NCBI RefSeq assembly: GCF_003002815.1
Contig: NZ_PVTF01000011.1
Span: forward strand, 62,001-126,000
Direction: 5' to 3'
Origin: Umezawaea tangerina
Lineage (GTDB): Bacteria > Actinomycetota > Actinomycetes > Mycobacteriales > Pseudonocardiaceae
Length of the DNA stretch: 64,000 bases
Below the pieces are notes generated by a model, which did no database searches, was not told where the DNA came from, and worked only from the letters and a program-made list of their open reading frames with translations. The translations under genes were made by a program, and so were the position numbers. Shown in pieces: positions 1 through 64,000 of this stretch (position 1 is the stretch's first letter; each line of letters starts with the position of its first letter).

Positions 1-335
1 GCGTCGCGGAGCAGGCCCTCGGTGATGACCTGGTCGATGAGCCAGACCTTGTTGAACCGGGTCCGCTGCGTGGTGAACCGGGCGTTCATCCTCGCCATCT
101 CCACGCCGTCGACGTGGAAGGCGATCCCCGCGCCCTGGGTCGCGCGGGAGTCGAACCGGTCGTACAGGCCCGCCTGGTCGAGCAGTTCGATCGTGCGGGC
201 GTGCATCGCGGCCGCACGGCTGTTCCGCGCCGGGCCGTCGGCGGCGTCGACGACGCGGACCTCGACGCCCCGCCGCAGCAGTTCGTGCGCGGTCGTGAGG
301 CCCACCGGTCCGGCTCCGACGATCAGCACGGTCAT
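1..335 (-). CDS. FAD-dependent aromatic monooxygenase, N-terminal part (runs off window)
   Basis: The reverse-strand reading from the ATG at 335 begins MTVLIVGAGPVGLTTAHELL, the GxGxxG dinucleotide-binding motif of class A flavoprotein hydroxylases (PheA/TfdB/UbiH superfamily). About 15 residues further on is the RNSRAAAMHARTIELLD stretch typical of polyketide or phenol hydroxylases. Only about 111 codons lie in the window and the C-terminus is outside. Such enzymes hydroxylate aromatic or polyketide substrates with NAD(P)H and O2. The gene is divergent from a MarR regulator, with an inverted repeat between them, so it is a likely target of that regulator. Substrate unknown. Confidence 0.85.
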   Translation of the reverse strand, partial: MTVLIVGAGPVGLTTAHELLRRGVEVRVVDAADGPARNSRAAAMHARTIELLDQAGLYDRFDSRATQGAGIAFHVDGVEMARMNARFTTQRTRFNKVWLIDQVITEGLLRD

Positions 336-352
336 GTCGCCACCCTCCAACT

Positions 353-367
353 GTAAAAAGTATTTAC
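353..367. promoter_or_regulatory. Candidate MarR operator
   Basis: A perfect inverted repeat GTAAA-N5-TTTAC lies in the 48-bp divergent space between the monooxygenase and the marR-type gene. It sits in an AT-rich patch that stands out from its surroundings. Position and symmetry fit autoregulation and control of the divergent oxygenase; this is inferred. Confidence 0.5.
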
Positions 368-383
368 GGTTAAACTAGCAGGC

Positions 384-869
384 ATGATCCAACCCGGCCA
401 CCGGCCGCCACCGGATGGCGACTCTGCGCCAGGTGCGGCCGCGGTGTCGATGGCGGTCCTCCTGCGGGACGGCTTCCGCTGGTTCGTCGACCGCCTCAAC
501 GACGAGGCCGTCGCGGCCGGGGAGGTGCGGGTCAGCCCGTCGGCCGGGCTGGTGATCTCCTACCTGCGGCCCGGCGGCATCCGCTCGGCCGACCTCGCGC
601 GCCTGATGGGGATGTCCCGTCAGCACCTGCACGCGGTCCTGCGCGAGCTGATCGGGGCGGGCGTCGTCACGATCGACCCGGACCCCACGTCCGGGCGCGA
701 CCGGCTGGTCAACACCACCGCCGCGGGCGAGATCCGCCGCCTGCGCGCTCTCGACACCCTCGCCCGCGTCGAGTCCGACCTGGCGGCGACGATCGGCGAG
801 CCCGCGGTCCGCACCCTGCGCGAGACGCTCGACCAGGCGTGGGGGCGGCAGTCGAAGCCCGCGCCCTGA
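384..869 (+). CDS. MarR-family transcriptional regulator
   Basis: 161 residues. After a proline-rich N-terminus, the winged helix-turn-helix is visible at about residues 45-95: IRSADLARLMGMSRQHLHAVLRELIGAGVVT, then a wing with DPTSGRDRLVNTT. This is the MarR pattern (recognition helix, then a D-x-R-x(1-3) wing). A C-terminal helix follows for dimerisation. It is divergent from an FAD monooxygenase, the classical arrangement of a ligand-responsive MarR repressor next to the enzyme that handles the ligand. The ligand is unknown. An internal start near position 443 is possible because the first 20 residues are low-complexity. Confidence 0.85.
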   Translation: MIQPGHRPPPDGDSAPGAAAVSMAVLLRDGFRWFVDRLNDEAVAAGEVRVSPSAGLVISYLRPGGIRSADLARLMGMSRQHLHAVLRELIGAGVVTIDPDPTSGRDRLVNTTAAGEIRRLRALDTLARVESDLAATIGEPAVRTLRETLDQAWGRQSKPAP

Positions 870-938
870 ACGGTCGCGGGGATGTCCGGTCCGGGTAGGC
901 TCGGCGACAACCGCAAGTAGATCGAGGGGTCGCTCTTC

Positions 939-1475
939 ATGCCCAGGGTCGGTCAAGCGCATCTCGATGCCCGCCGTCAGCAGATCGTGGACGCCGCCCG
1001 CGTCCGGTTCGCCCGCCAGGGCTTCGCCCGCACGTCGATGGCCGACATCGTCGCCGAGTCCGGGCTCTCCAACGGGGCCATCTACCGGTACTTCACCAGC
1101 AAGGACGACATCGTCGTCGCCGTCTGCGAGCAGGGGACCGAAGCGCTGCCCAAGGCGCTCACCGCCGAGGCCGTCGCCGGCTTCCTGGAGCACGTGCGCA
1201 CCCTGGCGCGCGACACCGACCACTCCCGGCTGGTCGCCCAGATCTACGCCGAAGCGGCGCTGTCACCGCAGCTCGCAGCGGTCGTCGGGCAGCAGCTCGC
1301 CGCCATGCGGGCCGCCGTGGCCGAGCTGGTGCCCGAGCGCGGGCGGCCGCGGGCCGGGCAGATCGCCGAAGCGTTCGTCGCGCTCTGCGCCAGCTACAGC
1401 CAGCAGCTGGCGATCCGCGGGGACCTGGACCCCGCGCCCTTCACCGCCGCCCTGGTCTCGATCATCGAGGGCTAG
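939..1475 (+). CDS. TetR/AcrR-family regulator
   Basis: 178 residues with the start supported by a GAGGGG ribosome site about 10 nt upstream. The N-terminal TetR HTH is clear: RQQIVDAARVRFARQGFARTSMADIVAESGLSNGAIYRYFTSKDDIVVAV (residues about 12-60). The C-terminal half is a helical ligand/dimerisation domain of usual length. It is convergent with the MFS transporter at 1572-3020, and an operator-like imperfect palindrome lies between their 3' ends. It may control the transporter, but the geometry is unusual, so the target is uncertain. Confidence 0.9.
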   Translation: MPRVGQAHLDARRQQIVDAARVRFARQGFARTSMADIVAESGLSNGAIYRYFTSKDDIVVAVCEQGTEALPKALTAEAVAGFLEHVRTLARDTDHSRLVAQIYAEAALSPQLAAVVGQQLAAMRAAVAELVPERGRPRAGQIAEAFVALCASYSQQLAIRGDLDPAPFTAALVSIIEG

Positions 1476-1545
1476 CCGGGGGCTTGTGTGCGCTCGGGGC
1501 GCACGGCCGAACGTGTGCGATGCCGGTCGAGTGCGGGGCTCGTCC

Positions 1546-1567
1546 AAAATGAGCGGTCGGTCGTTTT
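1546..1567. promoter_or_regulatory. TetR-operator-like imperfect palindrome or bidirectional terminator
   Basis: AAAA and TTTT flank a core reading TGAGCGGTCGGTCG, an imperfect dyad matching at 12 of 18 inner positions and resembling GACCGACCG-type TetR sites. It lies between two convergent stop codons, where a terminator would also be expected. Either role is possible. Confidence 0.3.
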
Positions 1568-1571
1568 GACG

Positions 1572-3020
1572 CTACTGTGGATCTCTGTCTTCTTGGTGGT
1601 CCCGACCCGGTAGACGAGGGCGTGCCGCTTGGGCATGCGGCCGCTGGGCCTGTTCGTCGCGCACGGCCACGTCGACCTGCGCGATGTCGTGACGCAGGTG
1701 GCCCGCTCCCGCGATCAGGACGAGGCCCGCGACGGCGGAGGCGACGGGTGCCACCACGGCGACGGCGGCCTGCTGGCCCCAGAGCGACGCGACCACGGTG
1801 GTGGCCAGCGCGCCGCCGAGCCCGCCGACGACCGCCAGGTACAGGCTCACCAGTGCGAACGCCGTCGCCCGGAACACGGGCGGAACCACCGCGGCGACGA
1901 TGAGGCTCAACGAGATGATGCCGCCGAAGACCAAGGCCTGGGTGAGCATCCCGACGACGACGAACGTCGTGACGTCGGGCGCGTAGGCCTGGACGGCCAG
2001 CCCGGTGCCGAGCACCCCGATGGTCCCTCCCGCCAGGTGCAGCGACGCCTTGGGGTTGCGCCGGAACAGCCGGTCGCCGTAGACGCCGCCGAGGGTCGCG
2101 CCGACCAGTCCGCCGATCGAGCACAGGGCGAAGACCACGCTGCGGGTCGTGGCGCCCTGTCCCAGCTGGTCCCCGAGGATCTGGCTCAGGTAGAAGGGCA
2201 CCGTCGTCACGCACAGGCCGAACGCGCCGAGCGCGAGCATGGCGTGGTGGAAGGTGCGGATCTTCCGCAGCCGTGCGAACGCGACGCGCAGCGGCACGGG
2301 CGCGGCGTTCGGGGGCGGTGGTCCGCCGTCGACCGCGGCCTCCCGCTCGAAGCGGCCGCGGACGGGTTCGCGCAGTCGCAGGGTGGCCAGCGCCAGCAGG
2401 AGGCCGACCACGGCGACCGAGGCGTACGCCCACCGCCACGGCTCGTGCTCCTCGGGCACGACCGCCGCGACCAGTGCGGCGAAGGCCGGGCCCGCGACGA
2501 CCCCGAGGGGCTGGGCGCCGCGGTGGACGCCGAGCACCCGGCCACGTCCGGCGGGCGGGTAGGCGTCGGTCAGGATCGAGATCTGGATGGGGCCCTCGTT
2601 GGCCTTGCCGATCCCGGCGAGGATCCGGACGGCCGCCGCCTGCCACAGGTTCTGGACCATGCCGAGGAGGGCGGCCGCGAGCGCCCACGCGAGGGTGCAG
2701 ACGCCCGCGATGGTGGTGCGGCGGCGCCGGTCCCCGAGCACCCCGAGGGGGAGGGCGGCCAGGGCGACCATGACACCCGTGAGCGATCCGACGTTGGACA
2801 CCGCCGACGAGGAGACGCCCAGCGACTCCCGGATCTCGGGCGTGAAGATGGCGAACACCGCGTTGTCGACGCTGTCGAGCAGTTGCAGCCCGAGCAGGAC
2901 GCCGAGCGTCGCCCGGCCGCCCGCGGACAATGCCTCCTTGAACGTCATCCCCGGCTCGGGTGCCGTGTCGAGCGCGGACGGTCGCGGATCACCGGTCGCG
3001 GCTCGGGTCTCTTCGGTCAT
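1572..3020 (-). CDS. MFS transporter (12-TM type)
   Basis: 482 residues beginning with a 45-residue cytoplasmic tail, then about twelve hydrophobic helices. The MFS motif A between TM2 and TM3 is present as PLGVLGDRRRRTT, and a second loop motif GVYGDRLFRR lies between TM8 and TM9. The ARILAGIGKANEGPIQISILTDAYPPAGRGRVLG stretch resembles the spinster-like/DHA branch. It probably exports or takes up a small organic molecule; the substrate cannot be told. The ATG at 3020 fits the start of the acidic tail. The long upstream region carries two GACATAGAG repeats that may regulate it. Confidence 0.85.
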   Translation of the reverse strand: MTEETRAATGDPRPSALDTAPEPGMTFKEALSAGGRATLGVLLGLQLLDSVDNAVFAIFTPEIRESLGVSSSAVSNVGSLTGVMVALAALPLGVLGDRRRRTTIAGVCTLAWALAAALLGMVQNLWQAAAVRILAGIGKANEGPIQISILTDAYPPAGRGRVLGVHRGAQPLGVVAGPAFAALVAAVVPEEHEPWRWAYASVAVVGLLLALATLRLREPVRGRFEREAAVDGGPPPPNAAPVPLRVAFARLRKIRTFHHAMLALGAFGLCVTTVPFYLSQILGDQLGQGATTRSVVFALCSIGGLVGATLGGVYGDRLFRRNPKASLHLAGGTIGVLGTGLAVQAYAPDVTTFVVVGMLTQALVFGGIISLSLIVAAVVPPVFRATAFALVSLYLAVVGGLGGALATTVVASLWGQQAAVAVVAPVASAVAGLVLIAGAGHLRHDIAQVDVAVRDEQAQRPHAQAARPRLPGRDHQEDRDPQ

Positions 3021-3148
3021 CGGCGGCCTTCCGCGGTGTCACCGGGCTGCCGGACCGGGGTCGACGCGTGCCGGGCACGGTCCACCGGTCGACGTCATCG
3101 CCAAAGGTGAGGGTTGGTCGTAACATCGTCGAACGTACTGTGCTGGCT

Positions 3149-3176
3149 GACATAGAGTCAATCGATCGACATAGAG
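3149..3176. promoter_or_regulatory. Two GACATAGAG direct repeats upstream of the MFS gene
   Basis: GACATAGAG occurs at 3149-3157 and 3168-3176, exactly 19 bp apart, in an AT-rich island 130 bp upstream of the MFS start. On the minus strand a TTGACT hexamer (3161-3156) followed 18 bp later by TACGTT could be its promoter. A regulator-binding role is inferred from spacing only. Confidence 0.35.
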
Positions 3177-3237
3177 ATAGGGGTCGGTCCCGAGGCTCGG
3201 CGCCCACGGGTGGTCACGAAGGACAGCGGCCAGAACA

Positions 3238-3426
3238 ATGGTCCGCATGGCTGAGGCATCGCCCCTGATGATCCGCGAGGCGCGGGCGGACGACTGGCCC
3301 CGGATCTGGCCGCGGTCCGCCGCTACGAAAGCCTCGGGTTCGTCACCCTCGGCATCGCCCCCCGGAGCCTTCCGCCACCCCACCCTGGGAGACGTCGGCC
3401 TCCGCGTCATGTGGCTGGACCTGTGA
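3238..3426 (+). pseudogene. GNAT acetyltransferase remnant (internal deletion and frameshift)
   Basis: The first about 15 codons from the ATG at 3268 read MIREARADDWPRIW, the canonical beta-1 start of phosphinothricin-type GNATs. The last about 20 codons in the same frame read GAFRHPTLGDVGLRVMWLDL, a canonical GNAT C-terminus. Between them another frame encodes VRRYESLGFVTLGIAP, the RYESLGF motif that normally precedes that tail. The acetyl-CoA-binding centre, some 90-100 residues, is gone and the middle piece is out of frame. This is therefore a decayed gene with at least one large deletion and one frameshift, not a functional 62-residue protein. Confidence 0.75.
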
Positions 3427-3432
3427 CACCCG

Positions 3433-4467
3433 TCAGGGCTTGGGCCGCTGCTTGACGCCCGCGGTCAGGAGGTCGACCACCTCGGCGATGCGCGCCGCGC
3501 GCAGCTCGGGGCGGCGGGTGGTGCCGTCGATCCAGCGCAGGTAGGCGCGGCGGTAGAACTGGGCGAGGGAGTCGAAGAACGCCCCGGCCGCCGGTGCGGC
3601 GTCGAGCGCGGCGGCGAAGTCCTCGGCGAGGTCGGCGCGCTGCGGGCCCTCCGGGGACAGCACGACCTCGACGCGGTCGTCGGGCGCCACGTGGTTGTCG
3701 CGCAGCCAGGCGGTGGGCAGGACGATGCGGCGGCCGGTGTCGGAGGTGTCGACGACACCCCGGTAACGCACGTCGGCGACGGTGCCGGTGACGTGGTGGC
3801 GCGCCTTCGCGCCCCAGGCCTGGTCGGGGTCGAACGGGACGGGCACGACCACGCGGCCGCGTTCCTCCAGGCTGACCGTGGCGGTGAATCGACGTGCCTC
3901 CATGGCAGCGATGGTAGGCGCCGACGCCCTGTCGGCAGGTGGGGTGCGCACGTGCCGGTGCCCGGTGTCCGGGAACGCGGGAGGCGCGGCGGGCAGCAGG
4001 TCGCGCAGCGGGTAGCCGCTCTTCTCCGCCACCCGGCAGGACGCCCGGTTCCCCGTCGCGTGCAGCAGGTCCAGGCGGGTCAGGTCCTGCGTGCCGAACG
4101 CCCATCGCGAGACCGCGTCCAGGGCACGGGCGGCGATGCCTTGCCCCCGTGCCGCGGCGGCGGTCCAGTAGCCGACCTCCGCCACGCCCGCGGTCGCGAC
4201 CTTCACCACCACGTGACCGAGGGGCGCGCTGTCGTCGTCATCGGCCACCACGGCGAAGCTGAACCGCGTCGCGGAGGCCCAGCCGTCGGCCTGCGCCTCC
4301 AGCCACCGCCGGGCATCGGTCTCGTCGGCCAACGACGTGACCAACCATCGGCGCAGCAACGGGTCGCGGTGCGCGGCGAGCAGTGCGGGCAGGTCGTCCG
4401 CTCGCCACGGGCGCAGTCGCAGGGCGGTCGCCGACCCGGTGGCCGGCACGGCCAGCGCGATCGTCAC
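3433..4467 (-). CDS. GNAT acetyltransferase fused to DUF1905 and YdeI/OmpD-associated domains
   Basis: 344 residues in three parts. Residues about 10-160 are a RimJ/RimL-type GNAT: TALRLRPWRADDLPALLAAH, then GYWTAAAARGQGIAARALDAVSRWAF with the acetyl-CoA loop, ending ASCRVAEKSGYPL. Residues about 188-270 match DUF1905 (ATVSLEERGRVVVPVPFDPDQAWG ... RIVLPTAWLRDN). Residues about 285-344 match the YdeI/OmpD-associated module (DSLAQFYRRAYLRWIDGTTRRPELRAARIAEVVDLL). The latter two usually occur together as a separate protein. An internal ATG near 3901 could start that protein alone, but the frame is continuous. Substrate unknown; YdeI-like proteins have been linked to peptide stress resistance. 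Confidence 0.75.
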   Translation of the reverse strand: MTIALAVPATGSATALRLRPWRADDLPALLAAHRDPLLRRWLVTSLADETDARRWLEAQADGWASATRFSFAVVADDDDSAPLGHVVVKVATAGVAEVGYWTAAAARGQGIAARALDAVSRWAFGTQDLTRLDLLHATGNRASCRVAEKSGYPLRDLLPAAPPAFPDTGHRHVRTPPADRASAPTIAAMEARRFTATVSLEERGRVVVPVPFDPDQAWGAKARHHVTGTVADVRYRGVVDTSDTGRRIVLPTAWLRDNHVAPDDRVEVVLSPEGPQRADLAEDFAAALDAAPAAGAFFDSLAQFYRRAYLRWIDGTTRRPELRAARIAEVVDLLTAGVKQRPKP

Positions 4468-4498
4468 GGTCTCCTCCTCCGGTCGAGCGGCATCGGGG

Positions 4499-4972
4499 TC
4501 AGTCCTCGCCCATGACGTCCAGGAGCAGGCCGCCCGGCAGTGCCAGCAACCGCGTCAGCAGCGGCCGGTCGAGCTCGACCGCGTGCTCGGTCGCCCCCGA
4601 CGCGGCCAGGCAGAACCAGTCGGCCGCGTAGCCCTCGTCGACCAACCGCCACAACACCCCGGCCTTCGGCTCGAGCCGGTCGAGCAGCCAGTGGAGGTGG
4701 TCGGCCAGCTCGCCGTCGGGCGGCAGTGCCGACGACAGCAGCCACAGCGACACCGCACGCCTCCCCGGACCACGCCCGAGCCGATCCCCGGCCTCGAACG
4801 CGTCCGACGGCTCCACGCCGAGCAGCCGGGTCGCCGCCGCGGCGCTCCCGCCACGATCACCGGAGAGCCGGAACGCCGCACCTGTCCGCGCCGCGGCATC
4901 ATCGCGCGGCGCCCGGCCCCACCGCGAGGGGGATACCCGTGGGCCGGGCGCACGTCGGCGGCCCTTGGTCAA
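4499..4972 (-). CDS. DUF4279-like protein
   Basis: The recognisable part runs from about residue 32: AAFRLSGDRGGSAAAATRLLGVEPSDAFEAGD, then SLWLLSSALPPDGELADHLHWLLDRLEP, and a C-terminal LVDEGYAADWFCLAASGATEHAVELDRPLLTRLLAL. This layout is that of DUF4279 proteins, often annotated near polymorphic-toxin or immunity loci but of unproven function. The first about 30 residues are arginine-rich with poor coding character. The TTG at 4972 may therefore be too early, and the true start may lie near 4880-4930. It sits 31 bp upstream of the GNAT fusion on the same strand and could be cotranscribed with it. Confidence 0.6.
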   Translation of the reverse strand: MTKGRRRAPGPRVSPSRWGRAPRDDAAARTGAAFRLSGDRGGSAAAATRLLGVEPSDAFEAGDRLGRGPGRRAVSLWLLSSALPPDGELADHLHWLLDRLEPKAGVLWRLVDEGYAADWFCLAASGATEHAVELDRPLLTRLLALPGGLLLDVMGED

Positions 4973-5064
4973 CCGACGTCCCGACGTCGGATGCCGACCA
5001 CGCCCACGACGGTCGACGCCGCCGTGCTGACGAGCGGCAGATTCCCTTGCTGGAGGCCGAAGAG

Positions 5065-6147
5065 CTAGATGCGGACGACCAGCTTCTGGGCGGAGACGCC
5101 GCGGCGGATCCGGTCGAGGGCGACCGGGATCCGGTCGAGGCCGTCGCCGACGACGACCGCCTCCGGTGCGGCGCGGAAGGTCTTGGTGGCCAGGGCGGTG
5201 GGCAGGTAGTCGCGGTAGATGGCGGGGCCCACCTCGTTGTCCTTGAGCGTGCCGCCCCAGATCGCGCTGACGTGCACGCCGTGGCGTCGTCGCAGGAGCA
5301 GTTGCGCGCGGGTGGCGAACGCCGGTTGCGCCGCCGCGATCCGCCGTCGGCCGGGAACCCGCGACGCGACCGCGAGCGTCTTCGGCACGGAGCCGGAGCC
5401 GATCGCGAGGGTGCCCGCCAGGGGACTGCCGCCGATCGCCGCGACGACCCGGTCCGCGGCGTCGCGGCCGTGGTAGTCGACCACCTCCGCCGCGCCGAGC
5501 GAACGGACGTGGTCGAAGTTGTGCGGGGACGCGGTGGCGACCACCCGGTACCCGGCGCCGCGGGCCAGCTGGACGGCGTTGCCGCCCACGCTGGTGGAAC
5601 CACCCCAGACGAGCACGGTCTCGCCGCGGTCGGGCGGGTCGGGGGTCGGCAGGGGCAGGCCGAGGTGGTCGGCCTGGAACAGGCCGGTGGCCGCGGTCGA
5701 CAGCGTCAGCGGCAGCACGGCGGCCTGCTCGAACGACAGGTCGTCGGGGATGGTGGAGACCATGTGGGCCAGCAGGACGACGTACTCCTGGAAAGCGCCC
5801 TCGGCGGCCCGGTCGCGGTCGGCTTCGAGCCCGGTGGCCATGCCGGTGACCCGGTCGCCCGGCTCCAGACCGGTCACGTCGGCGCCGACCTCGACCACCT
5901 CGCCCGCCACGTCGCCGCCGATGACCGCGGGGAACGTCAGCCAGGGCAGGACGATCCGGTAGGCGAAGCCGGGGATGGCGTCGACCGGGTTGATCGCGAC
6001 GGCGCGGGTCCGGACGACGATCTCACCGGGGCCGGGCGGCGTGTAGGGGGCGGGGCCGACCTCGAAGCGCGCGCCCCGGCGGGGGAGCCACAAGGCGTTG
6101 TTCTGCGGCACGACGGCCTCCGGACGGGTGACGAGACTCGGTGTCAT
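5065..6147 (-). CDS. Zinc-independent MDR oxidoreductase (ToxD/enoyl-reductase-like)
   Basis: About 360 residues. The GroES-like N-terminal domain includes VVRTRAVAINPVDAIPG and GGDVAGEVVEVGADVTGLEPGDRVTG. The Rossmann part carries VLVWGGSTSVGGNAVQLARGAGYRVVATAS, the NADPH-binding AxxGxVG-like turn of medium-chain dehydrogenase/reductases. No zinc-site cysteines are apparent. The closest family look is the ToxD/LovC trans-enoyl-reductase-like branch, so an NADPH-dependent reduction of an alkene or quinone is likely. ATG at 6147 is preferred over GTG at 6150. It is divergent from a TetR gene with a perfect 19-bp palindrome between them, so repression by that TetR is likely. Confidence 0.85.
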   Translation of the reverse strand: MTPSLVTRPEAVVPQNNALWLPRRGARFEVGPAPYTPPGPGEIVVRTRAVAINPVDAIPGFAYRIVLPWLTFPAVIGGDVAGEVVEVGADVTGLEPGDRVTGMATGLEADRDRAAEGAFQEYVVLLAHMVSTIPDDLSFEQAAVLPLTLSTAATGLFQADHLGLPLPTPDPPDRGETVLVWGGSTSVGGNAVQLARGAGYRVVATASPHNFDHVRSLGAAEVVDYHGRDAADRVVAAIGGSPLAGTLAIGSGSVPKTLAVASRVPGRRRIAAAQPAFATRAQLLLRRRHGVHVSAIWGGTLKDNEVGPAIYRDYLPTALATKTFRAAPEAVVVGDGLDRIPVALDRIRRGVSAQKLVVRI

Positions 6148-6160
6148 CACCGTAGCACCC

Positions 6161-6179
6161 GATGGGACCCGGTCCCATC
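6161..6179. promoter_or_regulatory. TetR operator (perfect palindrome)
   Basis: GATGGGACC-C-GGTCCCATC is a perfect 9-1-9 palindrome lying in the 48-bp gap between the divergent MDR oxidoreductase and tetR starts. Size, symmetry and position are textbook for a TetR-dimer site overlapping both promoters. Confidence 0.75.
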
Positions 6180-6195
6180 ACCTAGGCTGGCACCC

Positions 6196-6768
6196 ATGCC
6201 GCGCTGGGAGCCCAACGCACTGGAACGCCTGCACACGGCGGCGATCGAGCTGTTCGCCGAGCAGGGGTACGACGCCACGACGGCGGCCGGGATCGCCGAG
6301 CGCGCCGGGCTGGCCAAGAGCACGTTCTTCCGGCACTTCCCGGACAAGCGCGAGGTCCTGTTCTTCGGCCAGGAGGCGCTGAACGGGCTGCTCGCCGCCG
6401 TGGTCGCCGACGCGCCCGCGGACGCCACGCCGCTGGAGGCGGTCGGGGCCGCCCTGGAGGCGACCGGTGTCGCCTTCGGTCCGCAGAGGTGGGAGGCGGT
6501 GCGCCGACGGCAGGAGATCATCGACGCGCACCCCGAGCTGCGCGAGCGCGAGCTGCTGAAGCGGGAGGCGATGACCGGCACGATGGCCACCGCCCTGCGC
6601 GGTCGCGGCGTCCCCGAGCCGGTCGCGAGCCTGGCTGCGCAGCTCGGCGACCTGGCCCTGGCGCGGGCGTACACCCGCTGGCTCGACCCGGCGTCGACGA
6701 GCGCGTTCGGCGAGCTCACCCGGCAGGCTCTCGACGAGCTGCGGAGCGCGGCGGCGGCGCTGGGCTGA
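6196..6768 (+). CDS. TetR-family regulator of the adjacent MDR oxidoreductase
   Basis: 190 residues from the ATG at 6196. The HTH is LHTAAIELFAEQGYDATTAAGIAERAGLAKSTFFRHFPDKREVLFFG at about residues 11-57, followed by a helical effector domain. The palindrome 16 bp upstream and the divergent oxidoreductase define a self-contained repressor/target pair. The oxidoreductase substrate, or a related small electrophile, is the likely inducer, but nothing in the sequence identifies it. Confidence 0.9.
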   Translation: MPRWEPNALERLHTAAIELFAEQGYDATTAAGIAERAGLAKSTFFRHFPDKREVLFFGQEALNGLLAAVVADAPADATPLEAVGAALEATGVAFGPQRWEAVRRRQEIIDAHPELRERELLKREAMTGTMATALRGRGVPEPVASLAAQLGDLALARAYTRWLDPASTSAFGELTRQALDELRSAAAALG

Positions 6769-6796
6769 GCAGCTCGTCGAGAGCACGTGCCCGCGG

Positions 6797-7531
6797 TCAG
6801 CCCGCCTGGTCGTAGTAGGCCTCCACCCGGTCGAACCGGCGGGCGGCGAGGTCCGCGCGCGGGACGACCCAGTTGATGAGGCCGAGGTCGTCGCCCTCGG
6901 ACAGCCGCTTGCCGTTGATCGAGGCGAGCAGGACCCAGTCGTCGTCCGGGTCGTGGTCGTGGTCGGCCACCGGGTCCCAGTTCCAGACCCACGGGTAGCC
7001 GCCGAGCTCCACGATGCCGCCGTCCTGGATCCTCGAGCAGGTCTTCCACCAGACCGAGCCCAGCTCGAAGCCGTGCGGGAACTCCTCGGTGGACGAGACG
7101 CGGTTGGGCAGCGAGGGCTCGACCTTCAGGCGGAGGTCCGCGACCGGATAGGACTCCCCGGCCCCGGAGTCCGTTGTGGAGACCGGGGTACCCGCGGGGA
7201 CGTAGACCACTTGGAACCAGTCCTCGCCGGGGCCGGGGTCCTCGGTGTCGGCGAAGAACAGCAGCGTGCCGTCCGGCGGCAGCGGCAGGTCCGTCGCGTC
7301 GGCGGGGACGGCCGCGAGGTCGACCACGGCGAGGAACGGCTTGGTGGGGGCGGGAACGCCGTCGGGCAGCGGCGGCGGCCCGCCGACGCGGCCGGCCGGC
7401 GGGCCGTCGGCGTGGTCGTCGGTCGAGTCCAGGGTCGCGCACGGGCGGACCGTGCCCAGCCACCGCTCGACCTCCTCCTCGGGAACGCCGCGGTTGCGCG
7501 CCTCGTCGCGAAAGGGGTCCATGGATGCCAT
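6797..7531 (-). CDS. YwqG-like / DUF1963 protein
   Basis: 245 residues from the ATG at 7531. In-frame codons further upstream extend to 7648 but are low-complexity and arginine-rich. The body has features of the DUF1963/YwqG fold: VGGPPPLPDGVPAPTKPFLAVVDLAAVP, then LPLPPDGTLLFFADTED, and near the end a WNWDPVADHDHDPDDDWVLLASI block. Family members are soluble proteins read as SMI1/KNR4-like partners or immunity-type proteins; their activity is unknown. It is convergent with the preceding tetR (29 bp gap) and divergent from the CPBP protease. Confidence 0.7.
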   Translation of the reverse strand: MASMDPFRDEARNRGVPEEEVERWLGTVRPCATLDSTDDHADGPPAGRVGGPPPLPDGVPAPTKPFLAVVDLAAVPADATDLPLPPDGTLLFFADTEDPGPGEDWFQVVYVPAGTPVSTTDSGAGESYPVADLRLKVEPSLPNRVSSTEEFPHGFELGSVWWKTCSRIQDGGIVELGGYPWVWNWDPVADHDHDPDDDWVLLASINGKRLSEGDDLGLINWVVPRADLAARRFDRVEAYYDQAG

Positions 7532-7672
7532 GCGGCAGATCATGGCAGTGCCGGGACCACGGCCGGGCAGGGGCACCGGACCACCCCGCCGGGCGGTGGT
7601 AGAGCGGACTCCACCATGAGGACGCCCCTTGCCTGCACTGATTTCCACAAGGTCCGTTCATAGCCTTTGGTC

Positions 7673-8608
7673 ATGACCTCGACCCATTCCGCGGACTCCG
7701 GCCGCGCCCCCTCGAACGGCTTCCGGGCGCTCGTCCGGCGCTACCCGCTGATCACGTTCTTCGCACTGGCCAACGCCATCAGCTGGGTGGCGTGGACGCC
7801 CTACATCCTGTCGCTCGACGGGTTCGGCGTCCTGCACTTCCGCTACCCGGACCTGTTGATGGGCAACCAGCTCACCGCGATCCTGCCCGGCGCGTACCTC
7901 GGCCCGCTGACCGCCGCGTTCACGGTCACCGCGATCACCGAGGGCCGGGACGGGCTGCGGCGGTGGCGCAGGCGGCTGTTCCAGTTCCGGGCCGGTGTCG
8001 CGTGGTACGCCTTCGCGCTGTTCGCCGTCCCGGTCGCGGTCCTGCTGGGCACGCTGGCGGCGTCCGACGGGGAGGGCTTCCAGACGCCTTCGCTGATGGT
8101 GCTGGCGATCTACGTGCCGATGCTCGTGGTCCAGTTCTTCACCACCGGTCTCGCCGAGGAGCCGGGCTGGCGCGACTTCGCGCTGAGCCGCCTCCAGCAG
8201 CGCCACCACCCGATGGTCGCGACGCTGATCCTGGGCACCCTGTGGACCATCTGGCACCTGCCGCTGTTCCTGACCCCCTGGGGCGGCCCCGACGTGACCG
8301 CCGAGACGATCGTCCGGTTCGCCGTCATGGCCATGGAGATGAGCTTCCTGATCACGCTGGTGTTCAACAAGGGCCGCCAGAGCCTGCCGCTGGTCATGCT
8401 GCTGCACTGCTCGATCAACAACTTCCAGTCCGTCGCCTTCTCGGAGTTCTTCCCCGGCGCCGACGACAGCCTGCTCTGGGGCCCCGCGCTCGGCCTCGGC
8501 GTGCTGAGCATCGTCGTCATCGCCGCCACCAAGGGGAAGCTGGGCTACACCGCTCCCGCGGGCCTGGTGGAGGTGAGGACCGGGGACGTCGCGCGATCCG
8601 CGAACTGA
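7673..8608 (+). CDS. CPBP-family intramembrane metalloprotease (CAAX-type)
   Basis: About 311 residues with roughly eight membrane helices. The hallmark ABI/CPBP motifs are present: GLAEEPGWRDFALSRLQ (EExxxR, catalytic Glu and metal region) at about residues 160-176, and TLWTIWHLPLFL with the conserved His about 25 residues later. A third conserved position appears in LLHCSINN. Such proteins cleave membrane-bound substrates or act in bacteriocin self-protection; the bacterial substrate is generally unknown. ATG at 7673 is preferred to the GTG at 7667. A strong hairpin follows the gene. Confidence 0.88.
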   Translation: MTSTHSADSGRAPSNGFRALVRRYPLITFFALANAISWVAWTPYILSLDGFGVLHFRYPDLLMGNQLTAILPGAYLGPLTAAFTVTAITEGRDGLRRWRRRLFQFRAGVAWYAFALFAVPVAVLLGTLAASDGEGFQTPSLMVLAIYVPMLVVQFFTTGLAEEPGWRDFALSRLQQRHHPMVATLILGTLWTIWHLPLFLTPWGGPDVTAETIVRFAVMAMEMSFLITLVFNKGRQSLPLVMLLHCSINNFQSVAFSEFFPGADDSLLWGPALGLGVLSIVVIAATKGKLGYTAPAGLVEVRTGDVARSAN

Positions 8609-8630
8609 CGACCGCGATGGGCCGGGACGC

Positions 8631-8682
8631 GCGCCCACCGGCTGGATTCCCCGGTACCACAGGGGATCTAGCCGGTGGGCGC
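8631..8682. terminator. Bidirectional terminator hairpin
   Basis: GCGCCCACCGGCT (8631-8643) pairs perfectly over 13 bp with 8670-8682, and GGGGA/TCCCC pairing extends it inside. It follows the CPBP stop on the plus strand and overlaps the stop of the histidine kinase on the minus strand. No U tract is present, as is usual in actinomycetes. Confidence 0.65.
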
Positions 8683-9831
8683 GGCTCGTGGGAGGTCGAG
8701 GTGGACCGTCAGCCCGCCGTCGGGGTTGGGGTGCAGGCGCAGCTCGCCGTCGTGCGCCGAGGCCACCCCGGACACGATCGCCAGGCCGAGCCCGTGGCCG
8801 GACTTCCGGGTGAGCGCGCGCCCCGCGCCGCGGACGAACGGTTCGGTGAGGGACTCCAAGGAGGCCGGGGAGACGGGTGGGCCGGTGTTGGTGACCGTGA
8901 CCCGCGCGGACCCGTTGTGGGCGGAGAGGACCACGCTCGCGCGGCCGCCGGACCTGTTGTGGCGCACGGCGTTGCGGGCGAGGTTCGAGATGGCCTGGCG
9001 GATCAGCACGGGGTCGCCCACGGCGGTCGTCCCACCCGCGGGCGCGGGCAGGTCGACGTTGGCGGACCTGGCCTCGGCGGAGAGGTCGCGCACCACGGCG
9101 GCGGCGATCGGCGCCAGGTCGACCGGCCCACGGGCCAGCGCCCCGCTGTCCACGTCCGCGAGGTCCAGCAGCGCGTCGACCGTCTCGATGCTCGACTGGT
9201 TCACCTCCCGCACCCGCTCGGCCAGCGCGCGCAGCTCACCGGCGTCGGAGTCCGGGTCGGCCAGGGTCACGTCGATCATCGTCTTCGTCGTCGCCAACGG
9301 GGTCCGCAGCTCGTGCGAGGCGTTCGCGGCGAACCGGCGGTGGGTCGCGAACGCGCGTTGCAGGGAGGCCAGCATCCGGTCGAAGGTGTCGGACAGGTCG
9401 CGGATCTCGTCCCTCGGTCCCTCCAGCCCCACCCGGTGGTCGAGGTCGCCGGTCGCGGCGCGGGTGGCGGCGGCGTTGATGACCGCCAGCGGTTCGATGA
9501 TCCGACCCGCGACGATCCAGCCGACGACCCCGCTCAGGACCGCCAGCACCACCACGGCTACCAGCGAGACCGCCAGGAGCACCTGGAGGAAGTCGGTCGG
9601 GCTGGTGATCGCCACGCCGTCGGTGGGAGGACTCGCCCTGCCCGAGACGGTCACGGCGGGCAACCGCACGTCCTCGATGATCAGGTAGCTCGGCACGAAG
9701 CGCATGAAGAGGTAGACGATCGCGGTGAACGCCGCCCCGCAGCCGGTGACCATGCCCGCGTAGCTCAACGTCAGCCGCACGCGGATCGGCAGCCTGCGGT
9801 CCCTCGATCCGGGTAGCCGCACGTCAACCAC
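8668..9831 (-). CDS. OmpR-class sensor histidine kinase
   Basis: 387 residues. Two membrane helices (about 25-47 and 85-110) enclose a short extracellular loop. A HAMP segment with EPLAVINAAATRAATGDLDHRV follows. The dimerisation/phosphoacceptor box is FAANASHELRTPLATTKTM (His near residue 165). The ATPase has the N box NLARNAVRHN, a D box within VTNTGPPV and the G box SGHGLGLAIV. It overlaps the upstream response regulator by 8 bp, so the two are cotranscribed. The next divergent operon encodes an ABC export system, its likely target. Confidence 0.92.
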   Translation of the reverse strand: MVDVRLPGSRDRRLPIRVRLTLSYAGMVTGCGAAFTAIVYLFMRFVPSYLIIEDVRLPAVTVSGRASPPTDGVAITSPTDFLQVLLAVSLVAVVVLAVLSGVVGWIVAGRIIEPLAVINAAATRAATGDLDHRVGLEGPRDEIRDLSDTFDRMLASLQRAFATHRRFAANASHELRTPLATTKTMIDVTLADPDSDAGELRALAERVREVNQSSIETVDALLDLADVDSGALARGPVDLAPIAAAVVRDLSAEARSANVDLPAPAGGTTAVGDPVLIRQAISNLARNAVRHNRSGGRASVVLSAHNGSARVTVTNTGPPVSPASLESLTEPFVRGAGRALTRKSGHGLGLAIVSGVASAHDGELRLHPNPDGGLTVHLDLPRAAPTG

Positions 9832-10483
9832 CGAACCGGTAGCCCGCGCCGGGGACCGTCTGGATGACCCACGGCTCGCCCAGGCGCTTGCGGAGGTTGG
9901 AGATGGTGACCCGCGTCGTGTTCGTGAACGGGTCGGCGTTCGCGTCCCACGCCTTCTCCAGCAGCGCCTCCGCGCTCAGCACCCCGCCCTCGGCGTTCAT
10001 CAGCACCTGCAGCACGGCGAACTCCTTCCTGCTCAACCGGACCAGCCTGCCCTCGCGGTAGACCTCGCGGCGGAACGCGTCCAGCTTGACGCCGTGCGAC
10101 TCCACGACCGGGGGCCGTGCGGGCTGCGTGCGGCGTTCGAGCGCCCGCAGCCTGGCGACGAGCTCCGGGAACTCGAACGGCTTCATCAGGTAGTCGTCCG
10201 CGCCGAGCTCGAAGCCCGCGACCCGCTCGCCGAGCGTGCGGGCCGCCGTGAGCATGAGCACGCGCACCAGCGGGTGGTCGGCCGCGATCCGCGCGCAGAC
10301 CTCGTCGCCGTGCACACCCGGCAGGTCGCGGTCGAGCACGACGACGTCGTAGTCGTTGACGGCCACCGACTCCAGCGCCGCCGCGCCGTCGTGGACGACG
10401 TCGGCGGCGATGGTCTCGCGGCGCAGACCGATGCGGATCGCGTCGGCGAGGTACGGCTCGTCTTCGACGATCAGGACGCGCAT
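9824..10483 (-). CDS. OmpR/PhoB-family response regulator
   Basis: 219 residues. The receiver domain starts MRVLIVEDEPYLADAIRIGL and has the phosphoacceptor Asp in DYDVVVLDRDLPG (about residue 51), the conserved Thr in VLMLTAA and Lys in YLMKPFEF. The C-terminal winged helix has FAVLQVLMNAEGGVLSAEALLEKAW and NTTRVTISNLRKRLGEPWVIQTVPGAGYRFGG, the complete PhoB-type DNA-binding domain. It is divergent from the lipoprotein/ABC operon. Two TTCnTrAACG direct repeats in the divergent region are candidate binding sites. Confidence 0.93.
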   Translation of the reverse strand: MRVLIVEDEPYLADAIRIGLRRETIAADVVHDGAAALESVAVNDYDVVVLDRDLPGVHGDEVCARIAADHPLVRVLMLTAARTLGERVAGFELGADDYLMKPFEFPELVARLRALERRTQPARPPVVESHGVKLDAFRREVYREGRLVRLSRKEFAVLQVLMNAEGGVLSAEALLEKAWDANADPFTNTTRVTISNLRKRLGEPWVIQTVPGAGYRFGG

Positions 10484-10542
10484 GCGGATCGCTCCTCTGC
10501 CGGGTCGGGACGACCCCAGGCAACCACACGGTCCGTTGTGGA

Positions 10543-10564
10543 TTCATAAACGTTTTCCTGAACG
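10543..10564 (+). promoter_or_regulatory. Candidate response-regulator direct repeats
   Basis: TTCATAAACG (10543-10552) and TTCCTGAACG (10555-10564) match at 8 of 10 positions and start 12 bp apart, about one helical turn. They lie in the AT-richer divergent region between the response regulator and the lipoprotein operon. Tandem direct repeats of this spacing suit OmpR-type dimers; assignment is inferred. Confidence 0.4.
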
Positions 10565-10641
10565 TCGTGGGAACGGGCCGGTTGGTCGACTCCTCGGCGT
10601 CCGCGGCACCCCGTCGCGGCCCGAACCCGAAGGAGCACCAC

Positions 10642-11160
10642 ATGTCCACGCGCTGGACGTCCACCCTCGCCGCCGTCGCGGCCGTCCCCCTGCTCGTCTT
10701 GCTGCTGGGAGCGTGCGGGGCGGCCGACACCGCCGCGAGCCCGACCACCGGCTCGTCCGCCTCGGCGGGGAAGCGGTCGTTCGAGTCGTTCGACGAGTTC
10801 CAGCTCGCGTTCTCGGGGTGCATGCGCGAGCACGGCGTGAACATGCCGGACCCGTCCGGCGACGGCGGCATCCAGATCGACGCCGGCGGCGACATGACCA
10901 AGTTCGAGGACGCGTCCAAGGCGTGCCGCGAGCAGCTGGGCACCCCGCCGGCGCGCAAGGACAGCGGGAAGGGCAAGACGGACGAGGAGCTGCTCGCCGA
11001 CCAGCTGAAGATCGCCAAGTGCCTCCGGGAGCACGGCGTCGACGTGCCGGACCCCACGGCCGACTCGCCGCTCGCCGTCCCGCAGAGCACCCCGGAGGAC
11101 GTCCTGACGACCTGCGCGCCCCAGGGCGTCGTCGGGCGCGCGACCGGCGGGGGCAAGTGA
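10642..11160 (+). CDS. Secreted lipoprotein of the MacAB-like operon
   Basis: 172 residues with a lipobox: MSTRWTSTLAAVAAVPLLVLLLGACG, cleavage before Cys about 26. The mature part has two similar cysteine-containing motifs, FSGCMREHGVNMPDPSGDGG and KCLREHGVDVPDPT. This duplicated C-x-R-E-H-G-V-x-x-P-D-P module is seen in actinobacterial lipoproteins next to efflux systems. Its stop overlaps the start of the membrane-fusion protein (TGATG). Function unknown; proximity suggests an envelope partner or substrate sensor of the exporter. A good AAGGAG ribosome site precedes the ATG. Confidence 0.8.
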   Translation: MSTRWTSTLAAVAAVPLLVLLLGACGAADTAASPTTGSSASAGKRSFESFDEFQLAFSGCMREHGVNMPDPSGDGGIQIDAGGDMTKFEDASKACREQLGTPPARKDSGKGKTDEELLADQLKIAKCLREHGVDVPDPTADSPLAVPQSTPEDVLTTCAPQGVVGRATGGGK

Positions 11161-12281
11161 TGGCGGAGGTCGCCGAGCACCCGCCCGAGGTCGACGCGCC
11201 GCGGCCACCCCGCCGGTCACGTCGCCGGGTGCTGGTCGGTCTGGCCGCGACCGTCGTCGTCGCGGTCGGAGCCGGGGTCGGGGCCGTCGCCGCGGTCGGG
11301 TCCGGTGAAGGCGCCCCGGACGCCGCGCAGGCGTTCCGCGGGGCCACCGACGAGGTCGTGAAGGGCGACCTGGCCAGCAGCACCAGCACGTCCGGCACCC
11401 TGCGGTTCGCCGACGCGCGCACGATCCAGTCCGCGCGCGGCGGGGTCGTCACCGAGGTGCCCACGCCCGGTGCGGTGGTGACCCTCGGCAGCAGGCTCTA
11501 CGCCGTCGACAACGAGCCCGTGTTCCTGCTGCGCGGCGGCGTGCCCGCGTGGCGGGACTTCGCGAGCGGGATGGACAAGGGCCCCGACGTGCAGGAGCTG
11601 GAGGAGAGCCTGCGCGACCTCGGCTTCTTCACCAAGGAGCCGGACCAGGAGTTCTCCTGGTTCACGACCGACGCCATCCAGAAGTGGCAGAAGGCCAACG
11701 GTCTCGAGGTGACCGGCAAGCTGCCGCTCGGCTCGGTCCTGTTCGCCGCGGGCGACCTGCGGATCGGCACGGTCACGGCGCACGTGGGCGACCGGACGGG
11801 CCAGGGGGCCGACCTGTTCGCCACGACGACCACGACCCGGATCGTCGACGCGACCCTCAAGCTCGCCAACCAGCAGCTCGCGGTCGTCGGCGCGAAGGTC
11901 GGCCTGAACCTGCCCGGCGGCACCAGGACCGCCGGGACGATCTCCTCGGTCGGGACGCCCACCGAGAAACCCGGTTCGGGGGACCAGAAGGAGACCGTCA
12001 TCCCCGTCGTCGTCACGCTCGACGACCCCGCGGCGGCCGGGTCGCTGCAGGAGGCGTCGGTGACGGTCAGCGTGCCCAGCGCCAAGCGGGAGAACGTCCT
12101 GTCGGTCCCGGTCGGCGCGCTGCTCGCGATCACCCCCGAGCAGTTCGGGGTCGAGGTCGTCGAGGCCGACGGCACGACGCGGAAGGTCCCCGTGACGACC
12201 GGGCTGTTCGCGGGCGGCCGGGTCGAGGTCTCCGGCGACGGTGTGGCGGCGGGGCAGCGAGTGGTGGTGCCGAAGCGATGA
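11160..12281 (+). CDS. Membrane-fusion/peptidoglycan-binding adaptor of ABC exporter
   Basis: 373 residues. One N-terminal membrane helix at about 22-45 ([26 protein letters not shown]) follows a proline-rich cytosolic tail. At about 135-185 is a putative peptidoglycan-binding repeat ([17 protein letters not shown] ... [17 protein letters not shown]). The C-terminal half has beta-barrel features of HlyD/MacA adaptors ([44 protein letters not shown]). It overlaps the lipoprotein stop and the ATPase start, giving a tight operon. It probably links the permease to the cell wall, the usual role of this actinobacterial family. Confidence 0.85.
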
Positions 12282-12970
12282 ACGCGATCATCGAGCTGGC
12301 GGACGTCCAGCGCGCCTACGGCGAGCCGCCGGTGCTCGCGTGCGCCGGGGTGACGCTCACCGTCGAGCGGGGCGAGCTCGTCGCCATCGTCGGACCGAGC
12401 GGTTCCGGCAAGTCGACGCTGCTCAACATCATCGGCACGCTCGACCGCCCGACCGCGGGGGTCGCGCGCATCGACGGCCTGGTCGTCGCCGACCTCGACG
12501 ACCGCGCCCTGTCGGCGCTGCGGGCGCACCGGATCGGCTTCGTGTTCCAGCAGTTCCACCTCGCCGACGGCGTGACCGCGGTCGACAACGTGGCCGACGG
12601 GCTCCTCTACACGGGCGTCCCGCGCGGTGAACGCCGTCGGCGTGCGGTCGCCGCCCTGGACCGCGTCGGCCTCGCGCACCGGCTCGACCACCGGCCGAAC
12701 CAGCTCTCCGGCGGCGAACGCCAGCGCGTCGCCATCGCCCGCGCCGTCGTCGGCGACCCGCCGCTGCTGCTGGCCGACGAGCCGACCGGCAACCTCGACT
12801 CGGCCTCGGGGGCCGCGATCGTCGAGCTGCTGCACGAGCTCAACCGGCAGGGCACGACGGTCGTGGTCATCACCCACGACGTCGAGCTGGCCGAGAGGCT
12901 GCCCCGGCGGATCTCGATCAGGGACGGCCGAGTGGTCGACGACCTCGCCGAGTCCGGGGTGGCGGCATGA
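12278..12970 (+). CDS. ABC transporter ATP-binding protein (MacB/LolD type)
   Basis: 230 residues. Walker A is GPSGSGKST (about 37-45), the Q-loop lies in FVFQQFHL, the ABC signature is [23 protein letters not shown], Walker B plus Glu is [13 protein letters not shown], and the H-loop is VVVITHD. The sequence follows the LolD/MacB subfamily, which energises FtsX-type mechanotransmission permeases rather than pore-type transport. It overlaps the adaptor stop by 4 bp and the permease start by 4 bp. Confidence 0.95.
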
Positions 12971-14169
12971 GCACCGCGCTCGCCCCGCCACGGGCCCGGT
13001 CCCGGCTCCTGGGCCGCGACGTGGTCCGGCTCGGCACGACCGGGCTCCGCGCGCGGCCGATGCGCGCGATCCTCTCGGCACTGGGCATCGCGATCGGCAT
13101 CGCCGCGATGATCGCCGTCGTCGGGATCTCCGCGTCGAGCCAGGCGCGGCTGAACGACGAGCTGGACCGGCTCGGCACCAACCTGCTGACGGCCACGGCG
13201 GGCAAGAGCCTGCTGGGGCAGAACACGACCCTGCCCCCGGACACCGTCGGCAAGGTCGGCAGGATCGAGGGCGTCCAGTCGGTGAGCAGCACGTCCGCGC
13301 TGTCCGTCCCGGTCTACCGGAGCCCGTTGTCCGACCCCGACGCGACGGGCGGCATCACCGCCGTGGTCGCGGACGAGTCGCTCCTGCGGGTCGTGTCGGG
13401 CAGCGTGCGGACGGGCGCCTGGCTGAACCCGGCGACCTCCGACTACCCGACCGTCGTCCTCGGCCACGCCGCCGCCGAACGCCTCGGCGTCGTCTCACCC
13501 GGAACGCAGATCTGGTTGGGAGGCCAGTACTTCACGGTCGTCGGCGTCCTCGACCCGGTCGCCCTCGCACCGGACCTCGACCGCGCGGCCCTCGTCGGCG
13601 CGCCCGCCGCGACGAAGCTGTTCGGCTTCGACGGGAGCCCGACGACGGTCTACGAGCGGTCCGCCGACGACGCGGTCGACCGGGTCCGCTCGCTGCTCGG
13701 CCCGACCGTGTCGCCGCAGTCGCCCAGCGACGTCGAGGTCTCCCGGCCGTCCGACGCGCTCGCCGCCCGCAACGCCGCGAACCAGGCCTTCACCGGGCTG
13801 CTGGTCGGGCTCGGGTCGATCGCGCTGCTCGTCGGCGGGATCGGCGTGGCCAACACGATGGTCATCTCGGTGCTCGAACGGCGGCGCGAGATCGGGCTGC
13901 GGCGGGCGCTCGGCGCGACGCGGTGGCACATCCTCGTGCAGTTCCTCAGCGAGGCCCTTCTGCTCTCCGCGCTCGGCGGGGTGTTCGGGTCCGGTCTCGG
14001 CGCGGCCGTGACGGGGGTGATGGCACTGGTCAACGACTGGCCGTTCGCCCTGCCGCCGGTGACGATCGCCGCCGCGATCGGCTCGACGCTCCTGATCGGT
14101 GCCGTGGCGGGCTTCTACCCCGCGATCAGGGCCGCGAGGACCCCGCCGACAGCGGCGCTGGGTTCGTGA
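12967..14169 (+). CDS. FtsX/MacB-type ABC permease
   Basis: 400 residues. An N-terminal helix ([23 protein letters not shown]) is followed by a large extracellular MacB-PCD domain of about 230 residues. Three C-terminal helices follow: [44 protein letters not shown] (the FtsX signature), [24 protein letters not shown], and [22 protein letters not shown]. With the preceding ATPase, adaptor and lipoprotein it forms a MacAB-like export unit. Two-component control by the divergent pair at 8668-10483 suggests response to envelope stress or an antibiotic. Confidence 0.93.
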
Positions 14170-14193
14170 CACCCCTTCCGGCAAAGGAGAACG

Positions 14194-15867
14194 ATGTCCA
14201 GCAGGAGATGGCTGCACGTGGGGATGGCGGTCGTCCTGGGTGGCGGGCTCGTGACGGGCGCCGTTCCCGCCGCCGCCTCCACCGACCAGCCCGTCGAATG
14301 GCGCCAGTGCGCCGAACCGCCGCCACCGGACCCGTCCGAACTGCCGGACAACGGGATCGTCATCGACCCTTGGCAAGGGCAGTGGGGGCAGCTGGAGTGC
14401 GCCACCGTCGTGGTCCCGCTGGACTACCGCGACCCCGCTGACGGCAGCCTCGCCATCGGGGTCAGCCGGACCAGGGCGAGCGATCCCGCGCTGCGCAAGG
14501 GGGTCGTGCTGTTCAACCCCGGCGGTCCCGGCGGGGGAGGGCTGGCCATGCCGCTCGCGCTCCGCGGGTCGGAGCTCGCGAGGCACTACGACGTGATCGG
14601 GTTCGACCCCCGCGGGGTGGGCCGGTCCAGCGCGTTGCGGTGCGAACGGATCCCGGACACGCGGCCCACCGGGTCCCGGCCGACCGACGCGGAGCTCGTC
14701 AAGTTCACGGACTACGCCCGCGCCCACGAGGAGGCGTGCCGTCGGGCCGGTGGCGGCATCCGGCCGTTCATCACCACGGCCAACACCGCGCGGGACATGG
14801 ACGTCATCCGGGCGGCCCTGGGCGAAGCGAAGATCAACTACGTGGGGTACTCCTACGGCACCTACCTGGGGGCGGTGTACGGCAGCCTGTTCCCGACGCG
14901 GCTGAACCGCAGCGTGCTGGACTCGTCGATCCACCCCGACTGGCTGTGGCGGGAGCAGTCCAAGCAGCAGTCGGTGGCGGCGCGGTACAACGTCGAGCAG
15001 TGGGCGGGCTGGGTGGGGCAGCGCGACGACACCTACCACCTCGGCAGGACGCGGGACGAGGTGCTGGCCACCACCGAGGCGGTGGCCGCCCGGCTCGCCA
15101 CCCGTCCGGTCCCGTTCACCCGCGCCCGGCCGGAGGCCTGGCCCTCCTACTGGCCCAGGTCGTTCGACCGCACCGTCCTGGACCGGTTCCTGGGCGCGGC
15201 CACCCAGCCGCGGTCGGTCTGGGACGTGACCGCCGAGGTGGTCGTGGAGGTCCGCCGGGCGGCGGAGGAGGGCACCGCGGTGTCCGCCGACACGAGCACG
15301 GCCGTCGGCGTGCTCCACGGGCAGGGCATCGCCAAGGTCGACTCCGGCGTCTACGACACGGTGACCTGCGAGGCCGACTGGCCCGCCGACCCCGCCGCGT
15401 ACTACGACGACATGCGCCTGTTCCGCGAGCGCTACCACTACCCGGACGGCAACGGCAGCGGTGTCGTCGGAGCGGCGCCGACCAACTGCACGTTCCGCTC
15501 GTTCACCCCGGCCGAGGGGCTGGTCCCGGTGAGGCGGGACGGTTATCCCACGGGCGTGGTGATCCAGGCCGACGGCGACCCCGCCACCCAGTACGACGGC
15601 GGGCCCGCGATGGCCGCGAGGCTCGGCGACCAGCTGGTCTCCGTGCGGGACAGCGGGCAGCACGGCCACTACGGCACCAACCCCTGCGTCACGGCCAGGA
15701 TCGACGCCTACCTGATCGGTGGCGTGCTCCCGCCGTCGAGGTCGGAGTGCGCCGACGACCCGCGTCCCCCGGTCCCGGCCGACGGTTCGGGGGAGGCCAG
15801 GAGCGCCGCGCGGGAGGACAAGGCGGACCGCGTCCGGGCCGCCGTCGGCACCACCTTCTGGCGGTAG
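14194..15867 (+). CDS. Secreted alpha/beta hydrolase (tripeptidyl-aminopeptidase-like)
   Basis: 557 residues with a Sec signal peptide (MAVVLGGGLVTGAVPAAAST, cut near residue 28) and an AAGGAG ribosome site. The N-terminal region is typical of SlpD/SlpE/Tap-type exopeptidases: ATVVVPLDYRDPADGSLAIGVSRTRAS and FNPGGPGGGG (oxyanion hole). The nucleophile elbow is GYSYGTYLG with Ser220. The distal region has a conserved disulfide-rich TAP C-terminal-like segment, and the catalytic His probably lies in DSGQHGHYGTNPC. It would release short peptides or hydrolyse esters outside the cell. A hairpin terminator follows. Confidence 0.88.
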   Translation: MSSRRWLHVGMAVVLGGGLVTGAVPAAASTDQPVEWRQCAEPPPPDPSELPDNGIVIDPWQGQWGQLECATVVVPLDYRDPADGSLAIGVSRTRASDPALRKGVVLFNPGGPGGGGLAMPLALRGSELARHYDVIGFDPRGVGRSSALRCERIPDTRPTGSRPTDAELVKFTDYARAHEEACRRAGGGIRPFITTANTARDMDVIRAALGEAKINYVGYSYGTYLGAVYGSLFPTRLNRSVLDSSIHPDWLWREQSKQQSVAARYNVEQWAGWVGQRDDTYHLGRTRDEVLATTEAVAARLATRPVPFTRARPEAWPSYWPRSFDRTVLDRFLGAATQPRSVWDVTAEVVVEVRRAAEEGTAVSADTSTAVGVLHGQGIAKVDSGVYDTVTCEADWPADPAAYYDDMRLFRERYHYPDGNGSGVVGAAPTNCTFRSFTPAEGLVPVRRDGYPTGVVIQADGDPATQYDGGPAMAARLGDQLVSVRDSGQHGHYGTNPCVTARIDAYLIGGVLPPSRSECADDPRPPVPADGSGEARSAAREDKADRVRAAVGTTFWR

Positions 15868-15871
15868 CGGC

Positions 15872-15906
15872 GGACCGGCTGTCCGACCTCTTAGGACAGT
15901 CGGTCC
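15872..15906 (+). terminator. Hairpin terminator after the secreted hydrolase
   Basis: GGACCGGCTGTCC (15872-15884) pairs with GGACAGTCGGTCC (15894-15906) through 13 positions including one G-U, leaving a 9-nt loop. It begins 5 nt after the stop at 15867. Confidence 0.6.
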
Positions 15907-15964
15907 ACCGGCCGCCGCACCCGCAACGGGATCCACCCGATGTCCACGATGGAGGGACAGGTCA

Positions 15965-17146
15965 ATGTCACGGATCGATCGTCGAACGGTTCTCCGCGGA
16001 GGCGCCGCGGTCGCGTTGTGGGCGGCGACGTCCACCACCCCGGTGGCGGGGCGGGCGTCGGCGACAGCGCCGATCGGCCCCGGCACGCCGGTGGCGCCGC
16101 CGGAGCTCGACTCGCCGACGTGGAACGCCCTGCCGCTGCTCGACCGCCAGGTCCTCACGGTGCTGAGCCAGGTCTTCGCGACGTTCCGCGCGCACGCGCG
16201 GACGATCTGGGGCGACTACCGGCCCGACCGGACCCAGCTGGTCCTCCCGCACTGGCCGGGCGGCGAGGAGCTGCCCGGCTACGCCTACGTGGTCAACGCA
16301 CGACGACCAGGGTCGTTGGGCGACGCCCGGCCCGTGGACCTGCCCGGAGCGCTCGGACTCGGTGCGGTGCACCGCATCACCCGCGGCGCGGGGATGGACG
16401 CCGCGCTGTCGCCCAACGGCACCATCGGGACCGTCGACATCGCGGGCGTGCCCACGCTGGTCGTCGGGTTCGGCACGTCCGAGGTCATCAGGGGCCTGCT
16501 GGACTTCGGCACGTGGCTCGCCGCGAGGGTCCTGGTCCACGAGGCGTTCCACGCCTACGGGTCCACGTGGGCGCCGTACCCGTTGCCCGACGGGCAGACG
16601 ACGCAGCCGTCCCCGGCCGACTACCCCCGTGACGCCGAGAACGCGGCGTTGGCGCTGCTGGAGGACGCGGTGCTGGCCCTGCCGTCGGACCGGCCCGCCC
16701 CGAGCGCGGCCGGGAAGCTGCGCGGCTACCTGGCCATCCGCGCGGTCCGCTGGGACAGGCTGCCGGAGGTGGCCTGGCGGGAAGGTCCCTACCAGTCCGG
16801 GGAGGGCACGGCCCGCTTCGTCGAGGACCGGTACGTGCGGCTGGGCGGCCACCAGCTCGCCGACCGGTCCACGGACCTCACGACCGGCCCGGCACTGCTG
16901 GCCTGGATCGGCAGGAGGCGCGGGTACCCCGTCGGCGCGTCCTGCGGCGAGCTGCTCGAGTCCGCGGTGGGGCCGTGGTGGCGGACCAGGGCGCCCAGCG
17001 GGCGGACTCCAGGCGACATCGCGGCCGAGGTCCTGGGCGTGCCGACGGGGGAGGACCGCGACCGCGTGGTCGCCGAGGCGAAGCAGGCCTTCGACTACGC
17101 CGGACTGCTCGACCTGGTGCGTCGAGCCGATCTGCCCCACGCGTGA
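15965..17146 (+). CDS. Tat-exported protein with an HExxH zincin-like motif
   Basis: 393 residues. The N-terminus MSRIDRRTVLRGGAAVALWA has a twin-arginine motif and hydrophobic core, so Tat export of a folded, probably cofactor-bearing protein is likely. No familiar domain is recognised. Residues 192-196 read HEAFH in the helix RVLVHEAFHAYGSTWAPYP, an HExxH zinc-protease-type signature, and several Glu residues follow (DAENAALALLEDAVL about 35 residues on; WREGPYQSGEGTARFVEDRY later) that could be the third ligand. The likeliest reading is a secreted metallohydrolase of unnamed family. It follows an exported peptidase; both may be degradative. Confidence 0.65.
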   Translation: MSRIDRRTVLRGGAAVALWAATSTTPVAGRASATAPIGPGTPVAPPELDSPTWNALPLLDRQVLTVLSQVFATFRAHARTIWGDYRPDRTQLVLPHWPGGEELPGYAYVVNARRPGSLGDARPVDLPGALGLGAVHRITRGAGMDAALSPNGTIGTVDIAGVPTLVVGFGTSEVIRGLLDFGTWLAARVLVHEAFHAYGSTWAPYPLPDGQTTQPSPADYPRDAENAALALLEDAVLALPSDRPAPSAAGKLRGYLAIRAVRWDRLPEVAWREGPYQSGEGTARFVEDRYVRLGGHQLADRSTDLTTGPALLAWIGRRRGYPVGASCGELLESAVGPWWRTRAPSGRTPGDIAAEVLGVPTGEDRDRVVAEAKQAFDYAGLLDLVRRADLPHA

Positions 17147-17161
17147 GACGGGGCAGGGGGC

Positions 17162-17731
17162 TCAGCGCGTCCGGCGCAGCCCGTCCAGCAGGAGCGTGAT
17201 GACGCCGTCGGCCTCGGTCCGCCAGTCGGGGCGGTCGTGGGCGGCCCCGATCCCGTGCAGCGCCATCATCACGGCACCGGCGTCCACGTCGTCGCGGACG
17301 GCACCGTCCCGCACGGCGGCGGCCACCAGCTCGGTGACGGCCCGCTCCAGCGCCTGACCGCCGTCGGCGACGGTGCTCGAACCGGTGGTCATGAGCGCGG
17401 CCAGCGTCCGGGCGAGGCCCTGGTGGGCTTGCATGTGGTCGACCATGCCGCGGAGGAAGGCCGCCAAGGCCTCCTCCGCGGGCAGGGCGGCCCCCAGCTC
17501 GCGGGCCCGGTCGCACAGCGTGGTGATCTCCTTGGCGTACACCGCCTCGGCCAGCGCCTCGCGGGTGGGGAACTGGCGGTAGAGCGTGCCGATGCCCACG
17601 CCCGCGAGCCGGGCGAAGTCGTCGAAGCGCAGGTCGAAGAACTCCCCGGCGTCGGCGATCTCGCGTGCCTTGGCCAGCACGGCGTCGCGGTTGCGCCGGG
17701 CGTCGGCGCGCAGCGGCTTGTCGGCGGTCAC
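17162..17731 (-). CDS. TetR-family regulator of the divergent reductase
   Basis: 189 residues from the GTG at 17731, chosen because GGAGG lies 7 nt upstream; the frame is open to 17749 but lacks such a site. HTH: RNRDAVLAKAREIADAGEFFDLRFDDFARLAGVGIGTLYRQFPTREALAEAVY (about 10-62). The C-terminal domain is the TetR_C-33-like helical type. Two copies of TGGAR-N5-CTCCA in the divergent promoter are its probable binding sites, one covering the promoter spacer, so it should repress the reductase at 17820. Confidence 0.9.
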   Translation of the reverse strand: MTADKPLRADARRNRDAVLAKAREIADAGEFFDLRFDDFARLAGVGIGTLYRQFPTREALAEAVYAKEITTLCDRARELGAALPAEEALAAFLRGMVDHMQAHQGLARTLAALMTTGSSTVADGGQALERAVTELVAAAVRDGAVRDDVDAGAVMMALHGIGAAHDRPDWRTEADGVITLLLDGLRRTR

Positions 17732-17742
17732 GAGCCCTCCGG

Positions 17743-17792
17743 TTGACAAGTGGAAACAATCTCCATATTTTCGAAAGTGGAGATGAACTCCA
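17743..17792 (+). promoter_or_regulatory. Promoter with two tandem TGGAR-N5-CTCCA operators
   Basis: A TTGACA -35 (17743-17748) and TATTTT -10 (17766-17771) are separated by 17 bp. Operator 1 (17751-17765, TGGAAACAATCTCCA) fills the spacer. Operator 2 (17778-17792, TGGAGATGAACTCCA) lies at the expected transcript start. Their centres are 27 bp apart. Binding would block polymerase entry. Confidence 0.65.
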
Positions 17793-17819
17793 GTTCAATC
17801 CTACCCCACGAGGTGCGTC

Positions 17820-18779
17820 GTGAAGATCCTGATGTTCGGCCGAGGCGTGATCGCCACGGTGTACGGCTGGGCCCTGGAGCAGGCCGGGCACGAGGTCGAG
17901 TTCTACGTCCGACCCGGCCGGGCGGCGGCCCACGGGGACGCGGTCGACCTCGACCTGCTCGACGCGCGACGACGCGTGCTGGGGGAGCGCGTCGCCCTGT
18001 CGTGGCCCGCGCGCTACCGCGAGGACCTGGTGCCGGACCACGACTACGACCTGATCGTGCTGAGCGTCCAGCACTACCAGCTCGCGGAGGCGGCGGCCGC
18101 GCTGGCGCCGTACGTCGGCAACGCCACCGTGCTCGTGTTCGGCAACATCTGGGTCGAGCCGTGGACCGCGGTCGAGGCCCTGCCCGCCGGTCAGGTCGCC
18201 TGGGGCGCGCCCCAGGCGGGTGGCGGCTTCGACGAGGACGGTGTGCTCCGCGGGCTGCTGCTGCCCTCGGTCGTGTTCGGCACGTTCGGCACGCCCCCGA
18301 CCGAACGCGAGCTGGCCGTGCGCCGGGTGTTCCGCGAGTCCGGGTTCCGGCTCAAGGAGCAGCCCGACTTCCGCGGCTGGCTGTGGGTCCACTTCGCGGT
18401 GGGCGCGGGCGTGCAGTCGCAGGGCCTGCGGCGGGGCTCGTTGGCGCAGCTGGTGGGCGCGACGGGTGACCTGCGCGAAGCGCTGCTGACCACCCGCGAG
18501 CTCCTGCCGCTCCTGCGGGCGCGCGGCGTCGACCTGCGCCGCCACCGGGGCAGCGTGCTGCTCTACCGCGCGCCCACCTGGCTGACCGCCCCCGTGTTCG
18601 CCTGGGCGCTCACCCACGTCGCGCTGGCGCGGGCGACCTTCGCGAACCACGCCGACCCCGAGGCGGAGGAGCCGCGCGCGGTGTGCCGGGACACCTTGGC
18701 GGAGGCACGGCGGCTGGGCGTCCCGGTCCCGCGGCTGGAGGCGGCCGAACCGGGGTTCGCCCGCCAGGCGCAGGGGTGA
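17820..18779 (+). CDS. Ketopantoate reductase-like (ApbA/PanE family) oxidoreductase
   Basis: 319 residues from GTG at 17820 with a GAGGTGCG ribosome site. The N-terminus MKILMFGRGVIATVYGWALEQAGHEVEFYVRPG is the Rossmann NADPH motif (GxGxxG variant GRGVIAT). PDHDYDLIVLSVQHYQLAEA and the distal helical dimer part match the PanE/ApbA fold. Divergent TetR control makes a housekeeping pantothenate role unlikely. A substrate-inducible ketoacid or related ketone reductase is more plausible. Confidence 0.8.
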   Translation: MKILMFGRGVIATVYGWALEQAGHEVEFYVRPGRAAAHGDAVDLDLLDARRRVLGERVALSWPARYREDLVPDHDYDLIVLSVQHYQLAEAAAALAPYVGNATVLVFGNIWVEPWTAVEALPAGQVAWGAPQAGGGFDEDGVLRGLLLPSVVFGTFGTPPTERELAVRRVFRESGFRLKEQPDFRGWLWVHFAVGAGVQSQGLRRGSLAQLVGATGDLREALLTTRELLPLLRARGVDLRRHRGSVLLYRAPTWLTAPVFAWALTHVALARATFANHADPEAEEPRAVCRDTLAEARRLGVPVPRLEAAEPGFARQAQG

Positions 18780-18848
18780 ACCGGGCCGCGCGCCGAGGCC
18801 GTCCGGCGCGGGGCGTTCGCGGAACCCCCGTCCCGCGGAGGCGTGCGG

Positions 18849-19262
18849 TCACATCAGCTGGTGCGCGGCCAGCGCCGCCGGGTTCATGTAGTCGCGGAAG
18901 TGCGTCACCTGCCCGTCGTGCCGGGTGATGAACCAGACGCAGCCGATCTCGACGGGGGTGTCGTCGGCGGCGCGGCGGTGGCGCCCCACGCCCTCGACGA
19001 CGACCTCGTCGCCGCCCTCGTGCAGCCGGAGGACGTCGAAGGACCCGAAGCGCAGGCGTCCCGCGTCGGCGTCATAGACCTCGCGCAGCCGGGCGGCGAT
19101 CGTCTCCCGGCCCACGAGCCGGACCGGGACGTCGTCCGCGGTGAAGGGGATCTCGTGCACGGCGTCGGGGGCGTAGATGTCCGCCCAGCCGTCGACGTCG
19201 CCGACGGCGAGGCGGTCGAACGCCCTGGTCAACCAGTCGGGAACAGCGGGTGCGTGTGGCAC
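18849..19262 (-). CDS. SnoaL-like / NTF2-fold protein
   Basis: 137 residues from the GTG at 19262, preceded by GGAGG with a 6-nt gap; an in-frame GTG at 19274 lies inside that ribosome site region and is less likely. WLTRAFDRLAVGDVDGWADIYAPDAVHEIPFT is the classic SnoaL_2 start, followed by GRETIAARLREVYD and ending VWFITRHDGQVTHFRDYMNP. This small alpha+beta-barrel family includes polyketide cyclases, isomerases and many uncharacterised enzymes. It is divergent from a TetR gene whose operator overlaps the shared promoter, so it is probably that regulator's target. Confidence 0.8.
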   Translation of the reverse strand: MPHAPAVPDWLTRAFDRLAVGDVDGWADIYAPDAVHEIPFTADDVPVRLVGRETIAARLREVYDADAGRLRFGSFDVLRLHEGGDEVVVEGVGRHRRAADDTPVEIGCVWFITRHDGQVTHFRDYMNPAALAAHQLM

Positions 19263-19279
19263 GGTTACCTCCACTAGAA

Positions 19280-19334
19280 TTTCGGACTGTGAGTCCAGAA
19301 AACCGTAGCAGACTTTCGGACCAGCAGTCCGAAA
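19280..19334. promoter_or_regulatory. Two TTTCGGAC-type operators overlapping the tetR start
   Basis: TTTCGGAC-N5-GTCCGAAA is perfect at 19314-19334. An imperfect copy (TTTCGGAC, then GTCCAGAA) is at 19280-19300. The first spans the start codon of the TetR gene and the second lies about 25 bp inside it. TAGAAT at 19275-19280 is a likely -10 for a leaderless tetR transcript. Confidence 0.55.
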
Positions 19335-19918
19335 AGCAGGTCCGGCGTGGTCGCCCCCCGGTCCCCGTGGCGCGCATCCTCGCGGCGGCCGACGGGCTCT
19401 TCGGCGCCGCCGACACCGCGGGTCCGATCACGATGGACGACATCGCCACCGCGGCGGGCATCGGCAAGGGGACCCTGTTCCGGGCGTTCGACAGCCGTGA
19501 CGGCCTGCTCGACGCGTTGTCGGACGCGAAGTTCGCGCCGGTGCGGGAGGCACTGGAGGGTGGGCGGCCGCCGTTGGGGTCCGAGGCGCCCGCACGCGAG
19601 CGGGTCGTCGCCTTCCTCGACGCGGTGCTCACCTTCAAGCTCGACAACCGCCACCTCATCCGCGCCCGCGAGGTGTCCTCCACCGGGGCGCTGCGCACCG
19701 AGCGCTACCGGTGGATGCAGGACGCGCTGCGCGCGCTGATCGCCGACGCGATGCCCGGTGCCACGGCGGGCGACGCCGGGTACGCCGCCCACGTCCTGCT
19801 CGCGGCGATCCACATCGACCTGGTCGAGGAACTGCTCGCCGGTGGACGCACGCCCGAGCGGATCCGCCGCTCGCAGGCGGCCCTCGCGCGAGCGGTGCTC
19901 GCCGACGTGCCGGGCTGA
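19289..19918 (+). CDS. TetR-family regulator (probable leaderless transcript)
   Basis: 209 residues from GTG at 19289. HTH: ARILAAADGLFGAADTAGPITMDDIATAAGIGKGTLFRAFDSRDGLLDAL (about 28-77), preceded by a basic RRGRPP arm. No ribosome site precedes the GTG, but a TAGAAT -10 lies 8 bp upstream, which suggests a leaderless mRNA. A perfect TTTCGGAC palindrome within codons about 9-15 and an imperfect one across the start suggest tight autorepression. The divergent SnoaL-like gene is the obvious second target. Confidence 0.85.
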   Translation: MSPENRSRLSDQQSEKQVRRGRPPVPVARILAAADGLFGAADTAGPITMDDIATAAGIGKGTLFRAFDSRDGLLDALSDAKFAPVREALEGGRPPLGSEAPARERVVAFLDAVLTFKLDNRHLIRAREVSSTGALRTERYRWMQDALRALIADAMPGATAGDAGYAAHVLLAAIHIDLVEELLAGGRTPERIRRSQAALARAVLADVPG

Positions 19919-19946
19919 CGCGTCCGGGTCGTCGCGGACGCACGGT

Positions 19947-19964
19947 TCCAACCGGACGGTTGGA
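19947..19964. promoter_or_regulatory. Second CCAACCG-type palindrome, 3' of tetR
   Basis: TCCAACCG-GA-CGGTTGGA is an 8-2-8 perfect palindrome. Its core arms CCAACCG/CGGTTGG are identical to the operator at 20625-20640. It lies between the converging tetR genes and could be a second operator of the same regulator or simply a terminator hairpin. Confidence 0.5.
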
Positions 19965-20014
19965 CGATGTCCGCACCGCGTCGGCGGTCGGTGGCGAGTT
20001 CTTGCCGGCGACCG

Positions 20015-20605
20015 TCAGCGGTGCGGATGTGCCATCCGGCGTGCCGCCTCGGCCACGAAGTCGCGGCGCCGCTTGCGTTCGCGGGCCGAGGCGCCGGAGC
20101 CGGTGACCATCCGGGCCAGTCGCGGCGCGGTCTGCCACCACGCGGCCAGGGCGATGAGGGAGAACATCAGCATGCCGGGGTCGACGTCGGGGTCGACGAC
20201 ACCGTCGCGTTGCGCCTGGGCGAAAACCTCGACCTTGCGCCGGTAGTGGACGGTCGTCGCCGGGTCGGGCGACGTGTCCTCGGCGCGCAGCTCCTGCCAC
20301 TGCAGCAGTCGGCCGAGGTGCGGGTGGCTCGCGTGGTAGTCGTACAGCGCGGCGGCGAAGGAACCGATGTCGCGCAACGAGTCCGCGGTCAGCGGGACGG
20401 CGGCGGCGAGCCGTTCCAGCTCGGAGTCGATGACGGTCGACCACAGTCCTTGCTTGTTGCCGAAGTAGGCGTACAACCGCTCCTTGTTGACCCCCGCGGT
20501 CCGGGCTATCCGGTCCGTCGTGGCACCGGCGAAACCGTGTTCGGCGAACTCCACCACGGCGGCGTCGCGCAACCGCCGCTTGGTCTCCTCGGTGTCCCAG
20601 GCCAT
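20015..20605 (-). CDS. TetR-family regulator of the divergent quinone oxidoreductase
   Basis: 196 residues. HTH: ETKRRLRDAAVVEFAEHGFAGATTDRIARTAGVNKERLYAYFGNKQGLWSTVI (about 6-58), the NKERLYAYFG form typical of one large TetR subgroup. A perfect 16-bp palindrome lies 20 bp upstream of the ATG in the divergent region and its arms recur 50 bp beyond the gene's stop. Target: the MDR oxidoreductase at 20719, by divergence. Confidence 0.9.
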   Translation of the reverse strand: MAWDTEETKRRLRDAAVVEFAEHGFAGATTDRIARTAGVNKERLYAYFGNKQGLWSTVIDSELERLAAAVPLTADSLRDIGSFAAALYDYHASHPHLGRLLQWQELRAEDTSPDPATTVHYRRKVEVFAQAQRDGVVDPDVDPGMLMFSLIALAAWWQTAPRLARMVTGSGASARERKRRRDFVAEAARRMAHPHR

Positions 20606-20624
20606 GGCGGCAATCTAGTCGATC

Positions 20625-20640
20625 CCAACCGATCGGTTGG
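20625..20640. promoter_or_regulatory. TetR operator CCAACCGA/TCGGTTGG
   Basis: CCAACCGATCGGTTGG is a perfect 16-bp palindrome centred between the tetR start (20605) and the oxidoreductase start (20719). Confidence 0.7.
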
Positions 20641-20718
20641 ACTTCGGCCGCTCCCGCACGTAGCTTGGGACGGGAGTCGCGAGATCCGAAGACCACTCAT
20701 GTCCAGCAGGAGGTTCAG

Positions 20719-21660
20719 ATGCGCGCGGTCGGCGTCACGAGGTTCGGTGGGCCGGACATGTTGCGGGTGCTGGAGGTCGGGGCCGAACCCCTCGGCCGGG
20801 CCGATGTGCGGGTGCGCGTGACGGCGGCCGCCGTGAACCCCACGGACACGATGCTCATCGCCGGGGCCCGCGCCGACGGCGACCGCCCGGCCGGTGGTGT
20901 CGCCGTGCCCGGCATGGACGTCGCGGGCGTCATCACCGAGGTCGGCCCCGACGTGCCCGCCCGGCTGAGTCCGGGCGCGCGCGTGATGGCGATCGTGGTC
21001 CCGTCCGGCGACCACGGCGGCTACCGCGAGGAGCTGGTGCTGCCGTCGGCGTCGGTGACGGCCGTGCCGTTGGGGTGCACCGACGCCGAGGCGTCGACGC
21101 TGCCGATGAACGGCCTGACCGCGCGCCTCGCCCTGGACCTCATGCGGTTGCGCCGCGGCGGGACCATCGCGGTGACCGGTGCGGCCGGAGCCTTCGGCGG
21201 GTACCTCGTCCAGCTGGCCAGGCACGAGGGCCTGACCGTGGTCGCCGACGCCGCACCCGCGGACCGCGCGATGGTGGCCGCCTTGGGCGCCGACGTCGTC
21301 GTCGACCGGGGGCCGGACGTCGCGGCGCGGATCCGCGACCACTTCCCGGACGGGGTCGACGGGCTCGCGGACGGCGCGGTCCAGGGCGACGAAGTGCTCT
21401 CCGCGGTGCGCGACGGCGGCGTGTTCGCCACCGTCCGCGGCTACCGGGGCGACGGCGCGCGGGGCATCAGGGTCGCCGTGGTGGGCGTGCGCGACTACGC
21501 CGCGAACTGGGAGAAGCTGGACGGTCTGCGCGAGCTGGCCGGACAGGGCGCGCTCACACCGCGCGTGGCGGGCACGCTGCCGCTCGACCAGGCCGCGGAG
21601 GCCCACCGCAGGCTGGCCGCGGGCGGCACGCGCGGACGACTGGTCCTCCTGCCGGAGTAG
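20719..21660 (+). CDS. Zinc-independent MDR quinone oxidoreductase
   Basis: 313 residues. The ATG at 20719 has AGGAGG 6 nt upstream. MRAVGVTRFGGPDMLRVLEVGAEPLGRADVRVRVTAAAVNPTD is the GroES-like start of the QOR family. GMDVAGVITEVGPDVPARLSPGARVMAI and the cofactor loop TGAAGAFGGYLVQLARHEGLTVVADA (GxxxxG) follow, with the typical C-terminus GTRGRLVLLPE. It probably reduces quinones or enones with NADPH. Regulated by the divergent TetR. A hairpin follows the stop. Confidence 0.88.
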   Translation: MRAVGVTRFGGPDMLRVLEVGAEPLGRADVRVRVTAAAVNPTDTMLIAGARADGDRPAGGVAVPGMDVAGVITEVGPDVPARLSPGARVMAIVVPSGDHGGYREELVLPSASVTAVPLGCTDAEASTLPMNGLTARLALDLMRLRRGGTIAVTGAAGAFGGYLVQLARHEGLTVVADAAPADRAMVAALGADVVVDRGPDVAARIRDHFPDGVDGLADGAVQGDEVLSAVRDGGVFATVRGYRGDGARGIRVAVVGVRDYAANWEKLDGLRELAGQGALTPRVAGTLPLDQAAEAHRRLAAGGTRGRLVLLPE

Positions 21661-21666
21661 ACCGCC

Positions 21667-21693
21667 GCTGTCCGATGTGGACGATCGGACAGC
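21667..21693 (+). terminator. Hairpin terminator of the oxidoreductase
   Basis: GCTGTCCGAT (21667-21676) and ATCGGACAGC (21684-21693) pair perfectly around a 7-nt loop, 7 nt after the stop. The hairpin contains one copy of the recurrent GTCCGATGTGGAC 13-mer. Confidence 0.6.
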
Positions 21694-21719
21694 GCGGACC
21701 GGTCCGAGGCACGCCGGAA

Positions 21720-21751
21720 GGGTGGCCCACCCGGGAGGAGGTGGACCACCC
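21720..21751 (-). terminator. Hairpin terminator of the IniB-like gene
   Basis: GGGTGGCCCACC (21720-21731) pairs with GGTGGACCACCC (21740-21751) with one mismatch and an 8-nt loop, 16 nt past the stop of the minus-strand IniB-like gene. Confidence 0.55.
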
Positions 21752-21766
21752 TGGACCAGGGGTCGG

Positions 21767-22537
21767 TCAGAACGCGATGGCGTTGTCGCTCAGGACGTCG
21801 CCGACGTCGAGGTGGCCGAGGTCCGCGACGTGGCTGATGTCGCCGATGCCGGACACGCCGCCGAGCGCGGAGGTCACGTCGCCGACGTGGCCGACGCCGC
21901 CGAGCACGTCACCGGCCTGCGCGATGTCGCCGAGGTGCAGGGCGTTGTCGGTGACGGTGCCGGTGAGGCCGGACAGGTCGCCGCCGAGGACGTCGCCGGT
22001 GCCGAGACCGGTGGTGATGTCCTGGACGGTCCCGGTGACGTGGGTGGTGTCGAGGACGTCGGCCCCGGAGGAGAGGTCGCCGACGAGGTCGGTCACCTGG
22101 CTCTGCGCGGTGATGTCGTGCACGACCTCGGTGACCTTGGCGTGCGCGGTGAGGTCGTTCACGCTGTCCAGCGAGCCGCCGAGGACGTCGGCGTCGAGGC
22201 CGTCGCCCAGGTCCGTCACGGCGGAGAACTGGCTGGTCAGCTGCTGCGCGGTGGCCGTGACACCGGTGAGGGCGCTGGTGTCCGGCAGGCCGAGGGCGCC
22301 GCTGTCGAGGACGTCGAGGGCGTTGTCCGAGGACAGCGACCCGAACACGCCGCCGAGTCCCTGAACGGGGGAGTGGTCCAGGACGAGCGGGAGGATCTCC
22401 TGCACGTCCAGCGCGGAGACGTCGCCCAGTCCGGCGGTCTGGAGGACGCCCTCGGGGTCGGCCTGGAACGCCGAGAGTGCCTGCGAGTCGTTCAGCAGGT
22501 GGGAGGCGAAGTCCTGCAGCGTCTCGAACGTGACCAT
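21767..22537 (-). CDS. IniB N-terminal domain protein with low-complexity GD-rich body
   Basis: 256 residues; an AGGAG ribosome site precedes the ATG. Residues 1-60 (ETLQDFASHLLNDSQALSAFQADPEGVLQTAGLGDVSALDVQEILPLVL) form the IniB N-terminal-like domain. The rest is degenerate, with repeated V-x-D/G-D-V-L-G-G/T-D/G segments (DVLGGSLDSV, DVLGGDLSGL, DVLGGVGHVGDVTSALGGV). It has no charged clusters, signal peptide or membrane helix. Mycobacterial IniB is induced by cell-wall inhibitors, but the biochemical role is unknown. A 66-bp inverted repeat lies 110 bp upstream. Confidence 0.75.
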   Translation of the reverse strand: MVTFETLQDFASHLLNDSQALSAFQADPEGVLQTAGLGDVSALDVQEILPLVLDHSPVQGLGGVFGSLSSDNALDVLDSGALGLPDTSALTGVTATAQQLTSQFSAVTDLGDGLDADVLGGSLDSVNDLTAHAKVTEVVHDITAQSQVTDLVGDLSSGADVLDTTHVTGTVQDITTGLGTGDVLGGDLSGLTGTVTDNALHLGDIAQAGDVLGGVGHVGDVTSALGGVSGIGDISHVADLGHLDVGDVLSDNAIAF

Positions 22538-22850
22538 CTGGATGAGCTCCTGAGAGGGGGGAATCGGGTGTGGCTGACAAGGAGCAACACTAGGGACGTC
22601 GTCACTGTCCGCACATCGGGTGACACACCTAGTTCCGAACGTGGTAGCCCGTTAGGGGGAATGCGGACATCGACCTAGGGGGACGGGGGTGTCCGACCAT
22701 TCCCCCTAACGGGTTAACCATCAGTCGTACGGGGAAGTCGGGTGGAGATCCACTCGACCGCCTGGTCAGCGGGTGGGACCGGGGTGTCGGACGTGTGCGG
22801 GCCGGTGCGCTCGGCCGCGAACGCGTCGGGAAGTCCCTGGTGCGCTCCCG
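22538..22850. other. Intergenic stretch: IniB-like promoter region and MFS 3' flank
   Basis: It holds the promoter region of the IniB-like gene and a very long inverted repeat (listed separately). At about 22714-22850 a minus-strand frame ends in a stretch with coding-like third positions (ERAWGFLTGAHQGLPDAF...). No credible start codon was found for it, so it is not called as a gene. Confidence 0.5.
22648..22713. repeat. 66-bp interrupted inverted repeat (22-bp stem)
   Basis: CCCGTTAGGGGGAATG (22648-22663) is repeated exactly in inverse at 22698-22713. The stem continues with CGGACA (22664-22669) and TGTCCG (22690-22695) after a 2-nt bulge, leaving a 20-nt loop. It is much longer than the other hairpins of the window. 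It may be the MFS terminator, an operator of the IniB-like gene or a small mobile relic. Confidence 0.75.
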
Positions 22851-24173
22851 TCAAGAAGCCCCAGGCGCGTTCCGTGTCGGAGTCCGATGTGGACGGTCCC
22901 GGTCCAGCGGGGCGACGCCGGGCGCGCCGTCCTCCTGGCCGATCTCCGGCACCCGGCGCACGGCCAGCGCGCCCGCGATCCCGAGCAGCGCGAGGAAACC
23001 GAAGAACGCGGTGTACCCGCCGAGGCCCAGCAGCAGCGGCGCGGACAGCGGGACCAGGGACTGCGGCAGCATGTTCGCGATGTTGACGATGCCCAGGTCC
23101 TTGCCCGCGTTCGCGCCGTCGGGCAGCACCCGCACGCACATCGCCATGTCCACGGCCAGGAACGTGCCCATCCCGACCCCCATGACGCCCGCCGCGACGA
23201 ACACGACGGAGGTCGACGGCGCGAACGCCAGCAGCGCCATCGCGACCACGCCGATCAACGCCGACACCACCACGAACGGCTTCTGCCGCCGCAGCACGTC
23301 CGAGAGGTGCCCCGCGCCGAGGCTCGCGATGATCGCGGTGGGCACGAGGATCGCCGACCACGTCAGCACCAGCCCGCCGACGTCGGCCTGGCTCACGCCG
23401 AACCGCTGGATCAGGTAGAGCGAGACGTAGCTGCCCGCCGCGTAGGTGGCGGTGATGAGGAACCGCACCAGCCACGCCCAGCCGAAGGCCGGGTGGCGGC
23501 GCGGGTCGAGCCAGAACGTCCGCAGCACCACGCCGATCCCGCCGTGCCCGTCCCGGCGCGGGCGCGGCCTGCCCTCGCGGATCAGCAGCACCGACACCAC
23601 ACCCGCCACGGCCGCGATCGCGGCGACCACCCGCCACTGCAGCGCCGACCCGGCGGGCAGCGCGGTGACGATCGCCAGCCCCAGCAGCGGGGCGAGCGGG
23701 ATCACCAGGCCGAGGAGCCCGGAGGCGAGACCGCGCCGCCGCGGGGGCACCTGGTCGGCGAGCACGGCGGTCGTCGCGGACTGCTGGAAGCTGAACAGCG
23801 CCTTGGCAAGGCACCACAGCAGGACCACCTGCCACACCGCCGACGTCTCGCCGAGCGCGACCACCGCGGCCGCCCCGGCGAGCGCCCCGAAGAGGATCCA
23901 CGTCCGGCGGCGGCCCAGCGGGAACGCCGCCAGGTCGCTGATCCGGCCCGCGATCGGGGTGGACACCAGCACGACGACGGCGGCGAGGCCGGTGACCAGG
24001 CCGAAGGAGTCCGTCGCCGCCCCGGTGTCGGAGGTCAGGGCGGTCAGCCGCAGCGCCAGCAGCAGCTGCAACGGGGTGATGATCGCGATGTACACCCCGA
24101 ACTGAGAGGTCAGCAGCGCGGCGGCGAGTCGGCCGAACCCGGTGGTCCCGGTGCCGGGGGCGTCGATGCTCAT
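22851..24173 (-). CDS. MFS transporter (possible product exporter of the terpenoid cluster)
   Basis: 440 residues from the ATG at 24173 (GGAG ribosome site 8 nt upstream). Twelve hydrophobic helices; motif A-like loops PIAGRISDLAAFPLGRRRTWIL and GAGHLSDVLRRQKPF. The first loop resembles the GPH/sugar-cation and maltose-type MFS branch (SDLAAFPLGRRRTW). It is divergent from the first biosynthetic gene of the terpenoid cluster, sharing its AT-rich promoter region, so a role in export of the product is plausible but unproven. The C-terminal tail of about 35 residues is proline/arginine-rich and contains a copy of the 13-mer GTCCGATGTGGAC. Confidence 0.85.
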   Translation of the reverse strand: MSIDAPGTGTTGFGRLAAALLTSQFGVYIAIITPLQLLLALRLTALTSDTGAATDSFGLVTGLAAVVVLVSTPIAGRISDLAAFPLGRRRTWILFGALAGAAAVVALGETSAVWQVVLLWCLAKALFSFQQSATTAVLADQVPPRRRGLASGLLGLVIPLAPLLGLAIVTALPAGSALQWRVVAAIAAVAGVVSVLLIREGRPRPRRDGHGGIGVVLRTFWLDPRRHPAFGWAWLVRFLITATYAAGSYVSLYLIQRFGVSQADVGGLVLTWSAILVPTAIIASLGAGHLSDVLRRQKPFVVVSALIGVVAMALLAFAPSTSVVFVAAGVMGVGMGTFLAVDMAMCVRVLPDGANAGKDLGIVNIANMLPQSLVPLSAPLLLGLGGYTAFFGFLALLGIAGALAVRRVPEIGQEDGAPGVAPLDRDRPHRTPTRNAPGAS

Positions 24174-24338
24174 CCGGTTCTCCTCCGCGCGTGCCAGTCG
24201 GTGTGCGGTCGGCGACAAAGGGAGGTGACAGCACGTCACCAGTCGGTGAATCTTCTTGGGGGAATCGGATATCGGTCAACCGCTGTAATGGTGAATATCG
24301 ATTACCGTCCGGTCAATGGCGTAATTGAGACAGGGGGC

Positions 24339-24368
24339 TTGACGCCGTGAGCGCGTGATCGTTAGCGT
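24339..24368 (+). promoter_or_regulatory. Predicted promoter of the terpenoid operon
   Basis: TTGACG (24339-24344) and TAGCGT (24363-24368) are separated by 18 bp, close to the actinomycete principal-sigma consensus. They lie about 70 bp upstream of the first aminotransferase, in the AT-richest part of the neighbourhood. Confidence 0.5.
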
Positions 24369-24437
24369 TCCAGTGGATTTGATCGGCGCAAGAAGTCTGA
24401 CCGAATGTGGTTCGCCTCACCGGGAAAGGCTGGTCTC

Positions 24438-25478
24438 GTGGCCCGGATCATCCACCAATTATCCCTCAACGAGAATTGTTCGCCGCCGTTGCCGGGTGTG
24501 GTCGAGGCGTTGTCGGGCGCGCTGGACCAGGTCCACCTCACCCTCGACGCGCTGGCCGACGGCCTCGCGGCCGACCTGGCCGGACGCCTGGGGCTCGACG
24601 CGGGGCGGGTGGTGGCCGGAGCCGGGTCCGGGGCGCTGCTCCAGCAGTTCCTCACGGCGCACGCCGGTGCGGGGACGACGGTGGTGCACACCTGGCCGTC
24701 GTTCGAGATGTACCCGCTGCTGATCCGCAACGCCCTGGCGGAGCCGGTCGCGGTGACCGGTCCCGACGACCGGCAGGACCTGGCGGCCGTGGCGGCCGCG
24801 GTCACCCCGGACACCTCGGTCGTGCTGCTGTGCAACCCGAACAACCCCACCGGTGAGGTGCTCGACGCCGCCCGGCTCCGCGACCTGCTCGACGCCCTGC
24901 CGCCGCACGTGCTCGTGCTGGTCGACGAGGCCTACCGGGAGTTCGCCGCCCCGGACGCGATCGCCGACGCCGTGGAGCTGCACAGGACCGACGACCGGGT
25001 GGCGGTCGTCCGGACCTTCTCCAAGTCCCACGGGCTGCTGGGCCTGCGCGTCGGATACCTGGTGGGGGCGGCCGAGGTCGTCGCGCCGGTGCGCCGCACC
25101 ACGCCGTTCTACCGCGTCCCGACCATCGCCCAGGCGGCGGCGGTGGCCGCGCTCAAGGCCGAGCCGGAGATGCGGGAGCAGTGCGAACGGGTGGCCGCCG
25201 AGCGGGACCGCGTCCGGTCCGGGCTGCTGGACCTGGGCTTCGACGTGCCGCCCAGCGGCGGGAACTTCCTGTGGCTGCGGCTCGGTGCGCGCAACCGGGA
25301 GTTCGTGGAGCACCTGGCCGAGGACGGCATCGCCGTCCGCGCACTGGCGGGCGGCTCGGGGGTGAGGGTCAGCACCGGCATCCCCGAGGCCAACGACGCG
25401 GTCCTGCGCGCGGCGGGCCGGTTCGCCGCCGGACTCGCCGCGGCCCGCACGACGCCCGCCTCGACCGACCACCGCTGA
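24438..25478 (+). CDS. HisC-like PLP-dependent aminotransferase of the terpenoid cluster
   Basis: 346 residues from GTG at 24438, preferred over the ATG at 24405 because GGAAAGG lies 7 nt upstream and the preceding codons have atypical third positions. Fold-type I class II signatures: SLNEN (residues about 9-13), CNPNNPTG, LVDEAYREF, and RTFSKSHGLLGLRVGYL with the PLP lysine at 196. It is most like histidinol-phosphate/aromatic aminotransferases. It is strikingly similar to the N-terminal half of the fusion at 33018-35000 (IxHQLSLNEN, HLTLDALADGL, FSKSHGLLGLRVGYLV), so the two are paralogues inside one cluster. Its amino acceptor is unknown; an aromatic or imidazole-type keto precursor is possible. 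Confidence 0.88.
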   Translation: MARIIHQLSLNENCSPPLPGVVEALSGALDQVHLTLDALADGLAADLAGRLGLDAGRVVAGAGSGALLQQFLTAHAGAGTTVVHTWPSFEMYPLLIRNALAEPVAVTGPDDRQDLAAVAAAVTPDTSVVLLCNPNNPTGEVLDAARLRDLLDALPPHVLVLVDEAYREFAAPDAIADAVELHRTDDRVAVVRTFSKSHGLLGLRVGYLVGAAEVVAPVRRTTPFYRVPTIAQAAAVAALKAEPEMREQCERVAAERDRVRSGLLDLGFDVPPSGGNFLWLRLGARNREFVEHLAEDGIAVRALAGGSGVRVSTGIPEANDAVLRAAGRFAAGLAAARTTPASTDHR

Positions 25479-25490
25479 CCGGGGCACCGC

Positions 25491-25517
25491 GGGCCGGGTG
25501 CCGCGCGTGCCCGGCCC
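25491..25517 (+). terminator. Hairpin between aminotransferase and cyclase genes
   Basis: GGGCCGGG (25491-25498) and CCCGGCCC (25510-25517) pair perfectly with an 11-nt loop. It starts 13 nt after the aminotransferase stop and 70 nt before the cyclase. It may attenuate rather than end transcription, since the genes are co-oriented. Confidence 0.45.
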
Positions 25518-25586
25518 GACGGCGCCGACCTCGTGATCCCCCACTCGTGACGAGCCCCCGGTCCCGGCCGGGTGAGAGGAACCCGA

Positions 25587-27278
25587 ATGACTTCGGTGCA
25601 CGTCGACCCCGATCCGTTCACGGAGGTCCTCGAAGCGGCGATCGCCGAGGGAGCCGAGGTCCTGTTCGGCGCCCAGCGCGACGACGGCGTGTTCGACTAC
25701 GGCGAGGACAGCCTGACCTCGACCCTGGGCACGGTCGGCGCGGTGTCGGCGCTGCACTTCGCCGACCCCGTGGGCAGCGCCGACCTGATCGCCGCGGGCG
25801 CCGGGTGGCTCAGGCGCACCCAGAACGAGGACGGCGGCTGGGCGATGGTCCCCGGCCTGCCGAGCGAGGCGGGCCCGACGGCGGTCGCCTCCGCCGTCCT
25901 GCACCTGGTCGACCCGGAGGGCAGCGCGACCCCGGTCGCCACCGGGCAGCGCTGGATGGACGACCACGGCGGCCTGGACGCGATCCCGCACCCCGAGGTC
26001 GTCTCGTGGTGCCGCCAGTACTACGGCTTCGTCGGCTGGCTGGCCCCGGAGGACATGCGCCGCTTCCCGCTGGAGCTGGCGCTGCTGCCCGGCCTGTACC
26101 GCAGGCTGTTCGACCTGCGCCTGCCGATGGCGTCCGCGCTCGGCCTCGCCCAGGCCCGGCACAAGCCGCTCACCCGGCTCCAGCGCGCGCTGGCCCGCTG
26201 GGGGGAGCCCAACGCGCTGAAGGTGGTCCGGCAGGTCTACGAGCACGAGGGCTCGACCGGGGCCTGGTGCGAGAACGCGTGGGTCACCGGGCTGGTCTGC
26301 ACCGGTCTGGCCCGCGCGGGTCTGGCGCCGGACATGGTCGCCGCCGCCGTCGGGTGGTTCCACCGGTCCATGGCGCCCGACGGCTCGTGGGAGACCGGCC
26401 CGCTCGACGCGGCCTGGACGATGTACGCCGCGCGCGGCCTCGCCGAGGCGGGCTACGCGGGCGACCCGCGGCTGGCGGCCTCGGTCCGGCTGTTCGTGCG
26501 CATCCAGCAGCACCGCCCGTTCCTGGCGTTCGGCTGCCCGCCGGGCTACTGGGGCTGGTCGGGCACGGAGGGCTGGCCCTCGACCCTGGAGACGGGAGAG
26601 GTCCTCTCCGTGCTGTGCAGGCTGCCCGGCGACGAGCAGGCGGACGCGGTCCGCCGGGGGGTCGACTGGCTCACCCGCGTGCAGGACACCCGCGGGTCCT
26701 GGGGCCTCTGCGTGCGCAACACCAAGGTGGCCAACAGCGGTCCGTGCCCGATGACCACCGTGCAGGCCGTCGACGCCCTGCTCGACGCGGGTGTGCCCGC
26801 CGGCGACCGCCGGGTGCGCCGCGCACTGGGCTGGCTGGCGCGGGTCCAGAGCCCGGAGGGCACCTTCGAGTCGGTCTGGTACCGGCACCACACCATGGGC
26901 ACCGCGGCCGTGCTGGAGACCTTCTCCAGGGTCGGGCGCGCGGCCGACGAGCCCGCCCGCCGGGCGGTGGCCTGGCTGGAACGCACCCGGCTGCCCGACG
27001 GGTCGTGGGGGGACGGTTCCGGCGCGCCCGGCACGGTCGAGGAGACCGGCTGGGCGGTGTCCTCCCTGCTGGCCGCGGGCGCGGACCCGGCCACCGTGCG
27101 GTCGGGCGTGGACTGGCTGCTGGCGCGCCGACGGCCCGGCGGCGGGTGGCCGTCGGAGAACGTGCACGAGTACGTGCGCTTCGTGAGCCGGTACAGCAAC
27201 CCCGCGTTCGCCCACGGGATGGCGCTGCGCGCGCTCGGCCGCTACCGGACGGCGACCCGGCGGGACACGACTTCGTGA
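25587..27278 (+). CDS. Squalene-hopene-cyclase-like terpene cyclase lacking DxDD
   Basis: 563 residues from ATG at 25587 (GAGAGGAA upstream). Repeated alpha/alpha-barrel helices and QW-like segments run through it: RRTQNEDGGWAMVPG, MAPDGSWETGP, RVQDTRGSWGLCV, RVQSPEGTFESVW, RTRLPDGSWGDGS and RRRPGGGWPSE. This is the prenyltransferase/squalene-oxidase repeat fold of class II cyclases. In SHC the helix after a conserved proline reads P-D-x-D-D-T-A; here residues 331-337 are P-S-T-L-E-T-G, so the catalytic DxDD has become STLE. Either another acid (Glu335 or an upstream Asp/Glu) initiates cyclisation, an epoxide substrate lowers the demand, or the protein is not a cyclase. Context (UbiA, FAD epoxidase, prenyl synthase) supports cyclisation of a prenylated intermediate. 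Confidence 0.82.
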   Translation: MTSVHVDPDPFTEVLEAAIAEGAEVLFGAQRDDGVFDYGEDSLTSTLGTVGAVSALHFADPVGSADLIAAGAGWLRRTQNEDGGWAMVPGLPSEAGPTAVASAVLHLVDPEGSATPVATGQRWMDDHGGLDAIPHPEVVSWCRQYYGFVGWLAPEDMRRFPLELALLPGLYRRLFDLRLPMASALGLAQARHKPLTRLQRALARWGEPNALKVVRQVYEHEGSTGAWCENAWVTGLVCTGLARAGLAPDMVAAAVGWFHRSMAPDGSWETGPLDAAWTMYAARGLAEAGYAGDPRLAASVRLFVRIQQHRPFLAFGCPPGYWGWSGTEGWPSTLETGEVLSVLCRLPGDEQADAVRRGVDWLTRVQDTRGSWGLCVRNTKVANSGPCPMTTVQAVDALLDAGVPAGDRRVRRALGWLARVQSPEGTFESVWYRHHTMGTAAVLETFSRVGRAADEPARRAVAWLERTRLPDGSWGDGSGAPGTVEETGWAVSSLLAAGADPATVRSGVDWLLARRRPGGGWPSENVHEYVRFVSRYSNPAFAHGMALRALGRYRTATRRDTTS

Positions 27279-27321
27279 GCCGCCGGTCCCACCAGCTGAC
27301 CCCAGGAACCGGAGAGGCCCG

Positions 27322-28536
27322 ATGACCGGCACGACGCACGAGGACTCCTTCACCGAGGACTACTGGCGCGACCCGCACGAGACCCTCGCCAGGACGCGCG
27401 AGACCAGCCCCGTCCGCGAGGTCGAGTTCGAGACCGGGCCGACCTGGCTGGTCACCCGCTACGCCGACGTGCGCGCCGGGCTCACCGACGAGCGGCTGGC
27501 CAAGGACTGGCGGTCGAGCCTCCCGGAGGAGGAACGGGCCTCCGCGCCACCGGGGCTGCCCGCGCCGATGTCGCACATGCTGACCTCGCTCGACCCGCCG
27601 GAGCACACCCGGCTGCGGAACCTGGTCGTCCAGGCGTTCACCGCGCGCCGGATCGCCGAGCTGCGCCCGCGGGTCGAGGCCGTCGCCGCCGAGCTGCTCG
27701 ACGCCCTGCCCGAGCACGAGCCGGTCGACCTCGTGGCGCGGTACGCGATCGTCCTGCCGATGGTGGTGATCTGCGAGCTGCTCGGCGTTCCCGAGATCGA
27801 CCGCGAGGAGTTCGCCCGCCTCTCGACCGTCCTCATCGACGAGTGCCCCGAACCCGAGATGGTCCTGGCCTCCACCCGGATGGCCGACTACCTGGAGGGC
27901 CTGGTCGCCGCCAAGCGCGCGGCACCGGACAGCGCGCTGCTGTCCGCGCTGATCACGGCGTCGGACGAGGGCGACCGGCTCTCCGACCTGGAGATCGTGG
28001 CGATGGCGATGCTGCTGCTCATGGCGGGCCACGAGACCACCGCCGTGTTCATCACCAACAGCGTCCGCGCGCTGCTGGCCGACCCGGCCGGGCTGGACCG
28101 CCTCGCCTCCCCGGCGTCCGCCCCGTCCCTGGTCGAGGAGCTGCTGCGCTGGCTCTCGCCCGCCATCAACGCCTCGCTGCGCTTCGCCACGGAGGACCTG
28201 GAGATCGGCGGGGTGGCGATCCGCAGGGGCGAGTCGGTGATGCTGTCGACCGGCGGCGCCAACCGCGACCCCGCCCAGTTCCCGGAACCGACGAGGTTCG
28301 ACCCGGACCGCGACACCGCCGGCCACCTGGCCTTCGGCCACGGGATCCACCGCTGCCTGGGGGCGGCCCTGGTCCGGCTGGAGGGCGAGGTGGGCCTGTC
28401 CGCCCTGTTCAGCCGGTTCCCGCTCATGCGGGCGGCCGCCGACCCCGCGGACCTGACCTTCCGCCGCAGCGTCCACGTCCACGCCCCGCGCACGTTCCCG
28501 GTCGTGCTCGGTCCCAGGACCGAACCGGGCGAGTGA
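27322..28536 (+). CDS. Cytochrome P450
   Basis: 404 residues with GGAGAGG before the ATG. I-helix: LLLMAGHETTAVFI, with the acid/Thr pair for O2 activation replaced by the usual GHETT of bacterial class I P450s. The ExxR helix follows, then the heme loop FGHGIHRCLGAAL with Cys345 as thiolate ligand. Length and motifs match soluble actinomycete CYP105/CYP107-like enzymes, which need external ferredoxin; none is encoded nearby. In this cluster it would oxidise the terpenoid skeleton. A perfect 11-bp hairpin follows. Confidence 0.95.
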   Translation: MTGTTHEDSFTEDYWRDPHETLARTRETSPVREVEFETGPTWLVTRYADVRAGLTDERLAKDWRSSLPEEERASAPPGLPAPMSHMLTSLDPPEHTRLRNLVVQAFTARRIAELRPRVEAVAAELLDALPEHEPVDLVARYAIVLPMVVICELLGVPEIDREEFARLSTVLIDECPEPEMVLASTRMADYLEGLVAAKRAAPDSALLSALITASDEGDRLSDLEIVAMAMLLLMAGHETTAVFITNSVRALLADPAGLDRLASPASAPSLVEELLRWLSPAINASLRFATEDLEIGGVAIRRGESVMLSTGGANRDPAQFPEPTRFDPDRDTAGHLAFGHGIHRCLGAALVRLEGEVGLSALFSRFPLMRAAADPADLTFRRSVHVHAPRTFPVVLGPRTEPGE

Positions 28537-28542
28537 CGCGCC

Positions 28543-28576
28543 GCCGGTCGCGGTCGTCCCGACGGCCGCGACCGGC
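28543..28576 (+). terminator. Hairpin terminator after the P450
   Basis: GCCGGTCGCGG (28543-28553) pairs perfectly with CCGCGACCGGC (28566-28576), 12-nt loop, starting 6 nt after the stop. It closes the aminotransferase-cyclase-P450 unit. Confidence 0.65.
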
Positions 28577-28621
28577 CTGGACTCGCCGGGGGAGCGGACC
28601 TCGGCCCGCGCCCCCGCAGCC

Positions 28622-29455
28622 TCACTCCTTCACGGTCGTCGCCGACATCCCGGCCTCCTGGAACCTGCCCCACCGCGGCTCCGCCCCGCGCGGCTCGTCA
28701 CCCATCACGGTGACCCGCTGCCCCACCCGGCGCCCCGCGTAGTCGTTCACCGCGTAGTGCTGGGTCGCCCTGTTGTCCCACATCGCCACCGCGCCCTCCA
28801 CCCACCGGTACCGGCAGGTGCGCTGCGGGCTCTCCGACACCGCGAACAGGTGCTCCAGCAGCGCGTCGCTCTCACCCTTGCTGAGCTGGAGGATCCGCCG
28901 GGTGAACATGCGGTTGACGTAGAGGCTCCGGCGGCCGGTGACCGGGTGCGTCCGGACCACCGGGTGCTCGGCCTCGCTGCGGAACGTGCCGTTCGGGTGG
29001 ACGAACAGGTGCGACGCCGTGGTGCCCTCCAACAGGTCCCGGATCGGTTCCGACAACGCCTCGTAGGCGAGGTACTGGTTGCTCCACATCGTGTCGCCGC
29101 CCGATTCCGGCGTCAGCGTGATCTGCAGGACGGAGGCGATGGGCGGGCTTTGGGCGAACGTCACGTCGGTGTGCCAGACATCGGCGCGCGCGCCTTGTTC
29201 GGAATCGAGCACGACGATTTTGTCGTGGCCTTCCAGTTTCGGCAGGAAGGGGTGCACCTCCAACTGCCCGAACCGGCTGCCGAACGCCTCGTGGGCCTGC
29301 GGGGTCAGGCCGCCCGCGTCCGGGAAGAAGAGCACGAGATGGCGCATGAGCAGGTCGTGGACCTCCTTGAACTGCTCGTCGTCGACCGAGCCGAGGTCGA
29401 CGCCGTACACCTCGGCGCCGAGGGAACCGGAGATCGGGCGAACCTGGAATGGCAT
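28622..29455 (-). CDS. TauD/TfdA-family Fe(II)/2-oxoglutarate dioxygenase
   Basis: 277 residues. The iron-binding facial triad is visible: WHTDVTF gives His95 and Asp97, and TQHYAVNDY gives His233; an Arg about 11 residues later (GRRVGQRVTV) would bind 2-oxoglutarate. The N-terminus VRPISGSLGAEVYGVDLGSVDDEQ is standard for TauD-like enzymes. It would hydroxylate, desaturate or cleave an aliphatic position using 2-oxoglutarate and O2. It is transcribed toward the P450 and divergent from the methyltransferase, so it forms its own transcription unit within the cluster. Confidence 0.93.
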   Translation of the reverse strand: MPFQVRPISGSLGAEVYGVDLGSVDDEQFKEVHDLLMRHLVLFFPDAGGLTPQAHEAFGSRFGQLEVHPFLPKLEGHDKIVVLDSEQGARADVWHTDVTFAQSPPIASVLQITLTPESGGDTMWSNQYLAYEALSEPIRDLLEGTTASHLFVHPNGTFRSEAEHPVVRTHPVTGRRSLYVNRMFTRRILQLSKGESDALLEHLFAVSESPQRTCRYRWVEGAVAMWDNRATQHYAVNDYAGRRVGQRVTVMGDEPRGAEPRWGRFQEAGMSATTVKE

Positions 29456-29548
29456 GTCGTACGCCTTTCTTCTGATGTGCGCGATCGAATTCCGTGCGCG
29501 TGTCCGGCGGCACGGTCGACAGGGATTTCGGAATGCTCGTCGTTTCTC

Positions 29549-29578
29549 TTGACCGCCTTCGCGCGACGATGTCAGGAT
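29549..29578 (+). promoter_or_regulatory. Predicted promoter of the O-methyltransferase gene
   Basis: TTGACC (29549-29554) and CAGGAT (29573-29578) are separated by 18 bp and lie 48 bp upstream of the methyltransferase ATG, in the divergent region shared with the dioxygenase. Confidence 0.45.
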
Positions 29579-29625
29579 CTTGGTGGACGAATCGTCTCCC
29601 GCCCTATCGAGGGGAATTCATCGGA

Positions 29626-30618
29626 ATGACCGCACAGGACGAGTTGGCGAAGATGGTCGACCTCGCGACGCCGTTCGCGGTCAGGGTGGCCGTCACCCTG
29701 CACCTGCCCGAGCTGATCGACGGCGGCACCACCGGGCTCGCCGAGCTGGCCGCCTCCGCCGGGGCCGTCCCCGACGCGTTGCGCAGGCTGCTGGACCACC
29801 TCACCTCCATCGGCTTCTTCGCCCGGCCGCGGCCCGGCGTCTACGCGTTGACCGACGTGTCGCGCCTGCTGCTGAGCGAGGACTACGGCGCGGCGCGCAG
29901 CTGGCTCGACAGCGAGGGGCCGGGCGCGAGGATGGACCTCGCCTTCGCGGGCATGGCGCACTCGGTGCGCACCGGCAAGTCCGCCTACGGGGTCGTGCAC
30001 GGCGTCCCGTTCTGGGACGACTACGGCGCCGACGAGGAGCTGCGGGTCTTCTTCGGCGGGATCATGGCCGTCCACGCCTGGCAGACCGGCCCGGTCGTGG
30101 CCACCGAGGTCGACTGGACGTCCAGCCGTCGGGTGCTGGACGTCGGGGGCGGTGTCGGCGCGCTGCTGGCCGAGGTGCTCAAGGCCAACCGGCACCTGAC
30201 CGGCGCCGTCCTGGACCTGCCCCCGGTCGAGCCGGACGCCACCACCGCGCTGAAGGAGGCCGGGGTGTCCGACCGGGCGGGCTTCGTGCCCGGCAGCTTC
30301 TTCGACCCGCTGCCCACCGGCTACGACACCTACGTGATCTCCAGGGTCGTCACCGACTGGGACGACGAGGACGCGCTGCGGATCATGACCCGCGCCGCCG
30401 AGGCCGTCGGCACCGGCCGGGTGCTGGTCGTGGAGGTGCTGGCCGGGCAGGAGCACGCGAAGAACAACTCGTCGTTCGACCTCCAGTCGCTCGCCCTGCT
30501 CGGCGGCCGGGAGCGCTCGGAGGAGGACTTCGTCGCACTCGCCGGGCGCGCCGGGTTCGCCACCGCCACCGCCCGCCGCTGGGACAGCGGGCTGCTCGTC
30601 GTGGAGTGCGGGCTCTGA
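29626..30618 (+). CDS. SAM-dependent O-methyltransferase (AdoMet_MT acetylserotonin-type)
   Basis: 330 residues from ATG at 29626. The N-terminal winged-helix dimerisation domain (about 1-95: FAVRVAVTLHLPELIDGGTTGLAELAASAGAVPDALRRLLDHLTSIGFF) precedes a Rossmann MT domain with motif I VLDVGGGVGALLAEVL. YDTYVISRVVTDWDDEDALRIM corresponds to the WNDE-type region; here WDDEDA replaces the plant-like HDW/WND order. The usual catalytic His before the W is not obvious (VVTDWDD), as in some actinomycete polyketide OMT relatives of unusual reactivity. It probably methylates a phenol or hydroxyl of the cluster product. Terminator hairpin downstream. Confidence 0.9.
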   Translation: MTAQDELAKMVDLATPFAVRVAVTLHLPELIDGGTTGLAELAASAGAVPDALRRLLDHLTSIGFFARPRPGVYALTDVSRLLLSEDYGAARSWLDSEGPGARMDLAFAGMAHSVRTGKSAYGVVHGVPFWDDYGADEELRVFFGGIMAVHAWQTGPVVATEVDWTSSRRVLDVGGGVGALLAEVLKANRHLTGAVLDLPPVEPDATTALKEAGVSDRAGFVPGSFFDPLPTGYDTYVISRVVTDWDDEDALRIMTRAAEAVGTGRVLVVEVLAGQEHAKNNSSFDLQSLALLGGRERSEEDFVALAGRAGFATATARRWDSGLLVVECGL

Positions 30619-30633
30619 ACCAGGACGTCGACG

Positions 30634-30673
30634 GGGGTGGTCGGCCGGGTGGGTCCGTCCGGTCGACCACCCC
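30634..30673. terminator. Hairpin between convergent methyltransferase and monooxygenase genes
   Basis: GGGGTGGTCG (30634-30643) and CGACCACCCC (30664-30673) pair perfectly over 10 bp. They lie between two convergent genes and could serve both. Confidence 0.55.
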
Positions 30674-30725
30674 GCGGCGGCTTCGTGGCACGGGTGCCGC
30701 ACCGGCACGGGATCCCGGCGCGCCG

Positions 30726-31991
30726 TCACCGCGACCGCGCCCAACCCGGCAGCCGCCCGCCCCTCGGGTCGGGCAGCACGCCCAGCTGGTGCAGCCGGTC
30801 CAACGGGGTGAGGGGGTGCTGCCCCAGCCCCGCCATGTTGTGCATGATCGTGTAGCGCAGCCGCCGGTTGCCGCCGGTCTTGCGCAGCGCGCGGCGGCCC
30901 AGCACCCGCACGAGCGGCGACAGGTCGCTGATCATGCGGGTGGCGTTGTGGCTGGTCGTCCCGACGTGCGCCAGCGCCTGCCTGCGCTCGGCGCTCCACT
31001 CGCGCAGCCGCGGCCGCAGCAGGTCCGGTGACAGGTCGCCGTCGAGCGGGCGCAACCGCGTCGCCAGGCTCGCCGCGTCCAGGATCGAGCTGTTCATGCC
31101 CTGACCCGCCGCCGGGTGCACGGCGTGCGCGCTCTCCCCGATCAGCACCAGCCCGTCGGCGGTCAGCGACGTGGCCAGCGCCCGCCCCACCGGCAGCACC
31201 TGCCGGGTCGGCCAGGCGCGGGCGACGTCCTCGCGCAGCGGGGCGAACGCCGGGACGTCGCGCACCAGGCCGTCGACCCACCCGGCCGCGGCGGTCGCGT
31301 CCACGCCCCGGAGCTCGTCCGGTCCGACCTGCACGTACAGCCGTGCCCGCCCGCCGGGCAGTGGGTAGCGCATCGCCAGGCCGCGCGGGGTCGCGTAGGT
31401 GGATACGTCGTCGCCCGGCGCCTGGCCGGTCAGCTCGAACGCCGCCAGCCGGTGCTCGTAGTCGGTGCGCACGACCTCGATCCCGGAGGCGCGGCGCAAC
31501 CGCGAGGACACCCCGTCGGCCGCCACGACCAGCGCCGCCGTCAGGTCGCCGCCATCGGTGCGCACGCCCGTCGTGCGGCCGTTCTCGTCGCGCAGCAGCT
31601 CGCGCACCAGCACCCCGCGCCGCAGCTCGACCCCGGCGGGCAGCGTGCGGCTCAGCGCGCCCAGGATCACGTGGTAGTCGTGCACGAGCAGCCACGGCCG
31701 CTCGGTGGGCAGCGTCCGGTAGTCCATCGTCATCAGCGCCGCGCCGTGCGGGTCGCGCGCCACCAGGCCCGACAGGCGCAGCGCGCCGTCTGCGTCCAGC
31801 TCGTCGACGACACCCCAGTGCGCGAGCACGCCCGCCGCGCCGGGTTGCAGCAGCTCGCCCTTCGGCACGGCCCTGACCGCGCGCTGCTTGTCCAGCACCA
31901 GCACGCGCAGGCCGAGCCCGCCCAGCGCGTGCGCCGCCGCGAGCCCGGCGACCCCGGCCCCGCACACCACCACGTCCACGTCGGTACTCAT
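30726..31991 (-). CDS. FAD-dependent monooxygenase (UbiH/GGR-type), putative prenyl epoxidase
   Basis: 421 residues from ATG at 31991. FAD motifs: DVDVVVCGAGVAGLAAAHALGGLGLRVLVLDK at the N-terminus, the DG motif in VVAADGVSSRLRR, and GLVLIGESAHAVHPAAGQGMNSSILDA (GD-like motif, here GES in place of GD). These define class A flavoprotein monooxygenases. In clusters holding a UbiA prenyltransferase and a cyclase, such proteins epoxidise the terminal prenyl alkene and so prime proton-initiated cyclisation. That role is an inference; hydroxylation of the aromatic ring is an alternative. It is third in the minus-strand operon, 40 bp after UbiA. Confidence 0.88.
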   Translation of the reverse strand: MSTDVDVVVCGAGVAGLAAAHALGGLGLRVLVLDKQRAVRAVPKGELLQPGAAGVLAHWGVVDELDADGALRLSGLVARDPHGAALMTMDYRTLPTERPWLLVHDYHVILGALSRTLPAGVELRRGVLVRELLRDENGRTTGVRTDGGDLTAALVVAADGVSSRLRRASGIEVVRTDYEHRLAAFELTGQAPGDDVSTYATPRGLAMRYPLPGGRARLYVQVGPDELRGVDATAAAGWVDGLVRDVPAFAPLREDVARAWPTRQVLPVGRALATSLTADGLVLIGESAHAVHPAAGQGMNSSILDAASLATRLRPLDGDLSPDLLRPRLREWSAERRQALAHVGTTSHNATRMISDLSPLVRVLGRRALRKTGGNRRLRYTIMHNMAGLGQHPLTPLDRLHQLGVLPDPRGGRLPGWARSR

Positions 31992-32031
31992 GCCCAGCCC
32001 CGTCCCCGGTCGTCGTAGTACCTCACGCGTG

Positions 32032-33015
32032 TCATGAGGCGGTCGCCCTCCGCAGGCCCGCCGGGGGGATCTCGTGCCGGGCGCGCATCGCGTGCTGGGT
32101 GACGACGCTGAACGCGACGACCGGCAGCAGCACCGCCACCGCGACCGGCGCGCCCGCACCGGCGGCCGTCACCGCGCACGCCAGCACGAGCCGTTCGGCC
32201 ACCAGGACCTCGTGGGCGCGCAGCGCCGACTCGCGGGTGATGCCGTCGCCCTGGGTCAGCAGCCCGCCGAACACCCACGCGCCGATCGCGGTGGCCACCA
32301 CCAGCAGCGTCAGGTAGGACGTGCGGTCGGGCAGCGGCACCAGCACGGACGCCACGGCGGCGACCAGCGCCGAGCCGTAGAGGGCCTGCGCCAGGCGCGC
32401 GCCGTAGGCGACACCCCGTTGCACCGGCACCGACCGGTACCCGCCCGCCTCGTCGCCCTCCACGTCCCGCACCGCGCCGACCAGGTTGGACGCGGCGTCG
32501 TGCAGCAGGAACACCACGGCGAACGGCACCGCCGTCCACACGCGGCCGTCGGGCACGCAGGTGGCGCCCGCGAGCACGGCCAGCGAGGTCAGCGCCCCGC
32601 GCACCAGGTTGCCGGAGATGCCGCGCCCCTTGCACAGGCGGCTGTAGGCGGCGATCCCGGCCACGCCGACCACCAGCAGCACCAGCACCCGCCAGCCCGC
32701 GACCGCCGCCGCTGCCGCCGCGACGACCTCGCACACCACCGCCGAGAGCAGCGCGGCGCGCGGGCCGAGCCGCCCCGAGGGGATGGGGCGCTGGGGTTTG
32801 TCGATCGCGTCCAGGTCGCGGTCGAGCCAGTCGCCCAGGTAGTGCCCTCCCAGCCAGACCAGCACGGGGATCAGGACGGCCGCGACCAGGTGCCGCGGCT
32901 CGGGGTGGCCGCCCGCGACGGACGCGCCCGCCAGCCCGACGACACCGGGGTAGGGCAGCGTGTACGGGCGCCACGTCTGGACGTGTGCTTCGACGGTGCG
33001 CCGCCAGGTCGCCAC
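32032..33015 (-). CDS. UbiA-family membrane prenyltransferase
   Basis: 327 residues with about eight or nine membrane helices. The first Mg2+-diphosphate motif appears as GHYLGDWLDRDLDAIDKPQRPIPSGRL (D-x-x-D-x-D, then the KPxRPIPSG loop), and the second as NLVGAVRDVEGDEAGGYRSVPV (DxxGDxxxG). These are the two Asp-rich sites that bind the polyprenyl diphosphate. GTG at 33015 has GGAGGCGG upstream and follows the stop of the fusion gene by 2 bp, so coupling is likely. It should attach the prenyl chain made by the fused synthase domain to an aromatic or other acceptor. Confidence 0.93.
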   Translation of the reverse strand: MATWRRTVEAHVQTWRPYTLPYPGVVGLAGASVAGGHPEPRHLVAAVLIPVLVWLGGHYLGDWLDRDLDAIDKPQRPIPSGRLGPRAALLSAVVCEVVAAAAAAVAGWRVLVLLVVGVAGIAAYSRLCKGRGISGNLVRGALTSLAVLAGATCVPDGRVWTAVPFAVVFLLHDAASNLVGAVRDVEGDEAGGYRSVPVQRGVAYGARLAQALYGSALVAAVASVLVPLPDRTSYLTLLVVATAIGAWVFGGLLTQGDGITRESALRAHEVLVAERLVLACAVTAAGAGAPVAVAVLLPVVAFSVVTQHAMRARHEIPPAGLRRATAS

Positions 33016-33017
33016 GG

Positions 33018-35000
33018 CTACCGCCTCCGGTCGACCGACATGTCCGCGACCTCGGCGAGCATCGCGGTGTGCTCGTTGGCGGGCAGGTCGGCGAGGTAGG
33101 ACTTCGCGAGCGCGACCTCGGCCTCGGCGTGCTCCACCGCGCGCTTGAGCGCGCCCGTCTCGTCGAGCACGTCCCGCAGCGCCGTGAACGCCTCCTCCGG
33201 CGTCAGCTCACCGCTGAGCGCGCCCACCACCCGTGCGCGCTGCTCCGGCGTGCCGGTCTCGTGGGCGAGCAGCACCGGGTAGGTGGGGCGCAGGTTGCGC
33301 AGGTCGCTCAGCCCGGACTTGCCGGTGACGGCGGGGTCGGACAGGTAGGGCAGCAGGTCGTCGTGCATCTGGAACGCGAGACCGAGGTGCTCGGCGTACT
33401 GGCCCACCGCGTCGACCACGGCGGGCTCCGCGCCGCCGAGCACCGCGCCCGCCCGGCACGCGCCGCGGAACAGCGCCCCCGTCTTGAGCGCCATCACCGT
33501 CACGTACTCCGCCAGCGGGCGCGAGGGGTCGGTGGCCATCGCGCCCTCCAGCGCCTGGCCGCGGCACACGTCCACCGCGGCGTCGGAGATCGCGCGCACC
33601 GCCCGCAGCGCGGCCGCCTCCGGCACACCCCGGTCGACGCAGGTCGTCACCGAGCCGAACGTGCGCATCATCAGCGCGTCGCCGGTGACGATGGCGTCGG
33701 GCACGCCGAAGCGGTGCTGCACCGACGGCCTGCCCCGGCGCGTCTCGTCGCCGTCGATCACGTCGTCGTGCACCAGCGACCCGACGTGCAGGTACTCCAC
33801 CGCGAGCGCGGCGGGCACGACCTGCTCCACGTCCCCGCCGACCGCGCCCGCCGCGGCGGTGAGCAGCAGGGGGCGCAGCAGCTTGCCCGGTATGAGCAGC
33901 GCGTAGCGGGAGATGGCGAGCACCGGGTCGTCCTGCTCCGGCCACTCGCCGTGCAGCGCCTCGCGCAGCCGGGACACGACCGCCTCGGCGGCGGGGGAGA
34001 AGCCCTTGCGGGTGTACTCGCCGACCAGCGCGATCACCGCGTCGTTGGCCTCGCGCGTCCCCACGGTCACCCGGACGCCCAACCCTCCCACGTCGCCGAC
34101 CGCCACCCCGTGCTCGGCGAGGAACTCGACCAGTGGCGGTCCCTCCGCCCCCAGCGGGAGCCACAGGTAGTTGCCCGCGCTCGGCGGCACCGGCAGGCCG
34201 TGGTCCAGCAGCGCGGTCCGCAGCCGGTCGCGCTCGACGCGCACCGCGGCGCACTGCGCGCGCATCCGGTCCTCCGCGGCCAGCGCGGCGATGGCGGCGG
34301 CCTGGGCGACCGTGCTGACCCGGAAGAAGGGCGCGGTGCCGCGCAGCGGCGTGACGACCCGCTCCGCCGCCACCAGGTAGCCCACCCGCAGGCCCAGCAG
34401 GCCGTGCGACTTGGAGAACGTCCTGACCACCACGACGCGGGGGTCCTCGCGGTGCAGGGCCAGCGCGTCGGCGATCTCGGCGGGGTCGGAGAACTCGCGG
34501 TACGCCTCGTCCACGACCAGCAGCACGTCCGGTGGCAGGGCGTCCAGCAGCCGCCGCACCTCGGCGTGGCCCAGCACCGACCCCGTGGGGTTGTTCGGGT
34601 TGCACAGCAGGACGGCCCTGGTCCTGGGCGTCACCGCGGCGGCCGTCGCGTCGACGTCCGTGCCGTACCCGTCGGCCAGCGGCAGCACGACCGGCGTGGC
34701 ACCGGTGTTGCGCACGAGCGGCCCGTACCCCCAGAACGACGGCGAGGCGTGCACGACCTCGTCGCCGGGCCCGGCCGTACCGTCGAGCAGCTGCTGGAGC
34801 ACCGCGCCGGAGCCCGCCCCGACCAGCACCTCGGAGGCGGGCACGCCGAGGTGGGCCGCGATGGCGGCGGTGAGCCCGTCGGACATCGCGTCCAGGGTCA
34901 AGTGGGAGTTGTCGGCGGCTGCTATTACCGCTTCTCGGACTCCGGGCAGCGGAGGGGCGAAGTTCTCATTGAGGGAAAGCTGGTGGACGATGTTCGGCAC
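33018..35000 (-). CDS. HisC-like aminotransferase fused to polyprenyl diphosphate synthase
   Basis: 660 residues if the GTG at 35000 is used (GGGGA 7 nt upstream); the frame is open to an ATG at 35102, but those codons have low third-position GC and no match to the paralogue. Residues about 1-335 are a complete fold-type I aminotransferase (SLNEN, CNPNNPTG, VVDEAYREFSD, FSKSHGLLGLRVGY with Lys197). Residues about 355-655 are a trans-prenyl synthase: KLLRPLLL, LHVGSLVHDDVIDGDETRRG with the first Asp-rich motif D412-D416, GDALMMRTF, MALKTGALFRGAC, and FQMHDDLLPYLSD, where the second motif is DDLLP (547-551), its last Asp replaced by Pro. The residue five before the first motif is Gly, where actinobacterial GGPP synthases often carry a bulky residue, so a chain of C20 or longer is possible. 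Fusion suggests coordinated supply of both UbiA substrates. Confidence 0.92.
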   Translation of the reverse strand: MPNIVHQLSLNENFAPPLPGVREAVIAAADNSHLTLDAMSDGLTAAIAAHLGVPASEVLVGAGSGAVLQQLLDGTAGPGDEVVHASPSFWGYGPLVRNTGATPVVLPLADGYGTDVDATAAAVTPRTRAVLLCNPNNPTGSVLGHAEVRRLLDALPPDVLLVVDEAYREFSDPAEIADALALHREDPRVVVVRTFSKSHGLLGLRVGYLVAAERVVTPLRGTAPFFRVSTVAQAAAIAALAAEDRMRAQCAAVRVERDRLRTALLDHGLPVPPSAGNYLWLPLGAEGPPLVEFLAEHGVAVGDVGGLGVRVTVGTREANDAVIALVGEYTRKGFSPAAEAVVSRLREALHGEWPEQDDPVLAISRYALLIPGKLLRPLLLTAAAGAVGGDVEQVVPAALAVEYLHVGSLVHDDVIDGDETRRGRPSVQHRFGVPDAIVTGDALMMRTFGSVTTCVDRGVPEAAALRAVRAISDAAVDVCRGQALEGAMATDPSRPLAEYVTVMALKTGALFRGACRAGAVLGGAEPAVVDAVGQYAEHLGLAFQMHDDLLPYLSDPAVTGKSGLSDLRNLRPTYPVLLAHETGTPEQRARVVGALSGELTPEEAFTALRDVLDETGALKRAVEHAEAEVALAKSYLADLPANEHTAMLAEVADMSVDRRR

Positions 35001-35143
35001 GCTGAGGTCCCCGTTCACCGGTCGAGCCGTCAGGAAAACATCGAAGGCGTTCCGAACAACCTCTACCGAATTGACGGCTTCCTGGGAAGGGGGATGACGC
35101 ATTGTGGAGAACGCGCTAAAGGGCGACCGGATGGACGCGGATG

Positions 35144-35171
35144 TCGATAGCTCCGGTTAACACACCGTCAA
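35144..35171 (-). promoter_or_regulatory. Predicted promoter of the fusion-ubiA-monooxygenase operon
   Basis: Reading the minus strand, TTGACG (35171-35166) and TATCGA (35149-35144) are separated by 16 bp. The site resembles the TTGACG promoter of the plus-strand cluster operon and lies 145 bp upstream of the preferred GTG start. Confidence 0.4.
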
Positions 35172-35562
35172 CTCGGCGAATCTTATCCGCGACAGAATTC
35201 GTGCTAAGGCGGTCGGCAGCCGCTGGGTCGTCCGGAGCAGCGCTCGGCTGATCGGTTCGCGGCTGTTCGTGTGACGCCGTCGCGCGGCCGGACCGGTGCG
35301 CGGACCGGAGGTGCCGGCGGTACGGCCCCTTCGTGCCGCGAGTCCGGCGAGAACATGACAATCCCGAACGGGGGCGATACCCGAATGGGCTAGGAGGGTG
35401 TCTCACGTGGCAGGTCGCGGCCCCTCCGCGGCGTCGCTCGCGCCGACTGTCCGATGTGGACTCAAGTGCCGGGATGGCCGGCGGTGTGGGCGACCTGGTC
35501 GTTTTTCGTCCACATCGGACGGTCGATGCGATGGTGGGACGAGCCGGTCGGGCGGCCTCCGA
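35172..35562. other. Non-coding stretch bounding the terpenoid cluster
   Basis: No convincing gene. The part next to the cluster (35172-35215) is AT-rich promoter-like DNA. The middle is ordinary GC-rich DNA with no conserved frame. The end holds the 13-bp inverted repeat listed separately. It marks the right-hand edge of the cluster. Confidence 0.5.
35449..35520. repeat. Inverted pair of the recurrent 13-mer GTCCGATGTGGAC
   Basis: GTCCGATGTGGAC at 35449-35461 faces its exact reverse complement at 35508-35520, with 46 bp between that include a TTTTT run. It may terminate the small membrane-protein gene at 35563. The same 13-mer occurs at 21670, 22882 and 51192. Confidence 0.65.
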
Positions 35563-35838
35563 TCAGTGCGACCCGCCGACGCCGACCGTGCCCGCGAGGA
35601 TGAGGCCCGCGGCGATGAGCAGGGCGTGCGGCACGACCACGCCCGCGGTGAAGAACGCCGCGGCGACGGCCAGGAGCACCCACTTCACCCGGCGGGAGAG
35701 GCGGAACGGACGGGGCGGCTCGACGTGGGCCGTCCGCCGGTGCCGGTCGATCCCGGCCACGGGCCTGCGTCGGGTGGGGCGGGGCGCGGGGGTGCGCGGC
35801 GCGCGTCGGACGAGGGGCTGCTCCTCGGTTCGGACCAC
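35563..35838 (-). CDS. Small two-helix membrane protein
   Basis: 91 residues from GTG at 35838, chosen because AGGAGGAGACC precedes it. The cytosolic N-terminal half is Arg/Pro-rich (RRAPRTPAPRPTRRRPVAGIDRHRRTAH). Two hydrophobic helices follow (VKWVLLAVAAAFFTAGVVV and ALLIAAGLILAGTVGVGG). No family recognised. It is divergent from the NarL-type kinase gene, 235 bp away, with no evident functional link. Confidence 0.65.
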   Translation of the reverse strand: MVRTEEQPLVRRAPRTPAPRPTRRRPVAGIDRHRRTAHVEPPRPFRLSRRVKWVLLAVAAAFFTAGVVVPHALLIAAGLILAGTVGVGGSH

Positions 35839-36073
35839 GGTCTCCTCCTGGCGGGTTCGGCGGGGGCGGGGTCTTCGCCTCCACTGTCCCTGTGCCCGCG
35901 CCGCGGCGCGATCGGGTCGCGGGCCCATTCCAGGCCGGTCCTGACCGCCATCGCCGCTGTGGCGGGATCGGGGGAGAGGACCCAACATGGGTGTTGCCAC
36001 GGATGGACAGGCACCCGGTTCTCCGGTCACCCTCGCAGGCGTGTCGGGTCGTGATCACCAGGAGGCAGCGCGC

Positions 36074-37027
36074 GTGTCCTTGTTCGGCAGGATCTTCCTG
36101 CTCAACGCCGTGGCGATGGTCGCGGCCGTCGCGCTGCTCGTGCTGGGGCCGATCACGGTGTCCACGCCCGCGCTGCTCGCCGAGATCCTCATCCTCGTCG
36201 CGGGGCTGGCCGTCCTGCTGGTCGCGAACGCCGCGCTGATCCGGCTGGGGCTGGCGCCGCTGGAACGGCTCACCAGGGCGATGACCACGATCGACCTGCT
36301 CAAACCGGGGCCGAGGCTGACCGCGTCGGGGCACGGCGAGATCGCCGACCTGATCACGACGTTCAACGGGATGCTCGACCGGCTGGAGGCCGAGCGCGGG
36401 TCCAGCTCGGCCCGGGCGCTGTCCGCGCAGGAGGCCGAGCGCCGCCGGGTCGCCCAGGAGTTGCACGACGAGGTCGGCCAGTCCCTGACCGCCGTGCTGC
36501 TGGACCTCAAGCGGGTCGCCGACCGCGCGCCCGCGCCCACGGGCGACGAGCTGCGGCAGGTCCAGGAGACCGTCCGCAGCACGCTGGACGAGGTGCGCCG
36601 GATCGCCCGCCGGCTGCGGCCGGGGGTGCTGGAGGAGCTGGGGCTGGTCAGCGCGCTCACGGCGTTGGCGGCGGAGATCTCCGAGCACACCGACGTCGCG
36701 GTGCGGCGCACGTTCGACCGGCACCTGCCGGATCTGGACGAGGAGACCGAGCTCGTCGTGTACCGGGTGGCGCAGGAAGGGCTGACCAACACCGTCCGGC
36801 ACGCCGGCGCGCGGCGGGTCGAGCTGCTGCTGCGCTCGACGTCGGCCGGGGTCGAGCTGTGCGTCCGCGACGACGGCGAAGGCCTGGGCGACTCCGTCGA
36901 GGGCGCCGGCATCCGGGGCATGCGGGAACGCGCGCTGCTGGTCGGCGCGGATCTGGCCGTCGGACCCGCCCCGCGGCGGGGCACCGAGGTCCGGCTCGTG
37001 GTCCGGACGTCCGGGCGAGCCTCGTGA
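36074..37027 (+). CDS. NarL-class sensor histidine kinase
   Basis: 317 residues from GTG at 36074 (AGGAGG 8 nt upstream; the open frame to 35987 lacks a site). Two N-terminal helices with almost no extracellular loop (IFLLNAVAMVAAVALLVLG, LLAEILILVAGLAVLLVANAAL) are followed by a HAMP-like region. HisKA_3 has the phosphoacceptor box RRRVAQELHDEVGQSLTAVLLDLK. The ATPase has EGLTNTVRHAGA (N box) and DDGEG...GAGIRGMRERALLVGADL. The lack of an external sensor loop suggests intramembrane or cytosolic sensing. The stop overlaps the response-regulator start (GTGA). Confidence 0.92.
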   Translation: MSLFGRIFLLNAVAMVAAVALLVLGPITVSTPALLAEILILVAGLAVLLVANAALIRLGLAPLERLTRAMTTIDLLKPGPRLTASGHGEIADLITTFNGMLDRLEAERGSSSARALSAQEAERRRVAQELHDEVGQSLTAVLLDLKRVADRAPAPTGDELRQVQETVRSTLDEVRRIARRLRPGVLEELGLVSALTALAAEISEHTDVAVRRTFDRHLPDLDEETELVVYRVAQEGLTNTVRHAGARRVELLLRSTSAGVELCVRDDGEGLGDSVEGAGIRGMRERALLVGADLAVGPAPRRGTEVRLVVRTSGRAS

Positions 37028-37686
37028 CGCCCGGCACCAGGCCGGTGCGGATCCTGCTCGCGGACGACCACGCGCTGGTGCGCCGCGGCGTCCGGCTGAT
37101 CCTCGACAACGAGCCGGACCTGACCGTGGTGGGGGAGGCGGGCGACGGGGCGGAGGCGATCGCCATGGCCCGCGCGGACCTGCCCGACCTGGCCATCCTG
37201 GACATCGCGATGCCGAGGCTGACCGGCCTGCAGGCCGCGCGCGAGCTGTCGCGGCTGCTGCCGGACCTGCGCATCCTCATCCTCACGATGTACGACAACG
37301 AGCAGTACTTCTTCGAGGCGCTCAAGTCCGGCGCCTCCGGGTACGTGCTCAAGTCGGTCGCCGACCGGGACCTGGTCGAGGCCTGCCGGGCCGCGATGCG
37401 CGGCGAGCCCTTCCTGTACCCCGGCGCGGTCGCCTCGCTCATCCGCAACTACCTCGACCGGGTGCACGACGGCGAGAGCGTCCCCGCGAAGGCGATCACC
37501 GACCGCGAGGAGGAGATCCTCAAGCTCGTGGCCGAGGGCAACTCCTCCAAGGAGATCGCCGACCTGCTCTTCATCAGCGTGAAGACGGTCGAGCGGCACC
37601 GCGCCAACCTGTTGCAGAAGCTCGGACTGAAGGACCGCCTCGCCCTCACCCGGTACGCGATCCGCGCCGGCCTCATCGAACCCTGA
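37024..37686 (+). CDS. NarL/LuxR-family response regulator
   Basis: 220 residues from GTG at 37024, overlapping the kinase stop by 4 bp. The receiver has RILLADDHALVRRGVRLIL, the phosphoacceptor Asp in DLPDLAILDIAMPRLTG, the Thr in ILILTMYD and Lys in GYVLKSVADRDLV. The C-terminal LuxR HTH is ITDREEEILKLVAEGNSSKEIADLLFISVKTVERHRANLLQKLGLKDRLALTRYAI. It stands immediately before the khtT/khtU-like pair, which probably belongs to its operon or regulon. Confidence 0.94.
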   Translation: MTPGTRPVRILLADDHALVRRGVRLILDNEPDLTVVGEAGDGAEAIAMARADLPDLAILDIAMPRLTGLQAARELSRLLPDLRILILTMYDNEQYFFEALKSGASGYVLKSVADRDLVEACRAAMRGEPFLYPGAVASLIRNYLDRVHDGESVPAKAITDREEEILKLVAEGNSSKEIADLLFISVKTVERHRANLLQKLGLKDRLALTRYAIRAGLIEP

Positions 37687-37716
37687 ACACACCCGCGAGA
37701 AGAGGGAAGACCGCCT

Positions 37717-38190
37717 GTGGACGTCGAAGTCACGCCCCTGCCCGGAATCGGCGTCCGCGAGGACTTCGCCACCCGCGCGGGCCGTCGGATCGGGGTGGTC
37801 TCCCACCGCGACGGCAAGTTCGAGCTCATCGTTGCCAGGCAGGACGACCCCGACGCCGCGGTCGCCTCGATACCGCTCACCCCGGAGGAGGCGGTCACCC
37901 TCGCGGGCCTGCTCGGTTCCCCGCAGCTGGTGAGCAGGCTCAGCGAGCAGCACCGCGACATCAGCGGCATCACCACCCGCCAGCTGCCGGTCGTCGCGTA
38001 CGCGAACCGGACGCTGGGCGACACCGCGCTGCGCACCCGCACCAGCGCCTCGGTCGTCGCGGTGGTCCGCGCCGGTGTCGCGCACCCCTCGCCGGGGCCG
38101 GAGTTCCTGTTCCACACCGGCGACCTCGCCGTCGTGGTCGGTACCGCCGAAGGGCTCACCGCCGCGGCCGACATCCTGACAGGCGGCTGA
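37717..38190 (+). CDS. khtT: KhtT-like regulatory subunit of K+/H+ antiporter
   Basis: 157 residues from GTG at 37717. An N-terminal half with VEVTPLPGIGVREDFATRAGRRIGVVSHRDGKFELIVARQDD is joined to a TrkA-C (RCK_C) domain: RTRTSASVVAVVRAGVAHPSPGPEFLFHTGDLAVVVGTAEGLTAAADIL. This is the architecture of Bacillus KhtT, the soluble gating subunit that binds nucleotides and controls KhtU. It lies 4 bp upstream of the antiporter. It likely governs K+ efflux during alkaline, methylglyoxal or c-di-AMP-linked stress; which applies here is unknown. Confidence 0.82.
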   Translation: MDVEVTPLPGIGVREDFATRAGRRIGVVSHRDGKFELIVARQDDPDAAVASIPLTPEEAVTLAGLLGSPQLVSRLSEQHRDISGITTRQLPVVAYANRTLGDTALRTRTSASVVAVVRAGVAHPSPGPEFLFHTGDLAVVVGTAEGLTAAADILTGG

Positions 38191-38194
38191 GCGC

Positions 38195-39379
38195 GTGCAG
38201 GAGACCGCCATCGCCCTGATCCAGCTCGGCGCCGTCTTCTTCGGTCTCGGCCTGCTCGGCCGGGTCGCCTGGAAGTTCGGCATCTCGCCCATCCCGCTCT
38301 ACCTCGTCGGCGGCCTCGCGTTCGGCTCCGGCGGGCTGATCCCGTTGCACGGCATCGACGAGTTCACCCACCTGGCCAGCGAGATCGGCGTGGTGCTGCT
38401 GCTGTTGCTGCTGGGCCTGGAGTACTCGGCCTCGGAGCTCACGACCGGGCTGCGCAAGTCGTGGACGGCCGGACTGGTCGACATCGCCCTCAACGCCGTG
38501 CCGGGCGCCGCGGCCGCGCTCCTGCTCGGCTGGGGTCCGGTCGGCGCGCTCGCGATGGCGGGCGTCACCTACATCTCGTCCTCGGGGATCATCGCCAAGG
38601 TCCTCGGCGACCTCGGCCGCCTCGGCAACCGGGAGACGCCGGTCGTGCTGTCGGTGCTGGTGTTCGAGGACCTGGCGATGGCGGTGTACCTGCCGGTGCT
38701 GACCGCCGTGCTGGCGGGCGCGAGCCTGCTGGGCGGCCTGACCTCGGTGGGCATCTCGCTGCTCGCCGTCACGGTCGTGCTCGTGGTCGCGCTGAGGTAC
38801 GGGCGGTTCATCTCCGCCGTCGTGGACAGCCCGGACCACGAGGTGTTCCTGCTCAAGGTGCTCGGCTCGGCGCTGCTGGTGGCGGGCATCGCCTCGCAGC
38901 TGCAGGTGTCCGCCGCGGTGGGCGCGTTCCTGCTGGGCATCGCGATCTCCGGGTCCACCGCGGAGAACGCGACCAGGATGCTCGAACCGCTGCGCGACCT
39001 GTTCGCGGCGATGTTCTTCGTGGTGTTCGGCCTGAACACCAACCCCTCCTCCATCCCGCCCGTCCTCGGCGTGGCGGCGGCGCTCGCCCTGGTCACCACC
39101 GCCACGAAGATCGCCACCGGCTGGTGGGCGGCCAAGCGGCAGGGCATCGCGGCGATGGGGCGGGCCCGCACGGGCGCGGCGCTGGTGGCGCGCGGCGAGT
39201 TCTCCATCGTGATCGCCGGGCTCGCGGTCGCGTCCGGGCACGTGCAGGACGAGCTCGCCGCGCTGGCCACCGCCTACGTGCTGCTGATGGCGATCATCGG
39301 GCCGATCGTGGCGCGGTACGTGGAACCGGTCAGCGGGTTCCTGCTGCGCGACCGGTCGAAGAGCGGCGCGCACGGCTGA
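38195..39379 (+). CDS. khtU: CPA2-family K+(Na+)/H+ antiporter (KhtU-like)
   Basis: 394 residues, about 12 helices, GTG start. CPA2 hallmarks: GGLAFGSGGLIPLHGIDEFTHLASEIGVVLLLLLLGLEYS (helices 2-3) and TYISSSGIIAKVLGDLGRLGNRETPVVLSVLVFEDLAMAVYLPVL, with the conserved acidic pair in FEDLAMA, where KefC/KhtU-type K+ antiporters have an E-D pair. No C-terminal RCK is attached; KhtT supplies it in trans. Its last 50 bp overlap the 3' end of the convergent FAD hydroxylase gene. Confidence 0.88.
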   Translation: MQETAIALIQLGAVFFGLGLLGRVAWKFGISPIPLYLVGGLAFGSGGLIPLHGIDEFTHLASEIGVVLLLLLLGLEYSASELTTGLRKSWTAGLVDIALNAVPGAAAALLLGWGPVGALAMAGVTYISSSGIIAKVLGDLGRLGNRETPVVLSVLVFEDLAMAVYLPVLTAVLAGASLLGGLTSVGISLLAVTVVLVVALRYGRFISAVVDSPDHEVFLLKVLGSALLVAGIASQLQVSAAVGAFLLGIAISGSTAENATRMLEPLRDLFAAMFFVVFGLNTNPSSIPPVLGVAAALALVTTATKIATGWWAAKRQGIAAMGRARTGAALVARGEFSIVIAGLAVASGHVQDELAALATAYVLLMAIIGPIVARYVEPVSGFLLRDRSKSGAHG

Positions 39380-40895
39380 CCGACCCGGCCACCGGCGGTG
39401 CGACCACCCGCAGGAGTGCCCGCGCCACCTCGCCCGCGTCGGGCCCGGCGGCCAGGACGTAGTGGTCGGGGCGCACGGCGACCGCGGTGGCGCCGAGCCG
39501 GTCGAACCAGCGGTGCAGGGTGCCGTCCAGGTCGGCCACGACGCCGTCCCCGGCGGACTTCCCGATCCCGGTCGTCGTGACGCCCGCCGCGCGCAGGGCC
39601 GTGACGTCGACGTCTGGGAAGTCGTCCCCGAGCAGCAGCAGGCGGAAGCCGCCGCCGACGACCTGGTCGAGCAGCCCGGCCCGACGGCCGTCGTCGACCC
39701 TGCCCTGCACCGAGAGCGCGCCGCCGCCGGGGCCGTGCAGGCCGGGACCGAGGTCGGGCAGGCGGATGCGTTCGGGCTCCCGGAGGGAGTCGCGGGTGGC
39801 GCGCATCGCGTCGTCGCGCTCGCGGGCGAGCGCGTGGTCGGTCAGGGTGTGCCGGCGTCCGAGCGCGATGCTGGTCGCGGTCAGGGCGCGCACGTGCGGC
39901 TCGCGCTCGCTCTGGTAGGTGTCGAGCACCCCGGGGTCCTGCGCGCCGGTCGACACCAGGTCCAGCTTGAACGCGAGGTTGGCCGCGTCGCGCATCCCCG
40001 AGCACATGCCCTGCCCGAGGAACGGCGGCATCCGGTGGGCGGCGTCGCCCGCGAGCAGGACGCGCCCGTCGCGCCAGCGCCGCGCGACCAGGGAGCGGAA
40101 CGTGTAGGTCGCGACCCGCTCGACGTCGGCGTCGGCCGGGGTGAGGTGGCGCTCCACCCGCCGCCACACCTCCGCGTCGGCGATCTCGCGCCCCACGTCG
40201 GCGTCGTCGAGCATGAAGCAGAACCGCTGGCGCCCGGCACCGGTGGTGAAGATCGTGGTGGGCCCGTCCGGATCGCCGACCTGCAAGGCCGAGGGCAGGC
40301 CCAGCTCGGCGGCGGGACGGCGGAGCACGAAGTCGCACACCAGCCACGGTTCGGCGAAGCCGAGGTCGTCCTCGTCGATGCCGAGCGCCGTGCGCACGAA
40401 GCTGTTGCCGCCGTCGCAGCCCACGACGTAGCGCGCCCGCACCGTGCCGCCCTCGGCCGTGACGAGCCGGACCTCGTCCTCGGCGCGGTCGAGGCCGGTC
40501 ACCGCCGCGCCGAGCCGGACCTCGACCGAGGGCAGCGACCCGCACCGCGCGTGCAGCGCCCGCTCCAGGACGGGCTGGTGGAACATGAGCAGGTCGGGCC
40601 ATCCGCTGTCGCCGACGAGCCTGCTCTCCAGGCTGAGCAGGACCTCCCCGGCGGCGTCGCTCCACTGGTAGGCCTCCTGCACGTGCAGGGTGGGCAGGAG
40701 CTCCTCGGCCAGGCCGAGCCCGGCGAGCAGCCGGAGGACCTCGCCGTCGAAGCTGGCCGCACGGGGCAGGCCGTAGAGCGCGGGATGGCGTTCCAGCACG
40801 ACCACCGAGCGACCCGCCTGCCCCAGCAGCGCCGCCAGTGTCAGACCCACCGGCCCCGCGCCCACCACCGCCACGTCCACGACGTCGTCGGTCAT
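39330..40895 (-). CDS. FAD-dependent aromatic hydroxylase (MhpA/phenol-hydroxylase type)
   Basis: 521 residues. N-terminus VDVAVVGAGPVGLTLAALLGQAGRSVVVLERHP (GxGxxG), then the DG motif RYVVGCDGGNSFVRTALG, and GRVLLAGDAAHRMPPFLGQGMCSGMRDAANLAFKL (GD motif). The C-terminal thioredoxin-like domain (GFRLLLLGDDFPDVDVTALRAAGV) is characteristic of MhpA/MobA-like 3-(3-hydroxyphenyl)propionate or polyketide hydroxylases. It runs in the same direction as the MDR oxidoreductase 35 bp upstream, so the two may form a small catabolic or detoxifying operon controlled by the divergent LysR. Confidence 0.9.
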   Translation of the reverse strand: MTDDVVDVAVVGAGPVGLTLAALLGQAGRSVVVLERHPALYGLPRAASFDGEVLRLLAGLGLAEELLPTLHVQEAYQWSDAAGEVLLSLESRLVGDSGWPDLLMFHQPVLERALHARCGSLPSVEVRLGAAVTGLDRAEDEVRLVTAEGGTVRARYVVGCDGGNSFVRTALGIDEDDLGFAEPWLVCDFVLRRPAAELGLPSALQVGDPDGPTTIFTTGAGRQRFCFMLDDADVGREIADAEVWRRVERHLTPADADVERVATYTFRSLVARRWRDGRVLLAGDAAHRMPPFLGQGMCSGMRDAANLAFKLDLVSTGAQDPGVLDTYQSEREPHVRALTATSIALGRRHTLTDHALARERDDAMRATRDSLREPERIRLPDLGPGLHGPGGGALSVQGRVDDGRRAGLLDQVVGGGFRLLLLGDDFPDVDVTALRAAGVTTTGIGKSAGDGVVADLDGTLHRWFDRLGATAVAVRPDHYVLAAGPDAGEVARALLRVVAPPVAGSVSRARRSSTGRAAGTR

Positions 40896-40930
40896 CGTCC
40901 TGCCGTCCTCACGTGCGGTCGGTGCGCCGG

Positions 40931-41893
40931 TCAGGGGATGAGCACGAGCTTGCCGGGAGCGTGCCCGGCGAGCCCGACCTCGTGCGCCTTCGCCGCCTCG
41001 TCGAGCGGGAAGGTGGTGGCGACGACGACGCGCAGCGCACCGGACCCGGCCTGCTCGACGAGCTGACCGCGGGCGGCCGTGCGGACCTCGGTGCCCGCGT
41101 CCTGCCCAGGGCCGTAGCCGAGCACCGCGATGCCCGCCGCGGCCCGGCGCGGCGACCCGGCGATCGAGGCGATCCGGGTGCGGTCGGCCACCAGCTCCAG
41201 CGACACGTCGAGCGCCTCGTCGGTACCGGCGAAGTCGACCGCGGCGTCGACGCCCCGCGGCGCGACGGCGCGCACCCGGTCGGCGAGCCCCGCGCCGTAG
41301 ACGACGGGGACGGCGCCGAGCTCGCGCAGCAGCGCGTGGTTGCGCTCGGCGGCGGTGGCGATCACCGTCGCCCCCGCGGCGGCGGCCAGCTGCACGCCCA
41401 TCAGGCCGACCCCTCCGGACCCGCCGTGGACGAGCACCGTGTCACCGGCACCCACCCCGGCGGCGTGCAGCGCGTGGACCGCCGTCGTGCCGGTCAGCAT
41501 CAACGACCCGGCCTCGGCCCAGCCGAGCCCGGCGGGCTTGGGGAGGACGGAGGTGGCCGGGGCCGTGACGCGGTCGGCGTAGGCGGCGGTCACCGGGTAC
41601 ACGATCACCTCGTCGCCGACCCGCACACCGGTCACGTCCCGGCCGACCTCGGTGACGACGCCCGCGCACTCCAGACCGACCGAGGGCATCGAGGCGGCGA
41701 TCCCGGCGGCGTCCTTGAGGTCCTCGGCCACGGCGTGGAAGGTCCCGCTGTAGAGCTTCCAGTCGACCGGGTTCACGCCCGCGGCCCGGACCTCGACGAC
41801 CACGCCGTCGGCGGCCGCCCGCGGGGTGGGCACCTCGGTCACGGCGAGCACGTCGGGCGAGCCGTAGGCGGTCGGGCGCACGATCCTGGGCAT
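40931..41893 (-). CDS. Zinc-independent MDR quinone oxidoreductase
   Basis: 320 residues from ATG at 41893. GroES-like part: VVVEVRAAGVNPVDWKLYSGTF and GLECAGVVTEVGRDVTGVRVGDEVIVY. NADPH loop: DTVLVHGGSGGVGLMGVQLAAAAGATVIATA (the AxxGxVG equivalent is GGSGGVG). C-terminus HAPGKLVLIP. Typical QOR family, likely NADPH:quinone or enone reductase. First gene of a minus-strand pair with the FAD hydroxylase and divergent from LysR. Confidence 0.88.
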   Translation of the reverse strand: MPRIVRPTAYGSPDVLAVTEVPTPRAAADGVVVEVRAAGVNPVDWKLYSGTFHAVAEDLKDAAGIAASMPSVGLECAGVVTEVGRDVTGVRVGDEVIVYPVTAAYADRVTAPATSVLPKPAGLGWAEAGSLMLTGTTAVHALHAAGVGAGDTVLVHGGSGGVGLMGVQLAAAAGATVIATAAERNHALLRELGAVPVVYGAGLADRVRAVAPRGVDAAVDFAGTDEALDVSLELVADRTRIASIAGSPRRAAAGIAVLGYGPGQDAGTEVRTAARGQLVEQAGSGALRVVVATTFPLDEAAKAHEVGLAGHAPGKLVLIP

Positions 41894-42023
41894 GCCTGTT
41901 CTCCTGTCCTGCTGACTGGCGGCCCTGCCCCGATGGGGCGGCCGGTCGGGTGTCTCCTGGTCGAGGGCGGAACGTCCGCCGTCGAGGACTCCCGAGAACC
42001 AGTATCGAGCCGCTCGGGCATAA

Positions 42024-42047
42024 TTCCCAGTGCATTGTCGGTAGGGA
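42024..42047. promoter_or_regulatory. Candidate LysR-box dyad
   Basis: TTCCC (42024-42028) and GGGA (42044-42047) flank an AT-richer interval in the divergent LysR/oxidoreductase region, 25-45 bp before the LysR start. Low information content; position is the main support. Confidence 0.3.
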
Positions 42048-42068
42048 CTACATGCGTCGGACGCACGA

Positions 42069-43004
42069 ATGGGGACGGTCGTGGCGGAGGACCTGGACCT
42101 CAACCTGCTGCGCGTGTTCGACGCGCTGATGGACACCGGCAGCGTCGCCAAGGCCGCCGAGCGCCTGCACCTGTCGGCCCCGGCGACCAGTCGCGCGTTG
42201 GGGCGGCTGCGGCGCGCGCTCAACGACCCGATCCTGGTGCGGGCGGGCCGAGGTCTGGTCCCCACCCCGTTCGCCCTGCGTTCCACCGGCACGGTCAGGG
42301 CGCTGCTCGACGCCGCGGACCGCCTGCGGACCGGCCCCGCCGACACCGACCCGCGCTCGTGGCGGCGCACGTTCTCGATCCGCCTCAACGACGGCCTGGT
42401 CCCGGTCGTCGCCCCGCGCCTCACCCGCCGGATCGCCGCCGAGGCACCGGACGTCCGCCTGCGGTTCGTCCCCCAGGACTCCAAGGACCCCGACCCGCTG
42501 CGCGACGGCTCGATCGACCTCGACGTCACGGTCGCGGGCCCACCACCGCCCGACGTCCACACGTCGACGCTGTTCACCGACCACTTCGTCGCCGTCGTCG
42601 CGGCCGACTCCGACCTCGGCCGGGCCCCGCGGCTCACCCTCGACGACCTGTGCCACCACCCCCACGTCTCCGCCTCCCGCCGCGGCCTCGCCCGCGGCCC
42701 GCTCGACGACGCCCTGGAACCGCTCGGTCGGTCCCGCCACGTCTCGGCCGTCGTGCCCACCTACGCCGTCGGGGCGCTCATGGCCCTGGAACAGGACCTC
42801 ATCTGCCTGGTCCCGCACGTGACCGCGACCCACCTGGTCGACCGCGGCGTCCCCCTGCGCCTCCACGACGTACCCGTCACCCTGCCGACCGCCGACGTCG
42901 AACTGCGCTGGCACCGCCGCGTCGACGACGACCCCGCCTCGCGCTGGCTCCGCACCCACCTCCACGACACCATCCGCCCACTGGCCGCTGTGCCGAGGGG
43001 GTGA
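42069..43004 (+). CDS. LysR-family transcriptional regulator
   Basis: 311 residues. The N-terminal winged helix is LDLNLLRVFDALMDTGSVAKAAERLHLSAPATSRALGRLRRALNDPILVRAGRGLVPT (about 9-67), the NodD/NahR-like LysR type. The substrate-binding domain (about 95-300) is periplasmic-protein-like. It is divergent from the MDR/FAD hydroxylase pair, the normal arrangement for activation by an aromatic inducer. Its 3' end is 13 bp from the end of the CATRA gene. Confidence 0.9.
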   Translation: MGTVVAEDLDLNLLRVFDALMDTGSVAKAAERLHLSAPATSRALGRLRRALNDPILVRAGRGLVPTPFALRSTGTVRALLDAADRLRTGPADTDPRSWRRTFSIRLNDGLVPVVAPRLTRRIAAEAPDVRLRFVPQDSKDPDPLRDGSIDLDVTVAGPPPPDVHTSTLFTDHFVAVVAADSDLGRAPRLTLDDLCHHPHVSASRRGLARGPLDDALEPLGRSRHVSAVVPTYAVGALMALEQDLICLVPHVTATHLVDRGVPLRLHDVPVTLPTADVELRWHRRVDDDPASRWLRTHLHDTIRPLAAVPRG

Positions 43005-43017
43005 GCGGGCGCTCGGG

Positions 43018-44601
43018 CTACGGCGTCGCGGGTCGGGCCATCCAGAGCCAAGCCCGGTCGCGGAAGGTCTTCACCTCGACGTCGACGGGGACGAACTCGT
43101 CCGGGTCCACGCCCGGCACCCCTTCGGCGACCACGTAACCGTGCAGCCGGTCCGACAGCACGATCGCCAGGTCCACGTCCGGGTGGTCGAGCACGGCCCG
43201 GCGCAGCGGTGGGCTGTCGAGCAGGCGCCCCAGACTGGTCGCGACCTTTCCTCCGAACCCGAGCGCGGCCAGACCGACCGGTCCGACGTCGACCGCCATG
43301 CGCAGCCGCACCCGGTCGCGGTGCACGGTGTTGTCGCGCCCCAGCCGCTCCGCGGCGCCGCGCAGCAGCCTGGGCAACGCGCGCTGGACGTCCACCCGTT
43401 CGGGCAGGAACACCATCAGCCCGTCACCGGTGCCCTGGTGGTCGGCCTCGGGCAGCCGCACGTCCAGGTCGTCCAGCACTCCCTCGACCAGCGCGACCAT
43501 CCGCCGCTGCACCAGTTCCTGGTCGGGTGTGGAGCGGCGGCCGTAGTCCACGACGTCGATCACGAACCCCGTCCGCATCCGCCTGCCGGTGGGATGGCCT
43601 GCCGCTTCCGGTCGGGTGCTGAGCCCGCGCACCTCGGCGGCGAGTGCGCGCCCACGGGTCAGCCCGAGCAGCGAGTCGTCCAGCGTCGCCAGGAACCAGT
43701 CGGCCAGTCCGACGTCCGCGGGAAGCAGGTCGGGTTCCAGTGCCGCCATGTTCGTCCTGGTGGTCTCCACCGACGTGCGCATCCGCTCCACCCGGTCGCC
43801 CGCGACCCGCAGTCCGATCTCGTCGCGGCGCAGCTCGTCGACGGCGGACGCCGGGTCGTCGCGCGACTCGACGACATGGCCGTCGACCTGTTCGCGCAGG
43901 CCCGCCAGCCACGGTTCGTCGCGTCGCCACACCCGGACGTGGTGGCGCAGCAAGGACGCGTGCAGCAGGTAGCGGCCCAGCGGTGGCATCTCCGATCCGC
44001 CCCTGCTCCACGTCCACGCGGTCAGCTCGTCGTCCTCGCCCTCGGCCGCGATCACCACGAGGTCGCGTGACCGCCCCACGTCGTCCACGGGTTCCCACAC
44101 CAGGAACCGCCTCCGCCGCTGCCAGCGCACGACGTCGCGCAGGCGTTCGGGCAGCCAGGCGCGCACGTCGTCGGCGGGCTGCTTGGCCTGGTGGACCCGG
44201 ACAACGCCGAGAGCGGATCCCGCGTCGGCCCCTACTACCTCGTCGCACCAACGATCGAACTCGATCCACCCCGGCGGGGCTGCCGCGCCGAGCCCCGGCG
44301 TGCCGGGCACGGCGAAGATCAGCGACAGGGCGAGCACGGCACCGGCGCGGCGCAGGACCACCTGCACGTCCACCGCGCCGTTCTGGGCGGCGGCCAGCGC
44401 GCCATCGGGTTCGCCGCGGACGTCGGCTGGTGGAGTCGTCGGCAGGCCGACCCGCGGCACCGGTTCGGTGGCGCCCAGCAGGTCGCGGCACCGGGCCCAG
44501 ATCGCCTTGACCCCGCCGATCGCCGCGTCCGCGTGCTCACCGCGCGACGGGACGTAGAGGTGGACGACCAGTTCCTGCTCAGCCGGTCCGGGGGTGGTCA
44601 T
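43018..44601 (-). CDS. CATRA conflict-system protein with class III nucleotidyl-cyclase-like domain
   Basis: 527 residues. The N-terminal about 250 residues (LVVHLYVPSRGEHADAAIGGVKAIWARCRDLLGATEPVPRVGLPTT ... WIEFDRWCDEVVG ... GRYLLHASLLRHHVRVWRRD) match what I know as the CATRA (caspase/TPR-repeat-associated) family. A helical linker (about 255-320) follows. Residues about 340-525 resemble a class III nucleotidyl cyclase: FVIDVVDYG with Asp349, and TGDGLMVF with Asp393. The 44-residue spacing equals that of the two metal-binding aspartates in mammalian adenylyl cyclase. VRLRMAVDVGPV is the following strand pair. It may make a nucleotide signal for the neighbouring CHAT protease. Enzymatic activity is inferred; substrate-specifying residues were not resolved. 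Confidence 0.8.
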   Translation of the reverse strand: MTTPGPAEQELVVHLYVPSRGEHADAAIGGVKAIWARCRDLLGATEPVPRVGLPTTPPADVRGEPDGALAAAQNGAVDVQVVLRRAGAVLALSLIFAVPGTPGLGAAAPPGWIEFDRWCDEVVGADAGSALGVVRVHQAKQPADDVRAWLPERLRDVVRWQRRRRFLVWEPVDDVGRSRDLVVIAAEGEDDELTAWTWSRGGSEMPPLGRYLLHASLLRHHVRVWRRDEPWLAGLREQVDGHVVESRDDPASAVDELRRDEIGLRVAGDRVERMRTSVETTRTNMAALEPDLLPADVGLADWFLATLDDSLLGLTRGRALAAEVRGLSTRPEAAGHPTGRRMRTGFVIDVVDYGRRSTPDQELVQRRMVALVEGVLDDLDVRLPEADHQGTGDGLMVFLPERVDVQRALPRLLRGAAERLGRDNTVHRDRVRLRMAVDVGPVGLAALGFGGKVATSLGRLLDSPPLRRAVLDHPDVDLAIVLSDRLHGYVVAEGVPGVDPDEFVPVDVEVKTFRDRAWLWMARPATP

Positions 44602-44887
44602 CGTCGGGCTTGTCGCGCAGGCTGTCGACGATCTCGGCCTGCTGTTCGCGCACCGCGTCGGTCGGTGGCACCGTGGGCTCCTTGCCCATCCCCGGCCCCA
44701 TCAGCGGCGAGATCAGCTCCAGCTGGACGGTCGCGGCGGTGACGCCAGCGCTGTCGTTCGCGCGCACCGCGGCCGCCAGCGCGGTCAGCCGCGCCGACAC
44801 CTCGGGCCAGCGGTCGGACGGCAGCTCCCAGCCCAGCAGGTCGTCGAGGACGTCCAAGGCGTCGTTCCTGGCTTCCCGTTCCAGCAC
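44579..44887 (-). CDS. CATRA system-associated small protein
   Basis: 102 residues from GTG at 44887, selected because GGAGGG lies 10 nt upstream; the frame is open to 44956. Sequence VLEREARNDALDVLDDLLGWELPSDRWPEVSARLTALAAAV is amphipathic helical, followed by a short conserved LELISPLMGPGMGKEP segment and a polar tail. It matches the small partner repeatedly found before CATRA genes. Its stop lies 23 bp inside the CATRA gene, so they are translationally coupled. It is divergent from the CHAT-TPR gene. Possibly an adaptor or inhibitor; function unproven. Confidence 0.72.
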   Translation of the reverse strand: MLEREARNDALDVLDDLLGWELPSDRWPEVSARLTALAAAVRANDSAGVTAATVQLELISPLMGPGMGKEPTVPPTDAVREQQAEIVDSLRDKPDDDHPRTG

Positions 44888-44979
44888 TCGCGCTGCTCCC
44901 TCCGTCGCGGCCACCACCGTAAGGGGTTGCCACTGGACGTTCGCGCCACGTCGCACCGGCGGCGGCCCGTTCCACCCGA

Positions 44980-47900
44980 ATGGCAGCTGATGCCGGAACG
45001 CCGCGCGCCGATAGGCAGGATGTGATCACTGATGTGGACCTGCTGGAGCACCACGGCGGGAGGTTGCTGTCCGCGGCCCTGGATTCCGCGGAACCGGCGT
45101 TCCCCCGTGCCGCGGTGGTGCTCTTGTCCCGGTTGGTGGAGCTGACGGACGACCTCACCGCACGCGCGTCGTTCCTGTCGAACCTCTGCCTGGCGCACGT
45201 GGAGTCCCACCGGTGCGGTGGTAATCCGGACGACCTGGCCGCGGCGGTGCGAGCCGGGGAGCTCTCCGTCCGGGTCGTCGACCACCCGGACCGCCCGGTG
45301 CTGCTGTCGAACCTCGGTATCGCGTTGCGCGCCCTCCACTCGCGCACCCAGGTGTCGGCGCACCTCGACCGGGCCGTCGAGGTCGTGGACGAGGCGTTCA
45401 CCGCGTTGCCCGACGGCCACCCCTACCAGGCGCTGTACCTGTCCAACCTCGCCGCGGCGCTCACCGCGAGGTCGCTGCACGCCGATCGCCCGTCCGACGC
45501 GGACCTGGCCGTCCTGCACGCGAAGCGCTCGGTCGAGCTGGGATCCGGCGACTCCGGGCTGCCGATGTACCTGCACCGGTTGGCCGACGCGCACTTCGAG
45601 CGCCACCGGTCGGGTGGACCGGAGGAGGATCTCGACGCCGCGGTGGCGTGCGGCGAGGAGGCCGCCCGGCAGGCACCCCCTTCGCAGGTCGCGGGCGCGG
45701 TGTCCAGCCTGGGTGTCTCCTACCGGCGTCGGTACCAACGCGACCGCGACCTGGTCGACCTGGACCGGGCGGTCGAGTGCGCGGAGGTCGCCGTGGCGCG
45801 CACAGGTGCTGGGCAACCAGCCATGGCCACGCGCATGGCCAACCTCGGCGTCACCCGGCAGGAGCGCTACGAGCGGGCGGGGCGGTCCGCGGACCTGGAC
45901 GCCGCGGTGGAGGCGGGGGAGTGGGCGATCGGCGCCACCACTCCCGGTGACGCGGTACTGCCGCAACGCCTGTCGAGCCTGTGCGCGGCGTACCAGCTGC
46001 GCTACGGCCGCGACGGTGGGAAGACCGACCTGGACCGCGCCGTGGACGTCGGAGAGTGGGCGGCGGCCCATGGCGAAGCCGATGCGCTGTCCAATGTCGC
46101 GCTCGCCCGGTGGAAGCGCCACGTGCGCGACGAGGACGAGGCCGACCTCGACCGCGCCGTCCAGGCGGGCGAACTGGCGGTGGCCGCCGGTCGGGCCTCG
46201 CCTGACCTCGCGGCGATGCGGGTGAACCTCGGACTCGCCTTGGTGCGGCGCTTCGAGGGCAGGGGTGCCGAGGCCGATCTCGCCCGCGCCGTCCGGATTG
46301 CCCGGGAAGCCGTCGACGAGTCCCCCGCGCGGCACGGTGACCACCTGACGTACCTGTCCAACCTGGGCAACGTGCTCCTGCGGCGCTGCCTGCACCTGCG
46401 GTCGACCGAGGACCTGGACGAAGCCGTGGAGCATTCCCGGCGGGCGGTCGACCTCACCCCCGACGACGACCCGCGTGTCGCGGTGCGGTTGGCGAACCTG
46501 GCCAACGTGCTGCTCAAGCAGCACGAACTGACCGGACGGCCGGTGGCGCGGGCAGATCTGCAGGACGTGCTGGCGCGGTGCGGCCGAATCAAGGGCACGT
46601 GCCCGCCCACCGACATGGTCCGGCTCGGCCACCGGGCCGGGACGCTCGCCTACGCGGCGGGCTCCGACGAGGTCGCGGTCGGCCTGCTCGACGACGCGGT
46701 GGAGCTGCTGTCCTCCACGGTCACCGGCGAGGCGTGGCGGCGGCTCGACCAGGAGTACTGGCTGGGGGAGAACCGCAGGCTGATCGGCGACGCGGTGGCG
46801 GCGCACCACGCGGTGGGCGATCCGGAGGGGGCGGTCGAGGTCGCCGAGTCGGGCAGGGGTGTGCTGCTGGGTGCCGCGTTCGACGCGCGCGCCGACCTGG
46901 CCAGGCTCGACTCCGAGGCGGCGGGCCGGTTGCGGGAGGTGCGGGAGCGGCTCAACCGCGTGGGGGACAGGGCGGAGCGCGCCCGGTTGTGGGCCGAGCA
47001 CCAGGACCTGCTGGCCGGAGCCCACGAGGCCGGGGCCTCGCGGCGGCCCCGGTTCGAGGAACTGCGCCGGGCGGTGGCCGGCGGTGCGGCGGTACTGGTG
47101 AACGTCGGCCCGCGCGGTGGCCACGCGGTCGTCGTCACGGCCGACGGGCCGCCGCGACCGGTGGACCTGCCGCTGCTGACGCGGGCCGACGTCGACCGGC
47201 ACGCCGAGGCGTTGCTGGGGGCCACCTACGACGGGGGCGAACTGCGCGGGGTGCGCGGGACGGTGGTGGTCGGCGTCCTGGAGTGGCTGTGGACCGCTGT
47301 CGTCGGGCCCGTGCTGGAGCACGTGCCGTCGCAACGGGTCTGGTGGCTGCCGGTGGGGGTGCTCGGGCTGTTCCCGCTGCACGCGGCCCAGGCGCCGGGC
47401 CGACCGGGTGCGCTGGATCTGGTGGTCTCGTCCTACACGCCCACGCTGCGGACCCTGGCGCGGGCGCGGGAGCGTCCCGCCGAGCCCGAACGGCGGGTGC
47501 TGGGGGTGGCGGTGGGGGCCGGGCTGCCCGGTGGGAAGGAGATGGCCGAGCTGACCGACCACGCGCTGGTCGGGCCGGACGCCGTTCCGGAGCGGGTGCT
47601 GGCCGCGCTGCCGCGGTTCACCTGGGTGTACTTCGCCTGCCACGCGGACATCGACCTGCGGGCGCCGTCGTCGGGCGCGCTGCACCTGCACGGGGCGGAC
47701 CTGCCGGTGTCGGAGGTCAACGCGCTCGACCTGGCGCACGCGGAGCTGGCCTACCTGTCGGCGTGCTCCAGCGGCCACCGGGGTGTGCGGCACGTCGACG
47801 AGTCGATCCACCCGGCGTCGGCCTTCCAGCTGGCCGGGTTCCGGCACGTCGTCGCGGGGATGTGGCCGTTGAACCACAGCGTCGCCAAGCGCGCGGCCAA

Positions 47901-48033
47901 GCGGTTCCACCACCTCGTCGGGGACCGCTCGGACACCGCCGCCGACGTGCTGCGCGACGTGGTGCGAGAGCTGCGGACCCGCTACCCCGACGCCCCCGCG
48001 GCATGGGCGTCTCTCGTGCACAGCGGTCCTTGA
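44980..48033 (+). CDS. TPR-CHAT caspase-like protease of the conflict system
   Basis: 1017 residues. Residues about 15-640 are a run of TPR-type helix pairs with the recurring pattern D-L-D-x-A-V-x-x-x-x-x-A-V (for example DLVDLDRAVECAEVAVARTG, DLDAAVEAGEWAIGA). The C-terminal CHAT domain (about 690-1015) has the caspase dyad: YFACHADIDLR with His888 and YLSACSSGHRG with Cys929. In this family a TPR sensor restrains a peptidase that cleaves host or partner proteins when triggered. It is divergent from the CATRA operon by 92 bp. An internal GTG at 45022 is an alternative start. It is the presumed effector of the locus. Confidence 0.9.
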   Translation: MAADAGTPRADRQDVITDVDLLEHHGGRLLSAALDSAEPAFPRAAVVLLSRLVELTDDLTARASFLSNLCLAHVESHRCGGNPDDLAAAVRAGELSVRVVDHPDRPVLLSNLGIALRALHSRTQVSAHLDRAVEVVDEAFTALPDGHPYQALYLSNLAAALTARSLHADRPSDADLAVLHAKRSVELGSGDSGLPMYLHRLADAHFERHRSGGPEEDLDAAVACGEEAARQAPPSQVAGAVSSLGVSYRRRYQRDRDLVDLDRAVECAEVAVARTGAGQPAMATRMANLGVTRQERYERAGRSADLDAAVEAGEWAIGATTPGDAVLPQRLSSLCAAYQLRYGRDGGKTDLDRAVDVGEWAAAHGEADALSNVALARWKRHVRDEDEADLDRAVQAGELAVAAGRASPDLAAMRVNLGLALVRRFEGRGAEADLARAVRIAREAVDESPARHGDHLTYLSNLGNVLLRRCLHLRSTEDLDEAVEHSRRAVDLTPDDDPRVAVRLANLANVLLKQHELTGRPVARADLQDVLARCGRIKGTCPPTDMVRLGHRAGTLAYAAGSDEVAVGLLDDAVELLSSTVTGEAWRRLDQEYWLGENRRLIGDAVAAHHAVGDPEGAVEVAESGRGVLLGAAFDARADLARLDSEAAGRLREVRERLNRVGDRAERARLWAEHQDLLAGAHEAGASRRPRFEELRRAVAGGAAVLVNVGPRGGHAVVVTADGPPRPVDLPLLTRADVDRHAEALLGATYDGGELRGVRGTVVVGVLEWLWTAVVGPVLEHVPSQRVWWLPVGVLGLFPLHAAQAPGRPGALDLVVSSYTPTLRTLARARERPAEPERRVLGVAVGAGLPGGKEMAELTDHALVGPDAVPERVLAALPRFTWVYFACHADIDLRAPSSGALHLHGADLPVSEVNALDLAHAELAYLSACSSGHRGVRHVDESIHPASAFQLAGFRHVVAGMWPLNHSVAKRAAKRFHHLVGDRSDTAADVLRDVVRELRTRYPDAPAAWASLVHSGP

Positions 48034-48225
48034 GATCACTCGGGCAGTGGTCCATTCGGGCGAAGTAGTGGGCGGTGGGTCAAGTTCGCTCGACCGGGTG
48101 TCGATTCGACAGGTGCCTTGGCCCATGAGCGTCTGGCCCCGTCCTGGGGTCGGTGTTCCGGTTTCCGTGGAGGTTCTGCGTGTGTCGGAGGGGTCGGACC
48201 GAGAACGCTGCGCGGTGACCGCCCG

Positions 48226-48588
48226 GTGACGTCCGACGTGCCACCGTCGCTGGTGTGGTCCGAGGCGCACGACGGTGTGGCGGTCGTCCGGTTCAGGGGT
48301 GATCTGGACTCGTTCGGCGGCAACGACATGCGGAAGTGCTGCCTGTCCCTGCTCGACGACGGCACGCCGTCGGTGGTGCTGGACCTGTCCCAGACCACCT
48401 ACTTCGACTCGCGGGGTCTGACGGACCTCCTGGTCGTGCACCACCACAGCGGCGGGTCGGCGGGGCAGCGGGTGCGGCTGGTCGTCAACGGGTTGGTGCG
48501 TCGACGGCTGGTGGCGACCGGGACCGCGGCGCTGTGGCCGCTGCACGAGACCCTGGGCGATGCCGTGTCCGCGGCCTCGGGGGCGTGA
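48226..48588 (+). CDS. STAS-domain anti-sigma factor antagonist
   Basis: 120 residues from GTG at 48226. VWSEAHDGVAVVRFRGDLDSFGGNDMRKCCLSLLDDGTPSVVLDLSQTTYFDSRGLTDLLVVHHHS is a complete STAS fold; the phosphorylatable serine is Ser62 in FDSRGL. Such proteins bind anti-sigma kinases of the RsbW/SpoIIAB type when unphosphorylated. No kinase is adjacent. The PP2C phosphatase at 53122-54333 is the nearest partner-switching component. It follows the CHAT gene by about 190 bp of apparently non-coding DNA. Confidence 0.88.
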   Translation: MTSDVPPSLVWSEAHDGVAVVRFRGDLDSFGGNDMRKCCLSLLDDGTPSVVLDLSQTTYFDSRGLTDLLVVHHHSGGSAGQRVRLVVNGLVRRRLVATGTAALWPLHETLGDAVSAASGA

Positions 48589-48849
48589 GGCCCGCCGGGC
48601 CAAGGCGCGCGCGAAGCCTCTCGTCGAGGTGACTTCGCCGGAGCGGGCGACAGGCGCGTGAGTCCATTGTGGTCTGCGATGACGCCAGGGGGGTGGAGCG
48701 CGCTCCACCACGCCACGGGCGCCTGCGGTATGGGGCGGGAGCGGGATTTCTCCTAGTTTTCCCCAAGTCGGCTCCGGATGTCCTGCCGAGGGCAACCTCC
48801 AGGGGGTCTCGGACGTAGTGCCGGTAGGCGACGCGGAAATGGAGAATCG
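48589..48849. other. Non-coding stretch upstream of lsr2-like gene
   Basis: Begins with a short GGCCCGCCGGGCC hairpin that may end the STAS gene. Holds the 18-bp palindrome listed separately and an AT-richer segment (48750-48770) that may be the lsr2 promoter. No gene seen. Confidence 0.5.
48692..48709. promoter_or_regulatory. 18-bp perfect palindrome upstream of lsr2-like gene
   Basis: GGTGGAGCG/CGCTCCACC is a perfect palindrome 140 bp upstream of the Lsr2-like start. It may be an operator or a hairpin; no cognate regulator is adjacent. Confidence 0.35.
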
Positions 48850-49182
48850 ATGGCCCATCGGACGGTCACCGAGTTCGTCGACGACCTCGATGGTGGTCCG
48901 GCTCAGGAGACGGTGGATTTCGGACTGGACGGTGTCCACTACGCGATCGACCTGTCGGAGGACAACGCGGCGAGGCTCCGCGCCGTGTTCGCGGTGTTCA
49001 TCCGGCACGGTCGGCGCACCACGAGCGCGCGTCGACGGGCTCCGGCGGCGCGGAGCTCGGTCGACGAGCAGGACCGGAACCAGCAGATCCGGTCCTGGGC
49101 GCGTGAAGCCGGGTTCACCCTTCGCGACCGCGGTCGCATCCCGGCCGAGATCACCGCCCTGTTCCGCGCCGAGCGGGGCTGA
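48850..49182 (+). CDS. lsr2: Lsr2-family nucleoid-associated protein
   Basis: 110 residues from ATG at 48850 (GGAGA upstream). The N-terminal dimerisation domain reads VTEFVDDLDGGPAQETVDFGLDGVHYAIDLSEDNAARLR, matching mycobacterial Lsr2. The C-terminal DNA-binding domain reads IRSWAREAGFTLRDRGRIPAEITALF, with the RGR minor-groove hook. The linker is short and arginine-rich. Lsr2 silences AT-rich foreign DNA. Actinomycete genomes often hold several copies; this one, beside a conflict locus, may be an accessory paralogue rather than the housekeeping copy. Confidence 0.9.
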   Translation: MAHRTVTEFVDDLDGGPAQETVDFGLDGVHYAIDLSEDNAARLRAVFAVFIRHGRRTTSARRRAPAARSSVDEQDRNQQIRSWAREAGFTLRDRGRIPAEITALFRAERG

Positions 49183-49227
49183 CGCGAGCGCGCCGGAAGT
49201 CAGGAGCGCCGACCGGGGGCCGCGATC

Positions 49228-49812
49228 TCACGACGTCGAGTCGTCCGACCCGGTGGGAGGCCGCGCGGGGTCGAGCCCGGTGGTGATCCAGGGGCGGGCG
49301 ACGCGGGTGATGTCGGCGTCGGAGGCGGTGGTGAGGGCGTCGAGCTTGAGGAAGTGGCGGGCGATGGTGAGCCCGAGGATGCTGCTGACGGTCAGCGCGG
49401 CGCGCAGCTCGGCGTCCTCGCCGCCCATGGCGCGGCTCAGGTTGGCGACCCGCTCGTCGAGGAACGCGGTCATCGCGGCTCCCGCCTCGGGTGCGGTGAG
49501 CATGGAGCGCACGAGGGCCCTGGTCTCCGGGGGGAGGGTGCCCAGGCGCACGTCCAGGACGTCGTGCAGGTGGGACTCGACCTCGTCCGGGGTGGACTCC
49601 GCCATGGCGATGGCGACGGCGAAGAGGGCGGCCTTCGAGCCGTAGTGCTGCATGACCAGGGACGGGTCCACGTTGGCGCGTTGGGCGATGCGGCGGATGG
49701 TCGTCGCCTCCAGGCCCAGTTCCCCGAACTCCGCGCGCGCCGCCTCGAGGATCCGCTGCGCGGTCGCGGCCCGTTTCTCCGCCCTGCTCGTCGGCTTGTC
49801 CACATCGCTCAC
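49228..49812 (-). CDS. TetR-family regulator of the amidohydrolase module
   Basis: 194 residues from GTG at 49812 (GTG at 49803 is an alternative). HTH: RAATAQRILEAARAEFGELGLEATTIRRIAQRANVDPSLVMQHYGSKAALFAVAI (about 12-66), the DPSLVMQHYGSK form of a common TetR group whose C-terminal domain binds hydrophobic ligands. It is divergent from the amidohydrolase at 49907, with TTGAGC/GCTCAA and TGAGCGA repeats between them as candidate sites. Confidence 0.9.
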   Translation of the reverse strand: MSDVDKPTSRAEKRAATAQRILEAARAEFGELGLEATTIRRIAQRANVDPSLVMQHYGSKAALFAVAIAMAESTPDEVESHLHDVLDVRLGTLPPETRALVRSMLTAPEAGAAMTAFLDERVANLSRAMGGEDAELRAALTVSSILGLTIARHFLKLDALTTASDADITRVARPWITTGLDPARPPTGSDDSTS

Positions 49813-49822
49813 TCTACCGCTG

Positions 49823-49864
49823 TTGAGCGAGTGGTGTACGTTTGGCTCAACGCATGATGAGCGA
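49823..49864. promoter_or_regulatory. Candidate TetR sites in divergent promoter
   Basis: TTGAGC (49823-49828) and GCTCAA (49845-49850) form an inverted pair 16 bp apart, and TGAGCGA is repeated directly at 49824-49830 and 49858-49864. All lie between the tetR and amidohydrolase starts. Confidence 0.4.
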
Positions 49865-49906
49865 ATCGTGGCGGGCCGCACGCGGTCCGGAGAAGAGGAC
49901 GTCGAC

Positions 49907-50890
49907 ATGAAGACCATCGCGATCGAGGAGCACTGGAACAGCGTCGCCATCCGCGACGCGCTCGACCGCCTGCCGGACGGGGCGCGCGACGAGAGCGTCG
50001 CCTTCAACGCCTTGGGGGACAACCAGGTCCGGCTGGAGGACATCGGGCAGGGCCGGATCGAGGCGATGGACGCCGCGGGGATCGACGTGTCCATCCTGTC
50101 GGTGGTCACACCCGCCACCCAGGCGCTCCCGGCACCGGACGCGGTCGCGCTGGCCAGGGACGCCAACGACGAGGCCGCGGAGGCCGTTCGTGCGCACCCG
50201 GACCGGTTCCGCGCGTTCGCGACGCTGCCGACCGGCGACCCGCTGGCCGCCGCGGGGGAGCTCGAACGGTGCGCCACCGGGCTGGGGCACGTCGGCGCGA
50301 TGGTCCACGGGCGAACGGGCACCCGCACCCTGGACGACCCCGCCTACGACGACCTGTTCGCCACCGCGGCCCGCCTGCGTCAGCCCATCTTCATCCACCC
50401 GCAGATCCCGTCGGACGCCCTGCGCGACGCCGCGTACCGGGGGCTGGACCCGTTGGTGGACCTCGGGTTGGCGAGCTTCGGCTGGGGTTGGCACATGGAC
50501 GCCGGCCTGGCCGCCCTGCGGCTGATCCTGCGCGGCACCTTCGACCGCCACCCCGACCTCCAGCTGGTCCTCGGCCACTGGGGCGAGATGCTGCTGTTCT
50601 GGATGGACCGGGTCGACAGCCTCTCCTCGGTGGCCAAGCACCTCGAACGCCGGGTCGGCGACTACATCAAGACCAACATCCACATCACCGCCAGCGGCAT
50701 GCTCCAGGAGCGGTTGCTGCGCCACACCCTCGACTTCACCACCGCCGACCGGGTGCTGTTCTCCACCGACTACCCCTTCCACCGGCCCGACGCGGCCGAG
50801 GTCGAGCGGTTCTTCGCCGCCGTCCCCGACCCGTCGGACCGCGCCAAGATCGCCTCCGGCAACGCCGAGGCGTTGTTCCGGCTCACCTGA
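49907..50890 (+). CDS. Amidohydrolase-2 family enzyme (resorcylate-decarboxylase-like)
   Basis: 327 residues. The N-terminal metal motif is IAIEEHW (E-x-H variant rather than HxH), as in gamma-resorcylate decarboxylase and related ACMSD-superfamily enzymes. PIFIHPQ supplies the next His, LQLVLGHWGEM the third, and FSTDYPF the conserved Asp. These proteins decarboxylate or hydrolyse aromatic or carbonyl substrates in a TIM barrel with one metal. Under probable TetR control and followed 65 bp later by a patatin gene. Confidence 0.88.
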   Translation: MKTIAIEEHWNSVAIRDALDRLPDGARDESVAFNALGDNQVRLEDIGQGRIEAMDAAGIDVSILSVVTPATQALPAPDAVALARDANDEAAEAVRAHPDRFRAFATLPTGDPLAAAGELERCATGLGHVGAMVHGRTGTRTLDDPAYDDLFATAARLRQPIFIHPQIPSDALRDAAYRGLDPLVDLGLASFGWGWHMDAGLAALRLILRGTFDRHPDLQLVLGHWGEMLLFWMDRVDSLSSVAKHLERRVGDYIKTNIHITASGMLQERLLRHTLDFTTADRVLFSTDYPFHRPDAAEVERFFAAVPDPSDRAKIASGNAEALFRLT

Positions 50891-50955
50891 CGTCCCCGGC
50901 CGTCGGCCGAACTCGTTCCTGCCGCAGGGCGGCAGATCCCGATCGGAGCAGCACG

Positions 50956-51840
50956 ATGATCGAACTCCCGTCCCCCGACTCGCGCGCGGTCGTCCTCGGC
51001 GGAGGCGGCGCGCTCGGCGCAGGCTGGCAGAACGGCCTCCTGGCCGGCCTGGAACGCCGTGGGCTGCGGCTGTCCGACGCCGACGTCGTCATCGGCACCT
51101 CCGCGGGCGCGCTCTCGGGCGCGCGCAACCTCCTGGGGCTGGACCCGGCGTCCCTCATGCCCGCGCTGCTGCGCTTCGGCGCCACGATCAAGTCCGATGT
51201 GGACGAACGGCGGCTCGGCGAGATGTTCAGGTCGATGCGCGAGGTGGCGGGCGCCGCCGATCCCGAGGTCGGGTGGAAGGTGGTCGGGCGGGCGGTCGAC
51301 GATGCCGTCACGGCGCCGGAGGACGTCTACGTCGACGTCTTCTCCTTCCTGGCCGGGCAGGTGTGGCCCACGAACTTCGCGTGCACCGGCGTCGACGTGG
51401 ACACCGGGGAGCTCCGGGTGTGGGACCGGGACTCGGGCGTCGACCTCGGCCGGGCCGTCGCCGCCAGCTGCTCCATCCCCACGCTGTCCCCGGCCGTGAC
51501 CGTCGACGGCAGGCGCTACCTGGACGGAGGGCTGCGCGGCAGCCTGAACGCCGGTGTGGCCACCGGTGCGAGCCGGGTCATCGCGATCTCCTGCCTGTCC
51601 CTCTCGCCCCGGGCCGGGGAGTCGGGTGCGTTGCCGGGCTCCGACCTCGACCGGACCGAGCTGGCCTCGCTCCGCGCGGACCGGAGCCGCGTCGAGACGG
51701 TCGAGCCCGACGAGGACTTCTGGCGGCTCGCCTCCGGGCCGATGGGGATGATGGACATCTCCCGCGCGGGGAACGCGATCGAGGCGGGTCTCGCCCAGGC
51801 CGACCGGGAGCACGCCCGGCTGGCCTCCGCGTGGGGCTAA
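50956..51840 (+). CDS. Patatin-like phospholipase
   Basis: 294 residues. Glycine-rich oxyanion loop VVLGGGGALGAGWQNGLLAGL, nucleophile elbow VVIGTSAGALSG with Ser49, and the dyad Asp190 in RYLDGGLRGS, all in the right order for patatin/RssA-type serine esterases. It is expected to hydrolyse phospholipids or acyl esters in the cytosol. The stop overlaps the stop of the convergent glycosyltransferase by 4 bp. Codons 79-83 contain the recurrent GTCCGATGTGGAC 13-mer. Confidence 0.9.
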   Translation: MIELPSPDSRAVVLGGGGALGAGWQNGLLAGLERRGLRLSDADVVIGTSAGALSGARNLLGLDPASLMPALLRFGATIKSDVDERRLGEMFRSMREVAGAADPEVGWKVVGRAVDDAVTAPEDVYVDVFSFLAGQVWPTNFACTGVDVDTGELRVWDRDSGVDLGRAVAASCSIPTLSPAVTVDGRRYLDGGLRGSLNAGVATGASRVIAISCLSLSPRAGESGALPGSDLDRTELASLRADRSRVETVEPDEDFWRLASGPMGMMDISRAGNAIEAGLAQADREHARLASAWG

Positions 51841-52964
51841 GACCGGGACGACACCGCCTGGGAGCCGGTGATCGCGTCCTGGTACACGGCCAGGTGTTCG
51901 GGCAGGACCCGCTCCCACGAGTAGCGGGCGCACGCGCGGTCACGGCCCGCGATCGCGTGGATCTGGCGTCGGGTGGCGTCCGCCAGCAGGTCGCGCAGGA
52001 CGTGCCCGAGGGCCCGCGGGTCATGGGGTGGCACGAGCACCCCGGTGACGCCGTCGACGACGACGTCGGCGAGCGCGCCCACGTCGGCGGCGATCACCGG
52101 GACGCCGCACGCCATGGCCTGCACCGCGGCCGAGCCGTAGGGGTCGAACCGCGGCACCCGCAGCACCACGTCGGCGGAGCGGATCAGCCGGGGGAGCCGT
52201 GCGCGGGTGACCCGGCCGGTGAAGCGGACGCGGTCGCCGACCCCCGCGCGGTCGGCGAGCTCCACCAGCCGCCGCACCTCGACGTCCTCCATCGGGGCGG
52301 GGTGCCGGATCCTCCCGGCGATCACCAGTTCCGCGCCGGGGGCCCAGCGCAGGGCGCTGATCGCGGTGTGGAACCCGCTCGTCGGCACGACGTCGCCCAG
52401 CGCCAGCACCCTGGTCCGGTGGCCACGCGGGGCGACCGGGCCGTCCGGGTGGAACAGCGCGGTGTCGATCCCGCGGGGCACGACCGCGCTCTTCGGCTTG
52501 CGCACTCCCATGTGCAGCAGCTTCACCTGCTCCCACCGGCTCATCGCGATCACGCGGTCGGCCGAGGCGCAGACGGAGCGGTCGAGCGGCGTCGGGCGGG
52601 AGATCCGGGAGCCCGCGCTGTGGTGGAACGTCTGCACCACCGGGACCCGACCCGCCCCCACTGCCAACCCGGACGCCCGGCCGTGCGGATGCGCCACGTC
52701 CGGCGGCCGCTCGTCCCACTCGCGCTCCAGGAACGACGCGAACCCGTCGACGGCCTCATCACCCGTGTCGGACCCTGCTGATACCCGGACGATCTCGTAT
52801 CCGTGGGGTGTCCGCCTGCGCTCCCGCGGACCGGGGGAGTCCCGCCGGGTGTAGAGGACGACGTCGTGGTCGTCCCGGCTGAGCACCGAGCACAGCTCGG
52901 CCACGTAAGCCCTGTCCTCGTCGGCGTCCAGATCCCAGGACGCGGCGACCATCGCGATCCGCAT
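51837..52964 (-). CDS. GT4-family glycosyltransferase
   Basis: 375 residues from ATG at 52964. N-terminal Rossmann start MRIAMVAASWDLDADEDRAYVAELCSVLSRDDHDVVLYTRR; the donor-site part includes SAVVPRGIDTALFHPDG, RVLALGDVVPTSGFHTAISAL and the E-x7-E-like region PRFDPYGSAAVQAMACGVPVIAADVGALADVVVDGVTGVLVPP. In place of the classical first Glu of EPFG there is D-P-Y-G, a known GT4 variation. Acceptor unknown. A strong hairpin whose arm contains the only ribosome-site-like sequence lies immediately before the start. Confidence 0.88.
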   Translation of the reverse strand: MRIAMVAASWDLDADEDRAYVAELCSVLSRDDHDVVLYTRRDSPGPRERRRTPHGYEIVRVSAGSDTGDEAVDGFASFLEREWDERPPDVAHPHGRASGLAVGAGRVPVVQTFHHSAGSRISRPTPLDRSVCASADRVIAMSRWEQVKLLHMGVRKPKSAVVPRGIDTALFHPDGPVAPRGHRTRVLALGDVVPTSGFHTAISALRWAPGAELVIAGRIRHPAPMEDVEVRRLVELADRAGVGDRVRFTGRVTRARLPRLIRSADVVLRVPRFDPYGSAAVQAMACGVPVIAADVGALADVVVDGVTGVLVPPHDPRALGHVLRDLLADATRRQIHAIAGRDRACARYSWERVLPEHLAVYQDAITGSQAVSSRS

Positions 52965-52967
52965 GTG

Positions 52968-53007
52968 CTGACCCCGCAACCGGGTCGGTTGGTGTCCGCG
53001 GGGTCAG
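52968..53007 (-). other. Hairpin over the glycosyltransferase ribosome-binding region
   Basis: CTGACCCCGC (52968-52977) and GCGGGGTCAG (52998-53007) pair over 10 bp. On the minus strand the promoter-distal arm, GCGGGGTCAG, ends 3 nt before the ATG and contains the only Shine-Dalgarno-like GGGG. It could be a translation-blocking structure, or a terminator of the upstream phosphatase gene. Confidence 0.5.
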
Positions 53008-53121
53008 GGCGGCGCCGTTACGGCTGGCGGGATCGAGCTTATCCCGCTCCTGCGGGACGTCGCATGACGAGCGGTTCGGCAGAAGGGCAAACCCCAAGCG
53101 GTGGGTGGTGGCGTGGAGATC

Positions 53122-54333
53122 CTAGGCGGGTGAGGCGGTGTCCGGGTCGGCGCCGTTGTCGGCCCGGCGTTCGGTGCGGTCCGCTCCGCGCCAGTCCAGG
53201 CAGAGCACGGTGGCGTCGTCCTTGAGGTGGTCCTGGTAGGCGCGCCTCACGGCCCTGGTCGCGGTCCGCACCACCTCCCTGGGGTGCAGCGCCGCGGTGT
53301 CGCGGAGCAGCGCGGGCAGGTCGACCGCCTCCGCCTCGCGTTCGACCATGCCGTCGGTGAGCAGCAGCAGCCGGTCGCCGGGACGCAGGTCCAGCCGTTG
53401 CACCCGGTAGGAGCGCGGGGTGACGCCGAACAGCAGGTCGATCTCCAGCTCCAGCGGTCGCACCACGCCGTCGCGCAGCAGCAGCGGGGCGGGGTGACCG
53501 GCGTTGACGAGGTCGATCGCGCCGTCGAGCAGGTCCACCCGCGCGAGCAGTCCGGTCGCCAGCGACCCCCGCCCGTGGTCCAGCAGCGCCTGGTTGGCCT
53601 GCCGCGCCAGCTCCGCCAGGTCGTCGCCCGCCCGGCGGGCCCTGCGCAGCGCGCCGACGAGCAGGGTCGCGGTCAGCGCCGAGCCCACGTCGTGGCCGAC
53701 GGCGTCGGTCATCGACAGGTGCAGGGCGCGGCGGTCCACGGCGTAGTCGTAGGTGTCGCCGCCGATGTCGTGCGCGGGCACCAGCGCGCCCGCGACGGTG
53801 AACTGGGCGGCCTCGCAGCAGGACGCCGTGGGCAGCAGCTGGTGCTGGATCTCGGCGGCCAGGCTCATCGTCGTGGTGCGCCTGCCGGAGTGGTAGAGGT
53901 CGGTGAAGCGGCGGTCGGTCACGATGACGTAGGCCAGCGCGTGCGCGGCCTCGCCCAGCTGGGCCAGCACCTCCTCGTCGAGCGAGGGCACCGTCACCTC
54001 CAGCACCCCGACGCAGTCGCCGCGGTTGGTCACCGGCAGCACCACCCGCACCTCGTCGCCGTCCTGCCCCCGCCACGGCCGCTGGGTGCGCAGCACCTCC
54101 TCGTAGACGCTGTCCCGCAGGCCGACGCTCTCCGCGCGACCCGTGCCGGGCTCACCGGCGGCCGAGGCCAGTCGCACCAGCTGCTCGTCGCCGACGTCGA
54201 TCAGCAGGAACGACACGTCGGAGGCGTCGAACCGCTCCGCCAGGTCGCGCGCGACGACGTCGATCGACCCCACCGGCGGCGCGCCCTCCGCCGCCGCCAG
54301 CACATCACCCGGTCGCAACACATCACCGTTCAC
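53122..54333 (-). CDS. GAF-PP2C (SpoIIE/RsbU-type) protein phosphatase
   Basis: 403 residues from GTG at 54333 (GGAGG 5 nt upstream; the open frame to 54375 lacks a site). Residues about 20-150 form a GAF-like sensor. Residues about 175-385 are a PP2C_SpoIIE phosphatase: [29 protein letters not shown] (metal-binding Asp pair), [51 protein letters not shown]. Such enzymes dephosphorylate STAS antagonists and so release sigma factors. The STAS protein at 48226 is a candidate substrate, though 5 kb away. Confidence 0.92.
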
Positions 54334-54531
54334 GGCAGCCTCCGAGTAGTCGGGGGCAGCCAACCACATCATCACGCGTCGTGAACGACCACGCGGTCAC
54401 CCGGTGGACGAGCGGGACGCCTCGCGGCCTGGTTGGGTGGCCGCCGTAATGGGTACGTCACAACCCGGCGGGGATGAACGGCCCGTGTCCGTACGTTGTG
54501 CTGGGTGAACACCGAGCAGAGGAGTATCACC

Positions 54532-55029
54532 GTGACGGAGAAGGCTGTTCTGGCGGGCGGCTGCTTCTGGGGCATGCAGGACCTGTTCCGCCGCCACCCC
54601 GGCGTCGTGTCCACCCGCGTGGGCTACACCGGCGATCCCAGCACGCCCAACGCCACGTACCGCCGCCACGGCAACCACGCCGAGGCCATCGAGATCGTGT
54701 TCGACCCGGAGCGGTTGGGCTACCGGCAGATCCTGGAGTTCTTCTTCCAGATCCACGACCCGTCGACCCGCAACCGCCAGGGCAACGACATCGGGGCCGG
54801 CTACCGTTCGGCGATCTTCTACGAGACCGACGAGCAGAAGCAGGTGGCCGAGGCGACGATCGCCGACGTCGACGCCTCCGGCAAGTGGCCGGGCAAGGTC
54901 GTCACCGAGGTGGCGCAGGCGAGCGCGTTCTGGGAGGCCGAGCCGGAGCACCAGGACTACCTGGAGCGCTACCCGAACGGCTACACGTGCCACTACGTGC
55001 GACCGGAGTGGCAGCTCGGCGAGCGCTGA
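54532..55029 (+). CDS. msrA: Peptide methionine-S-sulfoxide reductase MsrA
   Basis: 165 residues from GTG at 54532 with GAGGAG upstream. Catalytic motif [14 protein letters not shown] (Cys11), then [52 protein letters not shown] and [15 protein letters not shown], the full MsrA core. It repairs S-oxidised methionine using thioredoxin. No second resolving cysteine is seen near the C-terminus other than [11 protein letters not shown] perfect 13-bp terminator follows. Confidence 0.96.
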
Positions 55030-55053
55030 CCGGTAGTCGCGCCAGGCGCGTGA

Positions 55054-55082
55054 ACGGGGGCCGTCCACCGGACGGCCCCCGT
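55054..55082. terminator. Strong hairpin terminator between msrA and membrane-protein gene
   Basis: ACGGGGGCCGTCC (55054-55066) and GGACGGCCCCCGT (55070-55082) pair perfectly with a 3-nt loop between two convergent genes. It is probably bidirectional. Confidence 0.75.
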
Positions 55083-55087
55083 CGGCG

Positions 55088-56221
55088 CTAGGGGCGGGAT
55101 CGGACGGACAGGTACACGGCGCGGACGGCGAGGGTGCGTTCGACCTGTTCGACCACGGGGGCGAAGAACTGCTTGCGGTGCTCGGCGTCGCTCATCGAGA
55201 CGACCGCGAAGTACATGCTGCCGAACGCCGCGAACAGGGTGGCGTTGCGCAGCAGGGCCACCGGCACGGTCGGCAGCCACTTCGCGTACGCCACCGGCCC
55301 GTCGATCCACTGCTCGGCGGTCTCGGGCAGCACGACGATCAGGCCGAGGACCACGAAGAACCCGAACAGCGCGAGGCCGACCACCGCGGCCTGCACGAGC
55401 TGGCGGATCGCGAGCATCACGAGCAGGTTGCGCAGCTGGCGGCCGCTCAGCTTCCGCGCCTGCAGCGGTTCGGTCGGCGACACCTCGGCCAGCGGGGTGC
55501 CCCGGCACGCGTCCGACAGCACCGACGGGGTCAGGTCGTGTTCGACCCGGCCGATCTCGTCGCGCAGCCGGGCGGCCGCGGCGAGCACCGTGATCGCCAC
55601 GAACAGCGCGACGATCAGGCTGAGCCGACGCCACTCGAGCCGGTTCATGGCCTGCCACAGCTCGCCGGTGAAGAAGAGGAACAGCGTCACGAACAGCAGC
55701 GGCGGCAACGCCCGCCCCAGCAGGTTCACGCTGTTGCGCAGGTCCGCCAGCGTGTGCCGGATGGCGGCCTTCAGCAGCGACGCGAGACCGTAGGTGACGG
55801 CGAGCCCGGTCGCGGCGAACACACCGGCGAAGAAGACGGCCAGCTGCACCGGGTCGCTGTCCGGGGTGTCCTCGATGGCCCGTTGCAGGACCGGCACCAC
55901 CACCGGGACCAGGGCGTAGCCGACCAGGACGGCGATCGTGCGGTCGCGGGTGAACACGGGCAGCCGCCGCACGAACAGCGATAGCACCGTGGACACCACG
56001 ACCATGCTCACCAGCACCACCGCGAGCAGCACCCACCGCCCGTACCCGGCGGCGCCGAGCGGCACCAGCCACACCAGGCTCGCGATGGCGACGAAGGCCA
56101 ACGCGGGCAGCATGCGGGGCAGCACGTGCGAGAAGAACCCGTAGCCCTCGATCATCGTCGGTGCGCCCTGCCGGACGAACCAGCGCTCGGTCCGCAGCAC
56201 CAGGAGCCGTGAAGCCGTCAT
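55088..56221 (-). CDS. Polytopic membrane protein of unknown function
   Basis: 377 residues from ATG at 56221. About six to eight helices: MLPALAFVAIASLVWLVPLG, WVLLAVVLVSMVVVSTVLSLFV, AVLVGYALVPVVVPVLQRAI, LAVFFAGVFAATGLAVTYGLASLL, LPPLLFVTLFLFFTGELWQAM, LIVALFVAITVLAAAARL and, near the end, LVQAAVVGLALFGFFVVLGLIVVL. A cytosolic stretch of about 60 residues between helices contains DEIGRVEHDLTPSVLSDACRGTPL. No recognised domain. Convergent with msrA. Confidence 0.75.
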   Translation of the reverse strand: MTASRLLVLRTERWFVRQGAPTMIEGYGFFSHVLPRMLPALAFVAIASLVWLVPLGAAGYGRWVLLAVVLVSMVVVSTVLSLFVRRLPVFTRDRTIAVLVGYALVPVVVPVLQRAIEDTPDSDPVQLAVFFAGVFAATGLAVTYGLASLLKAAIRHTLADLRNSVNLLGRALPPLLFVTLFLFFTGELWQAMNRLEWRRLSLIVALFVAITVLAAAARLRDEIGRVEHDLTPSVLSDACRGTPLAEVSPTEPLQARKLSGRQLRNLLVMLAIRQLVQAAVVGLALFGFFVVLGLIVVLPETAEQWIDGPVAYAKWLPTVPVALLRNATLFAAFGSMYFAVVSMSDAEHRKQFFAPVVEQVERTLAVRAVYLSVRSRP

Positions 56222-56309
56222 GCGCGCGATCATCCCCCATGGCCGGACCCGCCGGGCCTCGCGCGTCGGACGGCCGGTCCACCGCGAACCCGGTCCACTG
56301 TGGAGTCAG

Positions 56310-56339
56310 ACCGCGGGAAGCCGGACCGCGGGAAGCCGG
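56310..56339. repeat. 15-bp perfect tandem duplication
   Basis: ACCGCGGGAAGCCGG occurs twice in direct succession (56310-56324, 56325-56339) just beyond the epoxide-hydrolase terminator. Probably replication slippage; no function assigned. Confidence 0.6.
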
Positions 56340-56368
56340 GCGCCCCGGAACACCTCCGGAGCGCCCGG
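56336..56368 (-). terminator. Hairpin terminator of the epoxide hydrolase
   Basis: CCGGGCGCCCCGGA (56336-56349) pairs with TCCGGAGCGCCCGG (56355-56368) with one mismatch and a 5-nt loop, 17 nt after the stop on the minus strand. Confidence 0.6.
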
Positions 56369-56384
56369 CACGAGCGGGGCCGAG

Positions 56385-57509
56385 TCAGGAGCGGAAGAAG
56401 GTCCGCAGGTCCTCGACGAGCACGTCCGGGCGTTCCAGCGCCGCGAAGTGCCCGCCGTCGGGGAACTCCGACCAGTGCGCGATGTCGGAGTTGTCCCGCG
56501 CGGCGAACGCGCGGATCGACTTGAAGTCGTCCGCGAAGACGGCGACGCCGGTCCGCGACCGGTTCACCTCCGGTTCGCGGGCGGCCTTGGCCTCCTCGAA
56601 GTGGTAGCGCCCGGCGGTCGCCTGGGTGTTGGTGAACCAGTACAGGGAGACCTGGGTCAGGATCTGGTCGGTGGTGACCAGGCTCGTGCCGTCGCCGAAG
56701 TTGTTGAACAGCTCGCTGTAGGCCAGCTGCCCGACCGGTGAGTCTGCGATGCCTACCGCAACGGTCTGCGGGCGCGTCGCGTTCATCTGGTTGTAGCCGC
56801 CGACGGACTGGAACCACCGCATGTGCTCGAGCGCGGCGTAGTCCTTCGGCTCCAGCCGCTCGAACTCCGCGGGGTCCCCGGTCGGGAACGAGAACAGCTG
56901 GAGCACGTGCAGACCGAGGAAGCCCTTCGGCCGCATCAGTCCGAGCTCGCGGGAGACCAGGGCGCCCGCGTCGCTGCCGTGCGAGCCGTAGGAGTCGTAC
57001 CCGAGGCGCCGCATCAGCTTGTCGAACGTCTCCGCGACCCGCCGGATCGTCCAGCCGCGGCCGACCAGCGGCGTGCTGAAGCCGAAACCGGGGATCGACG
57101 GCACGACTACCGAGAACGCGTCCGCCGCGTCGCCGCCGTGGGCGACGGGGTCGGTGAGCGGGCCGATCATGTCGAGGAACTCGGCGAACGAACCGGGGTA
57201 GGTGTGCACGAGCAGCAGCGGGGTCGCGTCCGCCTCCTTCGACGGCACGTGGACGAAGTGCACGGTCTGCCCGTCGATCTCGGTCACGTACTGCGGGAGC
57301 TCGTTCATCCGGGCCTCCTGCGCGCGCCAGTCGAACGCGGTCCGCCAGTGCTCGACGGTGTCGCCCAGGTAGCTGTTCGGGGTGCCGTACTCCCAGTCGT
57401 CGGTGGGCGCGGGCCGCGGCAGCCGGGTGCGGGCAAGGCGCTCCTGGAGGTCGTCCAGCTCGACCTGGGGGACGTCGACGCGGAAGGGGCGGATCTCGGT
57501 GTTCGTCAT
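56385..57509 (-). CDS. Epoxide hydrolase (EHN-type alpha/beta hydrolase)
   Basis: 374 residues from ATG at 57509. The N-terminal EHN cap (about 1-105: IRPFRVDVPQVELDDLQERLARTRLPRPAP ... HWRTAFDWRAQEARMNELPQYVTEIDG) precedes the hydrolase core. Oxyanion region: LLLVHTYPGSFAEFLDM, with HTYPG instead of HGWPG. Nucleophile: GSHGSDAGALVSREL, Asp180. Catalytic His: GGHFAALERPDVLVEDL. Family enzymes open epoxides by an alkyl-enzyme ester. Strong operator-like palindrome between it and the divergent WYL regulator. Confidence 0.92.
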   Translation of the reverse strand: MTNTEIRPFRVDVPQVELDDLQERLARTRLPRPAPTDDWEYGTPNSYLGDTVEHWRTAFDWRAQEARMNELPQYVTEIDGQTVHFVHVPSKEADATPLLLVHTYPGSFAEFLDMIGPLTDPVAHGGDAADAFSVVVPSIPGFGFSTPLVGRGWTIRRVAETFDKLMRRLGYDSYGSHGSDAGALVSRELGLMRPKGFLGLHVLQLFSFPTGDPAEFERLEPKDYAALEHMRWFQSVGGYNQMNATRPQTVAVGIADSPVGQLAYSELFNNFGDGTSLVTTDQILTQVSLYWFTNTQATAGRYHFEEAKAAREPEVNRSRTGVAVFADDFKSIRAFAARDNSDIAHWSEFPDGGHFAALERPDVLVEDLRTFFRS

Positions 57510-57527
57510 GGCACTCACGCTAGAGGC

Positions 57528-57554
57528 CATATAGGAACGTTTGGTTCCTATATG
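57528..57554. promoter_or_regulatory. Operator: perfect 11-5-11 inverted repeat
   Basis: CATATAGGAAC (57528-57538) and GTTCCTATATG (57544-57554) are perfect inverse copies with a GTTTG spacer. The site lies in the 53-bp region between the divergent epoxide hydrolase and WYL-regulator genes and ends 8 bp before the regulator start. Confidence 0.8.
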
Positions 57555-57562
57555 ATGGCGGG

Positions 57563-58570
57563 GTGCTCGACACCTCGTCACGACTGCTCGCCCTGCTGGC
57601 CCTGATGCAGTCGCGGCCGGAGTGGCCGGGCTCGGAGCTCGCCGCGCGGCTGGACGTCACCGGGCGGACGATCCGCAACGACGTCGACCGCCTGCGCGGG
57701 CTCGGGTACCCGGTCGAGGCCGTGCGCGGAACCGCCGGGTACTACCGGCTGGGCGCCGGGGCGAAGCTGCCGCCGCTGCTGCTCGACGACGAGGAGGCGG
57801 TGGCCGTCGCGATCGGGCTGCGGGCCGGACGCGGGGTCGCGGGCATCGAGGACAGCGCGGCGCGGGCGTTGACGAAGCTCCAGCAGGTGCTGCCGCACCG
57901 GTTGCGGCGGCAGGTGAGCGCGGTGCACCAGGCGATGGCGGAGGGCCCGGCGAACACCGGCAGCAACGTCGAGGACCCGGTGGTGGACGCGGCCGTGCTG
58001 GCGGCGATCGCGGCGGCGATCCGCGACCGCGAGCTCGTCCGGTTCGACTACACCGCCCCGGTCCGCGCGGACGACGCGCCTCGGCGCAACGACGCCTCGG
58101 CGCCGTTCGGGGACTGGCCGGTGCTGGTGGAGCCGTACCGGCTGGTGAGCTGGGAACGGCACTGGTACCTCGTCGCACGGGGTCCGGAGACGGGCGCCTG
58201 GCACACCTACCGCGTCGACTGGGTCTCGTTGCGGATGGCGACCGGCCGCCGCTTCACCCCGGACCCGTTGCCCGGCGGGGACTACCCCGGCTTCGTCCTG
58301 CGCGACGTGGCCACCGCGGGCTGGAAGGTGCACGCGCGGATCACCGTGCTCGCGCCCGCGGCGGACGTGCTGGCGCGGATCAACCCGACCGTCGGCGTGG
58401 TGGAGGCCGTCGACGAGTCGACGTCGGTGCTGCTGACCGGGGCGGACAGCCTGGAGCTCGTCGCCGTCTACATCGGGATGCTCGGCCTCGACTTCCGCGT
58501 CGCCGAACCGCCGGGCCTGGTCGAGCACCTCCGCGTCCTGGGCGAGCGCTACACCCGTGCGGTGACCTGA
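57563..58570 (+). CDS. HTH-WYL (YafY-type) transcriptional regulator
   Basis: 335 residues from GTG at 57563. DeoR-like HTH: LLALLALMQSRPEWPGSELAARLDVTGRTIRNDVDRLRGLGYPVEAVRGTAGYYRL (about 8-63). The WYL domain is at about 150-225 with VEPYRLVSWERHWYLVARG, corresponding to the WYL core, and the WCX extension follows. WYL regulators sense nucleic-acid or small ligands. The perfect palindrome upstream marks autoregulation and control of the epoxide hydrolase. Confidence 0.92.
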   Translation: MLDTSSRLLALLALMQSRPEWPGSELAARLDVTGRTIRNDVDRLRGLGYPVEAVRGTAGYYRLGAGAKLPPLLLDDEEAVAVAIGLRAGRGVAGIEDSAARALTKLQQVLPHRLRRQVSAVHQAMAEGPANTGSNVEDPVVDAAVLAAIAAAIRDRELVRFDYTAPVRADDAPRRNDASAPFGDWPVLVEPYRLVSWERHWYLVARGPETGAWHTYRVDWVSLRMATGRRFTPDPLPGGDYPGFVLRDVATAGWKVHARITVLAPAADVLARINPTVGVVEAVDESTSVLLTGADSLELVAVYIGMLGLDFRVAEPPGLVEHLRVLGERYTRAVT

Positions 58571-58831
58571 CGGGCGTCGCCGGACCGGATCCCGCCGTCC
58601 TACCCCGCTCGTACGTCCACGGGTGCACCGGCGGCGGGTGCCGCGTCGGCGTACCACCACGGGCCGACCGGAGATCGGTCCTGTGGGCCGATGTCCCGCG
58701 GAGCGCGGTCGCCGATCCTTGGTCCTGACAAGGGAAAGGACCGTGGCGGTCGGTCGTGGCGAGTCCGACGGCCGCGCGGTCGTCGACGTCCTGAGCCGGG
58801 CACCGGTTCACGGACCGGCCGAGGGATCACC
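58571..58831. other. Non-coding stretch upstream of lipoprotein hydrolase
   Basis: No gene with credible codon use or start. A GACCGGAGATCGGTC partial dyad near 58666-58680 and a region around 58730-58740 (ACAAGGGAAAGG) are the only notable features. Promoter of the downstream gene presumably lies here. Confidence 0.45.
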
Positions 58832-60325
58832 ATGGAGTGCAAGCGCATCACCGCCATCGTCGTCGCGACCGCCTTGGTGGCGGCCGGTTGCGCTGAGGAC
58901 GACCCGCCGTCGGCACCACCGCAGACCTCGCCGACCTCCTCCGCCGTCGCGCTGACGCCTTGTGCGGTCCCGAAGATCCCGACGGCGCGGTGCGGCAGCA
59001 TCACTGTCCCCTTGGACCGGTCACACCCGGAGGCGGGGACCACGGAGGTGGCCTTCGCCCTCGTGCCCCGCGCGAACCAGGCGCTGCCGTCGCTGGGCAC
59101 GATCGTCACCAACCCCGGCGGGCCGGGCTCCGGCACCGTGGACCTGGTCGGCTTCCGCTACGCCGAAGGGCTGCGGCCCGTTCTCGACCGCCGCGACCTG
59201 CTGCTCGTCGACCCGCGCGGGGTCGGCAGGTCCGCCCCGATCAGCTGCCCGTCGTTGGAGGACCCCGCCAGGGTGTTCGCGGCGGTGGAGGTCCAGCGCG
59301 CCGCCATCGGGCGGTGCGGCGAAGCGTTGGGGGACAAGGCGGGGTACTACGGCACGGCCGCCGTGGCCGACGACTTCGACGACGTCCGCGCCGCGGTGGG
59401 CGTGGACCGCGTCGACCTGCTGGGCGACTCCTACGGCACGTACCTGATGACCACCTACGCCGCCCGCCACCCCGATCACGTCCGGTCGGTGGTCCTGTCC
59501 GGGGCCTACCCCGTCAACACCGACCACGACTCCTCGGGGGCGTTCGCCGCGGCCGCGTTGCGCCGTGCGATCGGGCTGGTGTGCGAGCGCACCACGTCGT
59601 GCTCCGGCCCGACGGTCCTGGCCGACCTCGCGGCCCTCGCCGCGAGGCTGCGCACCGCGCCCGTGGCGTTCACCGTGCCGTTCGAGGGGAGGTCCTTCGA
59701 CGTGGTGCTCGACGAGTGGCAACTGGCCGGGACGGTCGGGAAGCTCTACTCCGGTGCCGCGGACGTCGAGACGAAGCTGGCGCTGGCCGCCGCGCTGGCT
59801 GCGGCCAGGGCCGGTGACCTCGCCCCGGTCCAGGAGCTGGTCAAGGCGCACCTGCTGGAGATGGCCTCCATCCCCGCGATGGGCGTGGGGCTCGTGTCGG
59901 AACCGCTCGCCTGGGCCACTACCTGCCACGACTACCAGCGCGACTTCTCCTACGCCGACAGCGCGGCCGAACGGCAGCGCGCCTTCGCCGACGCCCTGGC
60001 GCGGTTGAAGGCGGAGGACTTCGCCCCGTTCTCCCCGAAGGCCTGGGTCACCAGGGACTCCTACGACGCGGGCGCCTGCCTGGACTGGCCCGCGGACCCG
60101 ACCGCCACCGCCCCGGTCGCCAAGGGCACCAAGCTCGCCGACGTCCCCGTGCTGGTGCTGTCCGGCGACCTCGACGCCAACACCTCCACCGCGTCCGGCG
60201 AGGAGGCGGCCGCGCAGTTCCCCAACGCCCGGCTCGTCGAGGTCGCGGGCGCGGGCCACACGCCCACGATCACGGACGAGGGCGCGAAGCTGGCCATGGA
60301 GTTCATCGCGCGCGACCACCCCTGA
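58832..60325 (+). CDS. Lipoprotein alpha/beta hydrolase (tripeptidyl-aminopeptidase-like)
   Basis: 497 residues from ATG at 58832, chosen because it begins a lipoprotein signal (KRITAIVVATALVAAGCAEDD, lipobox LVAAGC). The core resembles SlpD/Tap exopeptidases: RCGSITVPLDRSHPEAGTTEVAFALVPR, IVTNPGGPGSG, nucleophile LLGDSYGTYLM with Ser200, acid in VLVLSGDLDANTSTASGEE and His in VEVAGAGHTPTI. Probably a cell-surface peptidase. It is a second member of the family found at 14194-15867 (about the same plan, different signal type). Confidence 0.9.
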   Translation: MECKRITAIVVATALVAAGCAEDDPPSAPPQTSPTSSAVALTPCAVPKIPTARCGSITVPLDRSHPEAGTTEVAFALVPRANQALPSLGTIVTNPGGPGSGTVDLVGFRYAEGLRPVLDRRDLLLVDPRGVGRSAPISCPSLEDPARVFAAVEVQRAAIGRCGEALGDKAGYYGTAAVADDFDDVRAAVGVDRVDLLGDSYGTYLMTTYAARHPDHVRSVVLSGAYPVNTDHDSSGAFAAAALRRAIGLVCERTTSCSGPTVLADLAALAARLRTAPVAFTVPFEGRSFDVVLDEWQLAGTVGKLYSGAADVETKLALAAALAAARAGDLAPVQELVKAHLLEMASIPAMGVGLVSEPLAWATTCHDYQRDFSYADSAAERQRAFADALARLKAEDFAPFSPKAWVTRDSYDAGACLDWPADPTATAPVAKGTKLADVPVLVLSGDLDANTSTASGEEAAAQFPNARLVEVAGAGHTPTITDEGAKLAMEFIARDHP

Positions 60326-60339
60326 CCGTTCGCCGCGGG

Positions 60340-60530
60340 GGAGAGGTCGAGGCCGATCACCCGGCGCCCGGTCGAGCGCGCGACCGGGATCGCGACCCGG
60401 CCGTTCCCACCGCCGGCTCGACCACCGGCCCGTCGGCCTCGCCCGCGAGGCCCGTGGAGAACGCGACGTCCTCGGTCATGTGGGCCGACCACTCCTCGTC
60501 GCAGACCGCGAATGCCTCGTCCCAGCTCAC
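60340..60530 (-). pseudogene. Truncated, frameshifted SAM-methyltransferase remnant
   Basis: Read on the minus strand from GTG at 60530: VSWDEAFAVCDEEWSAHMTEDVAFSTGLAGEADGPVVEPAVG is the familiar N-terminus of small class I methyltransferases. A one-base shift near 60413 then moves the match to the next frame, GNGRVAIPVARSTGRRVIGLDLSPA (motif I and the following acidic strand). Homology stops about 15 nt before the stop of the convergent hydrolase. About 70% of a normal gene is missing. It is a decayed 5' end, not a live gene. Confidence 0.7.
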
Positions 60531-60636
60531 CCACCGAGCGTGGTACGCCCCGACGCGGCGAGGCCAGCCGATTCCTACCCTGGTGGGCGAGCCGCCGTTC
60601 GCGGCGCGGTGGTCGATCGCACGGAGGAGGAGTCGC

Positions 60637-63624
60637 GTGGTGCGGTTCGGGATCCTGGGGCCGTTGCTGGTGACCGACGGGTCCGGCGTCGAGATCCCGG
60701 TGGTGGGGGCTCGTCCGCGGGTGCTGCTGGCGGCGCTCGTGGCGCGGGCGAACCAGGTGGTGGGGGCCGACGAGCTGGCGGAGGTCGTCTGGGACGGCGC
60801 ACCGCCACCCGCGGCCGCGCGGACGGTGCGCCGGTACCTGACGCGGGTGCGCCGCGCGGTGGGCCCGGAGGTGGCCGGGCGGATCGTCACGCGCAGCCCC
60901 GGTTACGCGTTCCTGGCGGGTGAGGACGAGGTGGACCTGCTCCGGTTCGAGGCGTGCTGCGCCCGAGGTGGGGCGGCGGTGCGGGCGCACGACTGGGCGC
61001 GGGCGGCGGACCTGCTGGGTGGTGCCCTGGCCCTGTGGCGGGGGACGCCGTTGCAGGACGCCCCGTCGCGGGTGCTGCGGGAGGTCCACGTCCCGAGCCT
61101 GGACCGGCTGCGGGCCCAGGCCCTGGAGTGGCGGATCGAGGCCGACCTCAACCTGGGCCGCCACGACGACCTGGTGCCCGAGCTGTCGCGGCTGGTCGAG
61201 GAGCACCCGTTGCGCGAGCACGTCCACGGGCTGCTGATGCTCGCGCTGTACCGCGGCGGCAGGCAGGGTGAGGCGCTGGCGGCCTACCGCGACGCCCGAC
61301 GGGTGCTGGTCGCGGAGCTGGGGGTCGAGCCCGCCGGTCCGCTGCGCGAGCTGCACCAGCGGATCCTGGCAGGCGACCCGGCCCTCGACGGACCACCGGC
61401 GGGAGCGGTGGCGAGGTCGGTGCCGCGCCAGCTGCCGGCGGGCGGTCCGCACTTCACCGGCCGCGCCGGCGCGCTCCGGGCGTTGACCGGGCTCGCCGCA
61501 CGCGCGGAGGCAGACCGGAGCGCGGTGGTGGTCTCCGCGATCGGCGGTGCCGCCGGGATCGGCAAGACCGCGCTCGCCCTGCGCTGGGGCCAGGAGAACG
61601 CGCACCGCTTCCCCGATGGTCAGCTGTACGCGAACCTGCGCGGCTTCGACCCCGCCGGGGTCCCCGTGCCCGCCGGGACGGCGGTCCTGGGTTTCCTGGA
61701 GGCACTCGGCGTCCCGGCCGCGCGGATCCCGGCCACCCCGGACGCCCGGTCCGCCCTGTACCGCAGCGAACTGGCCGGGCGGCGGGTCCTGGTCGTGCTG
61801 GACAACGCCCGCGACGCCGACCAGGTGCGCCCGCTGCTGCCGGGGACACCGGGCTGCCTGGTGCTGGTCACCAGCCGCGACGCGCTGACCGGACTGGTCG
61901 CCGTCGACGGCGCGCACCCCCTGTCGCTGGACCTGCTCACCACGACCGAGGCCCGCGCCCTGCTGGCGCACCGGCTCGGAGCCGACCGCGTCGCCGCGGA
62001 ACCGGAGGCGGTCGACGAGCTGGTCGGGCTGTGCGCGCGGCTGCCGCTGGCGCTCAACATCGCCGCCGCCCACGCCCTCGCCCGCCCCGACGTCCCCCTG
62101 GCCACCCTCGCGGGCAGGCTCCGCGACACCCCGGACCGGCTGTCCGAGCTGGACACCGGCGAGGACGCGGGCAGCGTGCGCGCGGTGCTCTCCTGGTCGT
62201 CGCGCGACCTCGACCCCGACGCCGCCCGCCTGTTCCGGCTGCTCGGCCTGCACCCCGGCGCCGACCTCGACCGGTACGCGGCCGCCGCACTCGCGGACCT
62301 GCCCGTGCACCGGGTCGACCTGCTGCTCGACCGGCTCACCCGCGCCCACCTCGTCCACACCGCGGGGCCCGACCGGTTCGGCATGCACGACCTGCTGCGC
62401 GCTCACGCCCGCGACCTCACCACCCCGCACGAGGAGCGGCGGGCGGCGCTGTCCCGGCTGTCCGACCACTACCTGTGCACCGCGGCCACCGCGATGGACA
62501 CCCTGTTCCCCTTCGAGGGCCACCGCCGTCCCCGCGTCGACCCGCCACCCGCACCCGGTCCACCCGTGCACGACGCCGCCGGGGCACGGGCGTGGCTCGA
62601 CGCCGAACGCGCCACCCTCGCCGCCATCGCCGAGCACGGTCGCCCCGAGGACGCCATCCGGTTGTCGGCCACCCTGTCGCGCTACCTCATGGGCGGCGTG
62701 CACGCCGAGGCCCTGGCGATCCACCACGCCGCCCGTCGCGCCGCCCACGGCACGGGCGACTCCCACGCCGAGGCCACGGCGCTGGCCCGCATCGCGATCA
62801 TCGACCACCGGCAGGGCCGCTTCCGCCGTGCCCTGCTCTCCGCGCGGCGGGCGCTGGAGCTGTTCCGCGAGGTCGGGGACCGCCTCGGCGAGGCCCGTGC
62901 GCTGCTCTACCTCGGGCTGGTCGCCAAGGAGCAGGGGCACGTCCCGGAGGCCACGGCCCACTTCGAGCAGGCCCTGGACCTCTTCCGGGAGACCGGCGAC
63001 CGGCTCGGGCAGGCCAAGGCCGTGGGCAGCCTCGGCGCGCTCGCCCTGGAGCAGGGCCGCCACCGCGAGGCAGCCGACCGGAACCGGCTGGCCCTGGACC
63101 TGTTCCGCGAGATCGGCGACCGGACGAGTGAGTCGCACACCCTGGTCGGCCTCGGTGAGCTCAGCTCGCGGGAAGGTCGGCACGAGGAGGCGACCGGTCA
63201 CCTCCGCCTGGCACTCGCGCTGAGCCGTGAGGTCGGCGACCGGTCGGGGGAGGCCCGCGGCCTGGACGCGCTCGGCGTGGTCCACCGGTGCCAGGGCGGG
63301 CACGAGCAGGCCGAGGAGCACCACCGCCGGGCCGCGGAGCTGTTCCGCGAGCTGGGGGACCGGGCGGGGGAGGCCCGTGCGCTGGTCAACCTGGGTGCGC
63401 TCGCCGCCGCGCGCCACCGCCACCAGGACGCGGCCTCCCACTACCGGCTCGCCCTCGACCTGTCCCGCGAGATCGGTCACCCCTCCGGCGAGGCGGCGGC
63501 CCTCAGCGGCCTCGCCGAGGTCGCCGCCACCCCGAGCGGCACCGGAACGCCGAGGGCTAGAACACCGCGAGCGGGTTCACCGGCACGCCCGTCAGCCCGC
63601 GGAACGGCGGCGCGCCCAACGTGA
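60637..63624 (+). CDS. SARP/AfsR-type regulator (BTAD-NB-ARC-TPR)
   Basis: 995 residues from GTG at 60637 (GGAGGAG 7 nt upstream). Winged OmpR-like DNA-binding domain at about 1-90 (VVRFGILGPLLVTDGSGVEIPVVGARPRVLLAALV ... RTVRRYLTRVRRAVG). BTAD at about 95-240 ending GVEPAGPLRELHQRIL. NB-ARC at about 270-560 with Walker A GGAAGIGKTALALRWG, Walker B-like RVLVVLDNARDADQVRPLLPG, and GLCARLPLALNIAA. The C-terminal part has six or more TPRs (ALDLFRETGDRLGQAKAVGSLGALALEQGRHREA and similar). Such proteins activate secondary-metabolite or export genes; it may act on the terpenoid cluster or elsewhere. Its last 68 bp overlap the convergent next gene. Confidence 0.92.
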   Translation: MVRFGILGPLLVTDGSGVEIPVVGARPRVLLAALVARANQVVGADELAEVVWDGAPPPAAARTVRRYLTRVRRAVGPEVAGRIVTRSPGYAFLAGEDEVDLLRFEACCARGGAAVRAHDWARAADLLGGALALWRGTPLQDAPSRVLREVHVPSLDRLRAQALEWRIEADLNLGRHDDLVPELSRLVEEHPLREHVHGLLMLALYRGGRQGEALAAYRDARRVLVAELGVEPAGPLRELHQRILAGDPALDGPPAGAVARSVPRQLPAGGPHFTGRAGALRALTGLAARAEADRSAVVVSAIGGAAGIGKTALALRWGQENAHRFPDGQLYANLRGFDPAGVPVPAGTAVLGFLEALGVPAARIPATPDARSALYRSELAGRRVLVVLDNARDADQVRPLLPGTPGCLVLVTSRDALTGLVAVDGAHPLSLDLLTTTEARALLAHRLGADRVAAEPEAVDELVGLCARLPLALNIAAAHALARPDVPLATLAGRLRDTPDRLSELDTGEDAGSVRAVLSWSSRDLDPDAARLFRLLGLHPGADLDRYAAAALADLPVHRVDLLLDRLTRAHLVHTAGPDRFGMHDLLRAHARDLTTPHEERRAALSRLSDHYLCTAATAMDTLFPFEGHRRPRVDPPPAPGPPVHDAAGARAWLDAERATLAAIAEHGRPEDAIRLSATLSRYLMGGVHAEALAIHHAARRAAHGTGDSHAEATALARIAIIDHRQGRFRRALLSARRALELFREVGDRLGEARALLYLGLVAKEQGHVPEATAHFEQALDLFRETGDRLGQAKAVGSLGALALEQGRHREAADRNRLALDLFREIGDRTSESHTLVGLGELSSREGRHEEATGHLRLALALSREVGDRSGEARGLDALGVVHRCQGGHEQAEEHHRRAAELFRELGDRAGEARALVNLGALAAARHRHQDAASHYRLALDLSREIGHPSGEAAALSGLAEVAATPSGTGTPRARTPRAGSPARPSARGTAARPT

Positions 63625-64000
63625 ACAGGAAGCTCCACCGGTCCAGCTCGGCGCACACGTCCCCCAGGGCGTCCACGGCGGCGTTGTCGACCAGCGGCGT
63701 CCCCAGCCGGGCGAGCGCGACCGCGTGCAGCGGCATCACCTCGCCGAGCTGCGGGGGCCGGTCCCCGATGTCGCTCGCGATGAGGCCCACCCCGCGGTCG
63801 GCCATCCAGAGGACGGCCCCCAGGGACAACCAGGGCGCGGGCTCCGGCCGCGGGAGGTGCCGCGTCCAGCCGCCGCGCACCACGAGCGCGTCACCGCTCG
63901 TGACCCGCACGCCCGACCTGGTCTCGGCCTCCTCCAGGTCCGCCGCGGTGACCGCCGTGGCGGGGTCCAGCCTGCCGCCCACCGCGAGGTCGAGCAGCAC
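63557..64000 (-). CDS. Cyclase-family (kynurenine-formamidase-like) hydrolase, C-terminal part
   Basis: The window cuts the gene; 147 C-terminal residues are visible. TSGDALVVRGGWTRH, SLGAVLWMADRGVGLIASDIGD and LHAVALARLGTPLVDNAAVDALGDVCAELDRWSFLFTLGAPPFRGLTGVPVNPLAVF match the C-terminal half of metal-dependent cyclase/arylformamidase-type hydrolases (GDxxLxxTGW-type strand, conserved final G-x-x-x-P-V/A-x-P-L-A). The HxGTHxDxPxH metal motif would lie beyond the edge. Convergent with and overlapping the SARP gene by 68 bp. Confidence 0.8.
   Translation of the reverse strand: MLLDLAVGGRLDPATAVTAADLEEAETRSGVRVTSGDALVVRGGWTRHLPRPEPAPWLSLGAVLWMADRGVGLIASDIGDRPPQLGEVMPLHAVALARLGTPLVDNAAVDALGDVCAELDRWSFLFTLGAPPFRGLTGVPVNPLAVF

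Follow-up and report, generated by a model that had tools for sequence, protein, structure and literature searches.

The gene block and its make-up

The window, a 64,000-nucleotide stretch of contig NZ_PVTF01000011.1 from Umezawaea tangerina, carries a compact biosynthetic gene block whose limits we corrected to 24405–35102 (Table 1). All the gene families claimed for it in a preliminary description were found with Pfam and NCBIfam models. That description had counted three transcription units; strand instead gives four blocks, namely AT1, the cyclase (CYC) and the P450 (+), TauD alone (−), the O-methyltransferase (OMT) alone (+), and the fusion gene with UbiA and the FAD monooxygenase (FMO) (−). 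The fusion gene is a single open frame of 694 amino acids (aa), with Aminotran_1_2 at residues 41–357 and polyprenyl_synt at residues 396–630. A codon-based caller indicates that the true start of the OMT gene is probably at about 29626. For the CATRA/CHAT genes, PADLOC returned no match.

Table 1. Genes of the block and the adjoining transporter (positions in the window)
Feature	Position	Strand	Basis
MFS transporter, divergent from AT1; probable exporter	22851..24239	−	Pfam
AT1, Pat/HisC-type aminotransferase, free-standing, PLP motifs intact	24405..25478	+	Pfam, NCBIfam
CYC, SHC-like class II terpene cyclase (squalene–hopene-cyclase fold), without DXDD	25572..27278	+	Pfam
Cytochrome P450; top NCBIfam model pentalenolactone synthase, below cut-off	27322..28536	+	Pfam, NCBIfam
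TauD, PlaO1-type Fe(II)/2-oxoglutarate dioxygenase	28622..29455	−	Pfam, PlaO1 comparison
O-methyltransferase (Methyltransf_2 + Dimerisation)	29494..30618	+	Pfam
FMO, FAD monooxygenase, UbiH-like, weak squalene-epoxidase match; proposed prenyl epoxidase	30726..31994	−	Pfam, NCBIfam
UbiA-family prenyltransferase	32032..33015	−	Pfam
AT2 (about 1–370) + polyprenyl (GGPP-type) synthase (about 371–694) fusion	33018..35102	−	Pfam

The gene set is conserved across actinomycetes

The expectation that the block would be conserved in other actinomycetes was borne out, as the gene set is present in dozens of species, among them members of Umezawaea, Saccharothrix, Saccharopolyspora, Lentzea, Amycolatopsis, Micromonospora and Streptomyces. 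When loci were found with the cyclase and the stretch around each was searched, the full set of seven core functions was present in 38 of 43 named loci, and this grouping is not due to chance. With UbiA alone as the query, 3 of 394 genomes of the class gave matches at E ≤ 1e-22, as did 19 of 160 Micromonospora genomes at E ≤ 1e-30. These matches correspond to 21 distinct places, every one of which has a GGPP synthase (GGPPS) gene within 1.5 kb; the cyclase lies no more than 1.5 kb from UbiA in 19 of them and is more distant, in the same cluster, in the remaining two (the window and L175).

The other genes recur to different extents. OMT was found in 40 of the 43 named loci and a close relative of the P450 in 14, and a close homologue of the MFS transporter is present in 5, all of them loci with the aminotransferase–GGPPS fusion (in L079 the copy sits at the opposite end of the cluster). 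Three core loci with a DXDD-less cyclase (L046, L048 and L087, the last of which ends at a contig end) contain neither FMO nor TauD within the stretch; TauD was not found within the stretches of L060 and L092, and at L209 TauD is present and UbiA, cyclase and FMO were not found within the stretch. At L066 and L067 the gene trees conflict, with the cyclase grouping with the fusion clade and UbiA, FMO and the aminotransferase (AT) grouping with Nocardia/Streptomyces loci, from which we infer that the cyclase–P450 unit has been exchanged.

A class II cyclase fold without the DXDD motif

The canonical class II cyclase, squalene–hopene cyclase (SHC), relies on DXDD as its catalytic motif. The predicted structure of the window cyclase (AlphaFold, pLDDT 91.7) has a class II cyclase fold, and its top Foldseek match is 1sqc (TMq 0.78); MstE, a meroterpenoid cyclase of solved structure, is a lower match (TMq about 0.4). 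The fold is thus shared with squalene–hopene cyclase, but the motif is not: the DXDD position of the window protein reads S-T-L-E (residues 337–340). DXDD is absent from all 57 core members, which have x-x-(L/V/M)-(E/D) in its place, a count that includes L060, a locus without an AT, and leaves out the distant cyclase relatives of L061–L063 and L105, likewise without an AT. The third motif position is an acid in none of the 57 and the fourth is E or D in all of them. Among the distant cyclases, L061 reads ETDD, L062 and L063 read ESED, and L105 has no acid there.

Homology of the cassette to genes of a phenalinolactone-type cluster

The preliminary description knew of no characterised relative, a view that does not survive comparison with the cluster for the antibiotic phenalinolactone, the lactone of which originates from pyruvate. 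The top relative of TauD with a solved structure is PlaO1, the phenalinolactone dioxygenase (E = 4.9e-100, compared with 1.2e-63 for taurine dioxygenase), to which it is 55.7% identical over 264 columns. A PlaO1 fragment is in turn 98.9% identical over 262 aa to L208, which by this sequence match represents a phenalinolactone-type cluster. At L208 the gene order is FAH–UbiA–CYC–FMO–TauD, with deoxysugar genes close by, and the window UbiA, CYC, FMO and TauD are 48, 39, 50 and 56% identical, respectively, to their counterparts there. The two clusters therefore share homologous UbiA, DXDD-less class II cyclase, FMO and PlaO1-type dioxygenase genes as well as their order. They differ in that L208 has a FAH-family gene (FAH), whereas the window instead has a Pat/HisC-type AT together with GGPPS in the operon, and in that the window core includes an OMT, unlike L208. 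They also appear to differ in deoxysugar genes, which occur at L208 and did not turn up when 20 window proteins were searched with Pfam models. By description, tiancilactones are close phenalinolactone analogues with a butyrolactone.

Aminotransferase and FAH alternate beside the cassette

Among 54 neighbourhoods with UbiA, CYC, FMO and TauD, gathered by several different searches, 49 contain an AT only and 5 contain FAH only; none has both and none has neither. FAH occurs in 5 of 64 neighbourhoods, each time immediately 5′ of UbiA, and had no match in the window between 14001 and 46000, where the AT is found instead. In the cyclase tree the FAH loci form a single clade separate from the AT loci, and the pattern of AT or FAH essentially reflects a single branching event. 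When scored by the best AT match, the AT lies just upstream of (GGPPS–)UbiA in 27 of 53 AT loci; it lies downstream of UbiA in 21, and in 5 the best match is on the opposite strand, so AT and FAH share a position in only part of the family.

Among solved structures, AT1 is closest to a mycobacterial 'putative phenylalanine aminotransferase' (4r2n, E = 1.4e-66), ahead of HisC (E = 7.9e-40); its top NCBIfam model, histidinol-phosphate transaminase, scores below the curated cut-off. The RYP motif has been lost in the window ATs and their group 1 relatives, mostly through replacement of RYP(D) by HLTLD or NLT-D forms, and is kept in group 2 and in the Pat-like and HisC-like paralogues of the same genome. 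Given this loss, the substrate of the window ATs may differ.

A proposed meroditerpenoid pathway

We propose, with a probability of about 70%, that the block encodes the core of a meroditerpenoid pathway of the phenalinolactone type, belonging to a sister, AT-type lineage and fitted with a different acceptor module. The prenyl synthase would produce GGPP, and the Pat-like aminotransferase would convert an amino acid to the α-keto acid that serves as the acceptor, AT1 and AT2 presumably sharing this one job. By homology to the UbiA encoded beside PlaO1, the prenyltransferase would join the geranylgeranyl chain to the α-keto acid or a derivative. FMO could then epoxidise the chain, the DXDD-less class II cyclase could convert the epoxide to rings, and the PlaO1-type dioxygenase could oxidise the keto-acid-derived part, possibly to a butyrolactone, with OMT and the P450 probably providing decoration. 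The terpenoid or meroterpenoid logic put forward in the preliminary description, in which a prenyl synthase and UbiA act with an FAD epoxidase and a cyclase, is supported, and an amino- or keto-acid-derived partner is plausible.

Alternative roles for the aminotransferases

Twin aminotransferases had been singled out earlier as a special feature, with distinct roles that would both be required, and AT1 and AT2 are indeed just 62% identical and fall in separate clades of the AT tree (built without two of the eroded fused copies, those of L074 and L037). The separate clades led us to reject a recent duplication of AT1 as the origin of AT2. The window, L064 and L065 have complete motifs in both copies. 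In the eight fusion-type loci as a whole, however, Gln replaces the catalytic Lys of the fused AT in L068, this copy is eroded in L037, L038 and L074, and L079 has a mere remnant of the free AT. The erosion in L037, L038 and L074 is probably a single event, because their DNA is 94–96% identical. At least one motif-complete copy is kept in all eight loci and the other is lost in five, and the loci listed outside the fusion clade have one such AT or none. The twins look redundant from their sequences, two required roles are very improbable, and the AT–GGPPS fusion forms a side branch in which the duplicates are decaying, not the core of the story. An AT could also act late, adding an amino group to a terpenoid ketone or keto acid; the product would then be an amino-diterpenoid and the UbiA acceptor something else. 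The group 1 replacements of RYP(D) could suit a bulkier substrate, and the AT follows UbiA in the 21 loci noted above; yet it heads the GGPPS–UbiA operon in 27 and alternates with FAH. An early role fits better for these two reasons, and we regard late amination as unlikely.

A further candidate is an indole (or tyrosine) meroterpenoid built on the plan of zigralone, for which an aminotransferase, a prenyl synthase and a UbiA are proposed to make a prenylated indole-pyruvate from L-tryptophan, although the AT gene is dispensable (PMC13307353). Here the AT would form indole-3-pyruvate (or 4-hydroxyphenylpyruvate), UbiA would geranylgeranylate the ring, the cyclase would close the chain and OMT would methylate the aromatic part. 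The zigralone (zig) cluster matches the window in this gene logic, extending to cyclase, P450s and methyltransferase, and the similarity of AT1 to a putative phenylalanine aminotransferase and the frequency of OMT also speak for an aromatic partner. Among 27 DUF6875 places, most of them judged by tblastn with the window proteins, one in a Micromonospora (L167/L176) is zig-like by gene content. Judged by this locus, the parts are not close relatives: the zig-type aminotransferase is of class III (PF00202) and that of the window is PF00155; the cyclase is a Pyr4-type membrane protein (PF25129) and that of the window is SQHop_cyclase; and the UbiA proteins are 26% identical over 142 aa. The zig-type locus has a TPP enzyme, with none among the scanned window cluster proteins, and no TauD match was found in its stretch. 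We rejected the zigralone cluster as a model and treat it as an analogy only, because the AT and cyclase of the zig-type locus come from other families and its UbiA is distant. The PlaO1-type TauD, moreover, indicates keto-acid or lactone chemistry. An indole or tyrosine product is possible but rather doubtful, and with an aromatic keto acid it would overlap the phenalinolactone-type reading. In L163 and L164, OMT and P450 genes adjoin DUF6875.

Implications

Building on the phenalinolactone-type reading, we tentatively suggest that these loci may make bacterial meroditerpenoids of a widespread, unrecognised class. In their synthesis UbiA would geranylgeranylate an amino-acid-derived α-keto acid supplied by a dedicated, sometimes GGPP-synthase-fused AT, a soluble, DXDD-less class II cyclase would close the epoxide, and AT and FAH would be interchangeable acceptor modules that set the keto acid used. 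If this is right, a single gene, AT or FAH, could reveal the choice of acceptor. The cyclases form a natural set for studying class II cyclase action in the absence of the usual acid. The cluster shares the scaffold genes of a known antibiotic pathway, with a different enzyme at the presumed step that provides the non-terpene partner, and what looked like an odd gene list is now a testable hypothesis.

Cluster conservation

The cluster, in a host genome of 10.68 Mb in 34 contigs, is a real, conserved biosynthetic cluster. By strand it falls into four blocks, not the three transcription units of the preliminary description, which had placed it at 24438-35000 (corrected limits in the table). By cyclase (CYC), the closest named locus is in Umezawaea endophytica (91%), and a cyclase query found matches at E ≤ 1e-40 in 27 of the order's 397 genomes, that of the window among them. 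Profile scanning across named genomes yielded 43 named loci with the cyclase (related loci carry L numbers), in which tblastn with score cut-offs placed an aminotransferase (AT) in 39, GGPPS and an FAD monooxygenase (FMO) in 41 each, UbiA in 42, OMT and TauD in 40 each, and a close relative of the P450 in 14. All seven core functions were present in 38 of the 43, in line with the conservation in other actinomycetes that the preliminary description had named as support. Among the incomplete loci, L086 and L087 are ended by contig ends and hold only an AT fragment, L087 also being without FMO and TauD; L092 is without OMT and TauD, L104 gave no match for AT, GGPPS or OMT, and in L105 the cyclase alone of the core set is present. 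A UbiA query matched 3 genomes out of 394 in the class and 19 out of 160 in Micromonospora; at 21 distinct UbiA places, GGPPS (21/21) and the cyclase (19/21) lay within 1.5 kb.

Features of the window and of related loci
Feature	Location	Strand	Content
Cluster	window 24405-35102		AT1–cyclase–P450 (+), TauD (-), OMT (+), fusion–UbiA–FMO (-)
IniB-type gene	window 21767-22537		IniB N-terminal domain protein (NCBIfam NF038175, E 2e-17), adjoins MFS transporter
CATRA gene	window 43021-44601	-	caspase- and TPR-repeat-associated
CHAT gene	window 44980-48030	+	1017-aa protein with CHAT domain, adjoins CATRA gene
CATRA–CHAT pair	window 43021-48030		predicted bacterial caspase-type module
Zigralone-like locus, by gene content (Micromonospora)	L167:9712-19901 and L176:1-1717		class III aminotransferase, GGPPS, UbiA, TPP enzyme, Pyr4-type cyclase, DUF6875
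UbiA fusion, distant relative	L061:3459-6023		UbiA fused to HMGL/homocitrate-synthase-like domain (keto-acid enzyme), adjoins radical SAM-SPASM gene; class II cyclase with ETDD nearby

The group 2 clusters (L088, L091, L093-L103 and L106; mostly Micromonospora) have relatives of glycosyltransferases and of a stand-alone condensation-domain protein near the core, and some also a DegT aminotransferase (the representatives scanned all came from L046 and L054); these genes suggest a product that is glycosylated and perhaps acylated. Elsewhere in the window, the CATRA and CHAT genes had no PADLOC match at E ≤ 1e-5.

An analogy is offered by the zigralone cluster, which comprises an aminotransferase, a polyprenyl synthase, UbiA, a Pyr4-type cyclase and P450s; ZigA–ZigC are proposed to convert L-tryptophan into a prenylated indole intermediate, and zigA proved dispensable in the host (PMC13307353). 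The zigralone-like Micromonospora locus differs from the window in AT class, cyclase and UbiA.

Relationship to phenalinolactone biosynthesis

The window TauD matched the solved PlaO1 (the name given in the PDB entry) at E 4.9e-100 and taurine dioxygenase far more weakly (1.2e-63). PlaO1 belongs to phenalinolactone biosynthesis, in which PlaT1 is the epoxidase, PlaT2 the cyclase and PlaT3 the UbiA protein. A PlaO1 mutant is reportedly blocked in butyrolactone formation, and pyruvate is said to have been deduced as precursor of the butyrolactone ring. The window TauD matches the PlaO1 fragment at 55.7%, and the UbiA–cyclase–FMO–TauD cassette is homologous to that of a phenalinolactone-type cluster; a lack of any characterised relative is not supported. 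A review passage gives Streptomyces sp. Tu6071 as a source of phenalinolactones, with a cluster of 35 genes, and calls tiancilactones close analogues of them (PMC10301674).

TauD matches at E ≤ 1e-60 occurred in 16 of 394 genomes of the family of genome G678 (apparently a Streptomyces). In the neighbourhoods of the ten below 1e-90 (L204-L212 and L175), UbiA, cyclase and FMO accompanied TauD in nine; L209 had none of the three. The PlaO1 fragment matched L208 at 98.9% over 262 aa, L211 at 96.6%, L210 at 93.9%, L104 at 90.1% and L212 at 87.8%. In L208 there are in addition genes for a DegT-type aminotransferase, an NDP-hexose 2,3-dehydratase and a nucleotidyl transferase, as would be expected for a glycosylated product.

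Proposed alternative acceptor modules

In all five phenalinolactone-type loci (L104, L208 and L210-L212; Pfam), an FAH-family gene directly precedes UbiA, with cyclase, FMO and TauD next in order, whereas the other type has a Pat/HisC-like AT instead. Judged by the best AT match per locus, 27 of 53 AT loci have the AT immediately upstream of (GGPPS-)UbiA and on its strand, 21 have it downstream of UbiA (mostly Micromonospora and relatives, there after FMO) and 5 have it on the opposite strand. UbiA, cyclase, FMO and TauD occurred together in 54 of 64 neighbourhoods, of which 49 had AT without FAH, 5 had FAH without AT (absence referring to the Pat/HisC type only), and none had both or neither. 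The remaining ten are AT loci without FMO and/or TauD (L046, L048, L087 and L092) and loci with neither AT nor FAH (L060-L063, L105 and L209). Because the FAH loci group as a single clade in the cyclase tree, with support of 1.0, the 54 neighbourhoods do not count as separate events. The closest relatives of the FAH proteins, at scores below the NCBIfam cut-offs, are isomerase/decarboxylase and acylpyruvase-type enzymes. Such enzymes act on keto acids which, taken with the AT, suggests that both modules may deliver an alpha-keto acid.

Cyclase and prenyl synthase

The AlphaFold model of CYC (pLDDT 91.7, pTM 0.89) had squalene-hopene cyclase 1sqc as its best Foldseek match (TMq 0.78, 22% identity), and reads S-T-L-E at the DXDD place. 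Across all 57 core members, with the pla-type ones counted, L (55), V (1) or M (1) occupies the third position of the motif and E (52) or D (5) the fourth; outside this count are four distant members, L061 (ETDD), L062 and L063 (ESED) and L105 (no acid). Because epoxide opening can proceed with a weaker acid than an alkene requires, and an FMO lies near 54 of the 57 core cyclases, we propose that the reaction starts from an epoxide. Candidate acids are E340, E226, D279 (D in 54/57), D372 and E490. Three AT–GGPPS–UbiA–cyclase loci with the same DXDD-less cyclase (L046, L048 and L087) had no FMO or TauD match in the stretch examined, which in L087 ends near a contig end.

The AT–prenyl synthase fusion is one 694-aa frame, with Asp-rich motifs DDVID (first) and DDLLP (second) in its prenyl synthase part. 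Small residues ahead of the first motif, which would fit a product longer than FPP, point to GGPP as the probable product.

Twin aminotransferases

The free-standing (AT1) and fused (AT2) aminotransferases are 62% identical. The AT tree puts them in different clades: AT1 groups with Lentzea/Amycolatopsis and others, and AT2 branches separately. Among eight fusion-type loci, the fused AT is motif-complete in four (the window, L064, L065 and L079); in L068 the catalytic Lys is Gln, and in L074, L037 and L038 the motifs are gone, probably through one event, because DNA identity among these three is 94-96%. The free AT of L079 survives as a remnant that matches query residues 7-59 and 91-109 only; its first match lies 400 bases from the cyclase, versus 1167, start to start, in the window. 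Since no locus of the eight is without a motif-complete AT, redundancy is the simplest reading of the pair. That the twin pair is the special feature of the cluster is not supported: one copy has decayed in L068, L074, L037, L038 and L079. The RYP motif is absent from the window's ATs and other window-type (group 1) ATs, and kept in group 2 and two own-genome paralogues.

Apparent modularity of the cluster

In Saccharopolyspora indica and S. kobensis (L066/L067), cyclase and P450 share 83-84% identity with those of the window, versus 48-56% for GGPPS, UbiA and FMO, 58-61% for AT, 64-65% for OMT and 69-70% for TauD; the gene trees disagree for these loci in line with this contrast. Both are hybrid clusters, whose cyclase–P450 unit would seem to travel as a block. 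From gene families, beyond which the chemistry is extrapolated, we infer that the cluster is a sister version of the early part of phenalinolactone biosynthesis in which the acceptor module has been exchanged.
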